A stretch of DNA of 64,000 nt from Epibacterium ulvae (GTDB lineage: Bacteria; Pseudomonadota; Alphaproteobacteria; Rhodobacterales; Rhodobacteraceae). A program made the position numbers and the translations under genes. The stretch lies in assembly GCF_018678075.1 (NCBI RefSeq), contig NZ_JAHHIR010000035.1:62001-126000 (forward strand), in the 5' to 3' direction. Below the pieces are notes generated by a model. The model searched no databases, had not been told where the DNA came from, and worked only from the letters and a program-made list of their open reading frames with translations. This document shows, piece after piece, positions 1 to 64,000 of the stretch. How positions within the stretch are numbered: the stretch's first letter is position 1; every line of letters starts with the position of its first letter.

Positions 1-197
1 GTGGACTCCACCGCACAGCGAATACCATGCTCTTTGCGGCTTTTGTTCACCAGACGGCAGATTGCACCACCGGTTGGATAATAAACGCCGGTGACGCCAC
101 CGGTGCCGATCGAAATGAACTCATCTGCAGATGCAGATCCCGCAACAGCGAGAGAGGAGATTGCAGCAATCCCCGCCATTTTTACGATGTGTTTCAT
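1..197 (-). CDS. TAXI-family TRAP transporter substrate-binding protein (5' part only)
   Basis: Periplasmic solute-binding subunit of a TAXI-type TRAP transporter; only the first 65 codons lie in the window and the rest runs off the left edge. Translation from the ATG at 197, preceded by GGGAG at good spacing, gives a signal peptide of about 24 residues ending SASA. The mature N-terminus reads [19 protein letters not shown], the characteristic opening of TAXI proteins, followed by a Cys at the place where these proteins usually have one. The ligand cannot be told from this fragment. It is co-directional with the RpiR regulator just upstream (gap about 50 bp), so the two probably belong to one unit concerned with uptake and breakdown of the same compound. 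Confidence 0.85.
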
Positions 198-247
198 AGA
201 TTACTCCCATTTGATTTTTGGTCTTGGTTTTAGTGCTTTTGAAGATC

Positions 248-1114
248 TCAGTCGGTCCAGAACTCTCCGAGACGTCTGTTTTGACCTTCGACTTCGGAGA
301 TGCGGTTGGTGGCCGCTTCCCCTGTCTGCGCAACAACCATGGCCACCATGGTTTCCATCAGGGCAATGGTTGCGGCGTAGGATGAAAAAAACTGTGGGCT
401 GTCCGATGGAATAATAAAGGGGAAATTTGCGTATTGAATTGCAGGACAGGCGTGGCTGTCGGTGATCACGATCACCTGCGGTGCGGCTTTCTGGGCCATT
501 TCGGCAGCCAACACGGCACGCCGTGCATAGGGTGTCTTGGTGACGATCAGCAGCACATCTTCGGCGCCCAGTCCAGCCAACGCGCTGCCAAGCGATGCGC
601 CCATACGTCCGGCCAAGGTCCAATTGGATGCAAAATACTGCGCCAAATAGGCCATATATTCAACAATCCCGGTGGAGCTGAACGCACCAAACAGCACAAC
701 ATTGCGCGCGCTTTGCAGCGCATCAACCGCCGCTCCCAGCCGATTGGGTGAGATGCAGCCGGCCATTTCTGAGATATTGTTCATACAGGCCGACGAATGC
801 CGGTTGAGGATCGTGTCACTGTCCTGCGTCGCATCGCTCAACCGTTCGGCACGTTCCGCAAATGACGCACCCCGATCCCACAGGCCGTGGCGGCAGGCCT
901 CGCGCAGGTCTTCATAGACGTCAAACCCCAATGCGCGTGCAAGCCGCGAGAAAGCGGCTGGAGACACGCCGCTGCTGCTGGACACACTGCGTAAGGACCG
1001 GGTGGCAATATCCATCTGATTGGCCACCACAAAATCCGCCGCGGCGCGCAACGTCTGGCTGAGGTCGGTGTAACGTTCGGACACCACGTCTTCTATTCTT
1101 GTTTCGATATTCAA
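248..1114 (-). CDS. MurR/RpiR-family transcriptional regulator
   Basis: DNA-binding regulator of about 288 residues with the RpiR layout: an N-terminal helix-turn-helix (about residues 5-80, with SGVSPAAFSRLARALGF as the recognition part) and a C-terminal SIS sugar-phosphate-binding domain (about 120-250, beginning VVLFGAFSSTG). I prefer the TTG start at 1114 because AAGGGAGA lies just upstream; an ATG at 1144 in the same frame has no Shine-Dalgarno sequence. It is divergent from the BKACE/aminotransferase pair and precedes the TAXI binding protein, so it probably controls both sides. Rhodobacterales often use RpiR regulators for amino-acid-like or amino-sugar-like substrates. The effector is unknown. 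Confidence 0.85.
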   Translation of the reverse strand: MNIETRIEDVVSERYTDLSQTLRAAADFVVANQMDIATRSLRSVSSSSGVSPAAFSRLARALGFDVYEDLREACRHGLWDRGASFAERAERLSDATQDSDTILNRHSSACMNNISEMAGCISPNRLGAAVDALQSARNVVLFGAFSSTGIVEYMAYLAQYFASNWTLAGRMGASLGSALAGLGAEDVLLIVTKTPYARRAVLAAEMAQKAAPQVIVITDSHACPAIQYANFPFIIPSDSPQFFSSYAATIALMETMVAMVVAQTGEAATNRISEVEGQNRRLGEFWTD

Positions 1115-1255
1115 GGACGGTCTCCCTTGACACGATATTTTCATTCGTTTTAATCAAAGTCAACGATTGAAACACCTGTTTCAATCATCATAATTGTGGA
1201 AGGTGACTTTGCTGGCATATCCTGTGAAGCACCCGCGCCATGTGGGGGACGTGCG

Positions 1256-2104
1256 ATGCAAGTCGACATAGAGACAGACAAAATCACAGGCAGCGCGGCC
1301 ACCGTTTCAGTGCGCTGTAAATCTCCGCTCAAAATCACCGTGGCTCCCAATGGTGCGCGCCGTCAAAAACGCGACCATGTGGCTGTGCCGATCAATACAG
1401 CGGAGACAGCTCTGGCGGCCAAAGCCTGCGCAGCGGCCGGCGCGTATGAGCTGCATTTACATGTGCGCGATGAACTGGGCCGCCACTCCCTGTCCGTTAA
1501 CACTTACGAACAGACGATTGCGGCGATTTCGGCAATTGTGCCCGGGATCTCCATCCAGGTCACATCCGAGGCTGCCGGTCGTTTTGGCGTCACCGAACAA
1601 TTCGACCTGCTGCGGGAATTGCGCCCGCAAGCCGCCAGTATTTCCGTGCGCGAGATGTCGCGAGATCTCGATCTCGCCGCGCAGGTGTATGCCTTGTGCG
1701 ACAGTGTCGGGATCGACGTGCAGCACATTCTCTATGATCAAAGCGATCTGGAGCGGCTGCGAGGATTTTTGGCCGAAGGGATCCTTCCCCAAAGCATGCG
1801 CCGCGTGTTGATGGTGTTTGGCCGCTTTAGCGAACCACAGGAAGCAAACCCGGATGAGGTCGCGCCCTTTGTTACGGCCTTGGGCGATGACTTTCCCGAT
1901 TGGACCGTCTGCGCCTTTGGGCGGACCGAATTGGCAGTGGCTGAGATCGCAATTGAACTGGGCGGACACGTACGCGTGGGATTTGAAAACAACTTCTTTC
2001 GCCCAGATGGAGCCCCATTACGCGACAATGCCGAAAGCGTAGCGGCCGTTGTTGAACTGGCCCGCGCTGCAGGTAGGCCTTTGCTGAAAGAGCACTCCTC
2101 ATGA
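1256..2104 (+). CDS. BKACE-family beta-keto acid cleavage enzyme (DUF849)
   Basis: Member of the beta-keto acid cleavage enzyme family (formerly 3-keto-5-aminohexanoate cleavage protein). Zinc-dependent TIM-barrel enzymes of this family condense a beta-keto acid with acetyl-CoA to give acetoacetate and a new acyl-CoA. Visible are the N-terminal KITVAPNGARR segment, the zinc-binding LHLHVRD, and VRVGFENNFF near the end, where the family usually reads LEDN (Asn replaces Asp here). The ATG at 1256 is preceded by GGGGGA and gives 282 residues, slightly shorter than usual; a GTG 60 nt upstream lacks a ribosome site. The stop overlaps the aminotransferase start (ATGA). Substrates in this family vary widely, so lysine fermentation should not be assumed. 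Confidence 0.85.
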   Translation: MQVDIETDKITGSAATVSVRCKSPLKITVAPNGARRQKRDHVAVPINTAETALAAKACAAAGAYELHLHVRDELGRHSLSVNTYEQTIAAISAIVPGISIQVTSEAAGRFGVTEQFDLLRELRPQAASISVREMSRDLDLAAQVYALCDSVGIDVQHILYDQSDLERLRGFLAEGILPQSMRRVLMVFGRFSEPQEANPDEVAPFVTALGDDFPDWTVCAFGRTELAVAEIAIELGGHVRVGFENNFFRPDGAPLRDNAESVAAVVELARAAGRPLLKEHSS

Positions 2105-3423
2105 GCCATATTTTTCCACGCCACACCCGCAAGCCGCCCCCTGTTGCCGTGGGTGGAGACGGGGTGTTCTTGATTGGGCGCGACGGACGGCGGTATCTTG
2201 ATGGCTCGGGTGGGGCGGCGGTGTCCTGTTTGGGCCACTCAGACGCAAAGGTGACGCAAGCGTTGCATGCACAGCTGGATCAGCTCGCCTATGCGCATAC
2301 GGGGTTTTTCACCACAAATGTGGCAGAAGCTCTGGCGGATAAGCTGATTGCCCATGCGCCCAAAGGCCTGGACCGGGTCTATCTGGTGTCCGGCGGATCA
2401 GAAGCAATGGAAAGCGCGCTGAAACTGGCGCGTCAGTATTTTCTGGAAATTGGCCAACCAAACCGGCGGCACATCATCGCGCGACGCCAAAGCTATCATG
2501 GCAATACATTGGGAGCACTGGCCACGGGCGGCAATGCCTGGCGACGGGCCCAGTTTGACCCCATGCTGATTGAGACGCACCATATCGCGCCGTGCTACGC
2601 CTATCGCGGGCAGGAAGAGGGCGAAAGCGCTTTTGATTACGGCCAACGCACCGCCAATGAGCTTGAGGCAAAGATCCAGGAGCTCGGCGCGGAGAACGTC
2701 ATGGCCTTTGTGGCGGAACCCGTGGTGGGGGCGACGTCCGGTGCCGTGCCGCCGGTTGAGGGCTATTTTAAACGGGTGCGTGAGATCTGCGATACCCATG
2801 GTGTCTTGTTGATTCTGGACGAAGTCATGTGCGGAATGGGGCGCACCGGCACTTTGTTCGCCTGCGAGCAGGAGGGGATTGCCCCAGACATCTGCGCCAT
2901 CGCCAAAGGTCTAGGTGCAGGCTATCAGCCCATCGGCGCGATGCTCTGTTCCGCCCAGATTTATGCCGCCATCAAGGGCGGCAGCGGGTTCTTCCAGCAT
3001 GGTCACACCTATATGGGGCACCCGATGGCCGCGGCCGGCGCGCTGGCGGTTTTGGAGCGTTTGACGGATGATGGAATTGCTGCGCGGGTGAACCCGGTAG
3101 GCTCCCGTTTGCGCAGCGCTTTGGAGGCTGAATTTGGCCAGCATCCGCATATTGGCGACATCCGGGGGCGCGGCCTGTTTCTGGGGTTGGAGCTGGTGGA
3201 AGACCGCGCGACCAAAGCCCCCTTTGCCCCCGATCTTAAACTGGCTGAGAGGGTAAAGTCAGCGGCCTTTGAGGTCGGCTTGGCCTGTTACCCGATGGGC
3301 GGCACGATTGATGGTCAGCGCGGGGCCCATATCCTGTTGGCGCCGCCATTCATTATTGAAGACACCCACATTGACCTGATTGTAGAGACGCTCAAAGTGG
3401 CTCTGGCAAAGGTATTTCCATAA
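2101..3423 (+). CDS. Class III PLP-dependent aminotransferase
   Basis: Fold-type I, class III aminotransferase (440 residues) that moves amino groups from omega- or beta-amino donors to a keto acid. It shows the class III features: SGGSEAMESALKLARQYF in the large domain, the cofactor-binding LILDEVMCGMGRTG, and the PLP lysine in AIAKGLGAGYQPIG (about residue 270). Translational coupling to the BKACE gene by ATGA overlap argues that it makes the keto acid that BKACE then cleaves, a logic known for other BKACE operons. Alternatives are a beta-alanine:pyruvate or diamine transaminase; the specificity cannot be read from sequence alone. Confidence 0.88.
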   Translation: MSHIFPRHTRKPPPVAVGGDGVFLIGRDGRRYLDGSGGAAVSCLGHSDAKVTQALHAQLDQLAYAHTGFFTTNVAEALADKLIAHAPKGLDRVYLVSGGSEAMESALKLARQYFLEIGQPNRRHIIARRQSYHGNTLGALATGGNAWRRAQFDPMLIETHHIAPCYAYRGQEEGESAFDYGQRTANELEAKIQELGAENVMAFVAEPVVGATSGAVPPVEGYFKRVREICDTHGVLLILDEVMCGMGRTGTLFACEQEGIAPDICAIAKGLGAGYQPIGAMLCSAQIYAAIKGGSGFFQHGHTYMGHPMAAAGALAVLERLTDDGIAARVNPVGSRLRSALEAEFGQHPHIGDIRGRGLFLGLELVEDRATKAPFAPDLKLAERVKSAAFEVGLACYPMGGTIDGQRGAHILLAPPFIIEDTHIDLIVETLKVALAKVFP

Positions 3424-3541
3424 GCGATGCGCCCGGACAATCACCGGCTTTGGGCGTCATCGCCGCCCAAGGCATCAAAGGCCATGAAACAGCGGAAAAC
3501 TGTTCTGTTGCAGTGGCTTGCGATCTAACATCTGGGAAAAA

Positions 3542-3616
3542 TGGTAGCCCGTAGGGGAATCGAACCCCTCTTTCCAGGTTGAAAACCTGGCGTCCTAACC
3601 GATAGACGAACGGGCC
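3542..3616 (-). tRNA. tRNA-Glu (TTC)
   Basis: The minus strand folds into a full cloverleaf: acceptor GGCCCGT pairing with ACGGGCT, anticodon stem CCAGG/CCTGG with loop TTTTCAA (anticodon TTC, Glu), T-arm GGGGTTCGATTCCCC, discriminator A and an encoded CCA end. Length is 75 nt including CCA. It lies between the aminotransferase and recJ. Confidence 0.97.
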
Positions 3617-3710
3617 ATTCTTGGCGTGAGCGGGTATTTAGTTCCTAGTGCCGAAACCCGCAAGTGGAAAAATACGATTTTGTAAAATTTCTTATCCACA
3701 TGCGAAGGGC

Positions 3711-5450
3711 TTATGCAGGGGCCGCATCTTCCAGGCGCAGCTGCGGTGCCTGACGCCCGCCCCAGGTGTTGATTTCCAGCCGTCCGGCGCAGTGAAAACG
3801 GGCACCACCGTGGTCCAGCATCCGTTGGCCCAGCGGCGTGTCAAAGGCTCCGAAACAAATCGCATCCAGCTTTGCGCCCATGCCATCGGACAGGCTCAGT
3901 TTCAGATGGCTGTCGCCGACACGTTTGGCAAATTTGATCTCCACGTCCGGAAACGCATAGCGCGGGGCAGGGGCGCCAGCACCAAAAGGGCCGGCCTGTT
4001 CGATCTGTTCAATCAGATCCACCCGGGCGGCACCGGGCATCAAGATACCATCCACTTTCAGATCCTGTGGCCCCAGCGCGCCTGCACCCTGTTTATCCAA
4101 CAGCTCGGCCAGCCGTGCCATGGCAGGCTCCAACTGATAACGCGCAACGCTCAGACCTGCGGCCATTTTGTGTCCACCGCCTTTGATCAACAGCCCCTCG
4201 GCGGCAACTTTCTGGATCGAAGCCCCCAGATCAATGCCCGAGACAGAGCGCCCCGAGCCTTTACCCTCATCACCGTCCAAACCAATCACCACCGCAGGTC
4301 GTCCGGTGGCTTCTTTAAGACGGGAGGCGACGATGCCCACCACGCCCGGGTGCCAGCCTTCTCCAGCGGCCCAGACCAGGGGCGCGTCCAGCCCACGTTC
4401 CTCGGCCTGTTCCAACGCGGCTGCGCGCACAGCGCTTTCGATATCACGACGTTCGGTATTCAACTGGTCCAGACGCTCGGCCATTGCGGCGGCCTCATGT
4501 GGGTTGTCCGTGGCCAAAAGACGCGCGCCCAGATCTGCTTTGCCGATGCGCCCGCCGGCATTGACCCGTGGCCCCAGCAAGAACCCAAGGTGATAGGTCG
4601 ACGGCGCCGCATCCATCCGGCTGACATCGGCCAGCGCCACCAGCCCGGGGCGTTTGCGCGCGCCCATGACTTTCAATCCCTGCCGCACCAAGGCGCGGTT
4701 TGCGCCAATCAGTGGCGCCACATCTGCAACCGTCGCCAGGGCCACCAGATCCAGAAGGCTCATCAAATCGGGGCCTTTCAGCCCGGCCGCGCGCATTTGG
4801 CGACCGGTTTCCACCAGCATCAAAAACACCACGCCCGCCGCACAGAAATAGCCGAGATCACCGCTTTCATCCTGTCGGTTCGGATTCACCACGGCCACGC
4901 AATCGGGCAGGGTTTCACTGCCCAGGTGGTGGTCCAGAACAATCACATCCGCACCTTTGGCGGCGGCGATGGGCTCATGGCTCAGCGTGCCGCAATCGAC
5001 GCAGATGATCAGATCATGGGCCGCGGCCAGCTCTTGCATGGCGGGCACATTGGGGCCGTAGCCTTCGTCGATGCGATCGGGAATATAAAGCGTCGCCTGC
5101 AGGCCCATATCGCGCAGCCACACCAACAAAAGCGCCGCCGACGCGCCGCCATCAACGTCATAGTCAGCAAAGACCGCAATCCGTTCGCGCCGCTGCACCG
5201 CCTGCAAAAACCGTGCGGCCGCAACCTGCATATCTTTCATCTCAAGCGGGTCGGGCAGCAGCTCTTTCAGCTTAGGCTCCAAAAAACCGGTGGCCTCCAT
5301 TGCAGGCACACCGCGTCTGGCGAGCACCTGACAGACCGCAGCAGGCAACGCGCTTTGCTGGGTCATCATTTCGGCTGCACGTTGCACATCCACCCCAGGT
5401 CCAACCCAACTGCGCCCGGTCAGGGATGTCTCAACGCCCAGAAAGCTCAT
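3711..5450 (-). CDS. recJ: Single-stranded-DNA-specific exonuclease RecJ
   Basis: Cytoplasmic 5'-3' exonuclease on single-stranded DNA used in recombination and repair. The 579-residue protein has the DHH phosphoesterase motifs: FADYDVDGGASAA at about 94-106 (metal-binding Asp residues), DCGTLSHEP at 152-160 and VLDHH at 171-175. The DHHA1 signature GGHKMAAG is followed by the C-terminal OB-like domain. ATG at 5450 follows AAAGGT. The gene is downstream of glpX and hom on the same strand, an order common in Rhodobacterales. A 607-codon open frame on the opposite strand is an artefact of codon bias. Confidence 0.96.
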   Translation of the reverse strand: MSFLGVETSLTGRSWVGPGVDVQRAAEMMTQQSALPAAVCQVLARRGVPAMEATGFLEPKLKELLPDPLEMKDMQVAAARFLQAVQRRERIAVFADYDVDGGASAALLLVWLRDMGLQATLYIPDRIDEGYGPNVPAMQELAAAHDLIICVDCGTLSHEPIAAAKGADVIVLDHHLGSETLPDCVAVVNPNRQDESGDLGYFCAAGVVFLMLVETGRQMRAAGLKGPDLMSLLDLVALATVADVAPLIGANRALVRQGLKVMGARKRPGLVALADVSRMDAAPSTYHLGFLLGPRVNAGGRIGKADLGARLLATDNPHEAAAMAERLDQLNTERRDIESAVRAAALEQAEERGLDAPLVWAAGEGWHPGVVGIVASRLKEATGRPAVVIGLDGDEGKGSGRSVSGIDLGASIQKVAAEGLLIKGGGHKMAAGLSVARYQLEPAMARLAELLDKQGAGALGPQDLKVDGILMPGAARVDLIEQIEQAGPFGAGAPAPRYAFPDVEIKFAKRVGDSHLKLSLSDGMGAKLDAICFGAFDTPLGQRMLDHGGARFHCAGRLEINTWGGRQAPQLRLEDAAPA

Positions 5451-5558
5451 GATCTACCTTTCGATTATTAAAAGGCCGGATCCTCACGGAGCCCGACCCT
5501 TTCATCTTTTTATAAATACTTAAATTCCGCCGGTCGCTGCAAGCGCTGAGAGTTGCAA

Positions 5559-6533
5559 TTATTGATGCGAGGCCAGCGGGGTGCGGTAGGTCATGCGCCG
5601 AACCGATCCGGTCTTGGAGCGCATTAACAGCGTCGTCGTCTCCACCCAACCCGGTGAGCGTTTCAACGGCGGTAGAAGCGATCCGCCCGTCACGCCGGTC
5701 GCGGCAAAAATCACATCCTGGGTCACCATCTCATCGCCTGTGTAGATCCGGTGCAAATCGGTGATGCCAGCCTTGGCCGCGCGGTTTTTCTCGTCCTCGT
5801 TGCGGAACAGCAGTCGGCCAAAAATCTGACCTCCCATGCACTTCAGCGCTGCGGCGGCCAGAACCCCCTCGGGCGCGCCGCCTTGGCCCATATACATGTC
5901 GATGCCGGTCAGCTCAGCTTCGGCGCAATGCATCACCCCGGCAACGTCGCCATCGGTGATCAGGCGGATCGCGGCCCCGGTTTCGCGCACATCTGCGATC
6001 ATGCGCTCATGACGAGTGCGTTCCAGAATGCACACGGTGATATCGGACGGTGCGCATCCCTTGGCTTTGGCCAGGGCCTCGACGCGTTCGCGCGGTGACA
6101 TATCCAGCGAAACCACGCCGTCCGGGTAGCCCGAACCGATTGCCAGCTTATCCATGTAAGTATCAGGCGCATGCAACATCGACCCCCGCGGCCCCATGGC
6201 GATCACGGTCAGCGCGTTTGGCATATCCTTGGCAGTGAGCGTGGTGCCTTCCAGCGGATCGAGCGCAATGTCGACGCCAGGTCCGTTACCCGTGCCGACT
6301 TCTTCCCCGATATACAACATCGGCGCTTCATCGCGTTCGCCTTCGCCGATGACCACCACGCCGGCAATGTCCAAAAGGTTCAGCTGTTCGCGCATCGCAT
6401 TCACTGCGGCCTGGTCTGCGGCCTTCTCATCGCCGCGCCCAATCAGCGAGGCAGATGCAAGGGCCGCCTGTTCCGCAACGCGGGCCAAGCCTAAGGACAA
6501 CATGCGATCGTGGAACTCAGGAATGGATGACAT
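5559..6533 (-). CDS. glpX: Class II fructose-1,6-bisphosphatase
   Basis: GlpX-type fructose-1,6-bisphosphatase (324 residues), which hydrolyses fructose 1,6-bisphosphate to fructose 6-phosphate in gluconeogenesis. Family motifs are visible: VVIGEGERDEAPML at about 60-73, EEVGTG, and the metal/phosphate-binding IALDPLEGTTL at 89-99, then GGAPEGVLAAAALKCMGGQ. ATG at 6533 follows AAGGA. It lies between hom and recJ on the same strand. In organisms with a Calvin cycle, GlpX homologues may also act on sedoheptulose bisphosphate; nothing here points to that. Confidence 0.95.
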   Translation of the reverse strand: MSSIPEFHDRMLSLGLARVAEQAALASASLIGRGDEKAADQAAVNAMREQLNLLDIAGVVVIGEGERDEAPMLYIGEEVGTGNGPGVDIALDPLEGTTLTAKDMPNALTVIAMGPRGSMLHAPDTYMDKLAIGSGYPDGVVSLDMSPRERVEALAKAKGCAPSDITVCILERTRHERMIADVRETGAAIRLITDGDVAGVMHCAEAELTGIDMYMGQGGAPEGVLAAAALKCMGGQIFGRLLFRNEDEKNRAAKAGITDLHRIYTGDEMVTQDVIFAATGVTGGSLLPPLKRSPGWVETTTLLMRSKTGSVRRMTYRTPLASHQ

Positions 6534-6698
6534 AACGATATCCTTGCTTGAAAACCCTCATACCCGTCTAACGCAGCAGGCGGTGTTCCGGCAAGTGTCC
6601 CGTCTTTGGGGGCAATGCACGCCGCCGTTTTATGCACGCTTCAGCGGGAGGCGCGCAAACTCAGTTTGCCCGGGATAAAACAGGTTTCGTGCGTTCAA

Positions 6699-7985
6699 TC
6701 ACACGGTTTCGATGCGCAAGGCGACCGGCGCGATTGAGACTACATCGACCTTTTCCAACTCGGCCAGGGCCTGATCAATGCTGGCACGGCTGGTCTTATG
6801 GGTGACAAACAGAACCGGAGCGGCGGCGTCGGCATGGCCGTTTTGGCGCATGCGGTCGATGGAGATGCCGCAGTCGCCCATCACGGCGGTGACCTTGGCC
6901 AAGGCGCCGGGTTTGTCCTGCAGGGCCATGCGCAGGTAGAACGGCGCGGGCAGTTCGGCCTGTGCGGCTGGCGCGTCTTGCAAGGTCGATGCCGCCTGAC
7001 CAAAGGTCGGCAGACGGAAGCCACGGGCAATGTCGCAGATATCGCCCAGAACCGCGCTTGCGGTTGGACCTTCGCCGGCACCGGGGCCACGCAGCACAAT
7101 CTGCTCCACCGCGTCGCCTTCGATGACAACCATATTGGTGCCGCCTTCCAGCTGACCCAGTGGCGAGTTCGCGGGCACCAGACAGGGGGTCATCCGCTGT
7201 TCCAGACCACGGCCGGTGCGCTGCGCCACGCCCAGCAATTTGATGCGATAGCCCATATCGGCCGCTGCATTGATATCTTCGGGTGAGATCCGCTGGATGC
7301 CTTCCAGCTGCACATCTTCAAAGGCAGGTTTGGTGCCAAATGCGATCGAAGCCAGGATCGCCAACTTGTGACCTGCATCAATGCCGCCCACATCCAGATT
7401 TGGATCCGCCTCAAGGTAGCCGAGGCGCCCGCATTCCTCGAACAGGGCGTTGTAGCCCTGGCCGGTGGCCTCCATCTGGGTGAGGATATAGTTGCAGGTG
7501 CCGTTCATCACGCCCATCACGCGGGTGATCTCATTTCCGGCCAGACCTTCGGTCAGGGATTTGATCACCGGGATACCGCCGGCGACGCCCGCTTCAAAAC
7601 GGATCACACGGCCCAATTCCTCGGCCTGTTCGGCCAGTGCCTGACCATGGATGGCCAGCAACGCCTTGTTGGCGGTGACCACGTCCTTGCCGGTTGCAAG
7701 GGCTGTCTCAATGGCGTCTTTTGCTGGGCCTTCATGGCCGCCCATCAGCTCGACCAGCACATCCACATCATCGCGTTTGGCGAGTGCGACCGGGTCGGTT
7801 TCCCAAGCATAATCCGCCAGCGACACGCCGCGATCTTTGCTGGCGTCACGGGCAGAGATGGCCGTGATGACAATGGGGCGCCCCGTGCGGGCTTCCAATT
7901 GTGCGGCGTGGCGGCGAATGATTTTCACAACGCCGATGCCGACGGTTCCCAAACCTGCGATTCCAAGGCGAAGCGGCTCAGTCAT
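6699..7985 (-). CDS. hom: Homoserine dehydrogenase
   Basis: NAD(P)-dependent reduction of aspartate semialdehyde to homoserine, the branch point to threonine and methionine. The 428-residue protein has the Rossmann loop GIAGLGTVGIG (8-18), the substrate-binding GVMNGTCNYILTQM and ADPNLDVGGIDAGHK segments, and a C-terminal ACT domain (about 350-425, starting LRMALQDKPGALAKV) that in this family mediates threonine feedback. The start is the ATG at 7985 after AAGGGA; an in-frame upstream extension to 8060 lacks both conservation and a ribosome site. It is followed on the same strand by glpX and recJ. Confidence 0.96.
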   Translation of the reverse strand: MTEPLRLGIAGLGTVGIGVVKIIRRHAAQLEARTGRPIVITAISARDASKDRGVSLADYAWETDPVALAKRDDVDVLVELMGGHEGPAKDAIETALATGKDVVTANKALLAIHGQALAEQAEELGRVIRFEAGVAGGIPVIKSLTEGLAGNEITRVMGVMNGTCNYILTQMEATGQGYNALFEECGRLGYLEADPNLDVGGIDAGHKLAILASIAFGTKPAFEDVQLEGIQRISPEDINAAADMGYRIKLLGVAQRTGRGLEQRMTPCLVPANSPLGQLEGGTNMVVIEGDAVEQIVLRGPGAGEGPTASAVLGDICDIARGFRLPTFGQAASTLQDAPAAQAELPAPFYLRMALQDKPGALAKVTAVMGDCGISIDRMRQNGHADAAAPVLFVTHKTSRASIDQALAELEKVDVVSIAPVALRIETV

Positions 7986-8102
7986 TATCGGAAGTCCCTT
8001 TTGGTCATCGTTCAAACCCCCGCATATCGGGTTCGACGCATGGGTGCAATGTGGGGACAATCACAGAATGGAGTAAATGCGCAGCTAAGGCGAAATCGCC
8101 CC

Positions 8103-8366
8103 TTAGATGTTGGTATTATTAAGCGCCGCCGCGCGCGCCTTGAGCCGGGCTGCGCGTGCTTTCAACTCAGCGTCCAGGTCCGCGCCTTCTTCGGCAGGCA
8201 CCGTTTGCGGCGGCAGGGCATCGCCCAGCGGGATCAGCGTCGGATAGGCCGCACCGCGCAGGTCCGGGGTCAGCCGGTCCTCAAGCTCTGGCACCCGCGA
8301 ACAGCCCATGACCCCGGCGCACATAACAAGGCTGAGCATCAAGGCAGGCAGGGCAGGGCGCAGCAT
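8103..8366 (-). CDS. Small predicted lipoprotein
   Basis: An 87-residue protein with a lipoprotein signal: hydrophobic stretch LPALMLSLVMCAGVMGC, where the last Cys is the probable lipidation site. The mature part is short, acidic then Ala/Arg/Lys-rich, and ends in a predicted helix (DLDAELKARAARLKARAAAL). ATG at 8366 follows AAAGGA. It lies 117 bp upstream of hom on the same strand and is divergent from the TetR regulator. Proteins of this kind sit next to hom in other Rhodobacterales, but I know no function. Probably anchored in the outer membrane or periplasmic face. Confidence 0.75.
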   Translation of the reverse strand: MLRPALPALMLSLVMCAGVMGCSRVPELEDRLTPDLRGAAYPTLIPLGDALPPQTVPAEEGADLDAELKARAARLKARAAALNNTNI

Positions 8367-8472
8367 ATTGGGGATCCTTTGTCGCAATTGCCCTTGTGAA
8401 CCATATTTGCAGGGAGCCTGGCAAGAGAGGGTTTTTATTGAACATCTGTTCTTAAACCCTATGATCTGCGCC

Positions 8473-9078
8473 ATGGCACGTACCCAAGGTTCCCATTCCG
8501 ACGTCACCGGACCCAAGATCCAGCGCACCGCCTTGCGGCTGTTTGCGCAACACGGGTTTGCGGCTGTCTCCATGCGGCAAATCGCCAAAGAGGTCGGCGT
8601 GCAGGCCGGCGCTTTGTACAACTACATTCCCGACAAGCAAAGCCTGCTGGTCTCCTTGATGCAAACCCATATGGAGGAAGTGCTGGCCGCCTGGCATAAC
8701 CGGTGCGCAAATCTGCAGGGGCAAGATAGTCTGGCGCGGCTGGAGGCCTTTACCCGGTTTCACATCCTCTATCATATGGAACGCCCGGACGCGGTCTTTA
8801 TCGCCTATATGGAGCTGCGCAATCTGACGGATGAAAACTTCGCTCGGATCGAGGCCCTGCGCGGCACCTATGAGGATGAGCTGCGCGCGATCTTGCAAGA
8901 CGGGGTGACCGAAGGGCAGTTCAACATCAGCGATGCCAAGATCACCACGCTGGCGGTGATCGGCATGTTGAACGGGGTGATGACCTGGTATCGCAGCGGC
9001 GGGCGTCTGTCGTTAGAAGAGGTCGAGACGATCTATTGGGATATGGTGCGCAAATCCGTCAGCCCGGATCTGGGCTGA
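8473..9078 (+). CDS. TetR/AcrR-family transcriptional regulator
   Basis: A 201-residue one-component repressor. The N-terminal helix-turn-helix covers about residues 10-60 (RTALRLFAQHGFAAVSMRQI, then AKEVGVQAGALYNYIPDKQSLL). The remaining helices form the ligand pocket and dimer face, with no recognisable ligand signature. The start is uncertain between the ATGs at 8461 and 8473; neither has a strong ribosome site, and the second gives the usual TetR leader. It is divergent from the small lipoprotein gene and convergent with ppk2. In this order, TetR proteins with similar cores control acyl-CoA metabolism, but nothing nearby supports that here. Confidence 0.85.
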   Translation: MARTQGSHSDVTGPKIQRTALRLFAQHGFAAVSMRQIAKEVGVQAGALYNYIPDKQSLLVSLMQTHMEEVLAAWHNRCANLQGQDSLARLEAFTRFHILYHMERPDAVFIAYMELRNLTDENFARIEALRGTYEDELRAILQDGVTEGQFNISDAKITTLAVIGMLNGVMTWYRSGGRLSLEEVETIYWDMVRKSVSPDLG

Positions 9079-9100
9079 CGTGACAGGCGGGGTCTGTCGC

Positions 9101-10057
9101 CTATTTCGCCCGCGTGTCCGGACGCAGCGTGGTGCCCAGAATATGGTCCGCATTGTGAATCACATGATGGGCCTGTCCGACGACTAACGGGTCTGGTTGC
9201 CCCACAAGTTCTACGTCCTTGTCTGGATAGTCGATGGTCGACAGGAAATGGCGCATACAATTCAGCCGGGCGCGTTTCTTGTCGTTTGACTTGATGATCG
9301 TCCAGGGCGCATCGGCGGTGTCGGTGTAAAAGAACATCGCTTCCTTGGCCTCGGTATAATCATCCCATTTGGACAGGCTGGCCTTGTCGATCGGGCTGAG
9401 CTTCCATTGTTTCAACGGATCCGTCTCGCGGGCTTTGAACCGGCGGCGTTGCTCATCCTGGGTGACCGAAAACCAGTATTTGTAAAAGCGGATGCCAGAG
9501 CGCACCAACATCCGTTCCAAATCCGGTGTCTGGCGCATGAATTCCAGATATTCATTGGCAGAGCAAAATCCCATGACCCGCTCGACCCCGGCGCGATTGT
9601 ACCAGGAGCGGTCATAGAACACCATTTCGCCAACTGTCGGAAGCTCCTGGATATAGCGCTGGTAATACCACTGGCCTTTTTCTTCCCAGGTGGGTTTGTT
9701 CAGAGCTACCACACGGGCCTGACGGGGGTTCAAATGCTCCATGAACCGTTTGATGGTGCCGCCTTTGCCTGCGGCGTCGCGCCCCTCAAACAGCAGTATA
9801 AAACGCTCACCTGTTTCCTGCGCCCATAGCTGTACTTTCAACAATTCCGCCTGCAGCTTGGCCTTTTCAACCTCATAGGCGCGCCGGGCCATTTTGCGAC
9901 CATAGGGGTATTTGCCGCTTTCGAACGCCTTGCGCACGGCCTCGGCACTGGGGGCGGCTGCACGCGGTTTCTTAGGCGTGGTAGATGGCGCGTCGGCCAC
10001 AGCCGGTTCATTGGCTGCGATTTGGTCTTTGGGAGCAATCTGGGTGACGGTCTCCAT
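9101..10057 (-). CDS. ppk2: Polyphosphate kinase 2
   Basis: PPK2-family enzyme (318 residues) that transfers phosphate between polyphosphate and nucleotides. A Lys/Ala/Pro-rich N-terminal tail (1-45) precedes the P-loop-like core: Walker A EGRDAAGKGGTIKRF (91-105), then RVVALNKPTWEEKGQWYYQR, and the lid/Walker B region FYDRSWYNRAGVERVMGF. A single core domain of about 230 residues places it with the class I-III short PPK2 proteins. Start ATG at 10057 follows GGAGA, and an upstream in-frame extension to 10108 is not supported. It is convergent with the TetR gene. PPK2 enzymes of this order usually favour nucleotide formation, but the direction cannot be read from the sequence. Confidence 0.93.
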   Translation of the reverse strand: METVTQIAPKDQIAANEPAVADAPSTTPKKPRAAAPSAEAVRKAFESGKYPYGRKMARRAYEVEKAKLQAELLKVQLWAQETGERFILLFEGRDAAGKGGTIKRFMEHLNPRQARVVALNKPTWEEKGQWYYQRYIQELPTVGEMVFYDRSWYNRAGVERVMGFCSANEYLEFMRQTPDLERMLVRSGIRFYKYWFSVTQDEQRRRFKARETDPLKQWKLSPIDKASLSKWDDYTEAKEAMFFYTDTADAPWTIIKSNDKKRARLNCMRHFLSTIDYPDKDVELVGQPDPLVVGQAHHVIHNADHILGTTLRPDTRAK

Positions 10058-10178
10058 GCGCGGGGTCTCCTTTTTCTGGGGGCACCCGCACACTGACGAC
10101 CCACGCACAATCGCGCGTTGATCCGTGTCAATAAAACGTTACAAACTGCAGCGCGTCCCTGAACGATCCCGGCGCGGA

Positions 10179-11090
10179 TTAATGGGCTGGCCGAATGAAG
10201 GTCCCATTGCGCAATTCGCGAAAGGCGGTGCGCAGCTCGTCTTGGGTGTTCATTACGATGGGTCCGTGCCAGGCCACAGGTTCCTCGATCGGTGCTCCTG
10301 AGATCAGCAGGAACCGCAGCCCCTCTGGCCCCGCCTGCACCGTGACCTCATCCCCGGTGCCAAACCGAACCAAAGTGCGGTTGCCGGATAGGTCGCGGAT
10401 ATTGACCTCTTGGCCCATGACCTCTTTTTCCAACAGAACCCCCTGCGGGGCAGAGGCGTCTACAAACAAGCCACTGCCGTCAAAGACATAGGCAAACGCC
10501 CGGCGATAGGTGTCGATGGCAAAGGTCTTTTTCACGCCGGCCGGGACAAAGACATCCAGATATTGCGGATCCGATGCGATCCCGTCCACCGGACCACGCG
10601 CGCCCCAGAATGCGCCGACAATGACCTTCACCCGGGTGCCATCATCGTCGATCACCTCGGGGATGTCCTGTCCTTGAATGTCCTGATAGCGCGGCGCGCA
10701 CATCTTGTCGGCGCTGGGCAGATTGCCCCACAGCTGAAACCCATGCATCTGACCGGCCGCATTGCCGCTGGGCATCTCTTGGTGCAGGATGCCGGACCCG
10801 GCGGTCATCCATTGCACGGCGCCAGAGCCCAGAGTGCCAGCATTGCCCAAGGAGTCGCTGTGCTCCACCGATCCCGACAGAACATAGGTGATCGTCTCGA
10901 TCCCGCGATGGGGATGCCAGGGGAAGCCCTGTTCGTAATCCGCCGGGTCGTCGCCGCGAAAATCATCAAACAGCAGGAAGGGATCCTGCGCGCTTGGATC
11001 ATCAAATCCAAAGGCCCGGTGCAGTTTCACGCCTGCGCCTTCCATGGTGGGAACCGCCGCGCGTCTTTCCAGAATTGGCCGCAATGACAT
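10179..11090 (-). CDS. Pirin family protein
   Basis: Bicupin of the pirin family (303 residues). The N-terminal cupin has the metal ligands expected for pirins: His59 and His61 in FPWHPHRGIETITY, and His103 and Glu105 in ILHQEMPSG. The C-terminal cupin begins around residue 180. Some bacterial pirins have quercetin 2,3-dioxygenase activity, others act as redox-sensing regulators; the sequence does not decide. ATG at 11090 follows AGGAGA. Divergent from the small membrane protein that starts at 11236. Confidence 0.9.
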   Translation of the reverse strand: MSLRPILERRAAVPTMEGAGVKLHRAFGFDDPSAQDPFLLFDDFRGDDPADYEQGFPWHPHRGIETITYVLSGSVEHSDSLGNAGTLGSGAVQWMTAGSGILHQEMPSGNAAGQMHGFQLWGNLPSADKMCAPRYQDIQGQDIPEVIDDDGTRVKVIVGAFWGARGPVDGIASDPQYLDVFVPAGVKKTFAIDTYRRAFAYVFDGSGLFVDASAPQGVLLEKEVMGQEVNIRDLSGNRTLVRFGTGDEVTVQAGPEGLRFLLISGAPIEEPVAWHGPIVMNTQDELRTAFRELRNGTFIRPAH

Positions 11091-11235
11091 GGTGCTTCTC
11101 CTGTGGCTGTGATGCTCTAGACCTAGACTTTGCGCCCCCGAATGAGTAGAGGCAGCCGGGCACGGGGCCTGTGTGAAGACGCACAGAGAGGCCCCTGATC
11201 GTGCCCTTAACAGGCCGTGCCCATAGGAGAGAGTG

Positions 11236-11757
11236 ATGAACGACGAACCCCTGGCAACCGTATCTGCCTCTGCCCCGCGCCGCATTGTTGGCGTGGCCAT
11301 GTTGACCGGTCTTGGCTTTCTGCTCCCCTATCTTGCGATGCAAGGCGGGCAGGGCGCGTTTTTGAGCCTGTTTTTGATTGTTATGGGCGGGGGCGCAATG
11401 TGGTTGGCCCTGCGCATGCTGCAGGCCACCAAACAAAGCGTGATCCTCACCGTGGATGGTCTTTATGACAGCGATGGCACACTGATCGCAGCACTGGACA
11501 ATATCACGCGGGTGGAAAAAGGCGCTTTTGCGTTCAAACCATCCAACGGGTTCACACTGCGCACCAAGCAGGCCGGGCCCCGGGCATGGCGGCCGGGCAT
11601 GTGGTGGCGCCTGGGTAAAAGCGTCGGAATTGGTGGGGTGACACCGGGCCAACATGCCAAGACAATGGCAGATATCCTTGCAGCCTTTGTCGCCGATAAA
11701 ACGATGGTCGATGATATCAAAGACCGCCTGGACCAACGTGATCCAAACGGTCAATAA
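11236..11757 (+). CDS. Hypothetical membrane protein
   Basis: A 173-residue protein of unknown function. Two adjacent hydrophobic segments (about residues 16-35, VGVAMLTGLGFLLPYLAM, and 40-58) make a membrane hairpin. The rest is a soluble domain starting KQSVILTVDGLYDSDGTLIA that looks like a small PH-like beta domain facing the cytoplasm. ATG at 11236 follows GGAGAG; a GTG three bases upstream is less likely. Divergent from the pirin gene and convergent with the Tad-like genes. Confidence 0.7.
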   Translation: MNDEPLATVSASAPRRIVGVAMLTGLGFLLPYLAMQGGQGAFLSLFLIVMGGGAMWLALRMLQATKQSVILTVDGLYDSDGTLIAALDNITRVEKGAFAFKPSNGFTLRTKQAGPRAWRPGMWWRLGKSVGIGGVTPGQHAKTMADILAAFVADKTMVDDIKDRLDQRDPNGQ

Positions 11758-11778
11758 TCTGCACGTCAAGTAGGAACG

Positions 11779-12432
11779 TTAGATGGTTTCGTCGATGCCA
11801 TCGTCATGGGATGGGCCTGAGATTATGAGCCCCTCGAACCGAACCAGCGGTGCAAATCGCGGGCGGGTAAAGACGAAGCTTTCGATCTCCATCAGGGATT
11901 GCTGCAACAGGTTTTCTTCACTGTCGTTGAAATCCGCGTCCCGCAGTTCCAGGAAGACAACAGGGAACACCGGGCGCACCAGATTGTGCATCTCAACCAG
12001 GATGACTCGTTCCTGATCGGGCATATTCGGCAGGTTATCAGCGATCAGTTGAATATCCGCATCCGTACGCTCCGCATAGGCGTCACCGCGCGCTTTGGAC
12101 CAATCGATGTAATGACGGTCGTCATCTTCATCCCAGCGCACAATGGTGATGCGAATGGATAGGTCGGAGTCCGGGCGCACCAGCAGCTCAGCCATGTCTT
12201 GCATGCTGTCGATGTAGTCTTCGTTCAATTCCTGCGTTTCACGCGAAATCAGATCTGATACGGTATAGGCCGCTTTCAGGTTGATGCTCTCCTGGCGGAA
12301 GGCGTCAAAGAAGGTTACAACCATCGCAAAGATGAACAGGACCAGCGGTGCGTAGATCGCAAACTCGACCGCGATGGAGCCATCGGTATCTGATGCAAAC
12401 CGTTTGGCCTTTTTGGAAAACAACTTACGCAT
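11779..12432 (-). CDS. TadE-like pilus assembly protein (last gene of the trio)
   Basis: A 217-residue type IVb pseudopilin-like protein. A basic N-terminus is followed by the TadE motif DTDGSIAVEFAIYAPLVLF and a hydrophobic helix (about 18-45), with Gly-Ser preceding Glu as in pseudopilin cleavage sites. The periplasmic part is strongly acidic. It is the third gene of a tight minus-strand unit (3-bp gap to the gene before it). The rest of the tad secretion machinery (tadA, B, C, rcpA, cpaE) is not in the window, so this trio must act with machinery encoded elsewhere or have a separate envelope role. Confidence 0.85.
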   Translation of the reverse strand: MRKLFSKKAKRFASDTDGSIAVEFAIYAPLVLFIFAMVVTFFDAFRQESINLKAAYTVSDLISRETQELNEDYIDSMQDMAELLVRPDSDLSIRITIVRWDEDDDRHYIDWSKARGDAYAERTDADIQLIADNLPNMPDQERVILVEMHNLVRPVFPVVFLELRDADFNDSEENLLQQSLMEIESFVFTRPRFAPLVRFEGLIISGPSHDDGIDETI

Positions 12433-12435
12433 GGT

Positions 12436-12984
12436 TTACCTCGGTTCCTGAACAAATGCCGACGCTGCATAAAGACGGATACGCCCGTCAGCGTCCTTGG
12501 GCAGGGCAGCACCTAGGCCCCAGGTTGGCATGAAAGGGTTAAACTTGATGCAGGCGCGGACGAACATCAGCTCGTTGGATTGACCATTTTCAAAACTGCG
12601 CACCGGGCTGATGGTGTCTGCGTCAATTGAGTCCACGCAATCGGGATACTCCGGCACCACATCAGTCCAGTTGAACGGGTCCAGCTGCACCAGTTCCAAC
12701 CGCATCTGGGTCTCACAATCGTCGATGAACCCGGCACGGGAACAGACGTCATCGCGGATGTCATCGTGGGTGACCGCAACCCCGGTGCCCAGGCGCAGCT
12801 CGCGCACGGTCAGATCCAAGGCGCGTTCCAACATCGAGCCGCGCATCTGGATCAGGCCCAATTCGATGGTGGTCATAAGGATCAGCAACAAAAGCGGGAA
12901 GAAGATGACAAACTCAACCGTGATCGAGCCTTCTTCATTGCGGCGAAAGCGGCGCACAAACTGCGCTAAACGAGAACGGATCAT
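12436..12984 (-). CDS. TadE-like pilus assembly protein (middle gene of the trio)
   Basis: A 182-residue protein with the TadE-like opening FRRNEEGSITVEFVIFFPLL and one N-terminal transmembrane helix (about 22-45); the remaining domain is probably periplasmic. Cysteines occur in the mature part (VCSRAGFIDDC, YPDCVDS) and could form disulphides. The start overlaps the end of the TadG-like gene by four bases, so the three genes are probably translated together. A paralogue of the downstream TadE-like gene. Confidence 0.85.
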   Translation of the reverse strand: MIRSRLAQFVRRFRRNEEGSITVEFVIFFPLLLLILMTTIELGLIQMRGSMLERALDLTVRELRLGTGVAVTHDDIRDDVCSRAGFIDDCETQMRLELVQLDPFNWTDVVPEYPDCVDSIDADTISPVRSFENGQSNELMFVRACIKFNPFMPTWGLGAALPKDADGRIRLYAASAFVQEPR

Positions 12985-14654
12985 TGGGTCAGCCTCAACT
13001 GGCGAATGGAGGTTGCGATGGATGCAAAGGCGTCTGAAATTTCCAAACCATCCACATCAAAGAAATGAGAGTCTGAACTTGCGCAGTTTTTCAAAACTGT
13101 CTGGCCATTGGATGGCGCTTCGAAACCGATTGTATAGACAATGATGCCCTGTGCCTTGGCCGCGTCACAGATGTCTTGGGTGCGGTTGTTCTTGGTGCTG
13201 CCGCCGACCGTGCTGTATGCGCCATTATAGTAGGTGCTGCGCGCTGTACTGGTGCCCTGCCAATCGGCAAACAGGCGGTCCGAAACATAGCGCAGGCTGG
13301 TGTCAGCCCACAGATCTTCGTAAGTCAGCCGTTCCGCCGATCCGGATTCATTCTGCCAGTAACAGCTGTAATAGCTACATTTACGGTATTCGCCGTCGCC
13401 GTAAGGGTGGTCTTCCCAACGGGGCAGGTCGCTCAGGCTGTTGCCGTCACTGTGCCAATAATATTCATTCCGAGACGCACTATAGGTCGAATAAACTCTG
13501 GCGGTATCATTGTACCAAACGTCAGAGGTCTGACCCCGGAAGTGATCGCGGATGTAATATTGCGATGTGTTCTGCCCGTCGGTCATCAACACGATGATCT
13601 TGAGCGTTTCGGGGTCGGTATAGGCCGCCGGGCGGGTGGCAAACGTGGGATCAATATAGGGGTCATCGCCGGTGGTCAGGTTAACGATGGCCGGGTTGAT
13701 GCTCGGATCCAGCAGGGCGGTGCCCCATTTCATGCCAAGGTCGATCGAGGTATTGCCCTCGGCAACCAGCCCCTGAATGAAGGACTTCAGCGTATCGGCG
13801 TCATCTTCCAACAGCATCATTTCGCGCGAGGCTCGTTCGTCACAGACGGGTAGGGTCACCAGACGTGTGTCATCAGAGCGCCGGTCGATGGTGTACCAGG
13901 GCGCAAAGTGCATTGTACGCTCGTAGCTATCAGTCAGGCTGATAGTGGAGGTTTCAAAGTCCGCCGCATCAAAGTTGATGCAGTTGGAATAGGGGTGTGC
14001 GCCGGATGTGTTCAATTCGGCATAAAGCTCGTCCGGCCCCGCCACTTGCGTTGCGTAAGGCACGATCGACATCGACATTTTGCCTTCGATCGTGTTCAGC
14101 CCGATGGCATCCACGAACTCTTGCGCCGCGACCTTTAGGTTCGGCAGGCGAGAGTTTGAGTTCATCGAGCCAGAGACGTCCAGCACCAGCGTGATCTCGA
14201 TGTCGTCAATGCTTTCTTCCGCCCGCGAGCGTGCCCGCAGCATCAGCTCAGAGTCGCCAAACAACTGCAGGTACTGTGCCGCAAATGGCGTCTCGATCGT
14301 GCTCTCGACCTTTTTGAAGCCCTGGCCCTGCTCCACGAGTGGGGTGTCGTAATATTCCCCCAGACCGGATTTCTCCAGATAGTCCTGAACCACGGCTTCG
14401 GGTTCAAATTCCTGGTCCAGATCCGCCGCCGCCAGCACCGCGCGGTCCAAGGTGTATTGCAGCACCGTTCGGTCACGCTCAAACCGCATCAAATCAATGC
14501 CAATGCCACCCACCATCAACATCAACAAAGTGACGAGGATCATCGGTTTCGCCAGCACGCCTTCTTCTTTGCGACGAAACGCGCGCAGCAGCGCAAACGC
14601 AGAAGTGGCGGTGCGCGGACGGAGAGATCTATCTTTTCGGTCGAACGCAGTCAT
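12981..14654 (-). CDS. TadG-like protein with von Willebrand factor A domain
   Basis: A 557-residue surface or periplasmic protein that heads the Tad-like trio. An N-terminal TadE/G transmembrane helix (about 36-56, ILVTLLMLMVGGIGIDLM) is followed by a large vWA domain from about residue 152 with a complete MIDAS opening DVSGSMNSNS (159-168) and VLMTDGQNTSQYY further on. A Tyr/Ser-rich segment (about 395-470) is inserted inside the vWA domain, with several Cys (RKCSYYSCYW). AGGTGA precedes the ATG at 14654. Metal-dependent adhesion or scaffold in Flp pilus biogenesis is the usual inference. Confidence 0.88.
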   Translation of the reverse strand: MTAFDRKDRSLRPRTATSAFALLRAFRRKEEGVLAKPMILVTLLMLMVGGIGIDLMRFERDRTVLQYTLDRAVLAAADLDQEFEPEAVVQDYLEKSGLGEYYDTPLVEQGQGFKKVESTIETPFAAQYLQLFGDSELMLRARSRAEESIDDIEITLVLDVSGSMNSNSRLPNLKVAAQEFVDAIGLNTIEGKMSMSIVPYATQVAGPDELYAELNTSGAHPYSNCINFDAADFETSTISLTDSYERTMHFAPWYTIDRRSDDTRLVTLPVCDERASREMMLLEDDADTLKSFIQGLVAEGNTSIDLGMKWGTALLDPSINPAIVNLTTGDDPYIDPTFATRPAAYTDPETLKIIVLMTDGQNTSQYYIRDHFRGQTSDVWYNDTARVYSTYSASRNEYYWHSDGNSLSDLPRWEDHPYGDGEYRKCSYYSCYWQNESGSAERLTYEDLWADTSLRYVSDRLFADWQGTSTARSTYYNGAYSTVGGSTKNNRTQDICDAAKAQGIIVYTIGFEAPSNGQTVLKNCASSDSHFFDVDGLEISDAFASIATSIRQLRLTQ

Positions 14655-15007
14655 TGTTAATCACCTGATAGACCACCGCGTGGACTCCCGGATATGGAGA
14701 CAGGGGTGGCTGGTTTTCAAAGATATTCTCATTTAGATATGATTTAGAAAGGTGACCAAAATTGGGCGCGAATTAGACGAAATCGCCTGTTTTTGTTGAC
14801 AATTCTGAACAGTTCCGTGTCAAATGGGATGGCCGTTTCCAAATTGAGAACTGGCGGGCCCAAAGGCTTAACGAATCGAGTGAGCACGAGTCGTCACAGA
14901 AAAGCTTTTCATAAATTGCTTAAAAAATTGGCAAAGTATAAACGTTTAAATGCTCACATATCCAAAGATGCAGCAGTGAGTCGTCGTAAACTTTTGGAGT
15001 AGGTGGA
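14655..15007. other. Gene-free divergent promoter region between tad-like trio and glutamate dehydrogenase
   Basis: AT-rich for this genome and without a convincing gene. It contains a TTGACA at 14796 with a TGTCAA inverted copy about 17 bases downstream (near 14818), which could be a promoter with an operator or chance. A 69-codon frame at 14793-15002 has no ribosome site, low complexity Lys-rich content and no family, so I do not call it. Confidence 0.5.
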
Positions 15008-16438
15008 ATGCACCTTCAAAACGAACCCAGCTTCCGCGAGAGCGTGGACATGATGTTTAACAGGGCGGTTGCTCTGATGGACTTGGCTCCGGGGCTAGAG
15101 GAAAAAATCCGCGTCTGTAACGCCACGTATACAGTCCGGTTCGGGGTACGCTTGCGGGGCGAAATCCGCACGTTCACTGGCTATCGTTCGGTGCACTCCG
15201 AACATATGGAACCGGTCAAGGGCGGGATCCGCTTTTCAACCGGGGTTAACCAGGATGAGGTCGAAGCGCTCGCGGCGCTGATGACATATAAATGTGCGCT
15301 GGTCGAAGCACCGTTCGGGGGCTCCAAAGGGGGCCTGTGCATCGACCCGCGCGAATACGAAGAACATGAGCTGGAATTAATCACCCGCCGTTTCGCCTAT
15401 GAGCTTGCGAAACGCGATATGATCCACCCGGCCCAAAACGTACCTGCCCCTGACATGGGAACAGGCGAGCGTGAGATGGCCTGGATTGCGGACCAGTATC
15501 AGCGCATGAACACCACCGATATCAATGGCAAAGCCTGTGTCACCGGTAAGCCGCTGAACGCGGGTGGTATTGCCGGCCGGGTCGAAGCGACCGGGCGCGG
15601 TGTGCAATATGCGCTGCGCGAATTCTTCCGCCATCCCGACGATGTGGCCAAGGCTAAACTTACAGGGTCCCTCGATGGCAAACGCGTCATCGTCCAGGGT
15701 CTGGGCAACGTGGGCTATCACGCGGCCAAGTTCCTGAGCGAAGAAGACGGCAGCATCATCACCGGCATCATTGAACGTGACGGTGGCCTGTTCAGCGACA
15801 CTGGTCTGGATGTCGAAGAGGTCCGCCAGTGGATCATGAAACATGGCGGCGTCAAAGGCTGTCCAAACGGTCAATACGTCGAAGACGGCGCTGTTCTGTT
15901 GGAGGAAGAGTGCGACATCCTGATCCCGGCCGCGCTGGAAGGGGTGGTCAACCTCTCCAACGCAGATCGCGTCAAGGCCCCGCTGATCATCGAGGCTGCG
16001 AACGGTCCGGTGACTGCGGGCGCGGATGACATCCTGCGCAAAAAGGGCTGTGTGATCATTCCCGACATGTATGCCAACGCCGGTGGTGTGACGGTTTCCT
16101 ATTTCGAATGGGTCAAAAACCTCAGCCATATCCGGTTTGGTCGCATGCAGCGTCGCCAGGAAGAGGCGCGCCACCAATTGGTGGTGGATGAGCTGGAAAA
16201 ACTTTCGTCCTCCATGGGCAACACCTGGACGTTGGATGGCAAGTTCAAGGAACGCTACCTGCGCGGCGCAGATGAACTGGAGCTGGTCCGCTCTGGTCTC
16301 GATGACACCATGCGCGTGGCCTACCAGGCCATGAGCAAGATCTGGCATGAACGCGATGACGTGGATGACCTGCGCACCGCCGCCTATCTGGTTTCCATCG
16401 AAAAAGTGGCCAGCAGCTATCGCGCCAAAGGGCTGTAA
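15008..16438 (+). CDS. Glu/Leu/Phe/Val-family (glutamate) dehydrogenase
   Basis: A 476-residue amino-acid dehydrogenase, most likely NAD-linked glutamate dehydrogenase, interconverting glutamate and 2-oxoglutarate with ammonia. The N-terminal dimerisation domain holds PVKGGIRFSTGV (69-80) and the catalytic-lysine segment VEAPFGGSKGGLCIDP (99-114). Next are HPAQNVPAPDMGTGEREMAW and a Rossmann domain with VIVQGLGNVGYHAAKF at about 225. The C-terminus ends in the helix-rich tail typical of the hexameric family. GGAGTAGGTGGA precedes the ATG. A weak terminator follows the gene. Confidence 0.92.
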   Translation: MHLQNEPSFRESVDMMFNRAVALMDLAPGLEEKIRVCNATYTVRFGVRLRGEIRTFTGYRSVHSEHMEPVKGGIRFSTGVNQDEVEALAALMTYKCALVEAPFGGSKGGLCIDPREYEEHELELITRRFAYELAKRDMIHPAQNVPAPDMGTGEREMAWIADQYQRMNTTDINGKACVTGKPLNAGGIAGRVEATGRGVQYALREFFRHPDDVAKAKLTGSLDGKRVIVQGLGNVGYHAAKFLSEEDGSIITGIIERDGGLFSDTGLDVEEVRQWIMKHGGVKGCPNGQYVEDGAVLLEEECDILIPAALEGVVNLSNADRVKAPLIIEAANGPVTAGADDILRKKGCVIIPDMYANAGGVTVSYFEWVKNLSHIRFGRMQRRQEEARHQLVVDELEKLSSSMGNTWTLDGKFKERYLRGADELELVRSGLDDTMRVAYQAMSKIWHERDDVDDLRTAAYLVSIEKVASSYRAKGL

Positions 16439-16475
16439 ATCACGGCCCCAATGGTGAAAATAAACCTTGCAAAAC

Positions 16476-16500
16476 GCGCCTCATAACTGGGGCGCTTTTT
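16476..16500 (+). terminator. Weak rho-independent terminator after glutamate dehydrogenase
   Basis: GCGCC and GGCGC arms (5 bp) around a 10-base loop, directly followed by five T. Short stem, so only moderately convincing, but placed 40 bases after the stop. Confidence 0.5.
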
Positions 16501-16593
16501 CACATGCCATCGGGGTCGCAAAATCCATCGTGGCGGCGGTGGGCAAGCGCGGCTAATCTCGGCCAACCACAAACTGATTCCCGGAGCCTTTTT

Positions 16594-16971
16594 ATGAAGC
16601 GCATTTTCCCGGCAGGCCTGCGCATTTCAGCAGCAGTCGCCCTCGTCGTTCCTTTGATGTCAGCCCCAGCCCTTGCCCAGGACAGCAAAGAAGACAGCTG
16701 CCGCTACCAAGGTGAGGTCATGAGCGCCGTCCAGGACGCACGCCGCAAGCGGGTCAAAGAGGAAAACGTCGAAGCGCGTATTTTGGACTCTGAACCGGAA
16801 TGGCCCGAACAATACTCCAAAGCCATTCCCCAGCTGGTCAAACATGTCTATGCTCAAAAGCGCAGCGATCTGCGCGGCGTCGACCTTGGCGCGGTATTTG
16901 AGGAACAATGCCTCGCCAATTGGGACCAGATCCAGCAGCTGCGAAACGATCTGCAGCAGCCCTCGAACTAA
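16594..16971 (+). CDS. Hypothetical secreted protein
   Basis: A 125-residue protein exported by a clear signal peptide (residues 1-27: KRIF, hydrophobic core, APALAQ cleavage). The mature part is charged and helical, with two cysteines (about 35 and 112) that could pair. ATG at 16594 is preceded by GGAG. It sits 30 bp before dnaG on the same strand but shares no obvious function with it. No family recognised. Confidence 0.7.
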   Translation: MKRIFPAGLRISAAVALVVPLMSAPALAQDSKEDSCRYQGEVMSAVQDARRKRVKEENVEARILDSEPEWPEQYSKAIPQLVKHVYAQKRSDLRGVDLGAVFEEQCLANWDQIQQLRNDLQQPSN

Positions 16972-17001
16972 AACGACCTAACTCGGAAGATCCAGCACAC
17001 C

Positions 17002-18993
17002 ATGGCCCTGCCGCCCGGCTTTCTTGATGAACTGCGCAACCGGATCAGCCTGTCTGATGTGGTCGGGCGCAAGGTGACCTGGGACCAGCGTAAAAGCCAG
17101 ACCGCCAAAGGGGACTATTGGTCTCCGTGCCCGTTTCACCAGGAAAAAACCGCCTCTTTCCACGTGGAAGATCGCAAGGGGTTTTACTACTGCTTTGGCT
17201 GCCATGCCAAAGGGGATGCGCTGAAATTCGTGCAGGAGACGGAAAACGTCGGCTTTATGGAAGCGGTTGAAATCCTGGCGCGCGAAGCCGGGTTGGAACT
17301 GCCCAAACGCGACCCTCGTGCCCAGCAGCAACAGGACCGCCGCGCGCTTCTGGCCGAGGTCATGGAGCAGGCGGTGCAGTATTTCCGCCTGCAACTGCGC
17401 ACGGGCCGTGCCGATCACGCGCGCGCCTATTTGCAGCGCCGGGGCCTGACGCCCGAGGCGCTGGAGCGCTGGGAAATCGGCTTTGCCCCGGACGGCTGGC
17501 AGAACCTGTGGGATGCGCTGCGGGGCAAGGATGTCCCCGAAGATCTGATCATTGCGGCCGGTCTTGCCAAACCGTCTAACAAGGGCGGCAAACCCTATGA
17601 CACATTCCGCAACCGGATCATGTTCCCCATTCGCGATGCGCGTGGCCGTGCGATTGCCTTTGGTGGCCGGGCGATGGATCCCGATGACAACGCCAAATAC
17701 CTGAATTCGCCCGAGACTGAGCTGTTTGACAAAGGGCGCAGCCTCTACAACCACGGCCCAGCCCGCGCCGCATCCGGACGCGACGCGCCGCTGTTGGTGG
17801 CCGAAGGGTATATGGATGTGATCGCCCTGGCCGAAGGCGGATTTACGGCCTCGGTGGCACCACTTGGCACCGCGATCACCGAAAACCAGCTGCAGATGCT
17901 GTGGCGCATGTCGGATGAGCCGATCATCGCGTTGGACGGTGACAAGGCCGGTATCCGCGCCGCCATGCGCTTGATCGACATGGCTCTGCCGCAACTGGAG
18001 GCCGGGAAATCCCTGCGCTTTGCGGTGATGCCCGATGGCAAAGATCCCGACGATCTGATCCGCGCCGAAGGGGCCGAAGCGGTGCAAGCCGTGTTGGACA
18101 AGGCGATCCCCATGGTCCGCCTCCTGTGGCAGCGTGAGACTGAGGGCAAGGTGTTTGACAGCCCCGAACGCAAAGCAGCGCTCGACAAAGCCTTGCGGGA
18201 AAAGATCAAACTGATCCGCGATCCGTCTATTCGCAAACATTACGGCGAAGACATCAAAGAACTGCGCTGGCAGCTGTTCCGGGGCAACCGGTCCTCTGGC
18301 ACCGGACGTGGTGATTTCAAACCGCGTGGATCGCGTGGCGGCAATGGGTTTCGCGATGGCAGCCGTGCGCCTTGGCGCGGCGCGCCTGCTGGGCCGGTCT
18401 CAACCACGCGGGCCTCTTTGTTGGCGGGTGCGGATGAACGCGCCTTTGTGCAGATGCGCGAAGCGGTGGTGCTGGCCACACTGATTTCGACCCCGGACAT
18501 TATTGCCGAATACGAAAGCAATCTGGACCGTCTGGAATGCCAAGACAGCGACCATGTGATGCTGCGCGATTTGATCGTGCGGGTCGGAATTGATGCACCA
18601 GAGCGGTTGCGCGACGAGATTGACTATAATTTAGGGCCTCATACCCTTGAAAACCTCATGGCGCTGCGCCATGTCGCTATCAGTGCCGGCGTGCGTAACC
18701 CCGGCGATCACGAAACCGCCCGGCTGGTTCTGGGTGAGGAGATCGCAAAAATCGAATCTGCGCGCGGACTGGATGTGGAACTCGCCGAAGCGGCCAATGA
18801 TATTGGCGCGCGTGAGGATGAGGCTGTGACGTGGCGTTTGCGGCAGGCTGCCCAGGCCCGCAACGAAGCCGTACGCAGTGAAAGTGAAGACCGGGCGAAT
18901 TACGACGTTGCGGACAACGGGGTGCGGCTTGATCGCGAAGAGAGAGACAGTTTTGGGGCCTTATTGGACCGAATCGGCTTCTCCAAAAAATGA
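17002..18993 (+). CDS. dnaG: DNA primase
   Basis: Synthesises the RNA primers of DNA replication. The 663-residue protein has the usual order: a CHC2 zinc-binding domain with Cys43, His46, Cys64 and Cys67 (SPCPFHQEKTASF and FYYCFGCHAKGDAL), the catalytic core with TOPRIM motifs LLVAEGYMDVIAL (about 265) and IALDGDKAG (about 310), a Gly/Arg-rich linker near 430-470, and a C-terminal DnaB-interaction domain. It is followed by rpoD, the classical dnaG-rpoD macromolecular synthesis arrangement without rpsU in front. Confidence 0.97.
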   Translation: MALPPGFLDELRNRISLSDVVGRKVTWDQRKSQTAKGDYWSPCPFHQEKTASFHVEDRKGFYYCFGCHAKGDALKFVQETENVGFMEAVEILAREAGLELPKRDPRAQQQQDRRALLAEVMEQAVQYFRLQLRTGRADHARAYLQRRGLTPEALERWEIGFAPDGWQNLWDALRGKDVPEDLIIAAGLAKPSNKGGKPYDTFRNRIMFPIRDARGRAIAFGGRAMDPDDNAKYLNSPETELFDKGRSLYNHGPARAASGRDAPLLVAEGYMDVIALAEGGFTASVAPLGTAITENQLQMLWRMSDEPIIALDGDKAGIRAAMRLIDMALPQLEAGKSLRFAVMPDGKDPDDLIRAEGAEAVQAVLDKAIPMVRLLWQRETEGKVFDSPERKAALDKALREKIKLIRDPSIRKHYGEDIKELRWQLFRGNRSSGTGRGDFKPRGSRGGNGFRDGSRAPWRGAPAGPVSTTRASLLAGADERAFVQMREAVVLATLISTPDIIAEYESNLDRLECQDSDHVMLRDLIVRVGIDAPERLRDEIDYNLGPHTLENLMALRHVAISAGVRNPGDHETARLVLGEEIAKIESARGLDVELAEAANDIGAREDEAVTWRLRQAAQARNEAVRSESEDRANYDVADNGVRLDREERDSFGALLDRIGFSKK

Positions 18994-19136
18994 AACCGCC
19001 CGTAAAAGTGACGTTTTGCTAAGGAAGTCCAAAAGAAATTTGGGTAAACGGGGTGACGAATCAAAACTTCGCGCTAATGATTCGGGTCACCGAATCGTTT
19101 CGCCCGTGAACCCAGCCCCTTTGTGAGGAGCATTGA

Positions 19137-21125
<1,989 letters not shown>

Positions 21126-21144
21126 ATCCAGACCAGATATCAGG

Positions 21145-21171
21145 GGCGCCCTTTTGGGCGCCTCTTTTTTG
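21145..21171 (+). terminator. Rho-independent terminator of rpoD
   Basis: Perfect 7-bp stem GGCGCCC/GGGCGCC with a TTTT loop, followed by TCTTTTTTG, 20 bases after the rpoD stop. Confidence 0.9.
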
Positions 21172-21185
21172 TTTGGAGGCTCCTT

Positions 21186-21677
21186 ATGCGCCGTGATATT
21201 CCCCTGACGCTATGTTGCACCGCAGCCCTCGCCTCTGCCGCGCTGGCCTGTCCCAATGGCAGCGAAACACTGGTGTCCTGCACCTTTGAGGGGGGCAAGA
21301 AACAGCTGCAGACCTGCATTGCTGGCGATCAGGTGCTGTATCGCTTTGGTGCGACCAACCGCAGCCCGGATCTGGATCTTGTCCGCCCCGTCACCGAGGT
21401 CGGGCTTGCCCCCTGGCCGGGTGTCAGCCGCACGATCTGGGAAGAGATGACGTTTGAAAACGACGGTTTCTCCTATCTTGTGGCCTATGCACAGGACCGC
21501 GACCCCGGCACGACCGAGATCAGCGGCCGTCTCATGGTGCAACAGGGAGAGGACGTGCTGGCCACGCTGACATGCGATCCAGGCAGCGTTGTCTCGGCCG
21601 GGTACGCCTTGCCGATTTTTGACGCGAAACGCGCCGCCGGGCAGCACTACAATCACCAGACGTATTCTTGGGAGTAG
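21186..21677 (+). CDS. Hypothetical secreted protein
   Basis: A 163-residue exported protein: signal peptide of about 20 residues (RRDIPLTLCCTAALASAALA) and a small domain with four cysteines in CPNG, VSCTFEGG, QTCIAG and LTCDPG, likely in disulphides. GGAGG lies 6 bases before the ATG at 21186. The stop overlaps the start of the DCC-family gene. Family not recognised; small periplasmic domains like this are common in Rhodobacterales. Confidence 0.7.
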   Translation: MRRDIPLTLCCTAALASAALACPNGSETLVSCTFEGGKKQLQTCIAGDQVLYRFGATNRSPDLDLVRPVTEVGLAPWPGVSRTIWEEMTFENDGFSYLVAYAQDRDPGTTEISGRLMVQQGEDVLATLTCDPGSVVSAGYALPIFDAKRAAGQHYNHQTYSWE

Positions 21678-22129
21678 GGCGCGCCCCAGGGCCCGCTCAT
21701 GACGCGCTGATCCTGTTTGATGGCCACTGCGTGTTATGTGCTGGTTTGTTTCAGTGGGTCCTGCGCCGCGACCGGGCGGAGTATTTCCAATTCGCCACTG
21801 CGCAGTCCCCTTTGGGGCAGGTGATCTATGCTGGACTTGGCCTGCGCCACGATGATCTGGACACGATGGTGGTGCAGGTTGATGGGGTGGCCTTCGTGCG
21901 CCTGGACGCAGTGGCCGCCGTGGCGCGCCATCTTCCATTTCCATGGGGCGCGCTGTCGCTGCTCAGACATTTGCCGCGCTGGATCAAGGACCCTGCCTAT
22001 AATCTGATCGCCCAAAACCGCTACCGCTTGTTTGGCCGTTCCGAGCAGTGCTTGCTGCCAACGCCAGAGTTGCAATCCCGATTTGCCCCCGATGGGTTCG
22101 CCAAACAGCCGCAAAAATCCAAAATTTAG
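21668..22129 (+). CDS. DCC-family thiol-disulfide oxidoreductase-like protein (DUF393)
   Basis: A 153-residue protein with the family-defining motif ILFDGHCVLCAGLFQWVLRRD (DGxCxLC, a thioredoxin-like CxxC). It is followed by the usual RFxFATAQSPLGQ-like segment and a later ALSLLRHLPRW. The family is thought to hold a thioredoxin fold, but its substrate is unknown. The only in-frame start before the motif is a TTG at 21668 inside the end of the previous gene, so translation is probably coupled to it. Start therefore uncertain. Confidence 0.82.
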   Translation: MGVGRAPGPAHDALILFDGHCVLCAGLFQWVLRRDRAEYFQFATAQSPLGQVIYAGLGLRHDDLDTMVVQVDGVAFVRLDAVAAVARHLPFPWGALSLLRHLPRWIKDPAYNLIAQNRYRLFGRSEQCLLPTPELQSRFAPDGFAKQPQKSKI

Positions 22130-22364
22130 AGCCCGATTTTCGCGGACGTTTGCCAAAGCACGCACGGACAATGCCGAGGATTTTAGCGAATTGTTAAATT
22201 TCATTGATAAATCGTTAAACTTTCGCCCAAACGATGCAGATCCTATCCAAAGGGATATATATGCTTCACCCAAAGACAGGCGGTCATGGCGTTGCTGGGC
22301 CATATCGGCTGGCCTATATTGATTGCAGATTAATGAAGTATTAGGAAATCGCAGGGGATGACAA

Positions 22365-22664
22365 ATGGTCTACAGTAATGTCAACGAAGCTCTGGGCGCC
22401 TTGGATCGCAAGGTAGAGGTGCTGAACAATCTTGTGCTGGCGAATGATTTTCTGGTGTCTTGCATGCGCGAAGAAGCCGAGCGGCTGCATGTGATGGGCG
22501 GCGACGAAACCCGTGAAATGCTGCGCGAACGGGCCCGTGCCAAGTTTCGTCAAAACGACGGTGAAGAGCCGAACCCGGCCGTACTGTCCATTCTGGAACA
22601 GGCCTTGGGCAATGGCCACACGGCTGAGATCATTCCCTTCCCACGGGAGATGCACGCAGGCTGA
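22365..22664 (+). CDS. Conserved hypothetical protein
   Basis: A 99-residue protein, hydrophilic and mostly helical, with no signal peptide or transmembrane segment. It has a conserved-looking tail EIIPFPREM. AGGGGATGA precedes the ATG. It stands alone between two promoter-like AT-rich gaps. I do not recognise the family. Confidence 0.6.
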   Translation: MVYSNVNEALGALDRKVEVLNNLVLANDFLVSCMREEAERLHVMGGDETREMLRERARAKFRQNDGEEPNPAVLSILEQALGNGHTAEIIPFPREMHAG

Positions 22665-23012
22665 ACCACGCACCGGGACTTGGTGATATTGATCGCCACG
22701 CAGCTGCCACAAGATTTGATAACCAACTGACCTCACCACAGCAGACAGGGCCCCCAAGGCAGGCCAGGATGAGGAGCAGATGATCCGATGATACCGTATT
22801 AATGTATCACTGCTGGGGGCCTTGCCCCCTTTTTTAATGTCTAAAACTGGGATGAATGCGCGAATAGGCACAGGCTTGTGATACGGGTTTATTCGCAATG
22901 GACATCGCCCTACCTAAGTAACACTTCAGACGCATCCAGAGCGCCGCGCATGTTCATTCGCGCAAGCACAGGGTGCCATGTGAACCTATTTTGGCAAGGG
23001 AAGGCTTTTACT
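22665..23012 (+). other. Gene-free stretch with an attenuator-like structure
   Basis: No gene seen. It holds a strong terminator (22815-22835). A GGCCCCC segment at 22749-22755 can pair with the terminator's own GGGGGCC (22815-22821), so the RNA could switch between terminator and antiterminator. The stretch from about 22670 to 22835 could therefore be a small RNA or a leader, but no known RNA family is recognised. Confidence 0.4.
22815..22835 (+). terminator. Rho-independent terminator
   Basis: GGGGGC, loop CTT, GCCCCC, then six T. Lies 150 bases after the preceding gene, which is far for a simple terminator and hints at an independent transcript. Confidence 0.85.
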
Positions 23013-23447
23013 ATGTCTCTTCGTTTTACCACTCTTCTGGCGGCCCTGACCGCCGTGTCGCTTGCTTTGCCTGTTCAGGCCGCAAATGGCGTGTTTCGCG
23101 CCAAAAACGATATGCGGGTTGCACCGCGTGACAATGTGCTGATCGAAGTCGGCGGCTTTACCCGCAACGCTGGTCTGGATGACTACTGGTGTGCCGTGGG
23201 CGACTACTTGCACCGGGTGCAGAAAACGTCGTGGAACCAAAAAGTCTATGTCGCCCGCGGTCTGGGACCTGCGCAGGCTGTGAACAGCCGCGATGCGGTG
23301 CTCTTTACCTTGGATCCGACCGCCGCCGGTGTTACCCCATTGGACAAAGAGTTTCGGGTTGTGGGAACCCTCTCAGTCGGCCGCGCCAAAAGCGTGAATT
23401 CCGCCTTTTACAGCTGTGACCGTTTCCCAACCCTGTTTCGGGACTGA
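23013..23447 (+). CDS. Hypothetical secreted protein
   Basis: A 144-residue exported protein with a clean signal peptide (SLRFTTLLAALTAVSLALPVQAA). The mature domain contains two Cys (DDYWCAVGDYL and FYSCDRFP), probably a disulphide. Start at 23013 after AAGGGAAGG; an in-frame extension to 22878 has no support. Resembles small secreted proteins of Rhodobacterales without known function. Confidence 0.7.
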   Translation: MSLRFTTLLAALTAVSLALPVQAANGVFRAKNDMRVAPRDNVLIEVGGFTRNAGLDDYWCAVGDYLHRVQKTSWNQKVYVARGLGPAQAVNSRDAVLFTLDPTAAGVTPLDKEFRVVGTLSVGRAKSVNSAFYSCDRFPTLFRD

Positions 23448-23452
23448 TCCTA

Positions 23453-23902
23453 ATGGCGGGATCTCATCACAGGGTGGCGTCTATGGTGCAAAAGGAATTT
23501 GGGGTGCAAACCCACGGGCAGGGCACCTATGAGCTCACCCGCAGCATTTGTGACTGGGTGGCGGCAAGCAGTGTCTCAACCGGCCTGTTGACGCTCTTTG
23601 TGCGCCACACCTCCTGTTCGTTGATGATCCAGGAAAATGCCGATGCTGAGGTCCAGTCGGATCTGCTCGCCTATTTCTCACGTCTGGTGCCCCCCTCCAG
23701 CGATCCCGCCATGTCCTATCTGCGCCACACCTATGAGGGGCCGGACGATATGCCCGCTCATATCAAGGCGGCAATCCTGCCGGTGAGCCTGACAATTCCC
23801 GTCAGCGGCGGACAGCCGGTTCTGGGCACCTGGCAGGGGATCTTCCTTTTTGAACACCGCGACGCCCCCCATGCGCGGCGGATCTTTGCCCATCTCGCCT
23901 GA
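23453..23902 (+). CDS. YjbQ family (UPF0047) protein
   Basis: A 149-residue protein of the YjbQ/UPF0047 family, whose best-studied members show weak thiamine-phosphate synthase activity. Motifs present: GLLTLFVRHTSCSLMIQENA (metal-binding His and the conserved T-S-C), YLRHTYEGPDDMPAHIKAA, and GTWQGIFLFEHRDAPHARR at the end. The start may be the ATG at 23453 or one 30 bases later. It is the last gene before nrdR. Confidence 0.9.
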   Translation: MAGSHHRVASMVQKEFGVQTHGQGTYELTRSICDWVAASSVSTGLLTLFVRHTSCSLMIQENADAEVQSDLLAYFSRLVPPSSDPAMSYLRHTYEGPDDMPAHIKAAILPVSLTIPVSGGQPVLGTWQGIFLFEHRDAPHARRIFAHLA

Positions 23903-24038
23903 ACCGGGTTATTTTGACCCCAAGTATAGAGATTGAATTTCCCCACTACCCAAACCCTAGCGGCTCCCCTATAGTTGTGGATAACTAAGCCGAAAGCAGC
24001 ACTACTTTTCCATTTGGAGAGTCGAGGGGGACTGGCCG

Positions 24039-24509
24039 ATGCGTTGCCCGTTTTGCGGAAACATTGATACCCAAGTAAAAGATTCTCGCCCCGCCGAGGA
24101 TCACGTCTCGATCCGGCGCCGCCGGTTCTGCCCGTCCTGTGGGGGGCGATTTACCACCTATGAACGGGTGCAGCTGCGCGATCTGGTGGTGGTGAAAACC
24201 AACGGTCGCCGCGAAGATTTTGACCGCGACAAGCTGGAGCGTTCGATCCGCATCTCCATGCAGAAACGCCCGGTCGACCCGGAACGTATAGATCAGATGA
24301 TTTCCGGCATCGTGCGCCGTCTGGAAAGCATGGGGGAGACCGACATCCCCTCCAAGAAAATCGGTGAGATCGTGATGGAGGCGTTGGCGCGCATTGACAC
24401 GGTGGCCTATGTGCGCTTTGCAAGCGTGTATAAGAACTTCCAGGCCGCCGATGATTTCGAAGATTTCGTCCATGAGCTGCGGCCCGACGTGCCACCGGAA
24501 GAGAGCTGA
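24039..24509 (+). CDS. nrdR: Transcriptional repressor NrdR
   Basis: Represses ribonucleotide reductase genes in response to dATP/ATP. The 156-residue protein opens with a zinc ribbon (MRCPFCGN and [15 protein letters not shown], four Cys) followed by an ATP-cone domain (about 49-139, [17 protein letters not shown]). It sits 28 bp upstream of ribD, the usual nrdR-ribD order of proteobacteria. Confidence 0.97.
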
Positions 24510-24537
24510 TCTTCCTCCAAACTCGGGTACTTCTGGC

Positions 24538-25644
24538 GTGAGTGATACAGACAAACGGTTTATGGCGCTGGCGCTGTCTCTTGGGCGGCGTGGCATGGGC
24601 AATTGCTGGCCAAACCCTGCGGTGGGCTGTGTGATTGTCAAAGACGGTCGCGTTCTGGGACGCGGCTGGACGCAACCGGGCGGCCGCCCCCATGCCGAAC
24701 CCCAGGCCTTGGCGCAAGCCGGGGAGGGGGCGCGTGGGGCAACCGTCTATGTCACCCTTGAACCCTGTTCCCATTTTGGCAAAACCCCGCCCTGTGCTCA
24801 GGCGTTGATCGATGCGGGTGTGGCCCATGTGGTCGCCGCGATCGAAGACAGCGATCCGCGTGTCTCAGGCCAGGGGTTCCAGATGCTGCGCGACGCGGGC
24901 ATCACAGTCACAACCGGTGTGCTCAGCGATCAGGCCGCGCGCGATCATGCGGGCTTCTTTCGCCGCACCGAACAGGGGCGTCCTTGGGTGACCTTGAAAC
25001 TGGCCAGCTCGTTTGATGGGCGTATTGCCACCGGATCAGGGCAAAGCAAATGGATCACCGGGTCCGAGGCGCGCCGCATGGTCCACGCCATGCGCATGCG
25101 CCATGATGCGGTCATGGTGGGCGCAGGCACCGCACGCGCCGATGATCCCTCGCTCACGGTGCGGGACATGGGCGTCAATCACCAACCGGTGCGGGTTGTC
25201 ATCTCGCGCCATCTGGATCTGCCCCTGATGGGTCAGCTTGCGCGCACCGCCAATGACATTCCGGTCTGGATCGCCCATGGGCCGGGGGCCGATGTGGAAC
25301 GTATTCGCGCCTGGGAAGGGCTGGGTGCACGGATGATCCCCAGCGCGGTGCACGGCGTGCAGCTTGATCCTGCCGATGTTCTGCGCCAGCTGGGCCAGGC
25401 CGGGCTCAACCGGATTTTCTGCGAAGGTGGTTCAGCTCTTGCGGCGTCCCTTTTGGCTTTTGACCTGGTGGATGAGCTGATCGGCTTTACCGCAGGTCTT
25501 GGCATTGGCGCCGAAGGTCTGCCCTCCATCGGGGCTTTGGGGCTGGGACGTCTCGAAGAGGCGCCGCGCTATGTGCTGGAAGAAGTCCGCCCGGTTGGGG
25601 CCGACATCCTGCACCGCTGGGTGCGTCGTCAGGAAAAGATCTAA
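24538..25644 (+). CDS. ribD: Bifunctional riboflavin deaminase-reductase RibD
   Basis: Catalyses the second and third steps of riboflavin synthesis. The N-terminal deaminase holds the zinc sites PHAEPQAL and EPCSHFGKTPPC (His and two Cys); the C-terminal reductase begins PWVTLKLASSFDGRIA (about 155) with VMVGAGTARADDPSLT and FCEGGSALAASLL. The GTG at 24538 gives the family's usual opening (SDTDKRFMALALSLG), giving 368 residues; the ribosome site is weak. The other rib genes continue at 30.9 kb, separated by the opposite-strand kps trio. Confidence 0.95.
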   Translation: MSDTDKRFMALALSLGRRGMGNCWPNPAVGCVIVKDGRVLGRGWTQPGGRPHAEPQALAQAGEGARGATVYVTLEPCSHFGKTPPCAQALIDAGVAHVVAAIEDSDPRVSGQGFQMLRDAGITVTTGVLSDQAARDHAGFFRRTEQGRPWVTLKLASSFDGRIATGSGQSKWITGSEARRMVHAMRMRHDAVMVGAGTARADDPSLTVRDMGVNHQPVRVVISRHLDLPLMGQLARTANDIPVWIAHGPGADVERIRAWEGLGARMIPSAVHGVQLDPADVLRQLGQAGLNRIFCEGGSALAASLLAFDLVDELIGFTAGLGIGAEGLPSIGALGLGRLEEAPRYVLEEVRPVGADILHRWVRRQEKI

Positions 25645-25669
25645 CGTAACACCCGGCTTGGGAATGGCC

Positions 25670-27703
25670 TCACCGCCGCCACAGCCCCGCGTATGAGGCA
25701 AAGGCCCCCTGCAGTTTTGACAGGCTCCGATTGGCCAGTCCCGGTTTGGGCATATCGCCGCTGGCAAGGCGGTCGACTACCACCTCCACCGGACAGGGCA
25801 AGCCGGTCTTGGGGTCAAAATAGCGCGGATAGTCGATCAAGGCCGCGTGGGCCAACCCCAACATCTTGGGCCGGGCCTTGCGAATGGTCGGCACTGTGCC
25901 CAGATCCCGGGTCAGCCCCCATCCCGCATAAAAAGGCGCGCCCAGCGTGGTCACCTTGACGCCGCGCAACAGGGCCTCAAACCCCAAAAGCGACGTCATG
26001 GTCCAGACCTCTTGCACCACATCCAGCAGGGCCATCGGATCGGCCCCATGGGCAATCACATCAGCCAGTTCCTCGGGGATGGTCACCTTGCCACTGCGCA
26101 GTCCGGCCTCAACGTCCGGATGGGGCTTATAGATGATCACCGCCTTGGGATTTCCCGCCCGAACGCGGCGCAGCAGATCCAGGTTGGTGCGGATCTTGCC
26201 GGTCCCCGTCAGGATCGAGGCATCATCTTCCACCTGCCCAGGCACCAGAATGCGGTGGCCTTCCGGCAGATCGGGCAGGGCGCCCCCAAGATTGTATTTC
26301 GACAGGCTCTCGCGCACCAGACGCATCACCAAAGCCTCGGCGCGGCGTTCTTCTTCGGGGGTCAGAACCTCGCGCGCGGCAATCATGTCTTGCAGGTCCG
26401 ACGTTTGGCTGGGGTCGTAATAAATCCCCTGCCGGTCCAGAACCAGGGACAGGGGCGGCACCAGTTCGGCCCCCAATCCACGGGAGCGCAGAAACCCATC
26501 TTCCACCCGCCACGCGCCCTGATGGGCCTCGGTGGCCTTGCCAGCCCAGACCATCCAGTTCTTGCCACTGGCACGTGCGGCGTCGGGGTCGTCGGTAAAG
26601 CTCATCGCAGTGTGACGGCCAAAGAACCCCTGCAGGGGTTTGCGTTTCCACAGGCGCATCTCGGATGCCACCCACCCCGCACGGTCCTGCCGCCAGGCGC
26701 GCACCTCGGCCTCCAGAATATCAATCGCCCGGTCCAAGTCGCACAGGCGGTCCTCAAACGGGTCATACCAACAGGGATACATCATCATCGCCCCGGCAAA
26801 CAGCTGCGCGCGGGTCAGTTTGCGCCAACGCCGGTCGATGGGGAATTCATCCTGCGTCAGCCCCCAGCCCGCATAAAACGGCTGGCCAAAGACGCGCGGT
26901 TTATGCCCGGTCAGGATCGCCTCAAACCCCAATTGCGATGACACGGTATAGACGGCAATCGCCCCGTCCAGCAGCGCCCAGGGGGAGACGGCGCGATCAA
27001 ACAGCTCGATCCGTCCTTGCGCGTCTTTTGCGCTGAAATAGCCGGGGCGGAAGCCCGCGCGCGTCTCGGGATGGGTCTTGATCAGGATGCGCGCGCCGGG
27101 GTGTTCCTGTTGAGCAAAGACCAGCATCTCACGAAACCGGGCCAGATCGGCGTTTTCTGCATCCGGAACCGAAGCCCGGACCGAGGCATCGCCGCGCGTC
27201 TGATCCACCACCAGAACATAGCCGGGATCAGGCACTTCGGCCTCGGGGGTGAAATTGTTGTATTTGGACAGATGCAGATCGCGCAGCCGGTCGATCGATC
27301 CACGCGCACGCCGCATCATATTGCTGTCGTCCAGTGGCGCGTTGGCCAGAAACTGTTCCAGATCGCTGGGGGTGCTGGCATCAAAATGATTGCCACCTCG
27401 GTCCAGCAGCAAACCTAGCGGCGGGCTGCCAGAGCGTCCCGGCAGGACCGAGCGCAAAAAGGCATCCTCAACCCGCAGCAAGCCGACACTGTGATCCTTG
27501 GCGATGTTGCGGCCCCGATGGGCGGTGGGGGAATTGCCCCAGATACCAACCAGATCGTCGTCGCCGGGCAGCCCAAGGGTCATCTCATACCCTTTGAGCG
27601 CCAGAATACGGCGCAGCCGCGCCTGTGTCAGAAATCCGCCGTTATACACAAAAAGCCGAGTGCTGTTGCCCCCGGCTTTTGCACGGCTGACGCGCAGCCG
27701 CAT
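25670..27703 (-). CDS. kpsC: Capsular polysaccharide synthesis/export protein KpsC
   Basis: KpsC-type beta-Kdo glycosyltransferase that builds the poly-Kdo linker between lipid and group 2 capsule. The 677-residue protein is an internal duplication: each half carries a KxHP motif (LIKTHPETRAGFR and IYKPHPDVEAGLRSG) and a GFEAxLxG...PFYAGWGLT segment (VFGQPFYAGWGLTQDE and TLGAPFYAGWGLTRDLG). Two catalytic domains in tandem is the known KpsC architecture. ATG at 27703 follows GAAGG. It is the third gene of a minus-strand unit after kpsS and the export gene. Confidence 0.92.
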   Translation of the reverse strand: MRLRVSRAKAGGNSTRLFVYNGGFLTQARLRRILALKGYEMTLGLPGDDDLVGIWGNSPTAHRGRNIAKDHSVGLLRVEDAFLRSVLPGRSGSPPLGLLLDRGGNHFDASTPSDLEQFLANAPLDDSNMMRRARGSIDRLRDLHLSKYNNFTPEAEVPDPGYVLVVDQTRGDASVRASVPDAENADLARFREMLVFAQQEHPGARILIKTHPETRAGFRPGYFSAKDAQGRIELFDRAVSPWALLDGAIAVYTVSSQLGFEAILTGHKPRVFGQPFYAGWGLTQDEFPIDRRWRKLTRAQLFAGAMMMYPCWYDPFEDRLCDLDRAIDILEAEVRAWRQDRAGWVASEMRLWKRKPLQGFFGRHTAMSFTDDPDAARASGKNWMVWAGKATEAHQGAWRVEDGFLRSRGLGAELVPPLSLVLDRQGIYYDPSQTSDLQDMIAAREVLTPEEERRAEALVMRLVRESLSKYNLGGALPDLPEGHRILVPGQVEDDASILTGTGKIRTNLDLLRRVRAGNPKAVIIYKPHPDVEAGLRSGKVTIPEELADVIAHGADPMALLDVVQEVWTMTSLLGFEALLRGVKVTTLGAPFYAGWGLTRDLGTVPTIRKARPKMLGLAHAALIDYPRYFDPKTGLPCPVEVVVDRLASGDMPKPGLANRSLSKLQGAFASYAGLWRR

Positions 27704-27707
27704 GGTG

Positions 27708-28841
27708 TTAGCCTTCAAATGCTGTGCCGACGCTGGACAGGGATCCAACCGGGGTCACAAGAAGCGAGATCGTCTTGGTCCATTGCGAATAAGGCGCCTC
27801 GGTCACATAAAGCGTATCTTGGTCGCGGATCACAAAATCGCGCGCCATGAACAGACCGTTCGGCTCTTCGAGGTTCAGAACATAGACCAGACGCTGCGCG
27901 CCCACCAAATCGTCACGCCCCAGCACCTGGTTCGCAATCTCGGCCGGTTCGTTGCGCAAGACAAAGACGCCGGTCGGATCGGACGAGGTTGAGATCAAGC
28001 CGCCCACTTGGGCAATCGCCTCAAGCGCCGACATATCGCGGCTTTCAAAGGGCACGCGCGCTTGCGCCGCGGTGGTGCCAAGCGCGGTAAAGGTGCGGGT
28101 GTCCGCCTCCACCAGGATCTTGTCACCGCCGCGCAGAGCAATGTCCAATTGCGGATGTTCATAGAGATCCTGCAACCAGATGGTGCCGCTCTCATTGCCA
28201 CGGATCAGTGAGATCTGGGCGATATCGGGTTCAATGGACACACCGCCGGCCTGGGACAACATGGTCGCCAACGTGCGGGTGGGGCGTTCAATCGGGTAAA
28301 CACCCTGACCGTTTACAGCCCCTGTCAAAGAGACCGACGCGCCATCACCGGCGAGGCGACGCACCTGAACCTGCGGGTCCGGCGTCTGGCCTTCCAGCTC
28401 TGTGGTGATGGATTTGCGCAGCTGTTCGGGGGTGTTGCCCGAGGCCCGCACACGCCCGGCATAGGGCACAAAGATAAAGCCGGCACTGTCGACCTGGACT
28501 TCTTCCAATGCGGTGAATTTCGTGGCTTCGGCGGCCAGCAAACCGTCGTCCACGTTTTCCCAGATCGTCAGACCCAGAACATCGCCTGGACGGATCACAT
28601 CCGACGTCAGACGTGCGGCATTGGTGAATTTCGACGAAAACCCAAGCGCGGGCACAACGGCCGTCGCACGGGTCACCCGGTCATTGACCGAAATGACAAA
28701 GGCATCGCCTTCACGTTGCACGGAACCGGCAAAGATTTGGCGTTTGCTGGGCCCAACCTTTGGCAGGCCACAAGAGGCCACAATACCAAGGGCGGCACAA
28801 AGGGCGACGCTCTTCGCCCATCCAATGGATACGGATTTCAC
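27708..28841 (-). CDS. Polysaccharide export lipoprotein (KpsD/Wza family)
   Basis: Outer-membrane polysaccharide export protein, 377 residues. It starts with a lipoprotein signal (SVALCAALGIVASCG, lipidated Cys about residue 24). The poly_export domain begins about 80 (VIRPGDVLGLTIWENVD). SLBB repeats follow (VSLTGAVNGQGVYPIERPTR and ARVPFESRDMSALEAIAQVG). No C-terminal helix as long as in Wza is obvious. The GTG start at 28841 is chosen because CAGGAGA lies 8 bases upstream; an ATG at 28904 precedes that ribosome site. It ends 4 bp before kpsC. Confidence 0.88.
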   Translation of the reverse strand: MKSVSIGWAKSVALCAALGIVASCGLPKVGPSKRQIFAGSVQREGDAFVISVNDRVTRATAVVPALGFSSKFTNAARLTSDVIRPGDVLGLTIWENVDDGLLAAEATKFTALEEVQVDSAGFIFVPYAGRVRASGNTPEQLRKSITTELEGQTPDPQVQVRRLAGDGASVSLTGAVNGQGVYPIERPTRTLATMLSQAGGVSIEPDIAQISLIRGNESGTIWLQDLYEHPQLDIALRGGDKILVEADTRTFTALGTTAAQARVPFESRDMSALEAIAQVGGLISTSSDPTGVFVLRNEPAEIANQVLGRDDLVGAQRLVYVLNLEEPNGLFMARDFVIRDQDTLYVTEAPYSQWTKTISLLVTPVGSLSSVGTAFEG

Positions 28842-28930
28842 TGCTCGGTCTCCTGACCAAAAATTGTAACTGCCTGCTTTTTTCTTGCAGGCTAGCCCAG
28901 CCAAAGAGAAAAATCCAGTCCCACAGGGTT

Positions 28931-30226
28931 TTAAGCGTCGTTGACCAGTCGCAACTGTTGCCGCGGTGCCGCTGTGCCCTGTTTCAGCGCATCATAGGGA
29001 TCGTCGGGTGCCAGAATCAGGTCCACAACCTGCCGCAACAATTGACGCCGACCCGAACGGGAATAAAACCCGCCGGCAACCTGCGAGGTTTCCAGCAGAA
29101 AGCGGCGAAAATCGCGGTAGGCGCGCGCATCGGGGCGCGCAGGGGTTGCAAAAAAGTCCGCCAGGGGCTGTTGGGAGACAAATTCCGGCTTGTCATAGAC
29201 CGCCTTGCCAAACACACGCAGCGGAATGCCGCGCCACAGGACCTGCTGACCGGCGGTGGAATTGACGGTCACGGCCGTGCGGGCCTCGTTCAAAAGCTGC
29301 GCCAACTTGCCGCCCCGCAAGTAATGCACCCTGTGCGCCACTCCGTGTTTGCGGGCGAGGTCGCGCAGGATCTTGCGCAACGGCACCCGGCCATTTTCCA
29401 GCGGATGCGCCTTGATCACCAGATGATGATGACCCGGCGCGCCTTTGGCGAATTCCGAAACCACCAGGTCCAGAAAATCCGACATCGAGGCAAAGGGAGA
29501 GTGCATCTGGAACGAGCTGTCATGTTCCAGCTGCAACAGCGCCAGGTGATAGGGAAAGCCGCCATTGCGCACGCGCCAAGTGGCCACCCGACGCTCCAGC
29601 GCTTGCAACGGCATCAGGACAAGGCGTTGCAGATACAACAGAAATTCCTTGCCCACGGTTAGTTCGCGATGGGGGCGGAAGTTCCGGTACTTCTTGTTCC
29701 AGAACATCACAAACCAATGATAGAGCGCGCCGTAGAACACATGTTGGCGCATGTCACCCCAATGGGACGGCGGCAGCGGAGCCTCCATATCAGAGCGCGC
29801 CAGCGCCTCTTGCATTTCAGGCACCGACAGCGCCATCAAGGGCGAATGCCCGTTGGAGCCACCACGTTCATAGCTGACCCAATAGGGACGCAGATAACCT
29901 TCCTCAAACACATGGACCTGTAGCCCGCGCGCTTTGGCGACCTCAACCGCTTGGGCGTGGATGGGGCGGGTGTCGCCATAGAGAACGATATCGGTGATCC
30001 CATGCTGCTCCAGCAGTCGGGCAAAGGTATCTGGCCAGGTCTCAACCGGATCGGTGAACGGGATGTAACTGGTGCGATCAGGCCAGAACGCACGGTCGCC
30101 CGCGTTAAATCCCACCCGCCAGACTTTACAGCCCGCAGCGCCCAGCATCCGCCCCAGCCGCGCAAAAAACGGCCCATGCGGTCCTTGCAGGAACAGGAAA
30201 TGACGTGACGGATTGGACTGGATCAT
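28931..30226 (-). CDS. kpsS: Capsular polysaccharide synthesis/export protein KpsS
   Basis: Single-domain beta-Kdo transferase (431 residues) that adds the first Kdo to phosphatidylglycerol in group 2 capsule synthesis. The family opening HFLFLQGPHGPFFARLG, then VFEEGYLRPYWVSYERGG, the KxHP motif LVIKAHPLENGRVP, and NSTAGQQVLWRGIPLRVFG are all present. First gene of the kpsS - export lipoprotein - kpsC unit. The inner-membrane ABC transporter (kpsMT) and kpsE/F/U are not in this window. Confidence 0.93.
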   Translation of the reverse strand: MIQSNPSRHFLFLQGPHGPFFARLGRMLGAAGCKVWRVGFNAGDRAFWPDRTSYIPFTDPVETWPDTFARLLEQHGITDIVLYGDTRPIHAQAVEVAKARGLQVHVFEEGYLRPYWVSYERGGSNGHSPLMALSVPEMQEALARSDMEAPLPPSHWGDMRQHVFYGALYHWFVMFWNKKYRNFRPHRELTVGKEFLLYLQRLVLMPLQALERRVATWRVRNGGFPYHLALLQLEHDSSFQMHSPFASMSDFLDLVVSEFAKGAPGHHHLVIKAHPLENGRVPLRKILRDLARKHGVAHRVHYLRGGKLAQLLNEARTAVTVNSTAGQQVLWRGIPLRVFGKAVYDKPEFVSQQPLADFFATPARPDARAYRDFRRFLLETSQVAGGFYSRSGRRQLLRQVVDLILAPDDPYDALKQGTAAPRQQLRLVNDA

Positions 30227-30398
30227 AATGGCGGCAATCGTACTCTGGTCGGTCTGCTGTTTTGGTTAATGTATTTAAATAAAAAACCTCTGGGGCGAAA
30301 CTGTGTCTTTCCCAAGTTGAAGGGAGGACAAGTGGAAGGATAAGCAGGTACAGGATGCCACACTTGTCTTCAGTGCGAAAAATGCCAGAACTGTCGAT

Positions 30399-30791
30399 AT
30401 GGATTATCCTCCTTGGCTTCCCAAACCTGATCTTTCCAAACGTGGCTTAGTGCTCGCGCTCGCGCGTTGCATTCACGATGCGCATTATCGCAAAGAGCCG
30501 CATAGAACCAAGGGACATGTCTGGGTCTTTGATAATTTGAACACAGGTGACCTAGAGGGTGCTGCGCGTATTCTTCAAAAGGCGGGTTTCACTGAATTCA
30601 ACGATAAGATCGGCCGATACAGTGTCTTCACATGCACCCCTGTGGATTTTGAAAATGTCGCGGATGCAATGGAAGCTGGTTGCGGTTCCCTTGAAGACTC
30701 GGAACGTGCAGTTGTTCGGTTGGCGACCGGGAACCTCAGGTCGAGTCCAGAGATTGAAGGGTTATCCGAAATGATCTTGGGCAACACCTGA
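30399..30791 (+). CDS. Hypothetical protein
   Basis: A 130-residue soluble protein, not recognised. The core VWVFDNLNTGDLEGAARILQKAGF has the look of a ferredoxin-like alpha/beta fold (a strand, then a helix that packs back), which RraB-type proteins also have, but I cannot claim that family. No ribosome site is clear before the ATG at 30399. It is alone between the divergent kpsS and ribE, and its codon use is less GC-rich than its neighbours. Confidence 0.6.
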   Translation: MDYPPWLPKPDLSKRGLVLALARCIHDAHYRKEPHRTKGHVWVFDNLNTGDLEGAARILQKAGFTEFNDKIGRYSVFTCTPVDFENVADAMEAGCGSLEDSERAVVRLATGNLRSSPEIEGLSEMILGNT

Positions 30792-30937
30792 TCCAATGTG
30801 AACATCCTGTTTTTCGCGCGCCTTGGACCCGACTTGTGCGCCGCAGGTGACGCTAGCCCTTGCCGGTTTGGGTTGCAGGCATTACCTCTCAAATCAACAC
30901 ACAGGCTGCCGCGCGGGCGGTAACAGGAGAATTTGCG

Positions 30938-31528
30938 ATGTTCACAGGCATTATCACCGATGTTGGGGAAATTACCGAGCTGGAACAGACCGGTGACCTG
31001 CGGGCGCGGATCAAGACGTCATATGACACTGCGGGCATCGACATGGGAGCCTCGATCGCGTCAAACGGGGTCTGTCTGACTGTGGTCGTACTTGGGGACG
31101 ATTGGTACGACGTGCAGATCTCAGCCGAAAGCGTGGCCAAAACCAATATTGGTGATTGGGTGGTGGGCAGCCGCCTGAACCTGGAACGCGCGTTGAAGGT
31201 CGGCGATGAGCTGGGCGGTCATATCGTGTCGGGCCATGTGGACGGCGTGGCCGAGATCATCGCCATGAAAGACGAAGGCGACAGCACTCGGGTTACCTTG
31301 CGTGCCCCCGAAGAGCTGGCGAAGTTTATCGCGCCCAAAGGCTCGGTCGCGCTGAACGGCACATCGCTCACAGTGAATGAGGTCGAGGGCTGTGATTTCG
31401 GCATCAACTTCATCCCCCACACCAAAGAGGTCACCATCTGGGGCCGCGCCAAAGTGGGCGATCGCATCAATTTGGAAATCGACACGCTGGCCCGTTACGT
31501 GGCGCGTCTGGGCGCGTTCACATCATGA
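30938..31528 (+). CDS. ribE: Riboflavin synthase, alpha subunit
   Basis: Dismutates two 6,7-dimethyl-8-ribityllumazine molecules to riboflavin and the pyrimidinedione. The 196-residue protein has the MFTGII opening and two lumazine-binding repeats (about 1-95 and 96-192), each with a short SVALNGTSLTV-like segment (GASIASNGVCLTV and KGSVALNGTSLTV). ACAGGAGA precedes the ATG at 30938. The stop overlaps the next start by four bases (ATGA). Confidence 0.96.
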   Translation: MFTGIITDVGEITELEQTGDLRARIKTSYDTAGIDMGASIASNGVCLTVVVLGDDWYDVQISAESVAKTNIGDWVVGSRLNLERALKVGDELGGHIVSGHVDGVAEIIAMKDEGDSTRVTLRAPEELAKFIAPKGSVALNGTSLTVNEVEGCDFGINFIPHTKEVTIWGRAKVGDRINLEIDTLARYVARLGAFTS

Positions 31529-32103
31529 GCGGCGCGGGGATTGGTCATAACCAAGGCCCCTCGATGGAGCCGGGTCACCGCTGGCGCACTCACCAATGGC
31601 GCTCGGCCCAGCGACAGCTGATGCGCAAGACGATCCCCTTGATGATTGTCAAAATGCGGATGAAACGCGCGGCCGAGCTGGGAATGGACTACAAAACCTA
31701 TGCCAGCATCCGTCAGACCTCGGGGCAGGATATTCTGGCGCTGATGTTTTCCTCTAATGCGCTGCGGATTATCGGGCAGGGGGCCAAGATGCCGAACGCT
31801 CAGACCCGCGCTTTGGAGACGGTGCGTGCGGCGCAAAAGCTGACACTGGTCCATGCGCCCAATACGCCGGAGGGGGTGATCGCTGCCAATCCGGTGCTGG
31901 ATGCGGCGGATGTGGCGCCCAAGTTCAACGAGAACTGGAGCGCCATGCGCGACCGGGTCTCAGGCCTGATCCAGGCGCAGAAACTGCCGGGCAATACGGT
32001 TCTGGTGATCGGCGACGCACCAATGGAAAGCGAATGGAGCACCGCCGCCCGCGCAGGGGGATATCTGACGGCGGCAGAGTATTTCCACAGAGGCGCAGGC
32101 TAA
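31525..32103 (+). CDS. Conserved hypothetical protein in the rib cluster
   Basis: A 192-residue soluble protein, basic at the N-terminus (SAQRQLMRKTIPLMIVKMRM) with a C-terminal alpha/beta part that includes TVLVIGDAPMESEWSTAARAG. The ATGA overlap with ribE makes joint translation likely. I recall similar proteins next to rib genes in Rhodobacterales but know no function; the SDAxxEWS-like segment has no assigned role. Two hairpins separate it from ribBX. Confidence 0.65.
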   Translation: MSGAGIGHNQGPSMEPGHRWRTHQWRSAQRQLMRKTIPLMIVKMRMKRAAELGMDYKTYASIRQTSGQDILALMFSSNALRIIGQGAKMPNAQTRALETVRAAQKLTLVHAPNTPEGVIAANPVLDAADVAPKFNENWSAMRDRVSGLIQAQKLPGNTVLVIGDAPMESEWSTAARAGGYLTAAEYFHRGAG

Positions 32104-32382
32104 AGCAAACGGGCGTGCTCCCGCGCCTTGTTCAGGCATCAAAGATGCCCGAACACAAGCCTTGGGCGTGGCAGGTCGCTTGCGCGACCTGTGCGCCGCC
32201 GTTTCATGTGCTTAAATTTCCATAAAACCCATTGAACCAAACCTGTGCGGCCCATCAGCTCTGCATGTCTTGGGCTGGTAATGACACAGGCACTGGTCTA
32301 TCCCTGTGCGCAGCAGCCCCCCGCGCCTTGTGGCTTGATTCCGTTGGGCGCTTGGGGGAGACCCAAACACAGAGACTGCGCC
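32104..32382 (+). promoter_or_regulatory. Leader with two hairpins before ribBX
   Basis: Two strong inverted repeats lie here: 32130-32154 (11-bp arms around AAA, one mismatch) and 32172-32191 (CAGGTCGC/GCGACCTG around TTGC, perfect). Neither is followed by a T run, so they are not plain terminators. The sequence lacks the conserved boxes of the FMN riboswitch. They may attenuate or stabilise ribBX-ribH-nusB mRNA. Confidence 0.4.
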
Positions 32383-33504
32383 ATGAGTTATGCAACGCCC
32401 GGCCCGATTGAGGCCAAGTTGAAAGACGCCATCAGCCCCATTGAGGATATTATCGAGGATGCCCGTCAGGGTAAGATGTATATCCTGGTCGACCACGAAG
32501 ATCGCGAAAACGAAGGTGATTTGATCATTGCCGGCGAATTTGCCGATGCGGATGCCGTCAATTTCATGGCCACCCATGGGCGCGGGCTGATTTGCCTGCC
32601 GATGATCGCATCGCGCATCGACGCCCTGGACTTGCCGATGATGGCAGTCAATAACTCCTCCCGCCACGAAACCGCATTCACCGTCTCCATCGAAGCGCGC
32701 GAAGGGGTCTCTACCGGGATTTCGGCCGGGGACCGTGCGCTGACCATTGCCACGGCCATCAACGAGCAAAACACCATGGCAGCCCTGGCCACACCGGGCC
32801 ATGTGTTTCCGTTGCGGGCAAAACAGGGCGGGGTTCTGGTGCGGGCCGGCCATACCGAGGCCTCGGTCGATATCTCGCGCCTGGCCGGGCTGAACCCTTC
32901 GGCGGTGATCTGTGAGATCATGAAAGAAGACGGCTCCATGGCGCGTTTGCCGGATCTGGTGGAGTTCGCCGCTGTGCATAATATGAAGATCGGCACCATC
33001 TCCGATCTGATCGCCTATCGGTCGCGCAATGACAATCTGGTGGTGGAAACCAGCCAATGCACCGTCACCTCGGAATTTGGTGGTGATTGGCAGATGCGCC
33101 TGTTCACCGACCAGATCCACGGCATCGAACATGTGGTCTTGATCAAAGGTGACATCACCACGCCGGAACCGGTTCTGGTGCGCACCCACGCTCAACACGA
33201 AGCCTCGGACCTTTTGGGATTGGGGCCCAAACCTGCGGGTGAGTTGCAAACCGCGATGCGCAAAATCGCCGAGGAAGGCCGCGGCATCGTCTGTCTGTTT
33301 CGCGCGCCGCACAGTGCGCTTTACGCCGCCGAAGACGAGGGGCCGCGCACCATCAAGGAAACCGGCATGGGCGCGCAGATCCTGTCGAGCCTTGGCGTGA
33401 AGGAGCTGATTTTGCTCACTGACTCGCCGCAAACCACCTATCTTGGTCTGGACGCCTTTGACCTGGCCATCGTGGGCACCCGCCCGATTATGAAAGACGC
33501 GTGA
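32383..33504 (+). CDS. ribB: 3,4-dihydroxy-2-butanone-4-phosphate synthase with degenerate GTP cyclohydrolase II domain
   Basis: The N-terminal half (about 18-215) is a complete 3,4-dihydroxy-2-butanone-4-phosphate synthase with DHEDRENEGDLIIA (37-50), TPGHVFPLRA (138-147) and HTEASVDISRL (157-167). The C-terminal half (about 220-373) is homologous to GTP cyclohydrolase II but its active-site signature has decayed: where the enzyme has VRxHSECLTGD...RCDCG, this protein reads VRTHAQHEASDLLGL, without any of the zinc-ligand cysteines. It is therefore a RibB fused to a non-catalytic RibA-like domain (RibBX type). GTP cyclohydrolase II must come from elsewhere. Start at 32383; a weak ribosome site. 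Confidence 0.93.
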   Translation: MSYATPGPIEAKLKDAISPIEDIIEDARQGKMYILVDHEDRENEGDLIIAGEFADADAVNFMATHGRGLICLPMIASRIDALDLPMMAVNNSSRHETAFTVSIEAREGVSTGISAGDRALTIATAINEQNTMAALATPGHVFPLRAKQGGVLVRAGHTEASVDISRLAGLNPSAVICEIMKEDGSMARLPDLVEFAAVHNMKIGTISDLIAYRSRNDNLVVETSQCTVTSEFGGDWQMRLFTDQIHGIEHVVLIKGDITTPEPVLVRTHAQHEASDLLGLGPKPAGELQTAMRKIAEEGRGIVCLFRAPHSALYAAEDEGPRTIKETGMGAQILSSLGVKELILLTDSPQTTYLGLDAFDLAIVGTRPIMKDA

Positions 33505-33517
33505 GAGGAGAGCTGAC

Positions 33518-34069
33518 ATGGCTGGACATGAACAACATTACATTATGCCGCGCGCAGACTTCGACAAGCCGGTGAAAATCGCCATTGTTGTGTCGCCTTA
33601 TTACAAGGACATTGCCGACAATCTGGTCGCTGGCGCCATGGCCGAGATCGAGGCCGCAGGCGGCACGTTTGAGGTGATCGAGATGCCCGGCGCGCTGGAA
33701 ATCCCCACCGCCATCGCCATCACTGATGCGCGTTCGAATTTTGACGGATACGTGGCGCTTGGCTGTGTGATACGGGGCGAGACCACCCATTATGACACCG
33801 TCTGCAACGACAGCTCCCGCGCGATCCAACTGCTGGGTCTGCAGGGCCTGTGCATCGGCAATGGCATCCTGACCGTGGAAAACCGCCCCCAGGCCGAAGT
33901 GCGCGCAGATCCAAGCGAACAGAATAAAGGCGGCGGTGCGGCGGCTGCGGCCTTGCATCTTGTGGCGCTCACGCGTAAGTGGGGCGCCCAGACCAAGGGC
34001 GTCGGTTTCAAAGCGCCCTCCGAAGCCATCAAACTGGCTGGCGCAGACAATGGACCCACAACCGCATGA
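33518..34069 (+). CDS. ribH: 6,7-dimethyl-8-ribityllumazine synthase
   Basis: Lumazine synthase (183 residues), penultimate step of riboflavin synthesis. Visible are IAIVVSPYYKDIADNLVAGA, VIEMPGALEIPTAIA, the catalytic-His region ALGCVIRGETTHYDTVCND and NGILTVENRPQAEVRA. GAGAGGAG precedes the ATG. The last codons overlap nusB (ATGA). The insertion EVRADPSEQNKGGGAA is the usual form of this order. Confidence 0.97.
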   Translation: MAGHEQHYIMPRADFDKPVKIAIVVSPYYKDIADNLVAGAMAEIEAAGGTFEVIEMPGALEIPTAIAITDARSNFDGYVALGCVIRGETTHYDTVCNDSSRAIQLLGLQGLCIGNGILTVENRPQAEVRADPSEQNKGGGAAAAALHLVALTRKWGAQTKGVGFKAPSEAIKLAGADNGPTTA

Positions 34070-34569
34070 CCGATACGAACTCCACAGGCGATTCCGCCAA
34101 AAAGCCGTCCAAGGCCACTGACAAACACCAGATGCGTTCGGCAGCACGGCTTTATGCGGTGCAGGCGCTGTTCCAAATGGAACACAGCAACCTGTCCTTT
34201 GATCGGGTGATTGTGGAGTTCGAAGACCACCGCTTTGGCGCCGAATATGACGGTGACGAAATGGTGGAAGGGGACCCCAAACTGTTCCGCGCGCTGATCA
34301 AAGATGCGGTCAACAACCAGGCCAAAGTCGACCAGATGACCGACCGCGCCCTGGTGGCCAAATGGCCGATCGACCGGATCGACCCTACCTTACGCGCCCT
34401 ATTCCGCGCCGCCGGTGCCGAGCTGGTCGAAAGCAAAACACCGCCCAAAGTGATCATTGTGGAATTCGTCGACATCGCCCGCGCTTTCTTCCCCGAAGGC
34501 AAGGAAGCCAAATTCGTCAACGCAGTTCTCGACCACATGGCGCGCGAGGCCCGTCCCGAAGCGTTCTGA
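34066..34569 (+). CDS. nusB: Transcription antitermination factor NusB
   Basis: Helical antitermination protein (167 residues) that binds boxA RNA of rRNA operons with NusE. The family core starts RSAARLYAVQALFQME; VAKWPIDRIDPTLRALFRAA and PPKVIIVEFVDIARAFF follow. The start at 34066 overlaps the ribH stop, the common ribH-nusB coupling. A strong terminator follows. Confidence 0.96.
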   Translation: MTDTNSTGDSAKKPSKATDKHQMRSAARLYAVQALFQMEHSNLSFDRVIVEFEDHRFGAEYDGDEMVEGDPKLFRALIKDAVNNQAKVDQMTDRALVAKWPIDRIDPTLRALFRAAGAELVESKTPPKVIIVEFVDIARAFFPEGKEAKFVNAVLDHMAREARPEAF

Positions 34570-34610
34570 GACTGCTCTGCGATGTAATTCACGCTACATA
34601 AGTGAAAGTG

Positions 34611-34637
34611 ACGCACCCGTTTGGGTGCGTTTTTTTG
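34611..34637 (+). terminator. Rho-independent terminator of the rib-nusB unit
   Basis: Perfect 8-bp stem ACGCACCC/GGGTGCGT with a GTTT loop followed by a T run, 40 bases after the nusB stop. Confidence 0.93.
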
Positions 34638-34709
34638 TAAAACTTCTGCTCTGCCTCTGGACCTCAGATCTGCGCATGTTACGCTTTTAAGACGTAAACG
34701 GAGGAACCC

Positions 34710-34847
34710 ATGGTCGAGCAGCTGAAACGCGACTTTCGCATTGCAATTCTTCATATCCTTGAGGGGTTTGGCCTAGTTCAGCGCGCGCGGGTCGTCGCCC
34801 GCCGCCCAGAACGTCCGGTTGATCGCCAGATTCGAACCCGCCGCTAA
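34710..34847 (+). CDS. Probable small basic protein (45 residues)
   Basis: A short frame that I think is real: the ATG at 34710 is preceded by GGAGGA at ideal distance, one of the strongest ribosome sites in the window. The unit is bounded by the nusB terminator upstream and a strong hairpin terminator at 34986 downstream. The product starts MVEQLKRDFRIAILHILEGF and ends with an Arg-rich tail (RPERPVDRQIRTRR). It has one amphipathic helix and is not membrane-spanning. Function unknown. It could also be a leader peptide or the residue of a longer gene. Confidence 0.5.
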   Translation: MVEQLKRDFRIAILHILEGFGLVQRARVVARRPERPVDRQIRTRR

Positions 34848-34985
34848 CTGCACTGCCTGCTATTCTTTTGGGCAGGCATGACGCTCCAGTCGGCAGATAC
34901 CCGCTTGATTGTTTCCTGATCGGTATAACTGCGCCGGAAAATTTGGAAGCCGTATTTGGGATCATACTCGGATAGATACGTAGCC

Positions 34986-35019
34986 CACGCCGCATATCCT
35001 GCGGCGTGTTTTGCGTTTT
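34986..35019 (+). terminator. Rho-independent terminator after the 45-residue frame
   Basis: Perfect 9-bp stem CACGCCGCA/TGCGGCGTG with a 5-base loop, followed by TTTTGCGTTTT in the plus direction. Supports a separate plus-strand transcript over 34.7-35.0 kb. On the minus strand no T run follows, so it does not serve the phosphatase gene. Confidence 0.8.
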
Positions 35020-35032
35020 GCAAGTCGTCGCG

Positions 35033-35860
35033 TTAACGCCGCGCGACGCGCAGCCAGATCGCGGTGGCATCATCGCTGACCTTAAAACGCGGGAAGCGGG
35101 CGCAGGCCTCATCTGCGCGCTCGATCTCGCGGATCTCCTGGGCCAAGGCGGCCAGCCCGTTGTCTTGCACCGCTTGCCACAGGGTCTCGGCCGTATAGGC
35201 GCCATAGTCGCTGACCAGGGAGGAGAATCCATCGCTCATGATCAGCACCTCATCGCCAATCGCAATCGGGTGTTGGCTGTATTGGGTGATGCGCGCCGCC
35301 GCCACAGGATTGGGGTTGAGGGCTGCGTGATCTGTCCCCATGCGGCGGGCGCGGCGGTCCTCAAGGACGGCACCTGACAGCTCAGGCGCTGCACCTGTGC
35401 CAATGCCCAAGGCCTGCGCGTCCGCCACTTCGGTAGACGTATCCGGCGCGCCAGTGCCCCAAACCGCGCCGTGCTGACCGCGCAACAGGATCGGACAATC
35501 CGCCGCCCAAGCACATTCGATCTGCCCGCCCACCAGTTGCACCGCGGCAAAGGCCGCCTTGGGCAGCTCCCAGGCCGCAACAGGCGCACGCGTGCGGTCG
35601 TGATCAAAACGGGCGGCGACATGGTCAAACATCTCGGTGCAGCTGCGCCGCAGATCCGCGCCGGTCGCCTGCGCAAAGCCGTGGCTTGCCGCCGTGGCCA
35701 GCCAAGCAGCACCACCTTGGTTGCCCAAAAGTCCGGGCTCGCCCAGATCGGTGGCACCATCCACAACCCAGGCCCGATCTGGCGACGATCCCACGCGATC
35801 ATCATTGGGCACGCCGATTTTACCATTCAGGCTGATTGATTGGAGCGTTTCAAAATACAT
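35033..35860 (-). CDS. PP2C-like protein phosphatase family protein
   Basis: A 275-residue protein resembling bacterial PP2C/SpoIIE-like phosphatases. It shows the metal-binding pattern WVVDGATDLGEPGLLG (Asp-Gly-Ala-Thr), a later DEVLIMSDGFSSLVSDYG (Asp-Gly) and SDDATAIWLRV (the DDAT motif). This set is typical of the manganese/magnesium-dependent family. ATG at 35860 follows GAGG. Substrate unknown. After its stop the same frame stays open for about 60 codons, discussed in the findings. Confidence 0.82.
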   Translation of the reverse strand: MYFETLQSISLNGKIGVPNDDRVGSSPDRAWVVDGATDLGEPGLLGNQGGAAWLATAASHGFAQATGADLRRSCTEMFDHVAARFDHDRTRAPVAAWELPKAAFAAVQLVGGQIECAWAADCPILLRGQHGAVWGTGAPDTSTEVADAQALGIGTGAAPELSGAVLEDRRARRMGTDHAALNPNPVAAARITQYSQHPIAIGDEVLIMSDGFSSLVSDYGAYTAETLWQAVQDNGLAALAQEIREIERADEACARFPRFKVSDDATAIWLRVARR

Positions 35861-36239
35861 GGGGGCCTCGGCAGAATTCGGGAGCAAAGACCCGCATTTT
35901 TAAACCACCCCTGTAACAGGGCAAAGACAGGTTGCAACGCTTACGTCAAATGGGGTGATGCGGCGGGACCACCAGTCAACCGTGCTGCTTTGATTCCCGA
36001 GGACCTGTATATACAGGTGGGTGCCAGGTAATCAGGCCACGACCCGAACAGAGCCAGCTCCCTCGGATTTGCTTAAGGCCACCGGAATGCTGCTAATCAC
36101 AAGAAGGGCAGAACCCGCCTGTGCCCTACCTATGCCCTTGCGCACTGGGAGACAAGGCCCGCTTGTCCCTCCTGCGCGCAACATCCGCGTCGTGCCGGTT
36201 CAAACATCAGCGCCTGCAACACTGTGCGCAAGGAAGCGG
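35861..36239. other. Gene-free structured stretch
   Basis: No gene recognised. Contains a perfect 16-bp palindrome (36003-36018) and a long hairpin (36138-36181: outer arms TTGCGC/GCGCAA, inner arms GACAAG/CTTGTC with an asymmetric bulge), plus a smaller one at about 36106-36126 (AGGGCA/TGCCCT). It could encode a structured RNA on the minus strand after the small membrane protein, but it fits no RNA family I know. Confidence 0.4.
36003..36018. repeat. Perfect 16-bp palindrome
   Basis: ACCTGTATATACAGGT, fully self-complementary. Half-sites ACCTGT/ACAGGT recall lux boxes, but the spacing (4 bases between half-sites, not 8) is wrong for a canonical lux box. Possibly an operator upstream of the phosphatase gene. 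Confidence 0.5.
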
Positions 36240-36485
36240 CTAGCTGCTGATCATGCCAGCGATCATCGCGCCCAAGGCGACCAGATGGACCAGCATCAGC
36301 GCCTTGTCGTTCCACAGGAAACCCACAACAAACCACCCCACAACCCCGACCAAGAACAGGTACAGATTCCAAGGCATCCAGCCAAACCCGGTCGCGGCAT
36401 ATCCCATGATTTGCACAACAGAGGCCGCCCATTTGATAATGAACACCAGTCGAGGGTTTGCGAATGTTTCTACTGTCATGACCAT
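36240..36485 (-). CDS. Small conserved membrane protein
   Basis: An 81-residue inner-membrane protein with three hydrophobic segments (about 14-33, 38-55 and 62-80; FIIKWAASVVQIMGYAATGF, LYLFLVGVVGWFVVGFLW, LMLVHLVALGAMIAGMI). The first two Met codons are two residues apart; the start may be 36485 or 36479. Divergent from the LysR gene 92 bp away. Proteins like this occur across Rhodobacterales (I believe a DUF-numbered small family), with no known role. Confidence 0.75.
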   Translation of the reverse strand: MVMTVETFANPRLVFIIKWAASVVQIMGYAATGFGWMPWNLYLFLVGVVGWFVVGFLWNDKALMLVHLVALGAMIAGMISS

Positions 36486-36577
36486 GCTTTCACTGTGATA
36501 CGTATTTAAATATATGTGTTAAGCTGATCTCGCGACTGAGAACTTGCCTTGTCTGACAGTAGGAAAACTATTGCATT

Positions 36578-37450
36578 ATGATCTCCCTTCCGCCTCTCAA
36601 CGGGTTGCGCGCCTTTGATGCCGCGGGGCGTCGCCTCAGCTTTCGGGCGGCTGCCGATGAATTGGGCGTGACCCAGGGGGCCGTGGCCCAACATGTGCGC
36701 CATCTGGAGGCTGAACTGGGTGTGACCCTGTTTGACCGGGTGCCCAAAGGGCTGGCGCTGACCTCGGCGGGGCGCAGCTATCACCAGCAGGTGGCCGCAG
36801 CCTTTTCCGCGCTGCGTCAGGCGACCTCTGAATTGCGACCTGAACCCAACAAAGTGGTGATCAGCGTCACGCCAAGTTTTGCGTCCAAATGGCTGATCCC
36901 GAACCTTCCCGATTTTGCCGCGCAACACCCGGACATTGATCTGCGGATCATGGCCACGGAAAGCGTCTCCAGTTTTCACAGCGACGGGATTGATCTGGCC
37001 ATCCGCCAAGGCACGCCGCCCTTTGGTGCCATGTTGAATGCAGATCTGTTGTTTCAACAGGATATGGTGGCCGTGGTCGCGCCGTCGCTGGTGCAAAGCT
37101 GTGCGCGTCCGATCACCGCCAATGACTTGGCGGCGCTGCCAAAAATCCACGACGCGCATGACCTGTGGCCGGCCGCCCTGGCCGAGCTGGGGATCATAGA
37201 TCAAGCCAGACGGGGCCTGCGCCTTAGTCAGACCGCCCTGGCGGTGGATGCGGCACTTTCGGGGCAGGGGATTGCCTTGGTCAGCCGCTTTCTGGTCGCC
37301 GATGACATCGCCGCAGGGACGTTGCTGGAGGTCGCAAAGCTACCGAACAGTAAAACACATGACTTCTACCTGTTGTCCCCGCGCAGCTCCCACCGCAATA
37401 GCGCGATCATGGCGGTGGTCGCCTGGCTCAAAGACGCGGCGGGCCCATAA
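36578..37450 (+). CDS. LysR-family transcriptional regulator (GcvA-like)
   Basis: A 290-residue LysR regulator. The helix-turn-helix covers residues 1-62 (LNGLRAFDAAGRRLSFRAAA, then DELGVTQGAVAQHVRHLEAEL) and a periplasmic-binding-like effector domain spans about 88-288. The opening and the LPPLNGLRAFDAAGR form are typical of GcvA-like regulators of glycine or beta-lactamase genes. Divergent from the small membrane protein and convergent with the metallo-hydrolase. Target unknown. Confidence 0.88.
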   Translation: MISLPPLNGLRAFDAAGRRLSFRAAADELGVTQGAVAQHVRHLEAELGVTLFDRVPKGLALTSAGRSYHQQVAAAFSALRQATSELRPEPNKVVISVTPSFASKWLIPNLPDFAAQHPDIDLRIMATESVSSFHSDGIDLAIRQGTPPFGAMLNADLLFQQDMVAVVAPSLVQSCARPITANDLAALPKIHDAHDLWPAALAELGIIDQARRGLRLSQTALAVDAALSGQGIALVSRFLVADDIAAGTLLEVAKLPNSKTHDFYLLSPRSSHRNSAIMAVVAWLKDAAGP

Positions 37451-37491
37451 ACGCAATGCGCCCGCCGTTGTGATTGTGACCTTGGACCGCG

Positions 37492-38484
37492 TTACGCGGT
37501 CTGGGCGTGGTTTCCGAAATACATGAATTCCTTGTCCATCCCCGAAACCTCACCCGCATTCAGCGACAGGCTGGCACTGTCGAGCATTTTATAGCTGGAT
37601 TGCGATTTCACCCATTCATCGGCATCCTGCAGCGTGGTCAGCGTATAGCTGGTGGTCTCGTTCAGGTAATGGGTTGGGATGATCACCTTGGGCTTCAGGC
37701 GAGAGACGATGTCATCACCCTGACCGTAGCTCAGAATATGCTGTGAGCCGTCTACTGGCAGGGTCAGAATATCAATCTCACCAATGGCGTCCCAGAATTC
37801 CTGTGGCGGATTGTGACGGTTGTCGCCCCAGATCAACGTCCGCAACCCGCCGGTTTCAATCACATAGACCACCATATCCATGTGGCTGACATTGTTGGGC
37901 GGGCAGGCTTCGACGCCAAATTCGGCCAAGGCATTGGTCCAATTGTACCATCCCGGCGCCTCACAGGCATGTTTGTCGGCAAAACCGGTGATCTTGATAT
38001 CGGCGAATTCAAAATTGCCAACCATCCGGTCCAGCACCATGGTCGACACCGGTCGGTGGATCGCGTCATGGTCGAAATGGGTGTGGGTCGACATGCAGAT
38101 ATCGACGGGTGTTTCGGGGAATTCATTTTTGAACCACAGCCCCCACGCGCCCGATGGGTCATCGCGCCAGGGATCAAACATCACCGTCGCCCCGCTGGGA
38201 GAGGTGAATTTCAACGCGCAGTGGCCATAAAAGTCAATCGCCAGATCGCCGTCGACGGATTGGCCGGTGGTCTTTTGCAGCTCAATCACGCCGTTGTTGT
38301 TGCCCGGCTGGGTCCAATCGGTGGACTGCGCCTGCGCTGCGGTGCTCGACAAAAGCGAGGTGGCCCCGCCAACGCCCGCCGCGCCCGCAGCCATAAAGAA
38401 GGAGCGGCGGGACAGACCCGGCGTCAGCGTGTCCTTCTCACCGTTGATCAAGGTCGGTTTGAGGTTCAGATCTTCGAGTTCCAT
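37492..38484 (-). CDS. Tat-exported metallo-beta-lactamase-fold hydrolase
   Basis: A 330-residue periplasmic protein. The signal peptide contains the twin-arginine motif LSRRSFF (25-31) followed by a weakly hydrophobic stretch to about residue 52, so it is exported folded by Tat. The hydrolase domain has the metal motif STHTHFDHDAIH (His134, His136, Asp138, His139), a later WGDNRHN (Asp ligand) and IIPTHYLNE (His ligand), a binuclear zinc set. It resembles the UlaG/RomA-like group of MBL proteins. Substrate unknown. AGGGA precedes the ATG. Confidence 0.85.
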   Translation of the reverse strand: MELEDLNLKPTLINGEKDTLTPGLSRRSFFMAAGAAGVGGATSLLSSTAAQAQSTDWTQPGNNNGVIELQKTTGQSVDGDLAIDFYGHCALKFTSPSGATVMFDPWRDDPSGAWGLWFKNEFPETPVDICMSTHTHFDHDAIHRPVSTMVLDRMVGNFEFADIKITGFADKHACEAPGWYNWTNALAEFGVEACPPNNVSHMDMVVYVIETGGLRTLIWGDNRHNPPQEFWDAIGEIDILTLPVDGSQHILSYGQGDDIVSRLKPKVIIPTHYLNETTSYTLTTLQDADEWVKSQSSYKMLDSASLSLNAGEVSGMDKEFMYFGNHAQTA

Positions 38485-38602
38485 CGTGTTTTCCCTGTGC
38501 TGCTGGCGTCCGTTTGCGCGCCATTACCTTGAGGGTAACGAGGATGGGGTGGTTCCCCTGCATGGGAAAACTTTGGAGAAACCATGGGGCAAACCCCCAT
38601 GG

Positions 38603-39562
38603 TCACTGGATCGACAACAGTTTGCTGCGCAGATTTTGACCGCTTTTTAACAGTCCCAGCTTTTTGCGGATGTTGTTGCGGTGAAATTCAACCGTGCTTG
38701 GCTCACGCGACAGGGTGCGGGCGATATCCTTGGTCGTCTGCCCGCGCATGACCATCAGGGCGATGTCCTTTTCGGTTGGGGTCAAAACCTCGATCAAATC
38801 TGTCAGCTCTCCGGGGGCGGATTGGGTGATGGAGCGCAGGTTCTCTTCCAGCAGATCCAGATAGACGCCGGCCGTTTCATCCCCCACCAGACGCGGGCGC
38901 AGCTTTTGGAGCATCGGCGTCACCAACTCGTTGATCTGGCGCGCGATTTTACCGTCATGCTCCTCCTTTGAGGTCTCCACATTCTGCAGCAAGACCCGCA
39001 ATGCGATATTGGCCTCTTCCAGTTCGGCGGTGCGGTCCGCGACTTTGCTCTCCAGCTGATCCAGGCTCTCTTGTAACTGCTGTTCCAGCTGCACACGTGC
39101 CTCGGCCTCGACCAGAAGTTTCAGATCTGCCTCAATGACACGGGCAAACTGTTTGAGCCCCTCCAGAAACATCAACGCCTTTTGATTGCATTTGGTGTCC
39201 AGCACGCAAATTGTTCCAAACACGGTGCGATCCGGCCAATAAAGCGGATAGCCCGCATAAAAGCTCATCCCATGTTCCATATCGTCATTGTCGACCCAAG
39301 CCGGATCACAGGTCGCATCCTCGACGATCAGCTCCCCCTGTTCGAGCGCGCCATTGCAATAAAGCTTCTCGTGTAGATGAAAACGCAGACCCACGACATA
39401 GGGCGTCTCCTCCGCTTCATTGGCCACAAAAACCGCGTGATGGGGCGCATGGGTGCGCATCACCAGGCTTGCAGGCACATCGGCGAGATTGGCGATCACA
39501 TTCACAATGCGTTGCCAGTTTTCCACCGTCTCGTTTGGGATGTCGGGCAAACCTTGCGCCAT
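38603..39562 (-). CDS. GAF-domain LuxR-type response regulator
   Basis: A 319-residue transcription factor. A GAF-like sensor domain covers about 15-160 (ASLVMRTHAPHHAVFVANEA, then SFYAGYPLYWPDRTVFGTIC). A coiled coil of about 60 residues follows (LLVEAEARVQLEQQLQESL). The C-terminal LuxR helix-turn-helix is at about 255-318 (LTPTEKDIALMVMRGQTTKD, STVEFHRNNIRKKLGL). No receiver domain is present. I start it at the ATG 39562; a GTG six bases upstream is possible. It lies about 120 bp from the metallo-hydrolase gene on the same strand, which may be its target. Confidence 0.85.
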   Translation of the reverse strand: MAQGLPDIPNETVENWQRIVNVIANLADVPASLVMRTHAPHHAVFVANEAEETPYVVGLRFHLHEKLYCNGALEQGELIVEDATCDPAWVDNDDMEHGMSFYAGYPLYWPDRTVFGTICVLDTKCNQKALMFLEGLKQFARVIEADLKLLVEAEARVQLEQQLQESLDQLESKVADRTAELEEANIALRVLLQNVETSKEEHDGKIARQINELVTPMLQKLRPRLVGDETAGVYLDLLEENLRSITQSAPGELTDLIEVLTPTEKDIALMVMRGQTTKDIARTLSREPSTVEFHRNNIRKKLGLLKSGQNLRSKLLSIQ

Positions 39563-39816
39563 GGCCACCGTCCGCTTTTTGTCTCAGGTGCCAGATGATT
39601 GAGTGCACGAGACAGCCAGTCGAGTAAAAACTCTGCGAGACAGGTCCGAGATCTCGAAATCAGTGGGCTGGCGATGATTTTGCGGTCATCCCCCTAAGCT
39701 CAAAACGCGTATTATCTGCCGTCTTGGCGCGCTGCAGACCAAAGTCGGGACATATAATCACCATTTTTGGTGGCCACCCTGTGACCGCATTCGCACATCA
39801 TTTTTTAGAGCTCATT

Positions 39817-40410
39817 ATGAAACAGATTTTGGCACTATTGTGCCTCTTTCCATTTGGCGTCACGCCTGCATCGGCCTTTAATTCCGATGAGGTCCTTCCT
39901 TGGTTCGAAATGTCGGTCGCCTGCGAGGCTTTGGTTGCGGTGCAAAGCAAAAAGCTTTGGTCGCAATACCCAGAAACGGCGCCGGTTAATCCAAGCGCGG
40001 ATTTGCAGCAGATGGCGATCCGTCACCCCACCGAAAACCTTGTTGCCACTGCGACCGAAGTGGATGGTCGCTGGGTGCTTTGCCATGTTGCTGCGGTGCC
40101 AGCGCTTCCTGTGTCGGATGCAGAGGCTTTGATCTATGCATGGGGAAACGCGCAACGCCTTGTGATCCAGGGGCCGTCTCACGTCAGTGCGATGTTACCA
40201 AGCGTCTATCAGCCTTGGTCGGAACGGCAAAGCACGCCCGCTCGTGTGCGCTGTCATGCAGGTAGCCTTATTGCGGCGACCTTTTCCTATGGCTCGACTG
40301 CCGGCGATTTTCAGGTTGGCTCGGCCAGTGAAATGCCACCGGGTGGGGAGAATCCTTGTTCGTCTAAACCCAATCGGCGTGAAGGCCGCCGTGGTGATGC
40401 CAGCCAATAA
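39817..40410 (+). CDS. Hypothetical secreted protein
   Basis: A 197-residue exported protein: signal peptide MKQILALLCLFPFGVTPASA. The mature domain has several Cys (SVACEALVAV, VLCHVAA, VRCHAGS and GENPCSS), so disulphides are likely. The C-terminus is basic and low in complexity (KPNRREGRRGD). The ribosome site before 39817 is weak, and codon use is less typical than the neighbours, so a recently acquired or fast-evolving gene is possible. No family recognised. Confidence 0.6.
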   Translation: MKQILALLCLFPFGVTPASAFNSDEVLPWFEMSVACEALVAVQSKKLWSQYPETAPVNPSADLQQMAIRHPTENLVATATEVDGRWVLCHVAAVPALPVSDAEALIYAWGNAQRLVIQGPSHVSAMLPSVYQPWSERQSTPARVRCHAGSLIAATFSYGSTAGDFQVGSASEMPPGGENPCSSKPNRREGRRGDASQ

Positions 40411-40455
40411 GGGGACAGGCTTGTCTTTTGTTCCCCAATTGTTCACAGTTGACCC

Positions 40456-40959
40456 ATGGCAGATTCCACCTATGACAGCTCCGTTTTACAACCGGGACAG
40501 CGCCTTGCACGCGGGGTCGCGCGGCATTTGCGTTCGCATGGCTTTGCCTCGATCGAGGAATTCGTGCCCACGCGAGGCTTGCGGGTGGATGTGATGGGAT
40601 TGGGCCCCAAAGGGGAGATCTGGGTGGTGGAATGTAAATCCAGCCGCGCGGATTTCACCTCGGACCAGAAATGGCAGGGGTATCTGGAGTGGTGTGATCG
40701 CTACTTCTGGGCCGTGGATACCGAGTTTCCAACCGAACTGCTGCCGGATGGCACCGGTCTGATCATCGGCGATGACTATGACGCCGAAATCATCCGCATG
40801 GGGCCCGAGGACAAGCTGGCCGCTGCGCGCCGCAAAAAGCTCACCCATAAATTCGCCATGGACGCCGCCCGCCGCCTGCATGTCTTGCGTGATCCACGCC
40901 CGGGGCAGGGCGTTGATCTCTTTTCCGGCGTTGATCTCCCCGACGACATTGGGCGCTGA
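40456..40959 (+). CDS. mmcB: MmcB family DNA repair protein
   Basis: A 167-residue protein of the MmcB family, a nuclease-like DNA repair protein first described in Caulobacter as SOS-controlled and needed for resistance to mitomycin. The family core is visible: RLRVDVMGLGPKGEIWVVEC and the PD-(D/E)xK-like ECKSSRADFTSDQKWQGYLEW, followed by CDRYFWAV and LIIGDDYDAEIIR. It is alone, transcribed toward the tRNA-His. I see no GAAC/GTTC-type LexA box in the bases just upstream. Confidence 0.9.
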   Translation: MADSTYDSSVLQPGQRLARGVARHLRSHGFASIEEFVPTRGLRVDVMGLGPKGEIWVVECKSSRADFTSDQKWQGYLEWCDRYFWAVDTEFPTELLPDGTGLIIGDDYDAEIIRMGPEDKLAAARRKKLTHKFAMDAARRLHVLRDPRPGQGVDLFSGVDLPDDIGR

Positions 40960-40973
40960 TCCGCAGCGATGGC

Positions 40974-41162
40974 TTACCCGGCGACGGCGCGGGCTGCCTG
41001 GGCTGCTGCCAGGATTTCTTCGGCGATGTCTTCCGCTTCTTCGGGGTCAAAATCCATCGGAATTTCAATCCCGTCTGCTTCAATGAACAGGCGGATCATG
41101 CCTTCGTCGGTGGGCCCGATTTGCAGGTTGGCTTCGATATCGCGTTCGGTATTGATGCCCAT
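40974..41162 (-). CDS. Small conserved protein (DUF6324-like)
   Basis: A 62-residue cytoplasmic protein beginning MGINTERDIEANLQIGPTDE, acidic, with a C-terminal helix (EEAEDIAEEILAAAQAARAV). GGAGG lies right before the ATG at 41162, so the longer frame to 41195 is not used. The opening matches a small family confined to Rhodobacterales (I recall it as DUF6324), function unknown. Convergent with mmcB. Confidence 0.8.
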   Translation of the reverse strand: MGINTERDIEANLQIGPTDEGMIRLFIEADGIEIPMDFDPEEAEDIAEEILAAAQAARAVAG

Positions 41163-41364
41163 GATGGCCTCCGGCGTGAGTGGTGGGATGAGCATTTCTG
41201 CTAGCGTGCCTCACAGGCATTTGCAAGTATTCTGCGCAACCCGCGCACTTGGGGGCGGGGGCATACCTATGTCCGGAATTGTGACGGTTTTTCGCGCTTC
41301 CAGACAAAAGTTTGTTTTCCCCCTCTTGCGCTCACCAAAAACGTGCTATAAATCGCCCCGCAGT

Positions 41365-41441
41365 GCCGCCTTAGCTCAGTAGGTTAGAGCGCCTGATTGT
41401 GGATCAGGAGGTCCCCCGTTCAAGCCGGGGAGGTGGTACCA
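41365..41441 (+). tRNA. tRNA-His (GTG)
   Basis: Full cloverleaf: acceptor GCCGCCT/AGGTGGT, D-arm, anticodon stem CTGAT/ATCAG with loop TGTGG (anticodon GTG, His), T-arm, discriminator A73 and CCA encoded. The base before position 1 is T, so the G-1 that most tRNA-His carry is not encoded. A73 replaces the usual C73. Both changes are the known alphaproteobacterial condition. Confidence 0.95.
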
Positions 41442-41556
41442 CTACCCTCACAAGTTTCCGAAAAATAGTGCGATAGATCAACACGTTGCCAATGTGTTGG
41501 TGGTTTTGTCGACACCATGCAGTGCCGTGATTGAGTGGTGCTGCGCGAAGCCTGTG

Positions 41557-41588
41557 CAAAAACAAAACCGCCCCTGTGATCGGAGCGG
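41557..41588 (-). terminator. Rho-independent terminator on the minus strand
   Basis: In minus direction: arms CCGCTCC/GGGGCGG (6 of 7 paired) around GATCACA, followed by TTTTGTTTTTG. It ends the hypothetical secreted-protein gene 41628-42023 and faces the tRNA-His. Confidence 0.8.
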
Positions 41589-41627
41589 TTGATACGTTTT
41601 CCTAAGAATTTTCTCGGGCGCGTAGTT

Positions 41628-42023
41628 CTATTGGGGCTCAACATCAACAGAGGATGGTTCGGTTGTGGTGGTGTTTTCGCCGCCATCCCCGACAACAATC
41701 CCCAAAATCACCGCCGTTGCGAGAACCCCAGCCGCCGGAGCGGTGGCTAGACCGGTGCCGCCCAGCGGGTTTTGCCGCGCAGTTTCAACGGCGGCAGAAT
41801 TGGTGACCGCGCGGCGCGGCGCATTGGCGCGACAGGTCACTTCGATCGCGCCGCTTGGCAAATAGACTGCCGACACGGGGGTGCCACCGCCACAGGCCAA
41901 CCGCACCCGCGCCTCGGCCAAGGCGGCTTCGGCCACTTGCGCATCAGCTATCTGCGGTGCGTTCAGCGCCATCAGGCTCAAGACGCCCAGACATGTGACT
42001 TTGCGTGGAAAATTGAGAAACAT
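41628..42023 (-). CDS. Hypothetical envelope protein
   Basis: A 131-residue protein. A signal peptide (about 1-28, CLGVLSLMALNAPQIADAQ) precedes a small domain with two Cys (RLACGGG and VTCRANA). A hydrophobic segment near the C-terminus (about 92-112, AAGVLATAVILGIVVG) is followed by an acidic tail. It may be anchored in the inner membrane. Not recognised. A minus-strand terminator lies 40 bases after it. Confidence 0.6.
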   Translation of the reverse strand: MFLNFPRKVTCLGVLSLMALNAPQIADAQVAEAALAEARVRLACGGGTPVSAVYLPSGAIEVTCRANAPRRAVTNSAAVETARQNPLGGTGLATAPAAGVLATAVILGIVVGDGGENTTTTEPSSVDVEPQ

Positions 42024-42230
42024 AAGACGTTTTTACCCTGTCACTTACCGCCGCAATGGTAATTCAGGCAGGGCCTGTGACGCAAGTATGCAGAATCCAC
42101 CCGGCGTCGTTCTGCCCAGAATATACCGTAGGTTTATCGCGGCAGCTGTGCTAATTCTGAACCTGTTAAGACCCTACGCGGGCCGGGTCTTTTGGTATTG
42201 ATCTATTTGGTTCTGATCCTGGAGGGATTT

Positions 42231-42806
42231 ATGCGCGCTTTCTTTCGTCCACTGGTAACCGGCTTGTCGATTGTCGGGCTGACCGTGACACCTGCTATGG
42301 TGTCGGCGCAGTCTACTGGTGTGTTGTACACGGTGGTGGTGCCGGCCGGTGGCTTTGGCTCGTCACTGTTCTTGCGCGATCTTCTCGGCAGCCTCGCAAC
42401 CGCGCGCCTGTTCTGTGGCCAGATCCAGGATCAAAGCCTGCAAGTAGACTGTCTGTCTGACCGTTTGGAACAGGTCGCCGAAGAGATCCCCGAAGGCACG
42501 GATTATGACGAGGTGCGCAGCATCCTGGCCGAAACCTCGGCTGAGCTTGGCACTCTTGCGCGGCAAAACCGCGATCGCAGCCGGGGCCGGGTCAAAGCCA
42601 CGCAACCCGGACAAGGCCCCGAAGGCACCACACGTCCCCTGAATGCCATTGCACCGGACGCGCTGGCAGCCGTGAACGCGCAAGCGGTGGATATTCTCGA
42701 AGAGGCCACTACCAAACTCTTGCGCTCCGCCGACAATAAGAACCGCAACCAATACGCCCGCATCGCCGAAGCGCTGGAAAGCAACAAGGTCCTGCTACGC
42801 TCCTAA
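42231..42806 (+). CDS. Hypothetical secreted protein
   Basis: A 191-residue exported protein; signal peptide MRAFFRPLVTGLSIVGLTVT, cleavage near VSAQ. The mature part has two Cys (RLFCGQI and VDCLSDR) and a predicted helical region. GGAGGG precedes the ATG at 42231 at the right distance; the longer frame from 42192 is not supported. No known family; similar size and Cys pattern to its neighbour but not clearly homologous. Confidence 0.65.
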   Translation: MRAFFRPLVTGLSIVGLTVTPAMVSAQSTGVLYTVVVPAGGFGSSLFLRDLLGSLATARLFCGQIQDQSLQVDCLSDRLEQVAEEIPEGTDYDEVRSILAETSAELGTLARQNRDRSRGRVKATQPGQGPEGTTRPLNAIAPDALAAVNAQAVDILEEATTKLLRSADNKNRNQYARIAEALESNKVLLRS

Positions 42807-42827
42807 GCGCAAGCGCTCAGCGCCGGA

Positions 42828-43136
42828 TCATTCGGGGGTGAGCGTGATCTCCTGACGGATCGCGCCCGACAGGCTGTTGAGGATCACGATGCGATCATCC
42901 GTGGTGACCACAGCGATCCAACCATCGCCAAAGGTCACGGCGCGTGCCTCGGTCCCTGCTGGCAGGGCGATATTTTCCGGCAGTTGCGGTCCGCTGTTTG
43001 ACAAACGGATGACAAGCAGCGCGACAATGACTACAAGCCCGCAAACCATCACCGCAGTCAGCCCTGTCACCAATCGGCGCAGGAACTTCAGCTGGCGCGG
43101 TTCTTCCTCGGTCTCGACATTTAAAGGGTCAGTCAT
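42828..43136 (-). CDS. Small membrane protein (DUF6476-like)
   Basis: A 102-residue protein: cytoplasmic acidic N-terminus (MTDPLNVETEEEPRQLKFLR), one transmembrane helix at about 24-44 (LTAVMVCGLVVIVALLVIRL) and a small periplasmic beta-rich domain (RAVTFGDGWIAVVTTDDRIV). I recall this as a Rhodobacterales-specific family (DUF6476) often next to rluA-type genes. Its ATG (43136-43134) and that of the plus-strand pseudouridine synthase (43135-43137) share the palindrome CATG, so the two genes overlap by two bases, head to head. Confidence 0.82.
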   Translation of the reverse strand: MTDPLNVETEEEPRQLKFLRRLVTGLTAVMVCGLVVIVALLVIRLSNSGPQLPENIALPAGTEARAVTFGDGWIAVVTTDDRIVILNSLSGAIRQEITLTPE

Positions 43137-44157
43137 GGGCAGCCGCCAGATCTCATTTGTTATTGCGGAAAACCCGCCTAAGCGGCTTGATAAAGCGCTT
43201 TCGCGGGATGTGCCAGAGGAGGCGACGCTTTCACGCACCCGCCTGACCCGCCTGTTGGAGGCCGGCAGCATCCAGGTCAACGGCACCGTCGTCAGCGACG
43301 GCAAGGCGCGCGTGGCCGAGGGCGACCAGGTGGAGATCACCGTGGAAGAGGCCGACGAAAGCCATATCGGCCCCGAAGACATCCCGCTTGAGGTGGTGTT
43401 TGAGGATGACGATCTGATTGTGGTCAACAAACCCGCCGGCATGGTGGTGCACCCGGCGCCCGGCTCGCCGTCAGGGACATTGGTCAATGCGTTGCTGCAT
43501 CATTGCGGCGCCAACTTGTCTGGCGTTGGCGGGGTGAAGCGTCCCGGCATTGTGCACCGGATCGACAAAGAGACCTCAGGCCTGCTGGTGGTTGCCAAAT
43601 CCGACGCCGCCCACCAAGGCCTGGCTGCGCAGTTTGAGAAACACACGGTCGAACGCTACTATCGCGCCATCTGCTACGGCGTGCCTGCCAGCACCGATCC
43701 CCGTCTGCGCGGCGTGCGCGGTGCGAATTTCGAACCCGGCAATATCCTCAAACTGACAACCCAACTGGCCCGCCACAAGACCGACCGCCAACGCCAGGCG
43801 GTGCTGTTTCAGGGCGGCCGCCACGCGGTGACCCGCGTGCGCGTGGTGCAAAGCTTTGGCACGCCTGCGGCGGCCGCACTGGTGGAATGCTGGTTGGAAA
43901 CGGGCCGCACCCATCAGATCCGCGTGCATATGGCGCACGCCGGTCACGGGCTGGTGGGGGACCCCACCTACGGTGGAAAACGCAAACTCTCGCCCAAGGC
44001 CCTGTCGCCCACAGCCATTGCCGCGCTGACGGGCTTTCCGCGGCAGGCTCTGCATGCCGCAGTCCTGGGGTTCGACCACCCGGTCACCGGCGCCGACCTG
44101 CGGTTTGAAGCGCCATTGCCTGCGGATATGCAGGACGTTCTGGACGCGTTGGCTTAA
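43135..44157 (+). CDS. rluD: RluA-family 23S rRNA pseudouridine synthase (RluD-like)
   Basis: Converts specific uridines of 23S rRNA to pseudouridine. The 340-residue protein has an S4 RNA-binding domain (about 15-75, RLTRLLEAGSIQVNGT), the KPAGMVVHPAPG segment, and the catalytic motif GIVHRIDKETSGLLV with Asp144; then LVECWLETGRTHQIRVHMAH and DPTYGGK. An N-terminal S4 domain plus this length favours RluD over RluA. AAAGGG precedes the ATG. Confidence 0.93.
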   Translation: MGSRQISFVIAENPPKRLDKALSRDVPEEATLSRTRLTRLLEAGSIQVNGTVVSDGKARVAEGDQVEITVEEADESHIGPEDIPLEVVFEDDDLIVVNKPAGMVVHPAPGSPSGTLVNALLHHCGANLSGVGGVKRPGIVHRIDKETSGLLVVAKSDAAHQGLAAQFEKHTVERYYRAICYGVPASTDPRLRGVRGANFEPGNILKLTTQLARHKTDRQRQAVLFQGGRHAVTRVRVVQSFGTPAAAALVECWLETGRTHQIRVHMAHAGHGLVGDPTYGGKRKLSPKALSPTAIAALTGFPRQALHAAVLGFDHPVTGADLRFEAPLPADMQDVLDALA

Positions 44158-44199
44158 CGGACGTCGCGTTATTCAGTAACATTTGAGGATGAGGTGTTT

Positions 44200-44249
44200 C
44201 GCCTCGGGCTCTGCCCGAGGCGACCGGCGCCGCGCCTTCGGCGCGGCGC
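44200..44249. repeat. Two adjacent perfect palindromic hairpins (REP-like)
   Basis: 44200-44222: CGCCTCGGGC, loop TCT, GCCCGAGGCG. 44227-44249: GCGCCGCGCC, loop TTC, GGCGCGGCGC. Both 10-bp arms are perfect. Such GC-rich double hairpins are seen as dispersed extragenic palindromes in Rhodobacterales; here a single copy lies after rluD and could also terminate it. Confidence 0.7.
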
Positions 44250-44652
44250 TTGGCCCAACGCTGATCGTGGTTCGTAGAACCATGGAGCGGGGGCGGGAGC
44301 CCTTGTGGTGGCGGGTGCAACCAAACCGGCGCGCAGAATAAATTTCCGAATCTGTTATCGGATTTTGCGAAAATCGGGATGAAAACCGAAAAAACTCCCC
44401 AGAAAATATTACAAAATCCATATTTTTTGAAAATACCTACATCGAAATCGCATAAAATTCCTGTGGTCTCACGCGTCGCATCCGCGCTTTGGCACGGATG
44501 ACAAAGCCTTCAAAACATTACCAAAACCGGAAGGTTTGCGCGCGCATTCTCCGGCGCACAGCCGCTTGCGATGTTTCAGCCCTGCACATCACTGTGACGC
44601 GCATCACAGACCCTTTCTCAAAAGCGAACTAATCAGTTTATTAATGACATGT

Positions 44653-44681
44653 CTTGAAGACACGTTTGTACGCACCCATAT
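44653..44681 (+). promoter_or_regulatory. Heat-shock (sigma-32 type) promoter of rpoH
   Basis: CTTGAA at 44653-44658, 16 bases, then CCCATAT at 44675-44681, about 44 bases before the rpoH start. This is close to the sigma-32 consensus (CTTGAA ... CCCCATNT) and to its alphaproteobacterial variant. Implies that rpoH is transcribed by its own kind of sigma factor. Confidence 0.65.
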
Positions 44682-44724
44682 GTCTTAATGTTAAGCCCTT
44701 AAACATTACGGGAGGGACACCTAA

Positions 44725-45621
44725 ATGGCGAATTACGCAAATCTGCCGGCCCCAACTCCAGAAGGCGGTATGAACCGCTATCTGCAGGAAATCCGCAAGT
44801 TTCCGCTGTTGGAACCCGAAGAAGAATACATGTTGGCCAAACGTTGGGTCGAAGAGCAAGACTCCAAGTCGGCCCATAAGATGGTGACATCTCACCTGCG
44901 CCTCGCGGCGAAAATCGCGATGGGCTATCGCGGCTATGGTCTGCCCCAGGCTGAGGTGATTTCCGAGGCCAACGTCGGTCTGATGCAGGCCGTCAAACGG
45001 TTTGATCCGGAAAAGGGCTTCCGCTTGGCGACATATGCCATGTGGTGGATCCGCGCCTCGATCCAGGAATACATCCTGCGCTCCTGGTCGCTGGTGAAAC
45101 TGGGCACCACCTCGGCACAGAAAAAACTGTTCTTCAACCTGCGCAAGGCCAAGGCCCGCATCGGCGCGCTGGACGAAGGCGACATGCATCCCGACAATGT
45201 TGCACGCATCGCCAAAGATCTGGGCGTGACCGAGACCGAAGTGATCTCGATGAACCGCCGCATGTCCGGCGGGGATGCCTCGCTCAACGCCACGGTTGGT
45301 GCTGAGGGCGAAGGCACCATGCAATGGCAGGACTGGTTGGAAGACGAAGATGCCGACCAGGCAGGTGATTACGAGGCCCGTGACGAGCTGGAAGCGCGTC
45401 GCGAACTTCTGAGCCTGGCAATGGATGTGCTGAACGACCGCGAAAAAGACATCCTGACCCAGCGTCGTCTCGCCGATCAGGCCAAAACCCTGGAAGAGCT
45501 GAGCGGCCAATACAGCGTCAGCCGTGAACGCATTCGCCAGATCGAAGTGCGTGCGTTTGAAAAGCTGCAAAAGAAAATGCGCGACCTGGCCAAGGACAAA
45601 GGCATGTTGGCCATCGTCTAA
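44725..45621 (+). CDS. rpoH: RNA polymerase heat-shock sigma factor RpoH
   Basis: Alternative sigma-32 (298 residues). It contains sigma region 2 (SEANVGLMQAVKRFDPEKGF, RLATYAMWWIRASIQEY), the diagnostic RpoH box AQKKLFFNLRKAK (131-143), and region 4.2 ([20 protein letters not shown]). GGGAGGGA precedes the ATG. The promoter at 44653 suggests autoregulation. Rhodobacterales commonly carry a second RpoH copy, which may or may not be present elsewhere. A bidirectional terminator follows. Confidence 0.96.
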   Translation: MANYANLPAPTPEGGMNRYLQEIRKFPLLEPEEEYMLAKRWVEEQDSKSAHKMVTSHLRLAAKIAMGYRGYGLPQAEVISEANVGLMQAVKRFDPEKGFRLATYAMWWIRASIQEYILRSWSLVKLGTTSAQKKLFFNLRKAKARIGALDEGDMHPDNVARIAKDLGVTETEVISMNRRMSGGDASLNATVGAEGEGTMQWQDWLEDEDADQAGDYEARDELEARRELLSLAMDVLNDREKDILTQRRLADQAKTLEELSGQYSVSRERIRQIEVRAFEKLQKKMRDLAKDKGMLAIV

Positions 45622-45697
45622 CACCAGCTTGAGACATCTCCCCCACGTGTCTCCCCAGGTGTCTCTCTCTGTCTGATGCTGCTGCATCAGGCGCATG

Positions 45698-45729
45698 AAA
45701 ACCCCGGCCACCTAGTCGTGCCGGGGTTT
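45698..45729. terminator. Bidirectional terminator between rpoH and phhB
   Basis: AAAACCCCGGC and GCCGGGGTTT arms (7 GC pairs plus A-T pairs) with T/A tracts on both sides, so it can stop transcription from rpoH (plus) and phhB (minus). Confidence 0.85.
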
Positions 45730-45739
45730 CCCATGTCTG

Positions 45740-46072
45740 CTAGGTCGCGTCCAACACGGCATCAAACCGCTGGGCGCAGGCGATATCCACTGCCGTGATG
45801 CCACCGGCGTCATGGGTGGTGTAGCGGATCTCAAAATATCCCCAACCCAGCCGCAGATCCGGGTGATGACCGGACTGATCCGCTAGAAACGTCGCCAGAT
45901 TGGTCAGATACACTGGCTTGGCAAAGCCTTTCGTCTCCACGCGTCGCATCAGGGCATTCTCGCCGTCAAGAAACACCCACTCGGGCAGGCTCTCGCGCAG
46001 GTGGGTGTCGATCTCGGCTGTCGTCAGCCGTGGCGTGTCAGCCCCGCATCGCAGGGTGGGTGTTGCAGTCAT
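45740..46072 (-). CDS. phhB: Pterin-4a-carbinolamine dehydratase
   Basis: Regenerates the tetrahydropterin cofactor used by phenylalanine hydroxylase. The 110-residue protein contains the family motif ATFLADQSGHHPDLRLGWGY (with the catalytic His pair) and EIRYTTHDAGGITAVDIACA. GAGGACA precedes the ATG. It follows phhA on the same strand with a 14-bp gap, so the two form an operon. Confidence 0.95.
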   Translation of the reverse strand: MTATPTLRCGADTPRLTTAEIDTHLRESLPEWVFLDGENALMRRVETKGFAKPVYLTNLATFLADQSGHHPDLRLGWGYFEIRYTTHDAGGITAVDIACAQRFDAVLDAT

Positions 46073-46086
46073 GATTTGTCCTCGGA

Positions 46087-46875
46087 TCAGGCCACTTTGG
46101 GCGGGTATTTGGGCGCATGTAGCCCCAGCGCTTGGGCGTGGTGAATGTCCGCCATCAGGTCACGTTTGGCAGAGGCAAACAGCTGGTCCGGATCCTCCAG
46201 CACAAAATAAACCGGCTGCGGAATGTCGATGCGATAGGGCGTGCGCAGGATGTCGATAATGTCGAACGCGCGCATCTCGGGCTGCCCAGACCGGCTCCAC
46301 GCCAGCTCCTCGGGGGAGGAGGCCAGGCCCGAGCCTAAAGCCTTGATCCCGCCATCCTCGCGCAAGAGGCCAAATTCAACCGTGAACCAGTAAAGCCGGA
46401 TCAACCAGCTGTAGTCCTCGGGCGCACACCGGGTGCCGGTCTCACCAATCGCTTGGGAAAAATCGGCAAAGCGCACATCAGTCAACAGCGGCGTGTGGCC
46501 GAACAGCTCGTGGAAAATATCCGGCTCTTCGATGTAGTCGAAATCTTCGCGTGAGCGGATGAAGCTGGCGGCTGGAAAACTGCGATTGGCCAACATCTCA
46601 AAAAACCGACCAAAGCCGATGAGCGCAGGCACCGGATCCACCTGCCACCCCGTCAATCGTCGCAGCTGCGCACTGACTTCGATACATTGGGGCACGCGGG
46701 TCTGGGGCAGGGTGATCTTGTCAAACCCTTCCAGATAGGGGCGCGCCATATGCTGGCGGATCTGTGGCTCCTGACGCGCATAAAGGTCCCCCCAGACGGC
46801 ATCATCGGCCACCGTATAGGGGATGCGCCCATCGGCTCCCTGTACTTTGGCGGCATAGGTGGTGGATTTTGGCAT
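46087..46875 (-). CDS. phhA: Phenylalanine-4-hydroxylase
   Basis: Tetrahydropterin-dependent iron enzyme hydroxylating phenylalanine to tyrosine. The 262-residue bacterial form has PDIFHELFGHTPLL with iron ligands His122 and His127, and WFTVEFGLL with the third ligand Glu167. GGGAGG precedes the ATG at 46875, and the in-frame extension to 47010 is not supported. Operon with phhB. The divergent Lrp-family gene is the likely regulator. Confidence 0.95.
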   Translation of the reverse strand: MPKSTTYAAKVQGADGRIPYTVADDAVWGDLYARQEPQIRQHMARPYLEGFDKITLPQTRVPQCIEVSAQLRRLTGWQVDPVPALIGFGRFFEMLANRSFPAASFIRSREDFDYIEEPDIFHELFGHTPLLTDVRFADFSQAIGETGTRCAPEDYSWLIRLYWFTVEFGLLREDGGIKALGSGLASSPEELAWSRSGQPEMRAFDIIDILRTPYRIDIPQPVYFVLEDPDQLFASAKRDLMADIHHAQALGLHAPKYPPKVA

Positions 46876-47003
46876 CAGCGCCTCCCTTTGCGTGCAACCC
46901 TGAGGTTCAGCTTTGCGCAGATCTGACAAAATAATTTGCCTCACTTGCGGAGAATGCGCCAATATGAGGTAAGATTTTGCGCGAAACCGGGAGAGATTGG
47001 AAA

Positions 47004-47471
47004 ATGCCACTCACATTGGATGAGGCCGATCACCGCCTGTTGGCGGTCCTGCAAAAAGACGGCAAAGCCTCGCTTCAGGAACTGGCCGAGGTCGCAGGCC
47101 TGTCGCAATCACCCTGCTGGCGGCGGATCAAACGGATGGAAGAGGCCGGGCTTATCCGGGGCTATGTTGCGCGCCTTGATCCAAAAGGGCTGGGGCTCAA
47201 CGCGCTCGCCTATGTCTTTGTCACGCTGATGGACCACCACGAGGACACGATTGCCGCCTTTGGCCGGTTGGTCGAAACGCAGGTGCGGATCGTGGAATGC
47301 GCCAGCATCACCGGCAGTGCGGATTTCATCCTCAAAGTCGCGGCGAAGGACCCGGAAGATCTGGAGAGTTTCCTGATGAAGGGGATCTTATCCTCGGGCC
47401 TTGTGCGTGAAAGCCAGACGCATTTCATCCTGCGCCAAACCAAATCGCGCAGCCCCTGGCCGTTGATCTAA
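47004..47471 (+). CDS. Lrp/AsnC-family transcriptional regulator
   Basis: A 155-residue feast/famine regulator: N-terminal winged helix-turn-helix (about 1-62, LDEADHRLLAVLQKDGKASL, then LAEVAGLSQSPCWRRIKRME) and a C-terminal RAM ligand-binding domain (about 70-150, AYVFVTLMDHHEDTIAAFG). ATG at 47004 follows GGGAGAG. Divergent from phhA with a gap of 128 bp, so it probably senses an aromatic amino acid and controls phhAB. It could also act on the aminotransferase downstream. Confidence 0.92.
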   Translation: MPLTLDEADHRLLAVLQKDGKASLQELAEVAGLSQSPCWRRIKRMEEAGLIRGYVARLDPKGLGLNALAYVFVTLMDHHEDTIAAFGRLVETQVRIVECASITGSADFILKVAAKDPEDLESFLMKGILSSGLVRESQTHFILRQTKSRSPWPLI

Positions 47472-47521
47472 CACAGGTCCAAAGGGCAGGCGGCATGGAC
47501 CCCCACGCCGCCCATTGGGTC

Positions 47522-48898
47522 TTACTTCGGCAGGACCGCATTCACCGCCGCAACGGTGCCTGCAACCACCTGATCCACCTCATCGCGGCTCAGACAGAAG
47601 GGCGGGGCAAAGCCCAGAATGTCCCCTTGGGGCATGGCGCGGGCGATGATCTTGGACTGTTCTAACAGCTTGGCCGAAATCTGCGGCCCGACCTTGTCAC
47701 CAGCGTCAAAAAACGTGCGGCTGTCGCGATCCTTCACAAACTCCACCGCGCATAACATGCCTTCACCGCGGATCTCACCCACATGGGGGTGGTCGCCCAA
47801 AGCCTCTGCCATGGTGGCATTCAAATAGGCCCCAACCTCGCCCGCATTGGACACCAGGTTCAGCTCATCCAGCAGTTTCAGGTTCGCAACACCGGCGGCC
47901 GCCCCGATGGGATGCGCGGAATAGGTCCAGCCGTGCCCGATGGGGCCGTTTTCATCGGTGCCCTGTTCCAACACCGCCCAGACCTTGTCCGAGATGATAG
48001 ATCCCGACAGCGGCGCATAGGCCGAGGTCAAGCCTTTGGCGATGGTGATTATATCGGGCTCCATACCGTAGTGGTCCGAGCCAAACATTGTGCCCAGACG
48101 GCCAAAACCGGTGACCACCTCATCGGCGACCAACAGGATGTCGTGTTTCTTCAGTACTGCCTGGATCGCCGCCCAATAGCCCGCAGGCGGCGGCACAATA
48201 CCCCCGGTCCCTAGTACCGGTTCGCCAATAAAGGCCGCAATACTGTCGGCACCTTCCCGAGCAATCAACGCTTCCAGCTCGGCCACGCAATGGGCGACAA
48301 ACTGTTCTTCGCTCTGATCCAGATCGGCACGACGATAGTAATAGGGTGCCTCGGTGTGGATCACCTGTTCTATCGGCAGGTCGAATTTCTTGTGAAACAG
48401 CTCCAACCCGGTCAGCGATCCGGTCACCAGACCAGAACCGTGATAACCCCGCCAGCGAGAGATTATCTTTTTCTTCTCGGGCCGACCCAGGATATTGTTG
48501 TAATACCAGATCAGCTTGACGTTAGTCTCGTTGGCATCTGACCCGCCCAGGCCAAAATAGACCTTGGACATGTTCGCAGGCGCGCGGTCCAGAATCATCT
48601 TGGACAGGGTGATCGACGCCTCGGTCCCGTGACCCACATAGGAATGGTAATAGGCCAGCTCTTTGGCCTGCGCTCCAATCGCCTCGGCAATCTCCTGACG
48701 GCCATAGCCGACGTTGACACAATAAAGCCCGGCAAAGGCATCCAGCAGTTTGGTGCCATCGCGGTCCTCGATAAACACACCAGACGCGGTCTTGATCACC
48801 CGGTTGGCGCTCTCCCCACGGGCGTGCTGCGCCAGATGGGTGGAGGGGTGGAAAAAGTTGTCGCGATCCCATTGGTCCAGCTGATCGTTTTTGAGCAT
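47522..48898 (-). CDS. Class III PLP-dependent aminotransferase (divergent from doeA-like gene)
   Basis: A 458-residue class III aminotransferase with FGLGGSDANETNVKLIWYYN, the cofactor site LLVADEVVTGFGRLGTMFGS and the PLP lysine in IITIAKGLTSAYAPLSG (about residue 290). The length and the neighbourhood of an ectoine-hydrolase-like protein suggest a diaminobutyrate-type (DoeD-like) or related omega-amino-acid transaminase; putrescine or taurine transaminases look similar. Shares an intergenic region with two matching operator-like sites with the divergent M24 gene. Substrate uncertain. Confidence 0.85.
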   Translation of the reverse strand: MLKNDQLDQWDRDNFFHPSTHLAQHARGESANRVIKTASGVFIEDRDGTKLLDAFAGLYCVNVGYGRQEIAEAIGAQAKELAYYHSYVGHGTEASITLSKMILDRAPANMSKVYFGLGGSDANETNVKLIWYYNNILGRPEKKKIISRWRGYHGSGLVTGSLTGLELFHKKFDLPIEQVIHTEAPYYYRRADLDQSEEQFVAHCVAELEALIAREGADSIAAFIGEPVLGTGGIVPPPAGYWAAIQAVLKKHDILLVADEVVTGFGRLGTMFGSDHYGMEPDIITIAKGLTSAYAPLSGSIISDKVWAVLEQGTDENGPIGHGWTYSAHPIGAAAGVANLKLLDELNLVSNAGEVGAYLNATMAEALGDHPHVGEIRGEGMLCAVEFVKDRDSRTFFDAGDKVGPQISAKLLEQSKIIARAMPQGDILGFAPPFCLSRDEVDQVVAGTVAAVNAVLPK

Positions 48899-48931
48899 TC
48901 TGAGGTTCCGTTCCGGTTAGAATTTGATCAA

Positions 48932-48942
48932 TTTGTGTACAA
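48932..48942. promoter_or_regulatory. Operator-like site 1 in the divergent intergenic region
   Basis: TTTGTGTACAA, a near-palindrome with the TTGT...ACAA form typical of GntR/FadR-type operators. A matching inverted copy lies at 49018-49026, so both divergent promoters are covered. The likely partner is the GntR regulator encoded at 51413-52093. Confidence 0.5.
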
Positions 48943-49017
48943 CGTTGGCGGATTGGTCGAATTCGTCAAGGATCATGTCGGTTTTTCTTGGTCAATCCGC
49001 GATGAATTCCGCTGAGA

Positions 49018-49026
49018 TGTACACAA
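49018..49026. promoter_or_regulatory. Operator-like site 2 in the divergent intergenic region
   Basis: TGTACACAA, the reverse complement of TTGTGTACA in site 1. Both copies are followed by a similar TTGA[T/C]C when read in this orientation, which makes chance less likely. Lies 30 bases before the M24 gene start. Confidence 0.5.
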
Positions 49027-49056
49027 TTGACCCATGACCCAATGAAGGCGCATGCC

Positions 49057-50241
49057 ATGCCCGCAGGAACTGCCCCCTTCTCTCAGACGGAATATGACCG
49101 CCGTATTGCCCAGACCCGCACAGCCATGCAGGCGGCCGGTCTTGATCTGATTTTTGTCACCGACCCCTCGAACCAGGCCTGGTTGACCGGCTATGACGGC
49201 TGGTCGTTCTACGTCCACCAAGGGGTGCTGCTGGGGCTCGAAGGCACGCCGATCTGGTGGGGCCGTCAGATGGATGCGGTCGGTGCCGGGCGCACCTGTT
49301 GGATGGAGCTGGACGCGATCCACGGCTACGGCGACCACTATGTGCAATCCACCGAACGCCACCCGATGCAGGATCTGGCGGGCCACATCCGCGCCCTTGG
49401 GATGGACAGCGCCCGCATCGGGGTGGAGATGGAGAATTACTATTACTCCGCCAAAGCCCATGCGGTTCTGACGCAAGACCTGCCCAATGCGACGCTGGCG
49501 GATGCCACCGCCGTGGTGAACTGGCAACGGCTGGTTAAATCGGCTGAGGAGATCGCCTTTATCCGCAAAGCCGCGCAGATCTCGGACAAGGTCATGGCCA
49601 CCGCCATCGACCGCGCCGCCCCCGGCGTTGCGAAAAACGAACTGGTCGCCGACATCATGCATGCGGGCATCACTGGGGTCGATGGTGCATGGGGCGACTA
49701 CCCAGCCATCGTGCCGCTGACGCCCTCGGGGCTGGATGCCACGGCCGCACATCTGACCTGGAACGGGGATCCGATGCGCGCCGATGAGGCGACATTTTTT
49801 GAACTATCCGGATGCTATCGCCGCTATCACGCACCGCTGTGTCGCACCATCTACCTCGGCACGCCCCCGGATGCGGTCCGCGCCGCCGAAGCTGCCCAGC
49901 TCGAAGGGATCGAGGCCGGATTACAGGCCGCACGCGCTGGCAATCGTACCTCGGATATCGCCAATGCCTTTATGGCGGTGCTCGACAAACATGGCATCAC
50001 GCGCGAGGGGCGCATGGGCTATCCCATCGGTCTCAGCTATCCGCCCGATTGGGGCGAGCGGACCGCCTCGATCCGCAGCGAAGACCAGACCGTTTTGCAG
50101 CCCGGCATGGTCTTTCATTTTATGCCCGCGTTGTGGATGGACACCTGGGGGCTTGAGACCACCGAGTCGATCCTGATCACCGCCGACGGCCCCGCCGAAA
50201 CTCTCTGCGGCACCGAACGTAAACTCTTCGTAAAAGACTAG
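49057..50241 (+). CDS. Ectoine-hydrolase-like M24 peptidase family protein (DoeA/EutD-like)
   Basis: A 394-residue pita-bread-fold amidohydrolase of the M24 superfamily. The sequence follows closely the form I know for DoeA/EutD ectoine hydrolase: GYDGWSFYVHQGVLLGLEG, GYGDHYVQSTERHPM, VGIEMENYYYSAKA-like segment, FFELSGCYRRYHAPLCRTIY, YPIGLSYPPDWGERT and the C-terminal RKLFVKD. Those proteins open the ectoine ring to N-acetyl-diaminobutyrate. The ATG at 49057 follows GAAGG; an ATG at 49042 is possible. It is followed by an ArgE-type deacetylase in place of the usual DoeB. Ectoine is the first guess, not proven. Confidence 0.85.
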   Translation: MPAGTAPFSQTEYDRRIAQTRTAMQAAGLDLIFVTDPSNQAWLTGYDGWSFYVHQGVLLGLEGTPIWWGRQMDAVGAGRTCWMELDAIHGYGDHYVQSTERHPMQDLAGHIRALGMDSARIGVEMENYYYSAKAHAVLTQDLPNATLADATAVVNWQRLVKSAEEIAFIRKAAQISDKVMATAIDRAAPGVAKNELVADIMHAGITGVDGAWGDYPAIVPLTPSGLDATAAHLTWNGDPMRADEATFFELSGCYRRYHAPLCRTIYLGTPPDAVRAAEAAQLEGIEAGLQAARAGNRTSDIANAFMAVLDKHGITREGRMGYPIGLSYPPDWGERTASIRSEDQTVLQPGMVFHFMPALWMDTWGLETTESILITADGPAETLCGTERKLFVKD

Positions 50242-50253
50242 GAAAGGCAGGGC

Positions 50254-51420
50254 GTGTCCATGGATAGACTGCACCGCGCCAAGGCGCTTCTGGCCGATCT
50301 CATCGCCTTTCCGTCGGTCTCAGCCGACAGCAATCTCGACCTGATCGCCTATGTCGCACATGTGCTGGAAGAAGCCGGCGCGCGGGTCGATATCTCACCG
50401 TCTCCTTGTGGGACCAAAGCCAACCTTTTTGCCACCATTGGCCCCGATGTGGCGGGCGGTATCTTGCTGTCCGGCCACAGCGATGTGGTGCCGGTCACCG
50501 ATCAGGACTGGACCAGCGATCCGTTTCAAATGGTCGAACGCGACGGCAAGCTTTTTGGGCGCGGGGCCTGCGATATGAAAGGGTTCCTGGCCGCGATGCT
50601 GACCATGGCTCCGGTTCTTGGCGCCCAAGTCCGCGACCGCCCACTGCATTTCGCCATCACCTATGACGAAGAGGTCGGTTGCCTGGGCGCGCAACATCTG
50701 GTGGAACGGCTGCAGAAACAAGGTGTTAAACCCTCCGTTGCGATCATTGGTGAACCGACCATGATGCGCATCATCGAAGGCCACAAAGGTTGCCACGAAT
50801 ACACCACGCGTTTTGTCGGTCTGCCGGGGCACAGTTCGCAACCGGACAAGGGTGTGAACGCGGTGGAATATGCGGCGCGTTTCATGAACCATCTGCTGCA
50901 GATCAAAGACCAGCTGCGCGGCATGGCCCCCGCCGACAGCCGCTTTGACCCGCCTTGGCCAACGCTCAACATCGGCGAAATCTCCGGCGGGGTGGCCCAT
51001 AATGTGATCGCCCCCACGGCCACGGTCGCCTGGGAAATGCGCCCGGTTCATCCGACAGATGTGCAGTTCGTGTGGGAGAGTATTGATCGCTTTTTCACCC
51101 AAGACCTGCTGCCCGCGATGCAGGCGATCTCCCCCGACGCGGTGATCGAGACCGAGGTGATCGGAGAGGCCGCCGCCCTGGTGCCCACAGCCGACAACGC
51201 CGCCCGCGAACTGGTCGCCAGTCTGACGGGTCAGAACACGGCGAGCCTTGTGTCCTTTGGCACCGAAGCCGGGATTTTTCAGGCGCTGGGCACCCATGCG
51301 GTTGTCTGTGGTCCGGGTTCGATCGAGCAGGCGCATAAGGCCGATGAGTTCCTTGCGGTGGATCAGCTGGCTGACTGTCTTGAGATGCTCGATGGGCTTG
51401 GAGCGCGGCTGAATGGGTGA
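50254..51420 (+). CDS. ArgE-like N-acyl-amino-acid deacetylase (M20 family)
   Basis: A 388-residue zinc-dependent M20 deacylase resembling acetylornithine deacetylase. Metal and catalytic motifs: ILLSGHSDVVPVTDQDWTSD (His, Asp), RGACDMKGFLAAML (Asp bridge), TYDEEVGCLGAQ (Glu-Glu), EPTMMRIIEGHKGC (Glu/His of substrate clamp) and the C-terminal zinc His in IEQAHKADEF. Start is GTG 50254 or ATG 50260, both within AGGAAAGGC reach. In this position it would remove the acetyl group from the product of the M24 hydrolase. The overlap with gntR (8 bp) shows an operon. Not necessarily arginine metabolism. Confidence 0.86.
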   Translation: MSMDRLHRAKALLADLIAFPSVSADSNLDLIAYVAHVLEEAGARVDISPSPCGTKANLFATIGPDVAGGILLSGHSDVVPVTDQDWTSDPFQMVERDGKLFGRGACDMKGFLAAMLTMAPVLGAQVRDRPLHFAITYDEEVGCLGAQHLVERLQKQGVKPSVAIIGEPTMMRIIEGHKGCHEYTTRFVGLPGHSSQPDKGVNAVEYAARFMNHLLQIKDQLRGMAPADSRFDPPWPTLNIGEISGGVAHNVIAPTATVAWEMRPVHPTDVQFVWESIDRFFTQDLLPAMQAISPDAVIETEVIGEAAALVPTADNAARELVASLTGQNTASLVSFGTEAGIFQALGTHAVVCGPGSIEQAHKADEFLAVDQLADCLEMLDGLGARLNG

Positions 51421-52093
51421 CACGACACCCGATCCTTCTGCGACAGTACGCGACCGCCACGAAGCCCTGCACGCTGAGATCCGCCGCCGGATTTGCCTGT
51501 TGGATTACGCCCCCGGTCAGCGCCTGTCCGAGGTCGCCTTGGCCGAGGAATTTGGCACCTCCCGCACGCCTATGCGCCGGGTCCTTGCGCGGCTTGAGGA
51601 TGAGGGGCTGGTGCAGTCGTTGCACGGGGTTGGCACCTTGGTCACCGACGCTGATATCGCGGCGCTGGAGCAGGAATACCACCTGCGGCTTGAACTGACC
51701 GAGCTGACCGGACGGCTGGACCCGGTGATGCCGGATGCGGTGTTTCTGGCGACGTTGGATCAGTTGATCGCACGCGGCGCGCAGATGGTGCGCGATGGCA
51801 CCCCGCGCGATTTCACCGCCTTTGATATGGAGGTGTTTCAGGTGCTGCTACAGCTCACTGGAAACCTGCCGTTGCGCGATACGCTGGAGCGGCTTTACTA
51901 TAAAACCAAACGCATCTGGCTGACCGCCGCGATTGAGGCGCAGCTGGATTTACAGGCCGAATTTCGTATCTTTCATCACGAGTTGGAGGCGATCCGAATT
52001 GCGCTGCACTCAGGCGATCTGGACGCGGTGGCACATATTCAGCGGGCGCATATCTCCATGAGTTTTCAACGTCTGCGCAAGCAACGGGATTGA
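51413..52093 (+). CDS. GntR-family transcriptional regulator (FCD subfamily)
   Basis: A 226-residue regulator: winged helix-turn-helix (about 15-75, RLSEVALAEEFGTSRTPMRR, then VLARLEDEGLVQSLHGVG) and an all-helical FCD effector domain (about 90-220). The last codons encode AHISMSFQRLRKQRD, the part repeated again at 61.85 kb. It is in the same operon as the ArgE-like gene. The two TTGTGTACA sites at 48932 and 49018 are probable binding places. The 3' end is the left edge of the repeat-bounded segment. Confidence 0.88.
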   Translation: MGDTTPDPSATVRDRHEALHAEIRRRICLLDYAPGQRLSEVALAEEFGTSRTPMRRVLARLEDEGLVQSLHGVGTLVTDADIAALEQEYHLRLELTELTGRLDPVMPDAVFLATLDQLIARGAQMVRDGTPRDFTAFDMEVFQVLLQLTGNLPLRDTLERLYYKTKRIWLTAAIEAQLDLQAEFRIFHHELEAIRIALHSGDLDAVAHIQRAHISMSFQRLRKQRD

Positions 52094-52168
52094 GGCAACT
52101 TCAGCGCCTCCGAGGGTTAACAAATGCTTGCAATGTTTCGCACGCGAAACAATTGACCGTTTGGACAA
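52045..52168 (+). repeat. Direct repeat copy A (3' end of gntR and downstream)
   Basis: 124 bp starting inside the end of gntR, matching copy B at 61849-61971 in the same orientation. The last 45 bases (52124-52168) are identical; the coding part differs by point changes and one indel. The identical block holds the palindrome GTTTCG CACG CGAAAC (52135-52150). The two copies bound a 9.8-kb segment. Confidence 0.9.
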
Positions 52169-52206
52169 GGTGATTTCACGGCAACGCTGGCGTCGGCAAC
52201 CCGCAA

Positions 52207-53600
52207 TCAGGGCCAGGCCTTGGCTATTGCACAGGCCTCGGCAAAGCGTGCGGGATCTGGGACAAAGCCCGTCTCGGGGCGATAGGTCTTTTGCGACGCT
52301 GCAAATGGCAGTTCAACACCGCAAAAACGTGCGGCCATTTGGGCGGCGCTAAAGGCCGTGATGTCCGGCATCTGGGCCACCGCGATCTCACGCTCCAGCA
52401 CATTGGCGAGCAGCTGACAGAACCAGGGGTTCTGGGTCATGCCGCCGTCCACCAGCAATGCTCCGGTCTATGGCAGGACCTGTTCCATCGCGCCGTAAAG
52501 GTCGGATGCGCGATAGGCGATCCCTTCCAACAGGGCCTGCATCATCTCGTGTTGGGTGGTGGCCAATGTCAGGCCCAGCCAGGTGCCTTTGGCCCCGTTG
52601 TCCCAATGGGGGCAGGCCAGACCGGCCAGCGCCGGCACAAAGGCGAGACCGCGCGACAGGGCGTGGCCGTCAAATCCAGTCAGCGCGCTGTAGTCTGAGA
52701 ACAACCCCAAGCCGCGCGCCCAATCCACTGCCGACGCAGCCGTGTGAATGCCGCCGTCCAGGGCATACTGCACCTCTTGCCCGGCCTCACGCCAAGTAAC
52801 CGTTGGCAGCACCCCATGTGCCAGAGCTGGGCATTGCGGCCCGACAAACGGCTGGGCAAAGGCCCCGGTGCCAAAGGTGAATTTGGTCTGCCCGGCTTGG
52901 GTGACCCCATGGCCATACAGGGCCGCTTGCTGGTCGACCCAAGGCGGTCACCAACGGCAGGTCATCGACCGCTCCCAAATCGCCGCTGCAATCGCCGATC
53001 TTGGGTAAACAGTTGATCGGCACGCCGAACAGCGCACGTAGGTCGGCGTCCCATTGACCGGTTTGCAGGTTCATCAGGGACGTGCGGGAGGCGGTGGCGA
53101 CATCCGTTTCAAACCGTCCCGTCAGCCGGTCGCGCAAAAACACATCCGTGGTGCCAAGGCGCAGGTGTCCGGCCGTGGCAATGGCGGCAGCCTGCGGGAT
53201 ATTTTCCATAATCCAGCCAAGCTTTGAGGCCGAAAAATAAGGGGTCACTGGCAGGCGCGCGATCGTCGCGACATGATTGGTTGCGGTCTTGGCGATCTGG
53301 GGGCAGCGGTCGGTGGTGCGCGCATCCTGCCAGACGATGATGGGGCTGATGGGGGTTCCGGTTCGCGCGTCCCAAGCCAGACAGCTTTCTCCCTGTTTTG
53401 ACAGGGCAAAGGCCTGCGCGCCCCGCCGCAATCGCATCCGCCACATGGGATAGGATTTCGTTTGGGACATGTTCCACCCAGCCGGGATGCGGGTGGATCT
53501 GCGCATGGGCAGCGGCGTGGAGTTTTTGCATCTGACCTGAGCGCCCAAACAAAAAGGCCGAGGTCGAGGTGGTGCTTTGACCGATGGCTAGAAAACTCAT
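52207..53600 (-). pseudogene. FGGY-family carbohydrate kinase, disrupted
   Basis: Reconstructed product: about 464 residues, FGGY kinase (glycerol kinase-like): opening SFLAIGQSTTSTSAFLFG, AFALSKQGESCLAWDARTGT, FEALLEGIAYR-like tail (MMQALLEGIAYRASDLYGAM) and VDGGMTQNPWFCQLLANVL. Three lesions: a frameshift in the run CCCC near 53421 (minus GGGG), a second near 52938-52940 (an extra C), and an in-frame amber codon at 52468-52470 between QVLP and TGALLVDGG. Its ATG overlapped the preceding gene's stop (ATGA), so this was the third gene of one operon. Surely non-functional in the reference sequence unless there are sequencing errors. Confidence 0.85.
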
Positions 53601-54724
53601 GGCTCCTCGCGCAGCGCGATGGTTGTGGCGTCTTTTGGCAAGGGGATTTCGATCCGCCGTGCCGGGCGGCTGTTCAGTTTTGCGCGCATCCCGCCATAGG
53701 TGAGCGTGGCTTTGACGGGGTGGTTCAGGCCGAGTTGCAGCTAGCCAAAGGCAGCATTAGATGGGGTCTCGCTGGTCTGCGCGATGCGCTGGGGCGTGTG
53801 CCAGGCGATGGCGTTGTCCACAGCCCGCACGGTCTGGGTCGGTGCCGGGTCAGGCAGCTGGCCTTGGGTGGCGGCAAAATAGACCGGGTCAGAGCAGCGG
53901 CCAAACTGGTCAATCTCGGGCCCGCGGGTGCTGGGGTCGACCACCAGGTGACTGGCCCGAAGCAGCGCGTTTTTCGGCCGAAATGCGCCGGTGATCACCA
54001 CGGCGTCGCAGGCGATCCGGCGCTCTGTCTCGCCCGATTTCAGGGTGACGCCGGTGACCCAGTCGCGGCCATGGATCGCGGTGATCTGGGTGTTCAGATG
54101 CACCGGGATACCCAGGACACGCGGCGGCCAGCGCGCCGCGCCATAGGTAGTGAGGTTGGCGTTCGGCTCGACCATCGCAACAGGGCGGGCACCGCTGTGA
54201 CGACAAGTCATCAGCGCGGAAAAGGAGACCAGCTCGCTGCCCAGAATGATCGGGCGTTTGAAGGGACTTTTCTGTGCCAGATAGACCAGCCCCTGCAGCG
54301 CGCCGGTGTTCATGACGCCGCCAGGTTTGGTGCCGCCTATAAACCGCGCCGCCCGGCTGGTTTCCCGCACGCCGGTTGCGATCAGCACCCGGTTTGCCTG
54401 CACCCGGTGCAGCCCGGTTGGGGTCGACAGATCCACGCTGCCCTGCGGATGGAGCGCGACAACGGTTGTCCGGGTATGGATGTGCGCACCGTGGTTCTGG
54501 GCGCAGGCAATCAGGCGGCGCGCGTAGTTTTGACCACCCATGATGCGACGAAATTCGCGCCAGCCATACGGCGAGTGGCCGCAATGGCGCGGGATGCCGC
54601 CGGCCGCGTTTTCGCGGTCGACCACATGCACCTCAAGCCCCTGCTCGGCAAGCACGGAGGCCGCCGACAGACCGGCGGGGCCTGCACAAATGATCAGCAC
54701 GTCAAGGGTTTGTGGCGGGCTCAT
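53597..54724 (-). pseudogene. FAD-dependent oxidoreductase (GlpB-like / NAD(P)-FAD type), disrupted
   Basis: Reconstructed 375 residues: N-terminal FAD-binding fold, GGIPRHCGHSPYGWREFRRI, ATGVRETSRAARFIGGTKPG and ITGAFRPKNALLRASHL. Two defects are seen. The dinucleotide-binding loop, normally GAGPAG, reads CAGPAG (TGT for the first Gly). A TAG at 53741-53743 cuts the frame, after which it continues for 47 codons to the original TGA at 53597, overlapping the kinase start. Start ATG at 54724 overlaps the previous stop (ATGA). The family supports anaerobic-type glycerol-3-phosphate or polyol-phosphate oxidation together with its two neighbours. Confidence 0.8.
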
Positions 54725-55528
54725 GTCTTGGCCTCTTCCGGGCAGGTGAACCCAGTCAGTTTTTCGATTTCGCCAGAGCAATAAAACCCCTGGCAACGCC
54801 CCATTGTGGCCCGTGTTCGCCGTTTGAGCCCGGCGAGGTTTGTCGCGCCCAAGGGGCCCTCAAGCGCCATCTCGATCTCGCGGCGGGTGACTTTTTCACA
54901 GTGACAGACGATGCCATCATTGCCAGGCAGGGCCCAGTCACGTGTCCCTTTCTCTGCCATCATAGCCATCGTCGGCCATGTTACACCGGCGGGCGGGACG
55001 AATTGGCCTGAGAAAGCCTTGGCCACCCGTTCTGCGATCCCCAAAGCTGCGCTGAGCCCGGTGGAGCGGATGCCGCCGATGGTCACCATGTTTTCGCTGT
55101 GATGGCGGATCTGATATTCCTTGTCGTTGCTGGCGGGGCGCAGCCCGGCATGGGTGGTTGTTACTTCCTCATCCGCGAGGGCGGGCCTGATCCATCAGCT
55201 CACCAAGCTTTGCCTCCTGCGCGTCGTCCCAGGCCAGAACCAAGGCACCGCAGCGGTCGATCGGCAGGTTCAGCTGGGCGTGGATCTGTTCGTATTGGCG
55301 ATAACCTTCCTGGACGCAGGCCAGTTCGACGGACCCTTGGGGCGCGTCAAAGCCCGAGTGCAAAATGGCCGAGTTCGCCTTGGACGCGCCATCCAACACA
55401 TCCACCGCCTTTTCCAAAACGATGACGCGCGCGCCCTCCAGAGTGAATTTGCGCGCGATGGCGCATCCCACCAAGCCCGCACCGATGACGGCGATATCAT
55501 ATGCGTCATGTGGTTTTGGAACGGCCAT
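54721..55528 (-). pseudogene. Glycerol-3-phosphate dehydrogenase-like FAD protein with [2Fe-2S] BFD domain, internal deletion
   Basis: The first 118 residues (start ATG 55528 after GAGGAGA) are an intact FAD-binding opening: YDIAVIGAGLVGCAIARKF and DGASKANSAILHSGFDAP. Then the frame ends at 55169. The C-terminal part, beginning near 55184 with THAGLRPASND and SENMVTIGGIRSTG, continues to a BFD-like [2Fe-2S] domain (VCHCEKVTRREIEM ... CQGFYCSGEIEKL). Some 200 codons between the two parts are missing and the frame is shifted. First gene of the decayed operon; the DeoR gene is divergent from it. Confidence 0.82.
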
Positions 55529-55759
55529 ATGGTCTCCTCGTAGGACGCCGGTTCCGGGAGGCACCTACCGCATGGGTTCGTTTCGCGCAAATAATGCCCG
55601 AATGGTCAATGAAAATCCAAATCTGCAGACTGATCGGGCGAAAATGCGTTGACTATTTGGGCAGCGCTACGCCCTCATCAAATCGATCTGGCTCGCAAAA
55701 ACGATGTTTTTAGCGAGTCGCTCAGCACGTTTTAACTACTGCGAAAGCCAAACCGACCA

Positions 55760-56542
55760 ATGGCACTCAAGCCTAAAGACCGACAGAACGAAATTGCTAA
55801 CCTCATCGCCCAAAAGGGCGAAATGAGCGTCGAAACCCTAGCCGAGACATATGATGTTTCACTGGAAACCCTGCGACGGGATCTGGCGCGCCTGTCCGAA
55901 CAGGGACGTATTCGCAAGGTGCATGGCGGTGCCAAACCGGCGCAGCTGCACAGTGAGCCGAGCTTTGCGGAACGGATGACCGAGGATCTGGAAGAGAAAC
56001 AGGCCATCGGATACAAATTGCGCGCCGAGCTGCGCGATGGCGACACGATTTTTATGGACACCGGATCGGCCACGCTGATCGCCTGTGACGCGCTTTTGGG
56101 CATGAACGGGCTGACGGTGATCACAAACTCGGTTCTGGTGGCGCAAAAGCTTGGGGCTGAGGCGGGGATCACCGTCTATTTGCTAGGCGGGGTCTATGGC
56201 TCTGGCAATCAGCAAACCCTGGGGGTGATGGTGCGTCGGCAAATCGAAAGCTTTTATGCGGACCACGCGGTGCTGACCCTGTCTGGCCTCGATGTCAAAG
56301 CGGGCATTACCTATGCCGACCCGCAAGAGGCAGAGGTGGCCGAGGCCATGGTGCGCCATTGCGAACAGGTCACCTATCTGGTGACATCGTCGAAATTCGG
56401 ACGCCGCGCCGCCTATCGCACCGGTGGGCTGGCTGAAATTGACAAAGTGCTGACGATGGATCCGCCGCCCGAACCGCTGGCGTCCGAGCTGGCGCTGGCC
56501 GGTGTCCAGATCTCCACCGAACAAGAGGATGACAATGCCTAA
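55760..56542 (+). CDS. DeoR/GlpR-family transcriptional regulator
   Basis: A 260-residue repressor: N-terminal winged helix-turn-helix (about 6-60, RQNEIANLIAQKGEMSVETL, then AETYDVSLETLRRDLARLSE) and a DeoR C-terminal sugar-phosphate sensor (about 78-235; GDTIFMDTGSATLIACDALL, LTVITNSVLVAQKL, SSKFGRRAAY). It is intact. Divergent from the dead polyol operon and therefore its most likely former regulator; it also runs into the TRAP genes (8-bp overlap with dctQ), so it may now control only those. Confidence 0.9.
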   Translation: MALKPKDRQNEIANLIAQKGEMSVETLAETYDVSLETLRRDLARLSEQGRIRKVHGGAKPAQLHSEPSFAERMTEDLEEKQAIGYKLRAELRDGDTIFMDTGSATLIACDALLGMNGLTVITNSVLVAQKLGAEAGITVYLLGGVYGSGNQQTLGVMVRRQIESFYADHAVLTLSGLDVKAGITYADPQEAEVAEAMVRHCEQVTYLVTSSKFGRRAAYRTGGLAEIDKVLTMDPPPEPLASELALAGVQISTEQEDDNA

Positions 56543-57080
56543 GTCCCTGCGAACCTATGTGCGGTGGGTCGACTGCGTGTCGGATTACACCGGTATTTTT
56601 GCCATGTACCTGATCTTTGCAATGGTCGGCGTGCTGATCCTGGATGCGGTGACATCCGGGCTGCAGATCTATCTGCATTGGTGTATCGAACTCGCCCAGT
56701 TCATCCTTGCGGCCTATTACTTTATGGGCGGCGCCAAGACGATGAAGGACGGCGACCATGTGCGCATGGATCTGCTGTATGACCGCCTGTCGCCCAGAGG
56801 CAAGACGATCACCGATCTGGTGACGATTTCCTGCCTGCTGTTTTATCTGGTGATCATGTTCATCGGCGGCATGTCGTCCCTGGGATATGCGATTGAGACG
56901 GGCGAGCGGCGGTTTTCCATGTGGAACCCATCGTTGATCCCGATCAAGGCGCTGATGGTGATCTGTCTGGGGCTGATGATCCTGCAGACCGTCTCTGAAA
57001 TCATAAAACACATTGCTGACCTGTGCGGCGAACCGATGACCCCGGCAAATACGCTCGCCGCTGAGGAGACGACTTCATGA
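56535..57080 (+). CDS. TRAP transporter small permease (DctQ)
   Basis: Four-helix inner-membrane subunit (181 residues) of a DctP-type TRAP transporter: hydrophobic segments at about 22-42, 58-76, 95-118 and 138-160. The conserved HWCIELAQFILAAYYFMGGA core is present, with DHVRMDLLYDRLSPRGK between helices 2 and 3. The ATG at 56535 lies in the end of deoR. Overlaps dctM by ATGA. Confidence 0.9.
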   Translation: MPKSLRTYVRWVDCVSDYTGIFAMYLIFAMVGVLILDAVTSGLQIYLHWCIELAQFILAAYYFMGGAKTMKDGDHVRMDLLYDRLSPRGKTITDLVTISCLLFYLVIMFIGGMSSLGYAIETGERRFSMWNPSLIPIKALMVICLGLMILQTVSEIIKHIADLCGEPMTPANTLAAEETTS

Positions 57081-58408
57081 GCTACGAACTTATTGCTCTG
57101 ACCATGTTTGCCACGATGATGGTGCTGTTGCTGACCGGCCAGCGTGTCTTTGCGGCGATCGGCTTTGTGGCCTCGATCATGGTGCTGCTGCTTTATGGCA
57201 ATGGCGGTGTCGAGATCCCGTTTTCGGCGACGTTCAAGCTGTTCAACTGGATCCCGATGCTGACGCTGCCCCTGTTTATCTACATGGGCTACATCCTGTC
57301 CGAGGCGGGGATTGCCGAAGATCTGTATAAGATGTTGCACGTCTGGTTTGGCCGGGTTGGCGGCGGGCTGGCCATTGGGACGATTTTTTTGATGGTGATC
57401 ATTTCCGCGATGAACGGCCTGTCGGTTGCTGGCATGGCCATTGGCGCGACCATTGCGCTGCCCGAGATGTTGCGGCGGGGCTACGACAAAGTTCTGATCA
57501 CCGGGGTTGTGCAAGGGGGATCCTCTTTGGGGATCCTGGTGCCGCCCTCGGTGGTGATGGTGCTCTTTGCGATGATCGCCCGCCAACCTGTGTCGCAGCT
57601 GTGGCTGGCGGGATTGATCCCCGGCCTGATGATGGCGGCGATGTTTGTGATTTATGTAGTCATCCGCACGCGGATAAACCCTGCGCTGGCCCCGACCGTG
57701 TCCGACGACGAGCTGAATATGCCGTTGTCGGACAAGCTGAAACTGCTGTCGGCCGGCATTATCCCATTTGCGATTTTCTTTACCATGACGGGTCTGTTCA
57801 TCATGGGCATCACCTCGCTGGTGGAAAGCGCGGCTGTGGGCGCGACCTCGGCCACATTGGCGGCGGCGATCAAGGGGCGGCTGTCCTTGAAGATGGTGCA
57901 CGAGACCGCGCGCAAGACGCTTGGCGTGTCCTGCATGTTCCTGTGGTTGATCCTGGCGGCGCTGGCCTTTGGCGCGGTGTTTGACGGGATCGGTGCGGTG
58001 CGCGCGATTGAGAACCTGTTTATCAACAACTGGGAGCTGACGCCCTGGCAGGTGATCATCATGATGCAGATCAGTTTCGTGGTGATGGGCATGTTCCTGG
58101 ACGACACCGCGATGCTGGTGATTGTTGCGCCGCTTTATGTGCCGCTGGTCAAGACGCTGGACCTGGGCTTTGACAATCAGATGATCTGGTTTGGCGTGCT
58201 TTATACGATGACCTGTCAGATCGCCTATATCACGCCGCCCTTCGGCTATAACCTGTTCCTCATGCGGGCGATGGCGCCCAAAGAGATCACGCTTCCCGAC
58301 ATTTACCGTTCGATCTGGCCCTTCGTTGCGATGATGACGTTCACGATCGCGCTGGTAATGATTTTCCCACAAATCGCGCTTTGGCTGCCTGAGCTTGTGC
58401 GGAATTGA
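57077..58408 (+). CDS. TRAP transporter large permease (DctM)
   Basis: The 12-helix sodium-coupled permease of the TRAP transporter (443 residues). Visible are LLTGQRVFAAIGFVASIMVLLLYG, SEAGIAEDLYKMLHVWFGRV, GLSVAGMAIGATIALPEMLR, VQGGSSLGILVPPSVVMVLF (the conserved G-[SA]-x-G-I-L-[IV]-P-P-S motif) and AYITPPFGYNLFLMRAMAP near the end. ATGA overlap with dctQ. Works with the binding protein that follows. Confidence 0.95.
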   Translation: MSYELIALTMFATMMVLLLTGQRVFAAIGFVASIMVLLLYGNGGVEIPFSATFKLFNWIPMLTLPLFIYMGYILSEAGIAEDLYKMLHVWFGRVGGGLAIGTIFLMVIISAMNGLSVAGMAIGATIALPEMLRRGYDKVLITGVVQGGSSLGILVPPSVVMVLFAMIARQPVSQLWLAGLIPGLMMAAMFVIYVVIRTRINPALAPTVSDDELNMPLSDKLKLLSAGIIPFAIFFTMTGLFIMGITSLVESAAVGATSATLAAAIKGRLSLKMVHETARKTLGVSCMFLWLILAALAFGAVFDGIGAVRAIENLFINNWELTPWQVIIMMQISFVVMGMFLDDTAMLVIVAPLYVPLVKTLDLGFDNQMIWFGVLYTMTCQIAYITPPFGYNLFLMRAMAPKEITLPDIYRSIWPFVAMMTFTIALVMIFPQIALWLPELVRN

Positions 58409-58451
58409 TCACCTCCTCCTCCAAATCCACGTCCGACAGGAAGGTCATAAA

Positions 58452-59525
58452 ATGACTGAGAAAACAAAACAAAGCCCGTCAGAAAAAATCCTGACATCCC
58501 GCCGTAAGTTCCTCACCACCACTTCCGTTGGTGCGGCGGCTACCCTTGCTGCGCCTGCGGCCATCGCCCAACAGGGCCCGATCAAATGGCGTCTGCAGAC
58601 CTATTCCGGCGCGCCGCTGGGGGCGCATGTGATCAAGCCGCAGATCGAGGCCTTCAACACCGCCGCCAATGGCGACATGGAGATCGAGCTTTATTACGCA
58701 GACCAGCTGGTCCCAACCGGCGAATTGTTCCGCGCGCTGCAAAACGGCACCCTGGATGCGGTACAATCGGATGAGGCAACCATGGCCTCTCCGGTGGATA
58801 TCTCTGTCTTTGGCGGCTACTTCCCCTTTGCCACCCGCTACTCGCTCGATGTGCCGGCGCTGTTCAACTACTACGGTCTGAACGAGATCTGGAAAGAAGC
58901 CTATGACGAGGTCGACAATGTGACCTGGCTGTCTGCGGGCGCTTGGGATCCGTTGCATATCTTCACCAAGGATCCGATCAACTCGCTGGCGGATATGCGC
59001 GGCAAACGCGTCTTTGGCGTGCCAACGGCCGGCCGCTTCCTGTCGCAATACGGTCTGATCCCTGTGACCGTGCCATGGGATGACGTGGAAGTTGCACTGC
59101 AAACCGGTGAGCTGGACGGCGTGGCCTGGTGTGGCTTTACCGAAGCATACGAGGTCGGCTGGGCGGACATCTGTAACTACGCGCTGACCAACTCGGTCAC
59201 CGGTGCGTGGTTCGGGTCGTATTTTGCCAATACCGAAAGCTGGAACAAAGTGCCCGCGCATTTGCAGGAACTGTTCAAGATCACCATCGACCAGTCGCAC
59301 TACTATCGCGCCACATGGTATTGGGGTGGCGAAGCCAAGCTGCGCACCGAAGGTGAAAAGCTTGAGCTGACCTCGATCCCTGATGAGGAATGGTCAACAG
59401 TTGTGCAGGATTCCTCGAAATTCTGGGATGAGATCGCCGCAAAAGGTGGCCGTCCGCAGAAAGTTGTCGACGCGTTCAAAACCTATGCGGCAACAATGGA
59501 AAAAGCGGGTTATCCGTACCGTTAA
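58452..59525 (+). CDS. TRAP transporter substrate-binding protein (DctP family)
   Basis: Periplasmic binding protein, 357 residues, exported by Tat: the twin-arginine motif SRRKFLTT at about 16-23 followed by a hydrophobic stretch to AIAQ. The DctP fold shows WRLQTYSGAPLGAHVIKP, ALQNGTLDAVQSDEAT and ALQTGELDGVAWCGFTEAY (the conserved switch region with an Arg/Trp pair further on). AGGAAGG precedes the ATG. The ligand cannot be read from sequence; the next gene suggests ethanolamine or a related small amine. Confidence 0.92.
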   Translation: MTEKTKQSPSEKILTSRRKFLTTTSVGAAATLAAPAAIAQQGPIKWRLQTYSGAPLGAHVIKPQIEAFNTAANGDMEIELYYADQLVPTGELFRALQNGTLDAVQSDEATMASPVDISVFGGYFPFATRYSLDVPALFNYYGLNEIWKEAYDEVDNVTWLSAGAWDPLHIFTKDPINSLADMRGKRVFGVPTAGRFLSQYGLIPVTVPWDDVEVALQTGELDGVAWCGFTEAYEVGWADICNYALTNSVTGAWFGSYFANTESWNKVPAHLQELFKITIDQSHYYRATWYWGGEAKLRTEGEKLELTSIPDEEWSTVVQDSSKFWDEIAAKGGRPQKVVDAFKTYAATMEKAGYPYR

Positions 59526-59536
59526 ACGAACCCTTC

Positions 59537-59564
59537 GGGCGCATCTGGCATCACCGATGCGCCC
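59537..59564 (+). terminator. Hairpin between TRAP binding protein and eutB
   Basis: GGGCGCATC and GATGCGCCC (9-bp perfect arms) around a 10-base loop, 12 bases after the binding-protein stop. It is not followed by a T run, so it is likely an attenuator or mRNA-processing structure between the transporter and the enzyme rather than a full terminator. Confidence 0.55.
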
Positions 59565-59628
59565 GTCTCCCTCATACGCGATGGCACCGGCCGGCTGCGT
59601 GTGACACAGAATTTGATTTAGGCACGTC

Positions 59629-61011
59629 ATGGCGCATTACCGATGTAACTTGGGCGGAGAGCTGTTCCGTTTTGGCAGTCTGGGCGAGGTGATGGCCAAG
59701 GCCACGCCGGGACGGTCGGGCGACGCGCTGGCGGGGTTGATCGCAGGCTCGGATGTGGAGCGGGTGGCGGCACAGATGGTTCTGGCCGATCTACCACTCA
59801 AGGATTTCCTGTCTGAGGCTCTGATCCCTTACGAGACGGATGAGGTCACCCGGCTGATCATGGACAGCCATGACACTGCGGCCTTTGCGCCGGTGTCCCA
59901 TATGACCGTCGGCCAATTTCGCGATTGGCTGTTGTCGGATCAGGCCAGCGCACCAGTGTTGAAATCCCTGGCGCCCGGATTGACGCCCGAGATGGTGGCG
60001 GCGGTGTCCAAGCTGATGCGCAACCGGGATCTGATTGCGGTGCCGCGCAAGATCGACGTGGTGACCAGCTTTCGCTCCACCCTGGGCCTTGCGGGGCGGA
60101 TCGGGTCACGGCTGCAGCCCAACCACCCGGCGGATGATCTAAAAGGCATCGTGGCCTCCACCCTGGATGGCCTGTCCTATGCGGTGGGGGATGCGGTGAT
60201 TGGCATCAACCCGGCCACCGACAATATCCCCACGGCCATGTCGCTGCTGTCGATGCTGGACGAGCTGATCGCCCGCTATGAAATCCCGACCCAAAGCTGC
60301 GTGTTGACCCATGTCACCAACTCGATCGAAATCATGAACCGCGGCGCGCCGCTGGATCTGGTGTTTCAATCGGTGGCTGGCACCCAGGCGGCCAATGATG
60401 GTTTTGGGGTGACGCTTGCGATGTTGAAAGAGGCGCATGAAGCCGCGCTGTCTCTGAACCGGGGCACGGTGGGCAACAATGTCATGTATTTTGAAACCGG
60501 CCAGGGCAGCGCCTTGTCCGCTGAGGCCCACCACGGGGTGGATCAGCAAACGCTTGAGGTGCGCGCCTATGCGGTCTGTCGCGCCTTTGATCCGTTGATC
60601 GTCAACACGGTCGTGGGCTTTATCGGGCCAGAGTATCTTTATGACGGCAAGGAGATCACCCGCGCCGGGCTAGAAGACCATTTCTGCGGCAAACTCCTCG
60701 GCCTGCCGATGGGCTGTGATGTTTGTTACACCAACCACGCCGAGGCGGATCAAAACGATATGGATGTGCTGATGACCCTCTTGGCGGACGCGCGCGCCCA
60801 TTTCCTGATCGCGGTGCCGGGGGCGGATGACATCATGCTGAATTATCAAAGCCTCTCGTTCCACGACATGGCCTATTTGCGCAACGCCTTCGGCCTAAAA
60901 GCCGCGCCTGAGTTTGAGAGCTGGCTGGAGGGCATGGGGCTGATCAATGACCACGGCCATCTGATCGACAGCACACACGGCACGCAGCGCCTGCTGGAGG
61001 CCGCATCATGA
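59629..61011 (+). CDS. eutB: Ethanolamine ammonia-lyase large subunit
   Basis: Adenosylcobalamin-dependent enzyme converting ethanolamine to acetaldehyde and ammonia. The 460-residue protein carries the active-site sequence of the family: GDAVIGINPATDNIPTAMSL, PTQSCVLTHVTNSIEIMNRG, PLDLVFQSVAGTQAANDGFG and MYFETGQGSALSAEAHHGVD. The final part GCDVCYTNHAEADQNDMDVL includes the conserved cobalamin-region residues. The eutB ATG follows a weak AGG. Overlaps eutC by four bases. No eutA reactivase or microcompartment genes are in the window. Confidence 0.96.
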   Translation: MAHYRCNLGGELFRFGSLGEVMAKATPGRSGDALAGLIAGSDVERVAAQMVLADLPLKDFLSEALIPYETDEVTRLIMDSHDTAAFAPVSHMTVGQFRDWLLSDQASAPVLKSLAPGLTPEMVAAVSKLMRNRDLIAVPRKIDVVTSFRSTLGLAGRIGSRLQPNHPADDLKGIVASTLDGLSYAVGDAVIGINPATDNIPTAMSLLSMLDELIARYEIPTQSCVLTHVTNSIEIMNRGAPLDLVFQSVAGTQAANDGFGVTLAMLKEAHEAALSLNRGTVGNNVMYFETGQGSALSAEAHHGVDQQTLEVRAYAVCRAFDPLIVNTVVGFIGPEYLYDGKEITRAGLEDHFCGKLLGLPMGCDVCYTNHAEADQNDMDVLMTLLADARAHFLIAVPGADDIMLNYQSLSFHDMAYLRNAFGLKAAPEFESWLEGMGLINDHGHLIDSTHGTQRLLEAAS

Positions 61012-61790
61012 GCGCGCCCACTGATACTCGTGACCCCTGGGCAAAACTGCGCGCTGCAACGCCTGCGCGCATTGGGCTGGGACGCGCTGGAACCGGGCTG
61101 CCGACCTCCGACAATCTCGACTTTCAATTTGCCCATGCGCGGGCGCGTGATGCGGTGCATTCGGCGCTGGACGTGAGCCGCCTTGAGCAGGATTTGGCAG
61201 CGTTTGAGGTGATCCAAGTGACCTCTGCCGCGCCGGACCGGGCGACCTATCTGCGCCGCCCGGATCTGGGGCGACGTTTGGGCGCGAATGAGGGCGCAAA
61301 TCTGCCCGCCCAGCCTTGTGATGTGATGTTTGTCATTGCCGATGGCCTGTCCTCGGCTGCGGTGCAAACCCATGCAGCGGCGGTCATTGAAGCGGCTTCG
61401 GCAAAGCTCACAGGGTTTGCGATTGGCCCGGTTGTGATCGCCACCCAGGCGCGGGTTGCCATCGGGGATGAGATCGGCCAGGCCATCGGCGCGCGGTTGA
61501 CCGTGCTGTTGGTGGGCGAACGTCCCGGCCTGACGGTGGCGGACAGTCTGGGGGCCTATCTGACCTATGGGCCAGCGCCCGGCGTCAAAGACAGTGCCCG
61601 CAATTGCCTGTCCAACATCCACGCCAAAGGCGGCATGAGCTATGATCTGGCGGCCGAGAAAATCGCCTGGCTCACCCGCGCGGCCTTGCGGATGGAACTG
61701 ACCGGCACCGGGTTGAAAGAAGAGGCCGACCCCACAGAGATCCCGGATGCATCCGACGCCACCCAGGCGCTGAACACGCCGCAGACGTAG
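61008..61790 (+). CDS. eutC: Ethanolamine ammonia-lyase small subunit
   Basis: Cobalamin-binding small subunit (260 residues) of ethanolamine ammonia-lyase. Family landmarks: PARIGLGRAGTGLPTSDNLD, HARARDAVHSALD, DVMFVIADGLSSAAVQTHAA and the C-terminal VKDSARNCLSNIHAKGGMSY (conserved nucleotide-loop region). ATGA overlap with eutB. It is the last gene before repeat copy B. Together eutBC release nitrogen from ethanolamine; the acetaldehyde route is not encoded here. Confidence 0.95.
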   Translation: MSAPTDTRDPWAKLRAATPARIGLGRAGTGLPTSDNLDFQFAHARARDAVHSALDVSRLEQDLAAFEVIQVTSAAPDRATYLRRPDLGRRLGANEGANLPAQPCDVMFVIADGLSSAAVQTHAAAVIEAASAKLTGFAIGPVVIATQARVAIGDEIGQAIGARLTVLLVGERPGLTVADSLGAYLTYGPAPGVKDSARNCLSNIHAKGGMSYDLAAEKIAWLTRAALRMELTGTGLKEEADPTEIPDASDATQALNTPQT

Positions 61791-62658
61791 GTCGGGTTTA
61801 CATCCGTTGTTCCTAGGGTGTTGGTTCCACCTCAAAGGACGCGCAAAAGGCGCATATGTCCATGAGTTTTCAGCGTCTGCGCAAGCAGCGTGATCGAGGC
61901 AACTTCAACTTTCCCGGGGTTAACAGATGCTTGCAATGTTTCGCACGCGAAACAATTGACCGTTTGGACAATCAAAGAGTTTTGCAACGATTTGGGAGCG
62001 GGGCACTGAGTTTAAAAGGTTTGCCCTTCACAGCCCGTTGCATTGGCTAAAAGTTTAATGAGATTTTTGGCGGTCAACAGGCGGCGCGCCACAGCAACCT
62101 ACGCAGGCGATTAATTTGTGTAACGCCCAATGTAATCCACAAAGTAGACCTAGATACTGCATGCGGCGAAGGTCTCAAAAGAGCCCATGTCGACCAATGC
62201 TGCGGGATGCACAAATGTCAGCAAAGCGCAGTAAGCGGGCACGAATTGAACTCTAACAGCATCAAAGTTCGCTGGACTGACTTGGCGAAGGATTCGGCGG
62301 AGGACAGGACCAAGCCCACTAAGACTGATCTTGCGCCTTAATGCCATGCCAACAGCAGCAAAGAACCGACAGTGCGCGATCTTTGGCTCCCGAATGGTGC
62401 TGATCCATTTGTAGTGGCCTTAGAGATTGTGTTTTGCATTCAATGAAAATTTCTTTGGCACGCACCATACACTTCCCTCAGTGCGAACAACCGTGACAAA
62501 AAAGAGCGGCACAAATAATGGCGGGCCGAGTAACGTAGTGCTTCTCACAAAAACAAAATGCGTTGCCAATCGGGCAACGCATCCCTGCTTGAAGTATTCT
62601 TCCAGACGTATCTCGTGTCGCATAGCATCGGATGCAAATTGAAATGAAAGGTTCAGCG
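61791..62658. other. Gene-poor stretch with repeat copy B and a gntR 3' fragment
   Basis: Between eutC and the RidA gene lie 868 bases. The first part holds repeat copy B (61849-61971) with a remnant of a GntR gene end. The following 690 bases have lower GC and no convincing gene; frames at 62150-62347 and 62427-62741 show no family, no ribosome site and no codon pattern. I see no transposase, integrase or tRNA there. Confidence 0.6.
61849..61971 (+). repeat. Direct repeat copy B
   Basis: 123 bp, matching copy A at 52045-52168. It encodes a remnant of a GntR C-terminus (MSMSFQRLRKQRDRGNF) without the stop codon seen in copy A. Last 45 bases (61927-61971) are identical to copy A, including the palindrome GTTTCG CACG CGAAAC at 61938-61953. 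Confidence 0.9.
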
Positions 62659-63153
62659 ATGTCCGCGTCTCTCAGCATGATCGAACAAAAACTAGAATCC
62701 ATGGGATTGAAGTTGCCGTCACCTCCTCGTCCAATCGCCAACTACCTACCTGCTGTGGAAGTTGGAAATATCCTCTACGTTTCAGGCACGCTCGGCACGA
62801 TCCGTGATGAAAATGATCAGGATATCATACCGATCAAGGGTAAGTTGGGCGGCGAATTAACCATCGAGCAGGGCTACGAGTCTGCAAAACTTATGGCCCT
62901 AAACCACCTTGCTTTGATGAAAAAGGCCATCGGTGACCTGGACCGAATTGAGCGCATCGTAAAAATGGTTGGATATGTGAATTCTGCGCCTGGGTTTACC
63001 GAAGCGCACCTGGTTCTAAACGGGGCGTCCGACCTCTACGAAGCCCTATTGGGCACAGAACGCGGCAAACACGCGCGTGCGGCTCTGTTTCAAAACGAAC
63101 TTGGCTTGGATGCACCGGTCGAAGCGGAAATGACCGTTCAGTTGAAATCCTAA
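62659..63153 (+). CDS. RidA/YjgF-family protein
   Basis: A 164-residue RidA-superfamily protein of the larger form that has an N-terminal extension: SMIEQKLESMGLKLPSPPRP, the core motif VEVGNILYVSGTLGTIRDEN and the trailing TEAHLVLNGASDLYEALLG. The conserved Arg found in imine-deaminating RidA is not visible, so it may not be a deaminase; a related subgroup acts in amino-acid or aromatic catabolism. ATG at 62659 after AAAGG; an ATG at 62644 is possible. Convergent with the LysR gene. Confidence 0.88.
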   Translation: MSASLSMIEQKLESMGLKLPSPPRPIANYLPAVEVGNILYVSGTLGTIRDENDQDIIPIKGKLGGELTIEQGYESAKLMALNHLALMKKAIGDLDRIERIVKMVGYVNSAPGFTEAHLVLNGASDLYEALLGTERGKHARAALFQNELGLDAPVEAEMTVQLKS

Positions 63154-63154
63154 A

Positions 63155-64000
63155 TCAATCTTCGTTGATCCACCAACGTTTGCGGGCGGCCTTCAAGGCT
63201 GCCTCATCTTTTTCTTCCCACTCCGAAAAGCGATCTTCCGCGAATTTGGCGAATAGTTCAGCCGCCGGAGAGAGAGCCCTCTGCCGTCGGCGCGCAATCG
63301 AAAGGTGCCGGTGATCAAAGGCTGAACATTGTAGATTTACGGGAACCAGAACATCCGCGTTGATTTCTGAATAGACCGCCTGCGCTGGTACAAAGAATAC
63401 CGCATTGTTCAAAAGCGCGTAGCTTCGCAGAAACTGAAGTTTGTTACTGATTGTCTTAGGTGCAACCTGTGCTTTTTGCTTTTTGGCGATGCGTTTGATC
63501 AATTGGCTAATCCCAAAACTGCTGTCGGGAAGCACGTGATCATAGCCCATCAACTCAGGCAATTCGATCGGCCGACCATCTGCAAGCGTATGTTTCGAAG
63601 GAACAAAAGCTTTCAAAGGCTGATGGTAATGCGCGAAGGCTTCGAGCGCGTGGTGGTTTGAAAAATCGTACACAAAGCCAATGTCAGCCTGATATCGATC
63701 CAATGCATCCACGGTTTCATCGCGGCTGGCGACCACAATTTCAAAGGTCACGTCCGGGTAGGCTTCATTGAATTCTGTTAAAATTCGGGGCAGGAAATTT
63801 TCGGTGATGCCTTCAACCGTGGTAATGCGGATTTCACCTCGGTGCAGCGCGCGCAGATCGTCGATATCTGACTGTACAAGATGCAATTGTGCTTCAATTT
63901 TCAAACCATGCGCCCAAAGCCGTTCTCCGGCTTCGGTTAAGCGAACGCCGTCTGACCTGCGGTCTAGCAACACGCAGTCCAACTCATGCTCTAGAGCAGA
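63155..64000 (-). CDS. LysR-family transcriptional regulator (5' part missing)
   Basis: The effector domain and the end of the DNA-binding region of a LysR regulator; the first about 45 residues lie beyond the window edge. SALEHELDCVLLDRRSDGVR is the C-terminal end of the helix-turn-helix, GEIRITTVEGITENFLPRI and the segment ADIGFVYDFSNHHALEAFA belong to the effector domain. Convergent with the RidA gene, with a one-base gap, so a functional link is likely. Effector unknown. Confidence 0.9.
   Translation of the reverse strand, partial: SALEHELDCVLLDRRSDGVRLTEAGERLWAHGLKIEAQLHLVQSDIDDLRALHRGEIRITTVEGITENFLPRILTEFNEAYPDVTFEIVVASRDETVDALDRYQADIGFVYDFSNHHALEAFAHYHQPLKAFVPSKHTLADGRPIELPELMGYDHVLPDSSFGISQLIKRIAKKQKAQVAPKTISNKLQFLRSYALLNNAVFFVPAQAVYSEINADVLVPVNLQCSAFDHRHLSIARRRQRALSPAAELFAKFAEDRFSEWEEKDEAALKAARKRWWINED

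Follow-up and report, generated by a model that had tools for sequence, protein, structure and literature searches.

The analysed window is a 64,000-nucleotide stretch of the Epibacterium ulvae genome in which the 3' end of a gntR gene is duplicated. The two copies form a direct repeat pair in the same orientation, and the intervening genes and the features of each repeat are listed in Table 1. Comparison of the copies gives two adjoining ungapped families, 52045-52103/61849-61907 at 92% and 52109-52168/61912-61971 at 95%, whose spacings of 9804 and 9803 imply a 1-base indel between them. The repeat search and the alignment agree on the 124-bp repeat with 45 identical terminal bases claimed by the sequence-only reading. 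Other direct repeats in 51.0-63.5 kb are much weaker, e.g. 37 nt at 70%. In the right copy the gntR stop codon TGA has become CGA (61895-61897), so that its coding part is a 3' remnant. The content of the 9.8-kb segment was also as first described, i.e. a split FGGY kinase, FAD oxidoreductase pieces, a DeoR regulator, a TRAP transporter and eutBC, and neither an integrase nor a transposase was found among the Pfam matches of the 15 window proteins scanned, those of the segment included. The segment has a GC content of 60% and its surroundings of 58-59%. A low-GC block of about 7.5 kb (about 61849-69428) begins at the right repeat and runs beyond the window, where TRAP-like and amidase-like ORFs were labelled by eye. 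The GC content is 52% over 61972-69428 and 49-51% per kb in 62000-63999.

Table 1. Features of the repeat pair, the segment between the repeats and the start of the low-GC block (positions in the window)
Feature	Position	Strand	Basis
gntR (GntR/FCD), 3' end duplicated	51413..52093	+	ORF; Pfam PF00392 1.7e-17, PF07729 1.7e-8; G002 orthologue 87% aa
Left repeat: gntR 3' end and non-coding block	52045..52168	+	Repeat search; three-way alignment
Left 18-bp palindrome, parS-type core TGTTTCGCACGCGAAACA	52134..52151		Palindrome search; exact positional orthologue in G002
Second motif TTGACCGTTTGGACAA flanking the core, imperfect palindrome	52153..52168		Sequence comparison of blocks
Broken FGGY carbohydrate kinase	52207..53548	-	ORFs; FGGY_N and FGGY_C on separate ORFs
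FAD/NAD oxidoreductase pieces and BFD-like [2Fe-2S] domain	53741..55564	-	ORFs, Pfam
DeoR-family regulator	55760..56542	+	Pfam
TRAP transporter DctQ, DctM, DctP	56502..59525	+	Pfam; DctQ and DctP parts alignable in G002
eutB and eutC	59629..61790	+	Pfam; both open in G002
Right repeat: 3' remnant of gntR lacking the stop, and block; left edge of the putatively acquired block	61849..61971	+	Alignment
Right 18-bp palindrome (parS-type core)	61937..61954		Palindrome search
Low-GC block start	61972..64000		G002 alignment, GC content; no counterpart at the same place in G002
RidA-type protein in low-GC block	62632-63153	+	Pfam
LysR-like protein in low-GC block	63155-63982	-	By eye

The core at the centre of the non-coding block is part of a palindrome with exactly eight copies in the window's genome. 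The block itself recurs elsewhere in this genome, as had been suspected, being found in seven places of which two are one palindrome on both strands. No copies of the palindrome with 1-2 mismatches were found there, and a reversed control gave one. In the window's genome the centre of the plasmid site is AT and that of the chromosomal sites AC/GT, and the flanks differ too, which weighs against the plasmid-parS reading given below. The canonical chromosomal parS, TGTTTCACGTGAAACA, has similar outer half-sites (TGTTTC/GAAACA) but is two bases shorter than the 18-bp site, and both co-exist in genomes. Of 18 genus genomes, 17 have two copies of it, and in the five for which its position and that of the chromosomal parB could be determined, the two are at most 4 kb apart. 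A variant of the chromosomal parS was ruled out because the chromosomal ParB has two canonical sites of its own. The idea of an operator for the segment's DeoR regulator was dropped since the polyol genes do not have the palindrome in front of them and since further copies of it occur at unrelated loci. A terminator or structured RNA found no support in the window copies: no terminator-like site was found in 51900-52400, the two copies read on the + strand fold little better than shuffles (z -1.69 and -0.07) and Rfam gave no match in 51000-63000.

The palindrome is tightly linked to a plasmid partition gene. Of the 30 plasmid parB loci with the highest scores, 27 have the core TGTTTCGCNNGCGAAACA, with at most one mismatch, within about 0.4 kb of parB (measured from the matched parB stretch), and in 22 of these it is exact. 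The core-less loci are those of G111 (site 1.5 kb off, outside the flank), G122 (contig end) and G179. A plasmid sample of 22 stretches out of 425 records, 20 of which we chose from a spread list of 60 rows and to which P. inhibens DSM 17395 and P. porticola were added, separates two ParB classes. Where ParB is 46-60% identical, the exact core occurs in 12 of 13 plasmids, 10 within 140 bp of parB and two 1525 bp away; in a sister class with ParB 36-43% identical, the 18-bp core occurs in none of nine and GGTTTCGC(N)GCGAAACC in six. The predicted parS specificity thus differs between the ParB classes, the core going with one and another palindrome mostly with the other. A contig scan found at least 119 site-bearing stretches; among the matches listed, 25 carry ParB (recognized by motif), all within 2 kb. 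In the window's genome, the single case examined for PF10134, the plasmid copy has a RepA of this type beside it; the annotation of one P. porticola record reads 'replication initiator protein A'. For plasmid classes, names like 'RepA-I' follow general usage or the papers cited here. Given this linkage, TGTTTCGCNNGCGAAACA is likely the parS, or centromere, of a marine-bacterial plasmid family.

The protein encoded by this parB had no match in Pfam, and a single-sequence search of the PDB retrieved no ParB. The NCBIfam ParB/RepB models match it, every score being below the model cut-off. A profile built from 21 sequences of both classes was searched against solved structures and placed sulfiredoxin 6ky4 first (1.5e-9), with Noc 7ol9 (2.7e-9), 7ng0 (7.8e-9) and 7nfu (2e-8), ParB 4umk (8.9e-8) and Spo0J 1vz0 (1.9e-5) also retrieved. 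G-x-R-R and E-E-N-E-x-R are invariant across the 21 sequences; we take GxxRR and ENxxR to be the nucleotide-binding motifs of ParB/RepB/Noc CTPases. In the structural model (mean pLDDT 60), compared for a ParB-like fold of its DNA-binding domain, the top fold matches are Noc, ParB-DNA and SopB, at E 0.0098 or worse. By profile and motifs, the plasmid protein is a predicted member of the ParB/RepB/Noc CTPase family.

Site and ParB co-occur across genomes. In 296 genomes, with scoring limited to six candidates per genome, 64 have both, 9 the site only, 60 ParB only and 163 neither (Fisher p 1.4e-20). Nine of the 73 site-bearing genomes are thus without a clear homologue of the plasmid ParB. Six have no match at 1e-5 (G249, G139, G141 and G326 with 3-5 sites each, G112 and G132 with one each). 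In the other three the best match is weak (G288, seven sites, 30%; G255, one site, 32%; G311, seven sites, 34%, its parB being adjoined by other palindromes). Another protein may bind the sites. The proportion of exact sites also varies with this ParB: it is 4/10 in G016 and G017, near-complete and lacking it, versus 96/117 in ten ParB-bearing congeners (p 0.006). This test takes all sites with at most one mismatch, plasmid sites included, counts G009 as 14/15 exact among the matches listed, and leaves out G003, G005, G013, G006 (0 sites), G011 and G014 (67% complete, 0 sites). Outside the test, G011 has this ParB and 0/2 exact sites. A narrower subset of our own choosing gave 26/26 (G000, G002, G008, G012) versus 4/10 (G016, G017; p 1.1e-4).

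The largest contigs of five near-complete Roseobacter-group assemblies carry 3-14 copies of the site, and several site loci are common to different genera. In 56 site pairs syntenic on both sides, the core is identical at 892/896 bases, a value inflated by the location of most pairs via exact cores, and the flanks at 5012/8597 (58%). The four core mismatches are those of one G017 site counted in four pairs. The palindrome is thus kept exactly in the genome copies and in syntenic pairs, in line with the selection on the non-coding block that the sequence-only reading gave as one option. Of 59 sites, 20 are between convergent genes, 26 between tandem and 5 between divergent ones, and 8 are inside genes, as judged by a simple GC3-based ORF picker and with three sites on the 425-kb second contig of G311. 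On the chromosomes of P. porticola and P. manganoxidans the sites are dispersed and not clustered at the origin (KS test against a uniform distribution, p 0.59 and 0.37, each from a small set of 10 sites). Members of one genus have additional motifs in common in the flanks, a hint of a second factor. The relatives' gene labels (histidine phosphatase, ABC-F, DUF1289, ArsR, MarR, LysR, amidase, Rhodocyclaceae ParB) were assigned by eye from ORFs.

The sequence comparisons establish the sequence identity of the chromosomal sites with the plasmid site, the tight linkage to parB, the dispersal of the copies and the retention of their position and core. We infer from them that ParB binds the chromosomal copies in vivo and that this binding is beneficial. 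On this reading both repeats would terminate in parS copies on the chromosome, the parS being that of a ParABS system found in one class of Roseobacter plasmids. The plasmid ParB would load at the 18-bp palindrome and then spread, and the chromosomal copies would offer it the chromosome as a second platform. By analogy, ParB would load on the chromosome as does Noc, itself chromosomally encoded, in Bacillus. Such a platform would couple plasmid and chromosome segregation, or organize the nucleoid like Noc. The joint reading, i.e. that the block is a chromosomal plasmid-parS and that the right repeat came with the low-GC block next to an older 9.8-kb segment, seems to us somewhat better than an even proposition.

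The palindrome could instead serve a DNA-binding protein encoded on the chromosome, as its operator or as a structural site, and have been borrowed by the plasmid par locus. This explanation fits the genus-specific flanking motifs and the nine genomes that carry sites but no clear homologue of this ParB, yet we hold it to be unlikely: the palindrome tracks the ParB class and is absent beside the sister class, mostly replaced by another palindrome, divergent gene pairs are avoided (5 versus 20 convergent), and the share of exact sites is lower in G016 and G017, which lack this ParB. A REP- or MITE-like extragenic element, conserved through spreading, would account for the flanks shared by copies within one genome, as in D. 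shibae, but is improbable in view of the positional orthologues across genera, the invariant core amid flanks differing between genera and the linkage to parB. A bidirectional transcription terminator between converging genes would explain the convergent bias and the very strong hairpin formed by site L068; the folding, terminator and Rfam results for the window copies and the exact 16-base identity, unneeded for termination, make it very improbable.

The history of the repeat pair was read from G002, the sole other genome with this gntR at E 1e-30 or better among the 18 genus genomes searched. Its order is gntR, one site, then a shortened form of the 9.8-kb segment, which, judging from this shared order, predates the divergence from G002; the low-GC block is missing at that place. 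The DNA between the repeats is thus probably an old resident and not a mobile element. The earlier proposal that the 9.8 kb form a mobile unit with the repeats as its ends, a 124-bp target having been duplicated at the gntR 3' end, has the direct repeats at both segment ends in its favor and excision by recombination between them is conceivable from the sequence. It is made a distant prospect by the same segment lying beside a single repeat in G002, by the failure to find an integrase among the proteins scanned, by a GC content close to that of the surroundings, in contrast with the right-hand block, and by the three-way alignment, in which the right copy is homologous from within gntR up to the last base of the composite site and no further. 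The strains with a single repeat and no segment that it called for did not appear: the empty site was not seen, the two gntR-bearing genomes among the 18 being the only comparable ones and both having the segment. The possibility that the 3' end of gntR and its site were duplicated locally after divergence from G002, independently of the low-GC block, deserves more credit while still appearing rather unlikely. From the stop position onwards GAGGCAACTTCA is common to the left and right copies, and by eye these copies show 5 differences in the last 49 coding bases and 9 each from G002. The right copy is however located where the low-GC block begins, which favors co-arrival. In the preferred scenario, the right repeat would be what is left of a second gntR, its 3' end together with the site, at the edge of the block, and most likely arrived with the block and not through insertion of the 9.8 kb. 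The donor would be a relative in which the low-GC block adjoins gntR and the site, a hypothetical arrangement.

In the open-licence PMC text searched, four 14-base cores of the palindrome returned 0 papers. The portions available of the PMC literature on plasmid parS and Rhodobacterales partition (including PMC9426580, PMC9044938 and PMC3910702) mention no chromosomal copies of this site, and yield RepABC palindromes, SGI1 and Noc as the nearest cases. The excerpts on Rhodobacterales RepABC-1 and RepABC-2 describe a perfect palindrome beside parAB-type genes as ParB anchor, with few-base differences between compatibility groups; those palindromes are 14-bp long and in replication modules, whereas the present one is 18-bp long, of another plasmid class and scattered on chromosomes (PMC5613091). 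Noc and its NBS likewise combine a ParB-family protein, whose structures the plasmid ParB profile matches, with binding sites around the chromosome, but in the text available Noc acts in division control, while the candidate binder here is plasmid-encoded (PMC4331003). The parS mimics of SGI1 are also off-plasmid copies using the ParB of a plasmid (IncC); according to the portion seen they are two copies on one mobile element, in contrast to the several, mostly chromosomal intergenic copies described here, some at cross-genus loci and with putative ParB binding (PMC10954446).

The wider proposal, that a Roseobacter plasmid ParB is now chromosome-organizing, loading on old dispersed parS that different genera retain at corresponding loci, in a shared segregation or nucleoid system and being in effect a plasmid-encoded Noc, is offered tentatively, as a conjecture somewhat below even. 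It could help account for the chromid-like stability of these replicons. The proposed role would not be essential, because a P. inhibens mutant without the 65-kb replicon is in use as a live strain, as stated in the available part of PMC9025767. Excerpts on Caulobacter report chromosomal parS almost exclusively near the origin and a lower fitness that extra copies can cause (PMC5815017). A plasmid centromere scattered on host chromosomes and kept base for base amid drift would point to a standing role of the plasmid protein in chromosome biology or to a standing plasmid-chromosome conflict. The 18-base palindrome is also usable as a marker for the partition classes of Roseobacter plasmids.

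The direct repeats at the 3' end of gntR point to conserved chromosomal copies of a putative plasmid centromere, an interesting and testable prospect. Repeat search and alignment confirmed the pair described by the sequence-only reading, including the identity of the last 45 bases. The two copies lie on one strand with a spacing of 9803-9804 bp, and the next direct repeats between 51.0 and 63.5 kb are much weaker (e.g. 37 nt at 70%). Identity is 92% in the gntR-derived part, 95% over the last 60 bases and 100% over the final 45. The homology begins inside gntR and stops with TTGACCGTTTGGACAA, and the centre of the shared non-coding block is a perfect-armed 18-bp palindrome, TGTTTCGCACGCGAAACA. 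A search for TGTTTCGCNNGCGAAACA with up to two mismatches in the window's own genome (G000; 4.09 Mb, 107 contigs) returned eight places, all exact (reversed control: one); the recurrence of the block elsewhere in the genome, raised by the same reading, was thus found for its palindrome. Seventeen congeners hold 0-20 places with at most one mismatch (reversed control: 0 in 16, 1 in one).

Positions of the features discussed
Feature	DNA	Position	Strand
Left repeat	window	52045-52168	
Right repeat	window	61849-61971	
Stretches (oxidoreductases, DeoR, DctM) without match in G002	window	53429-56462; 56972-58793	
End of eutC, where the G002 alignment ends	window	61800	
Low-GC block	window, continuing on the same contig (L344)	61849-64000, reaching ~69428	
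MarR-like gene, where the G002 alignment restarts	window scale, past the window	69429	
Two adjacent ParB-like matches	window's contig (G000 contig C20), outside the window	261025; 261912	
Palindrome abutting the ORF 3' end	L152 (Rhodocyclaceae MAG)	3034-3051	
ORF, ParB-like by eye	L152	3052-4206	-
Long, almost perfect inverted repeat enclosing the core	L068 (G004 contig C78)	~1960	

One of the eight G000 copies lies on another contig (L017), 128 bp 3' of parB in a repA-parA-parB module (repA, PF10134, 1.5e-100; parA, PF13614, 4.5e-30). The palindrome is likely the parS of a plasmid class. Among 296 genomes of the family, the core with at most one mismatch was found in 27 of the 30 best-scoring parB loci (22 exact), no more than about 0.4 kb from the matched stretch, and several congeners carry it as a tandem array directly 3' of parB with a period of 41 bp. 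Named plasmids whose ParB is 46-60% identical hold the exact core in 12 of 13 cases, less than 140 bp from parB in ten of the 12 and at 1525 bp in P. inhibens pPGA1_65 and P. porticola pP97_d; in R. denitrificans pTB2, AGTTTCGCATGCGAAACT lies 3 bp 3' of parB. None of nine plasmids with a sister-class ParB (36-43% identical) has the core. When ParB presence was set at E 1e-30 or better, with six candidates scored per genome, site and ParB occurred together in 64 genomes, the site alone in nine, ParB alone in 60 and neither in 163 (Fisher p 1.4e-20).

The likely parS of the sister class is GGTTTCGC(N)GCGAAACC, in up to five copies around parAB (L238 on G000 contig C42, L365, L366 and others). 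It is found in six of the nine sister-class plasmids, A. pacifica having instead TGTTTCGC(T)GCGAAACA, and is confined to eight stretches around sister-class parB genes (1.97 Mb of loci, overlaps counted). Palindromes that recur at a further ParB locus (L312, G311 contig C5), for example GAAACCTTATCCGCGGATAAGGTTTC, probably represent a third parS class. Outside Rhodobacterales, the palindrome abuts an ORF, ParB-like by eye, in a Rhodocyclaceae MAG. The inverted repeat of L068 is predicted to form a hairpin of -62 kcal/mol.

By profile, motifs and weak NCBIfam matches, the plasmid protein is assigned to the ParB/Noc CTPase family; it has no Pfam match and its fold model is of low confidence. The chromosomal ParB has a separate canonical parS, which occurs twice in 17 of 18 genus genomes and, in the five that allowed both to be placed, lies less than 4 kb from the gene of this ParB. 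Two adjacent ParB-like matches also occur on the window's contig.

Copies of the palindrome on the largest contig of few-contig assemblies number 14 in Dinoroseobacter shibae (G072), ten each in Phaeobacter porticola (G111) and Pacificitalea manganoxidans (G175), four in G311 and three in Ruegeria sp. TM1040 (G008). No clustering by distance from the origin was seen in the two of these assemblies with dnaA at the start. Simple gene calls placed 51 of 59 fetched sites between genes (20 convergent, 26 tandem, 5 divergent) and eight inside ORF calls. The excess of convergent over divergent sites (p 0.004) argues against promoter operators, and placement after genes would suit a protein that spreads but has to spare promoters from silencing. 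Some loci are common to several genera, beside genes labelled by eye as histidine phosphatase-like (G000, G002, G012, G111), ABC-F-like (G249, G111) and DUF1289-like (G007, G111, G249). Across 56 site pairs syntenic on both sides, mostly fetched for an exact core, 892 of 896 core bases matched, the four mismatches all from one G017 site, and 5012 of 8597 aligned flank bases. The least biased comparison is G000 with its congener G002: six of the seven G000 sites away from parB have an exact counterpart, and flanks are 60-87% identical in the five pairs with both-side synteny. The 14 D. shibae chromosomal copies (L265-L278) have a common flanking context, partly found also at the pDSHI02 parS (L235), a pattern that copying or a joint constraint would produce.

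The plasmid ParB is the simplest candidate binder of the chromosomal sites, because all 16 defining bases are common to the plasmid's own site. A hint in its favour is that exact sites make up 96 of 117 in ten congeners that carry this ParB and 4 of 10 in G016 and G017, which have a sister-class match only (p 0.006). Another comes from G006 (L227) and G011 (L065), where the plasmid palindrome is altered and no exact copy exists elsewhere in the genome. Against ParB count nine site-bearing genomes without a clear homologue: six (G249, G139, G141, G326, G112, G132) give none at 1e-5, and G288, G255 and G311 have matches at 30-34%, different palindromes surrounding the G311 parB. The G000 plasmid copy, whose centre and flanks are unlike those of the chromosomal copies, counts against it as well. 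A second factor likely acts at the sites, since their flanks carry genus-specific motifs (for example, in Tritonibacter, TM1040 and Phaeobacter the core is enclosed by TAGGTCAG...CTGACC, and D. shibae has another motif).

The plasmid ParB would load at the palindrome, close as a CTP clamp and spread. On the plasmid, loading would feed ParA-driven partition; on the chromosome, ParB could tether the plasmid or organise the nucleoid as Noc does. Competition of the chromosomal sites for ParB would be a further possibility, with a parallel in SGI1 and IncC plasmids (PMC10954446). A P. inhibens derivative lives without the 65-kb replicon (PMC9025767), which shows that any role of the chromosomal sites with ParB is non-essential.

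The 9.8-kb segment between the repeats was compared in the two of 18 genus genomes with a GntR orthologue, G000 and G002 (87%). In G002, gntR is followed in order by a single block copy, the part of the FGGY kinase gene nearest gntR, fragments of DctQ and then DctP, and open eutBC; the kinase gene is broken in G000, where the DeoR and TRAP genes are open. From this order and the differing losses, the segment stood behind gntR and the site already in the common ancestor and has decayed differently since. G002 has a single repeat but also a shortened segment, no empty site occurs in these two genomes, and a mobile 9.8-kb segment is unsupported.

In the right copy only the 3' end of gntR is left, its former stop codon now a sense codon. 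Between the end and the restart of the G002 alignment, G000 carries this remnant with the block, about 660 bp without clear gene, and RidA, LysR-like, TRAP-like and amidase-like genes, whereas G002 has an ArsR-like gene (labels by eye, RidA excepted). On this alignment, the right repeat is the left edge of a block absent at this place from G002, the nearest relative. The GC content of the block is 52%, that of the segment 60% and that of the surroundings 58-59%. The favoured reading is that the block came in with the 3' end of a related gntR attached. The main rival is a local duplication of the gntR 3' end with the site. Over the last 49 coding bases, the left and right copies differ at five positions and each differs from G002 at nine (counted by eye on the alignment).
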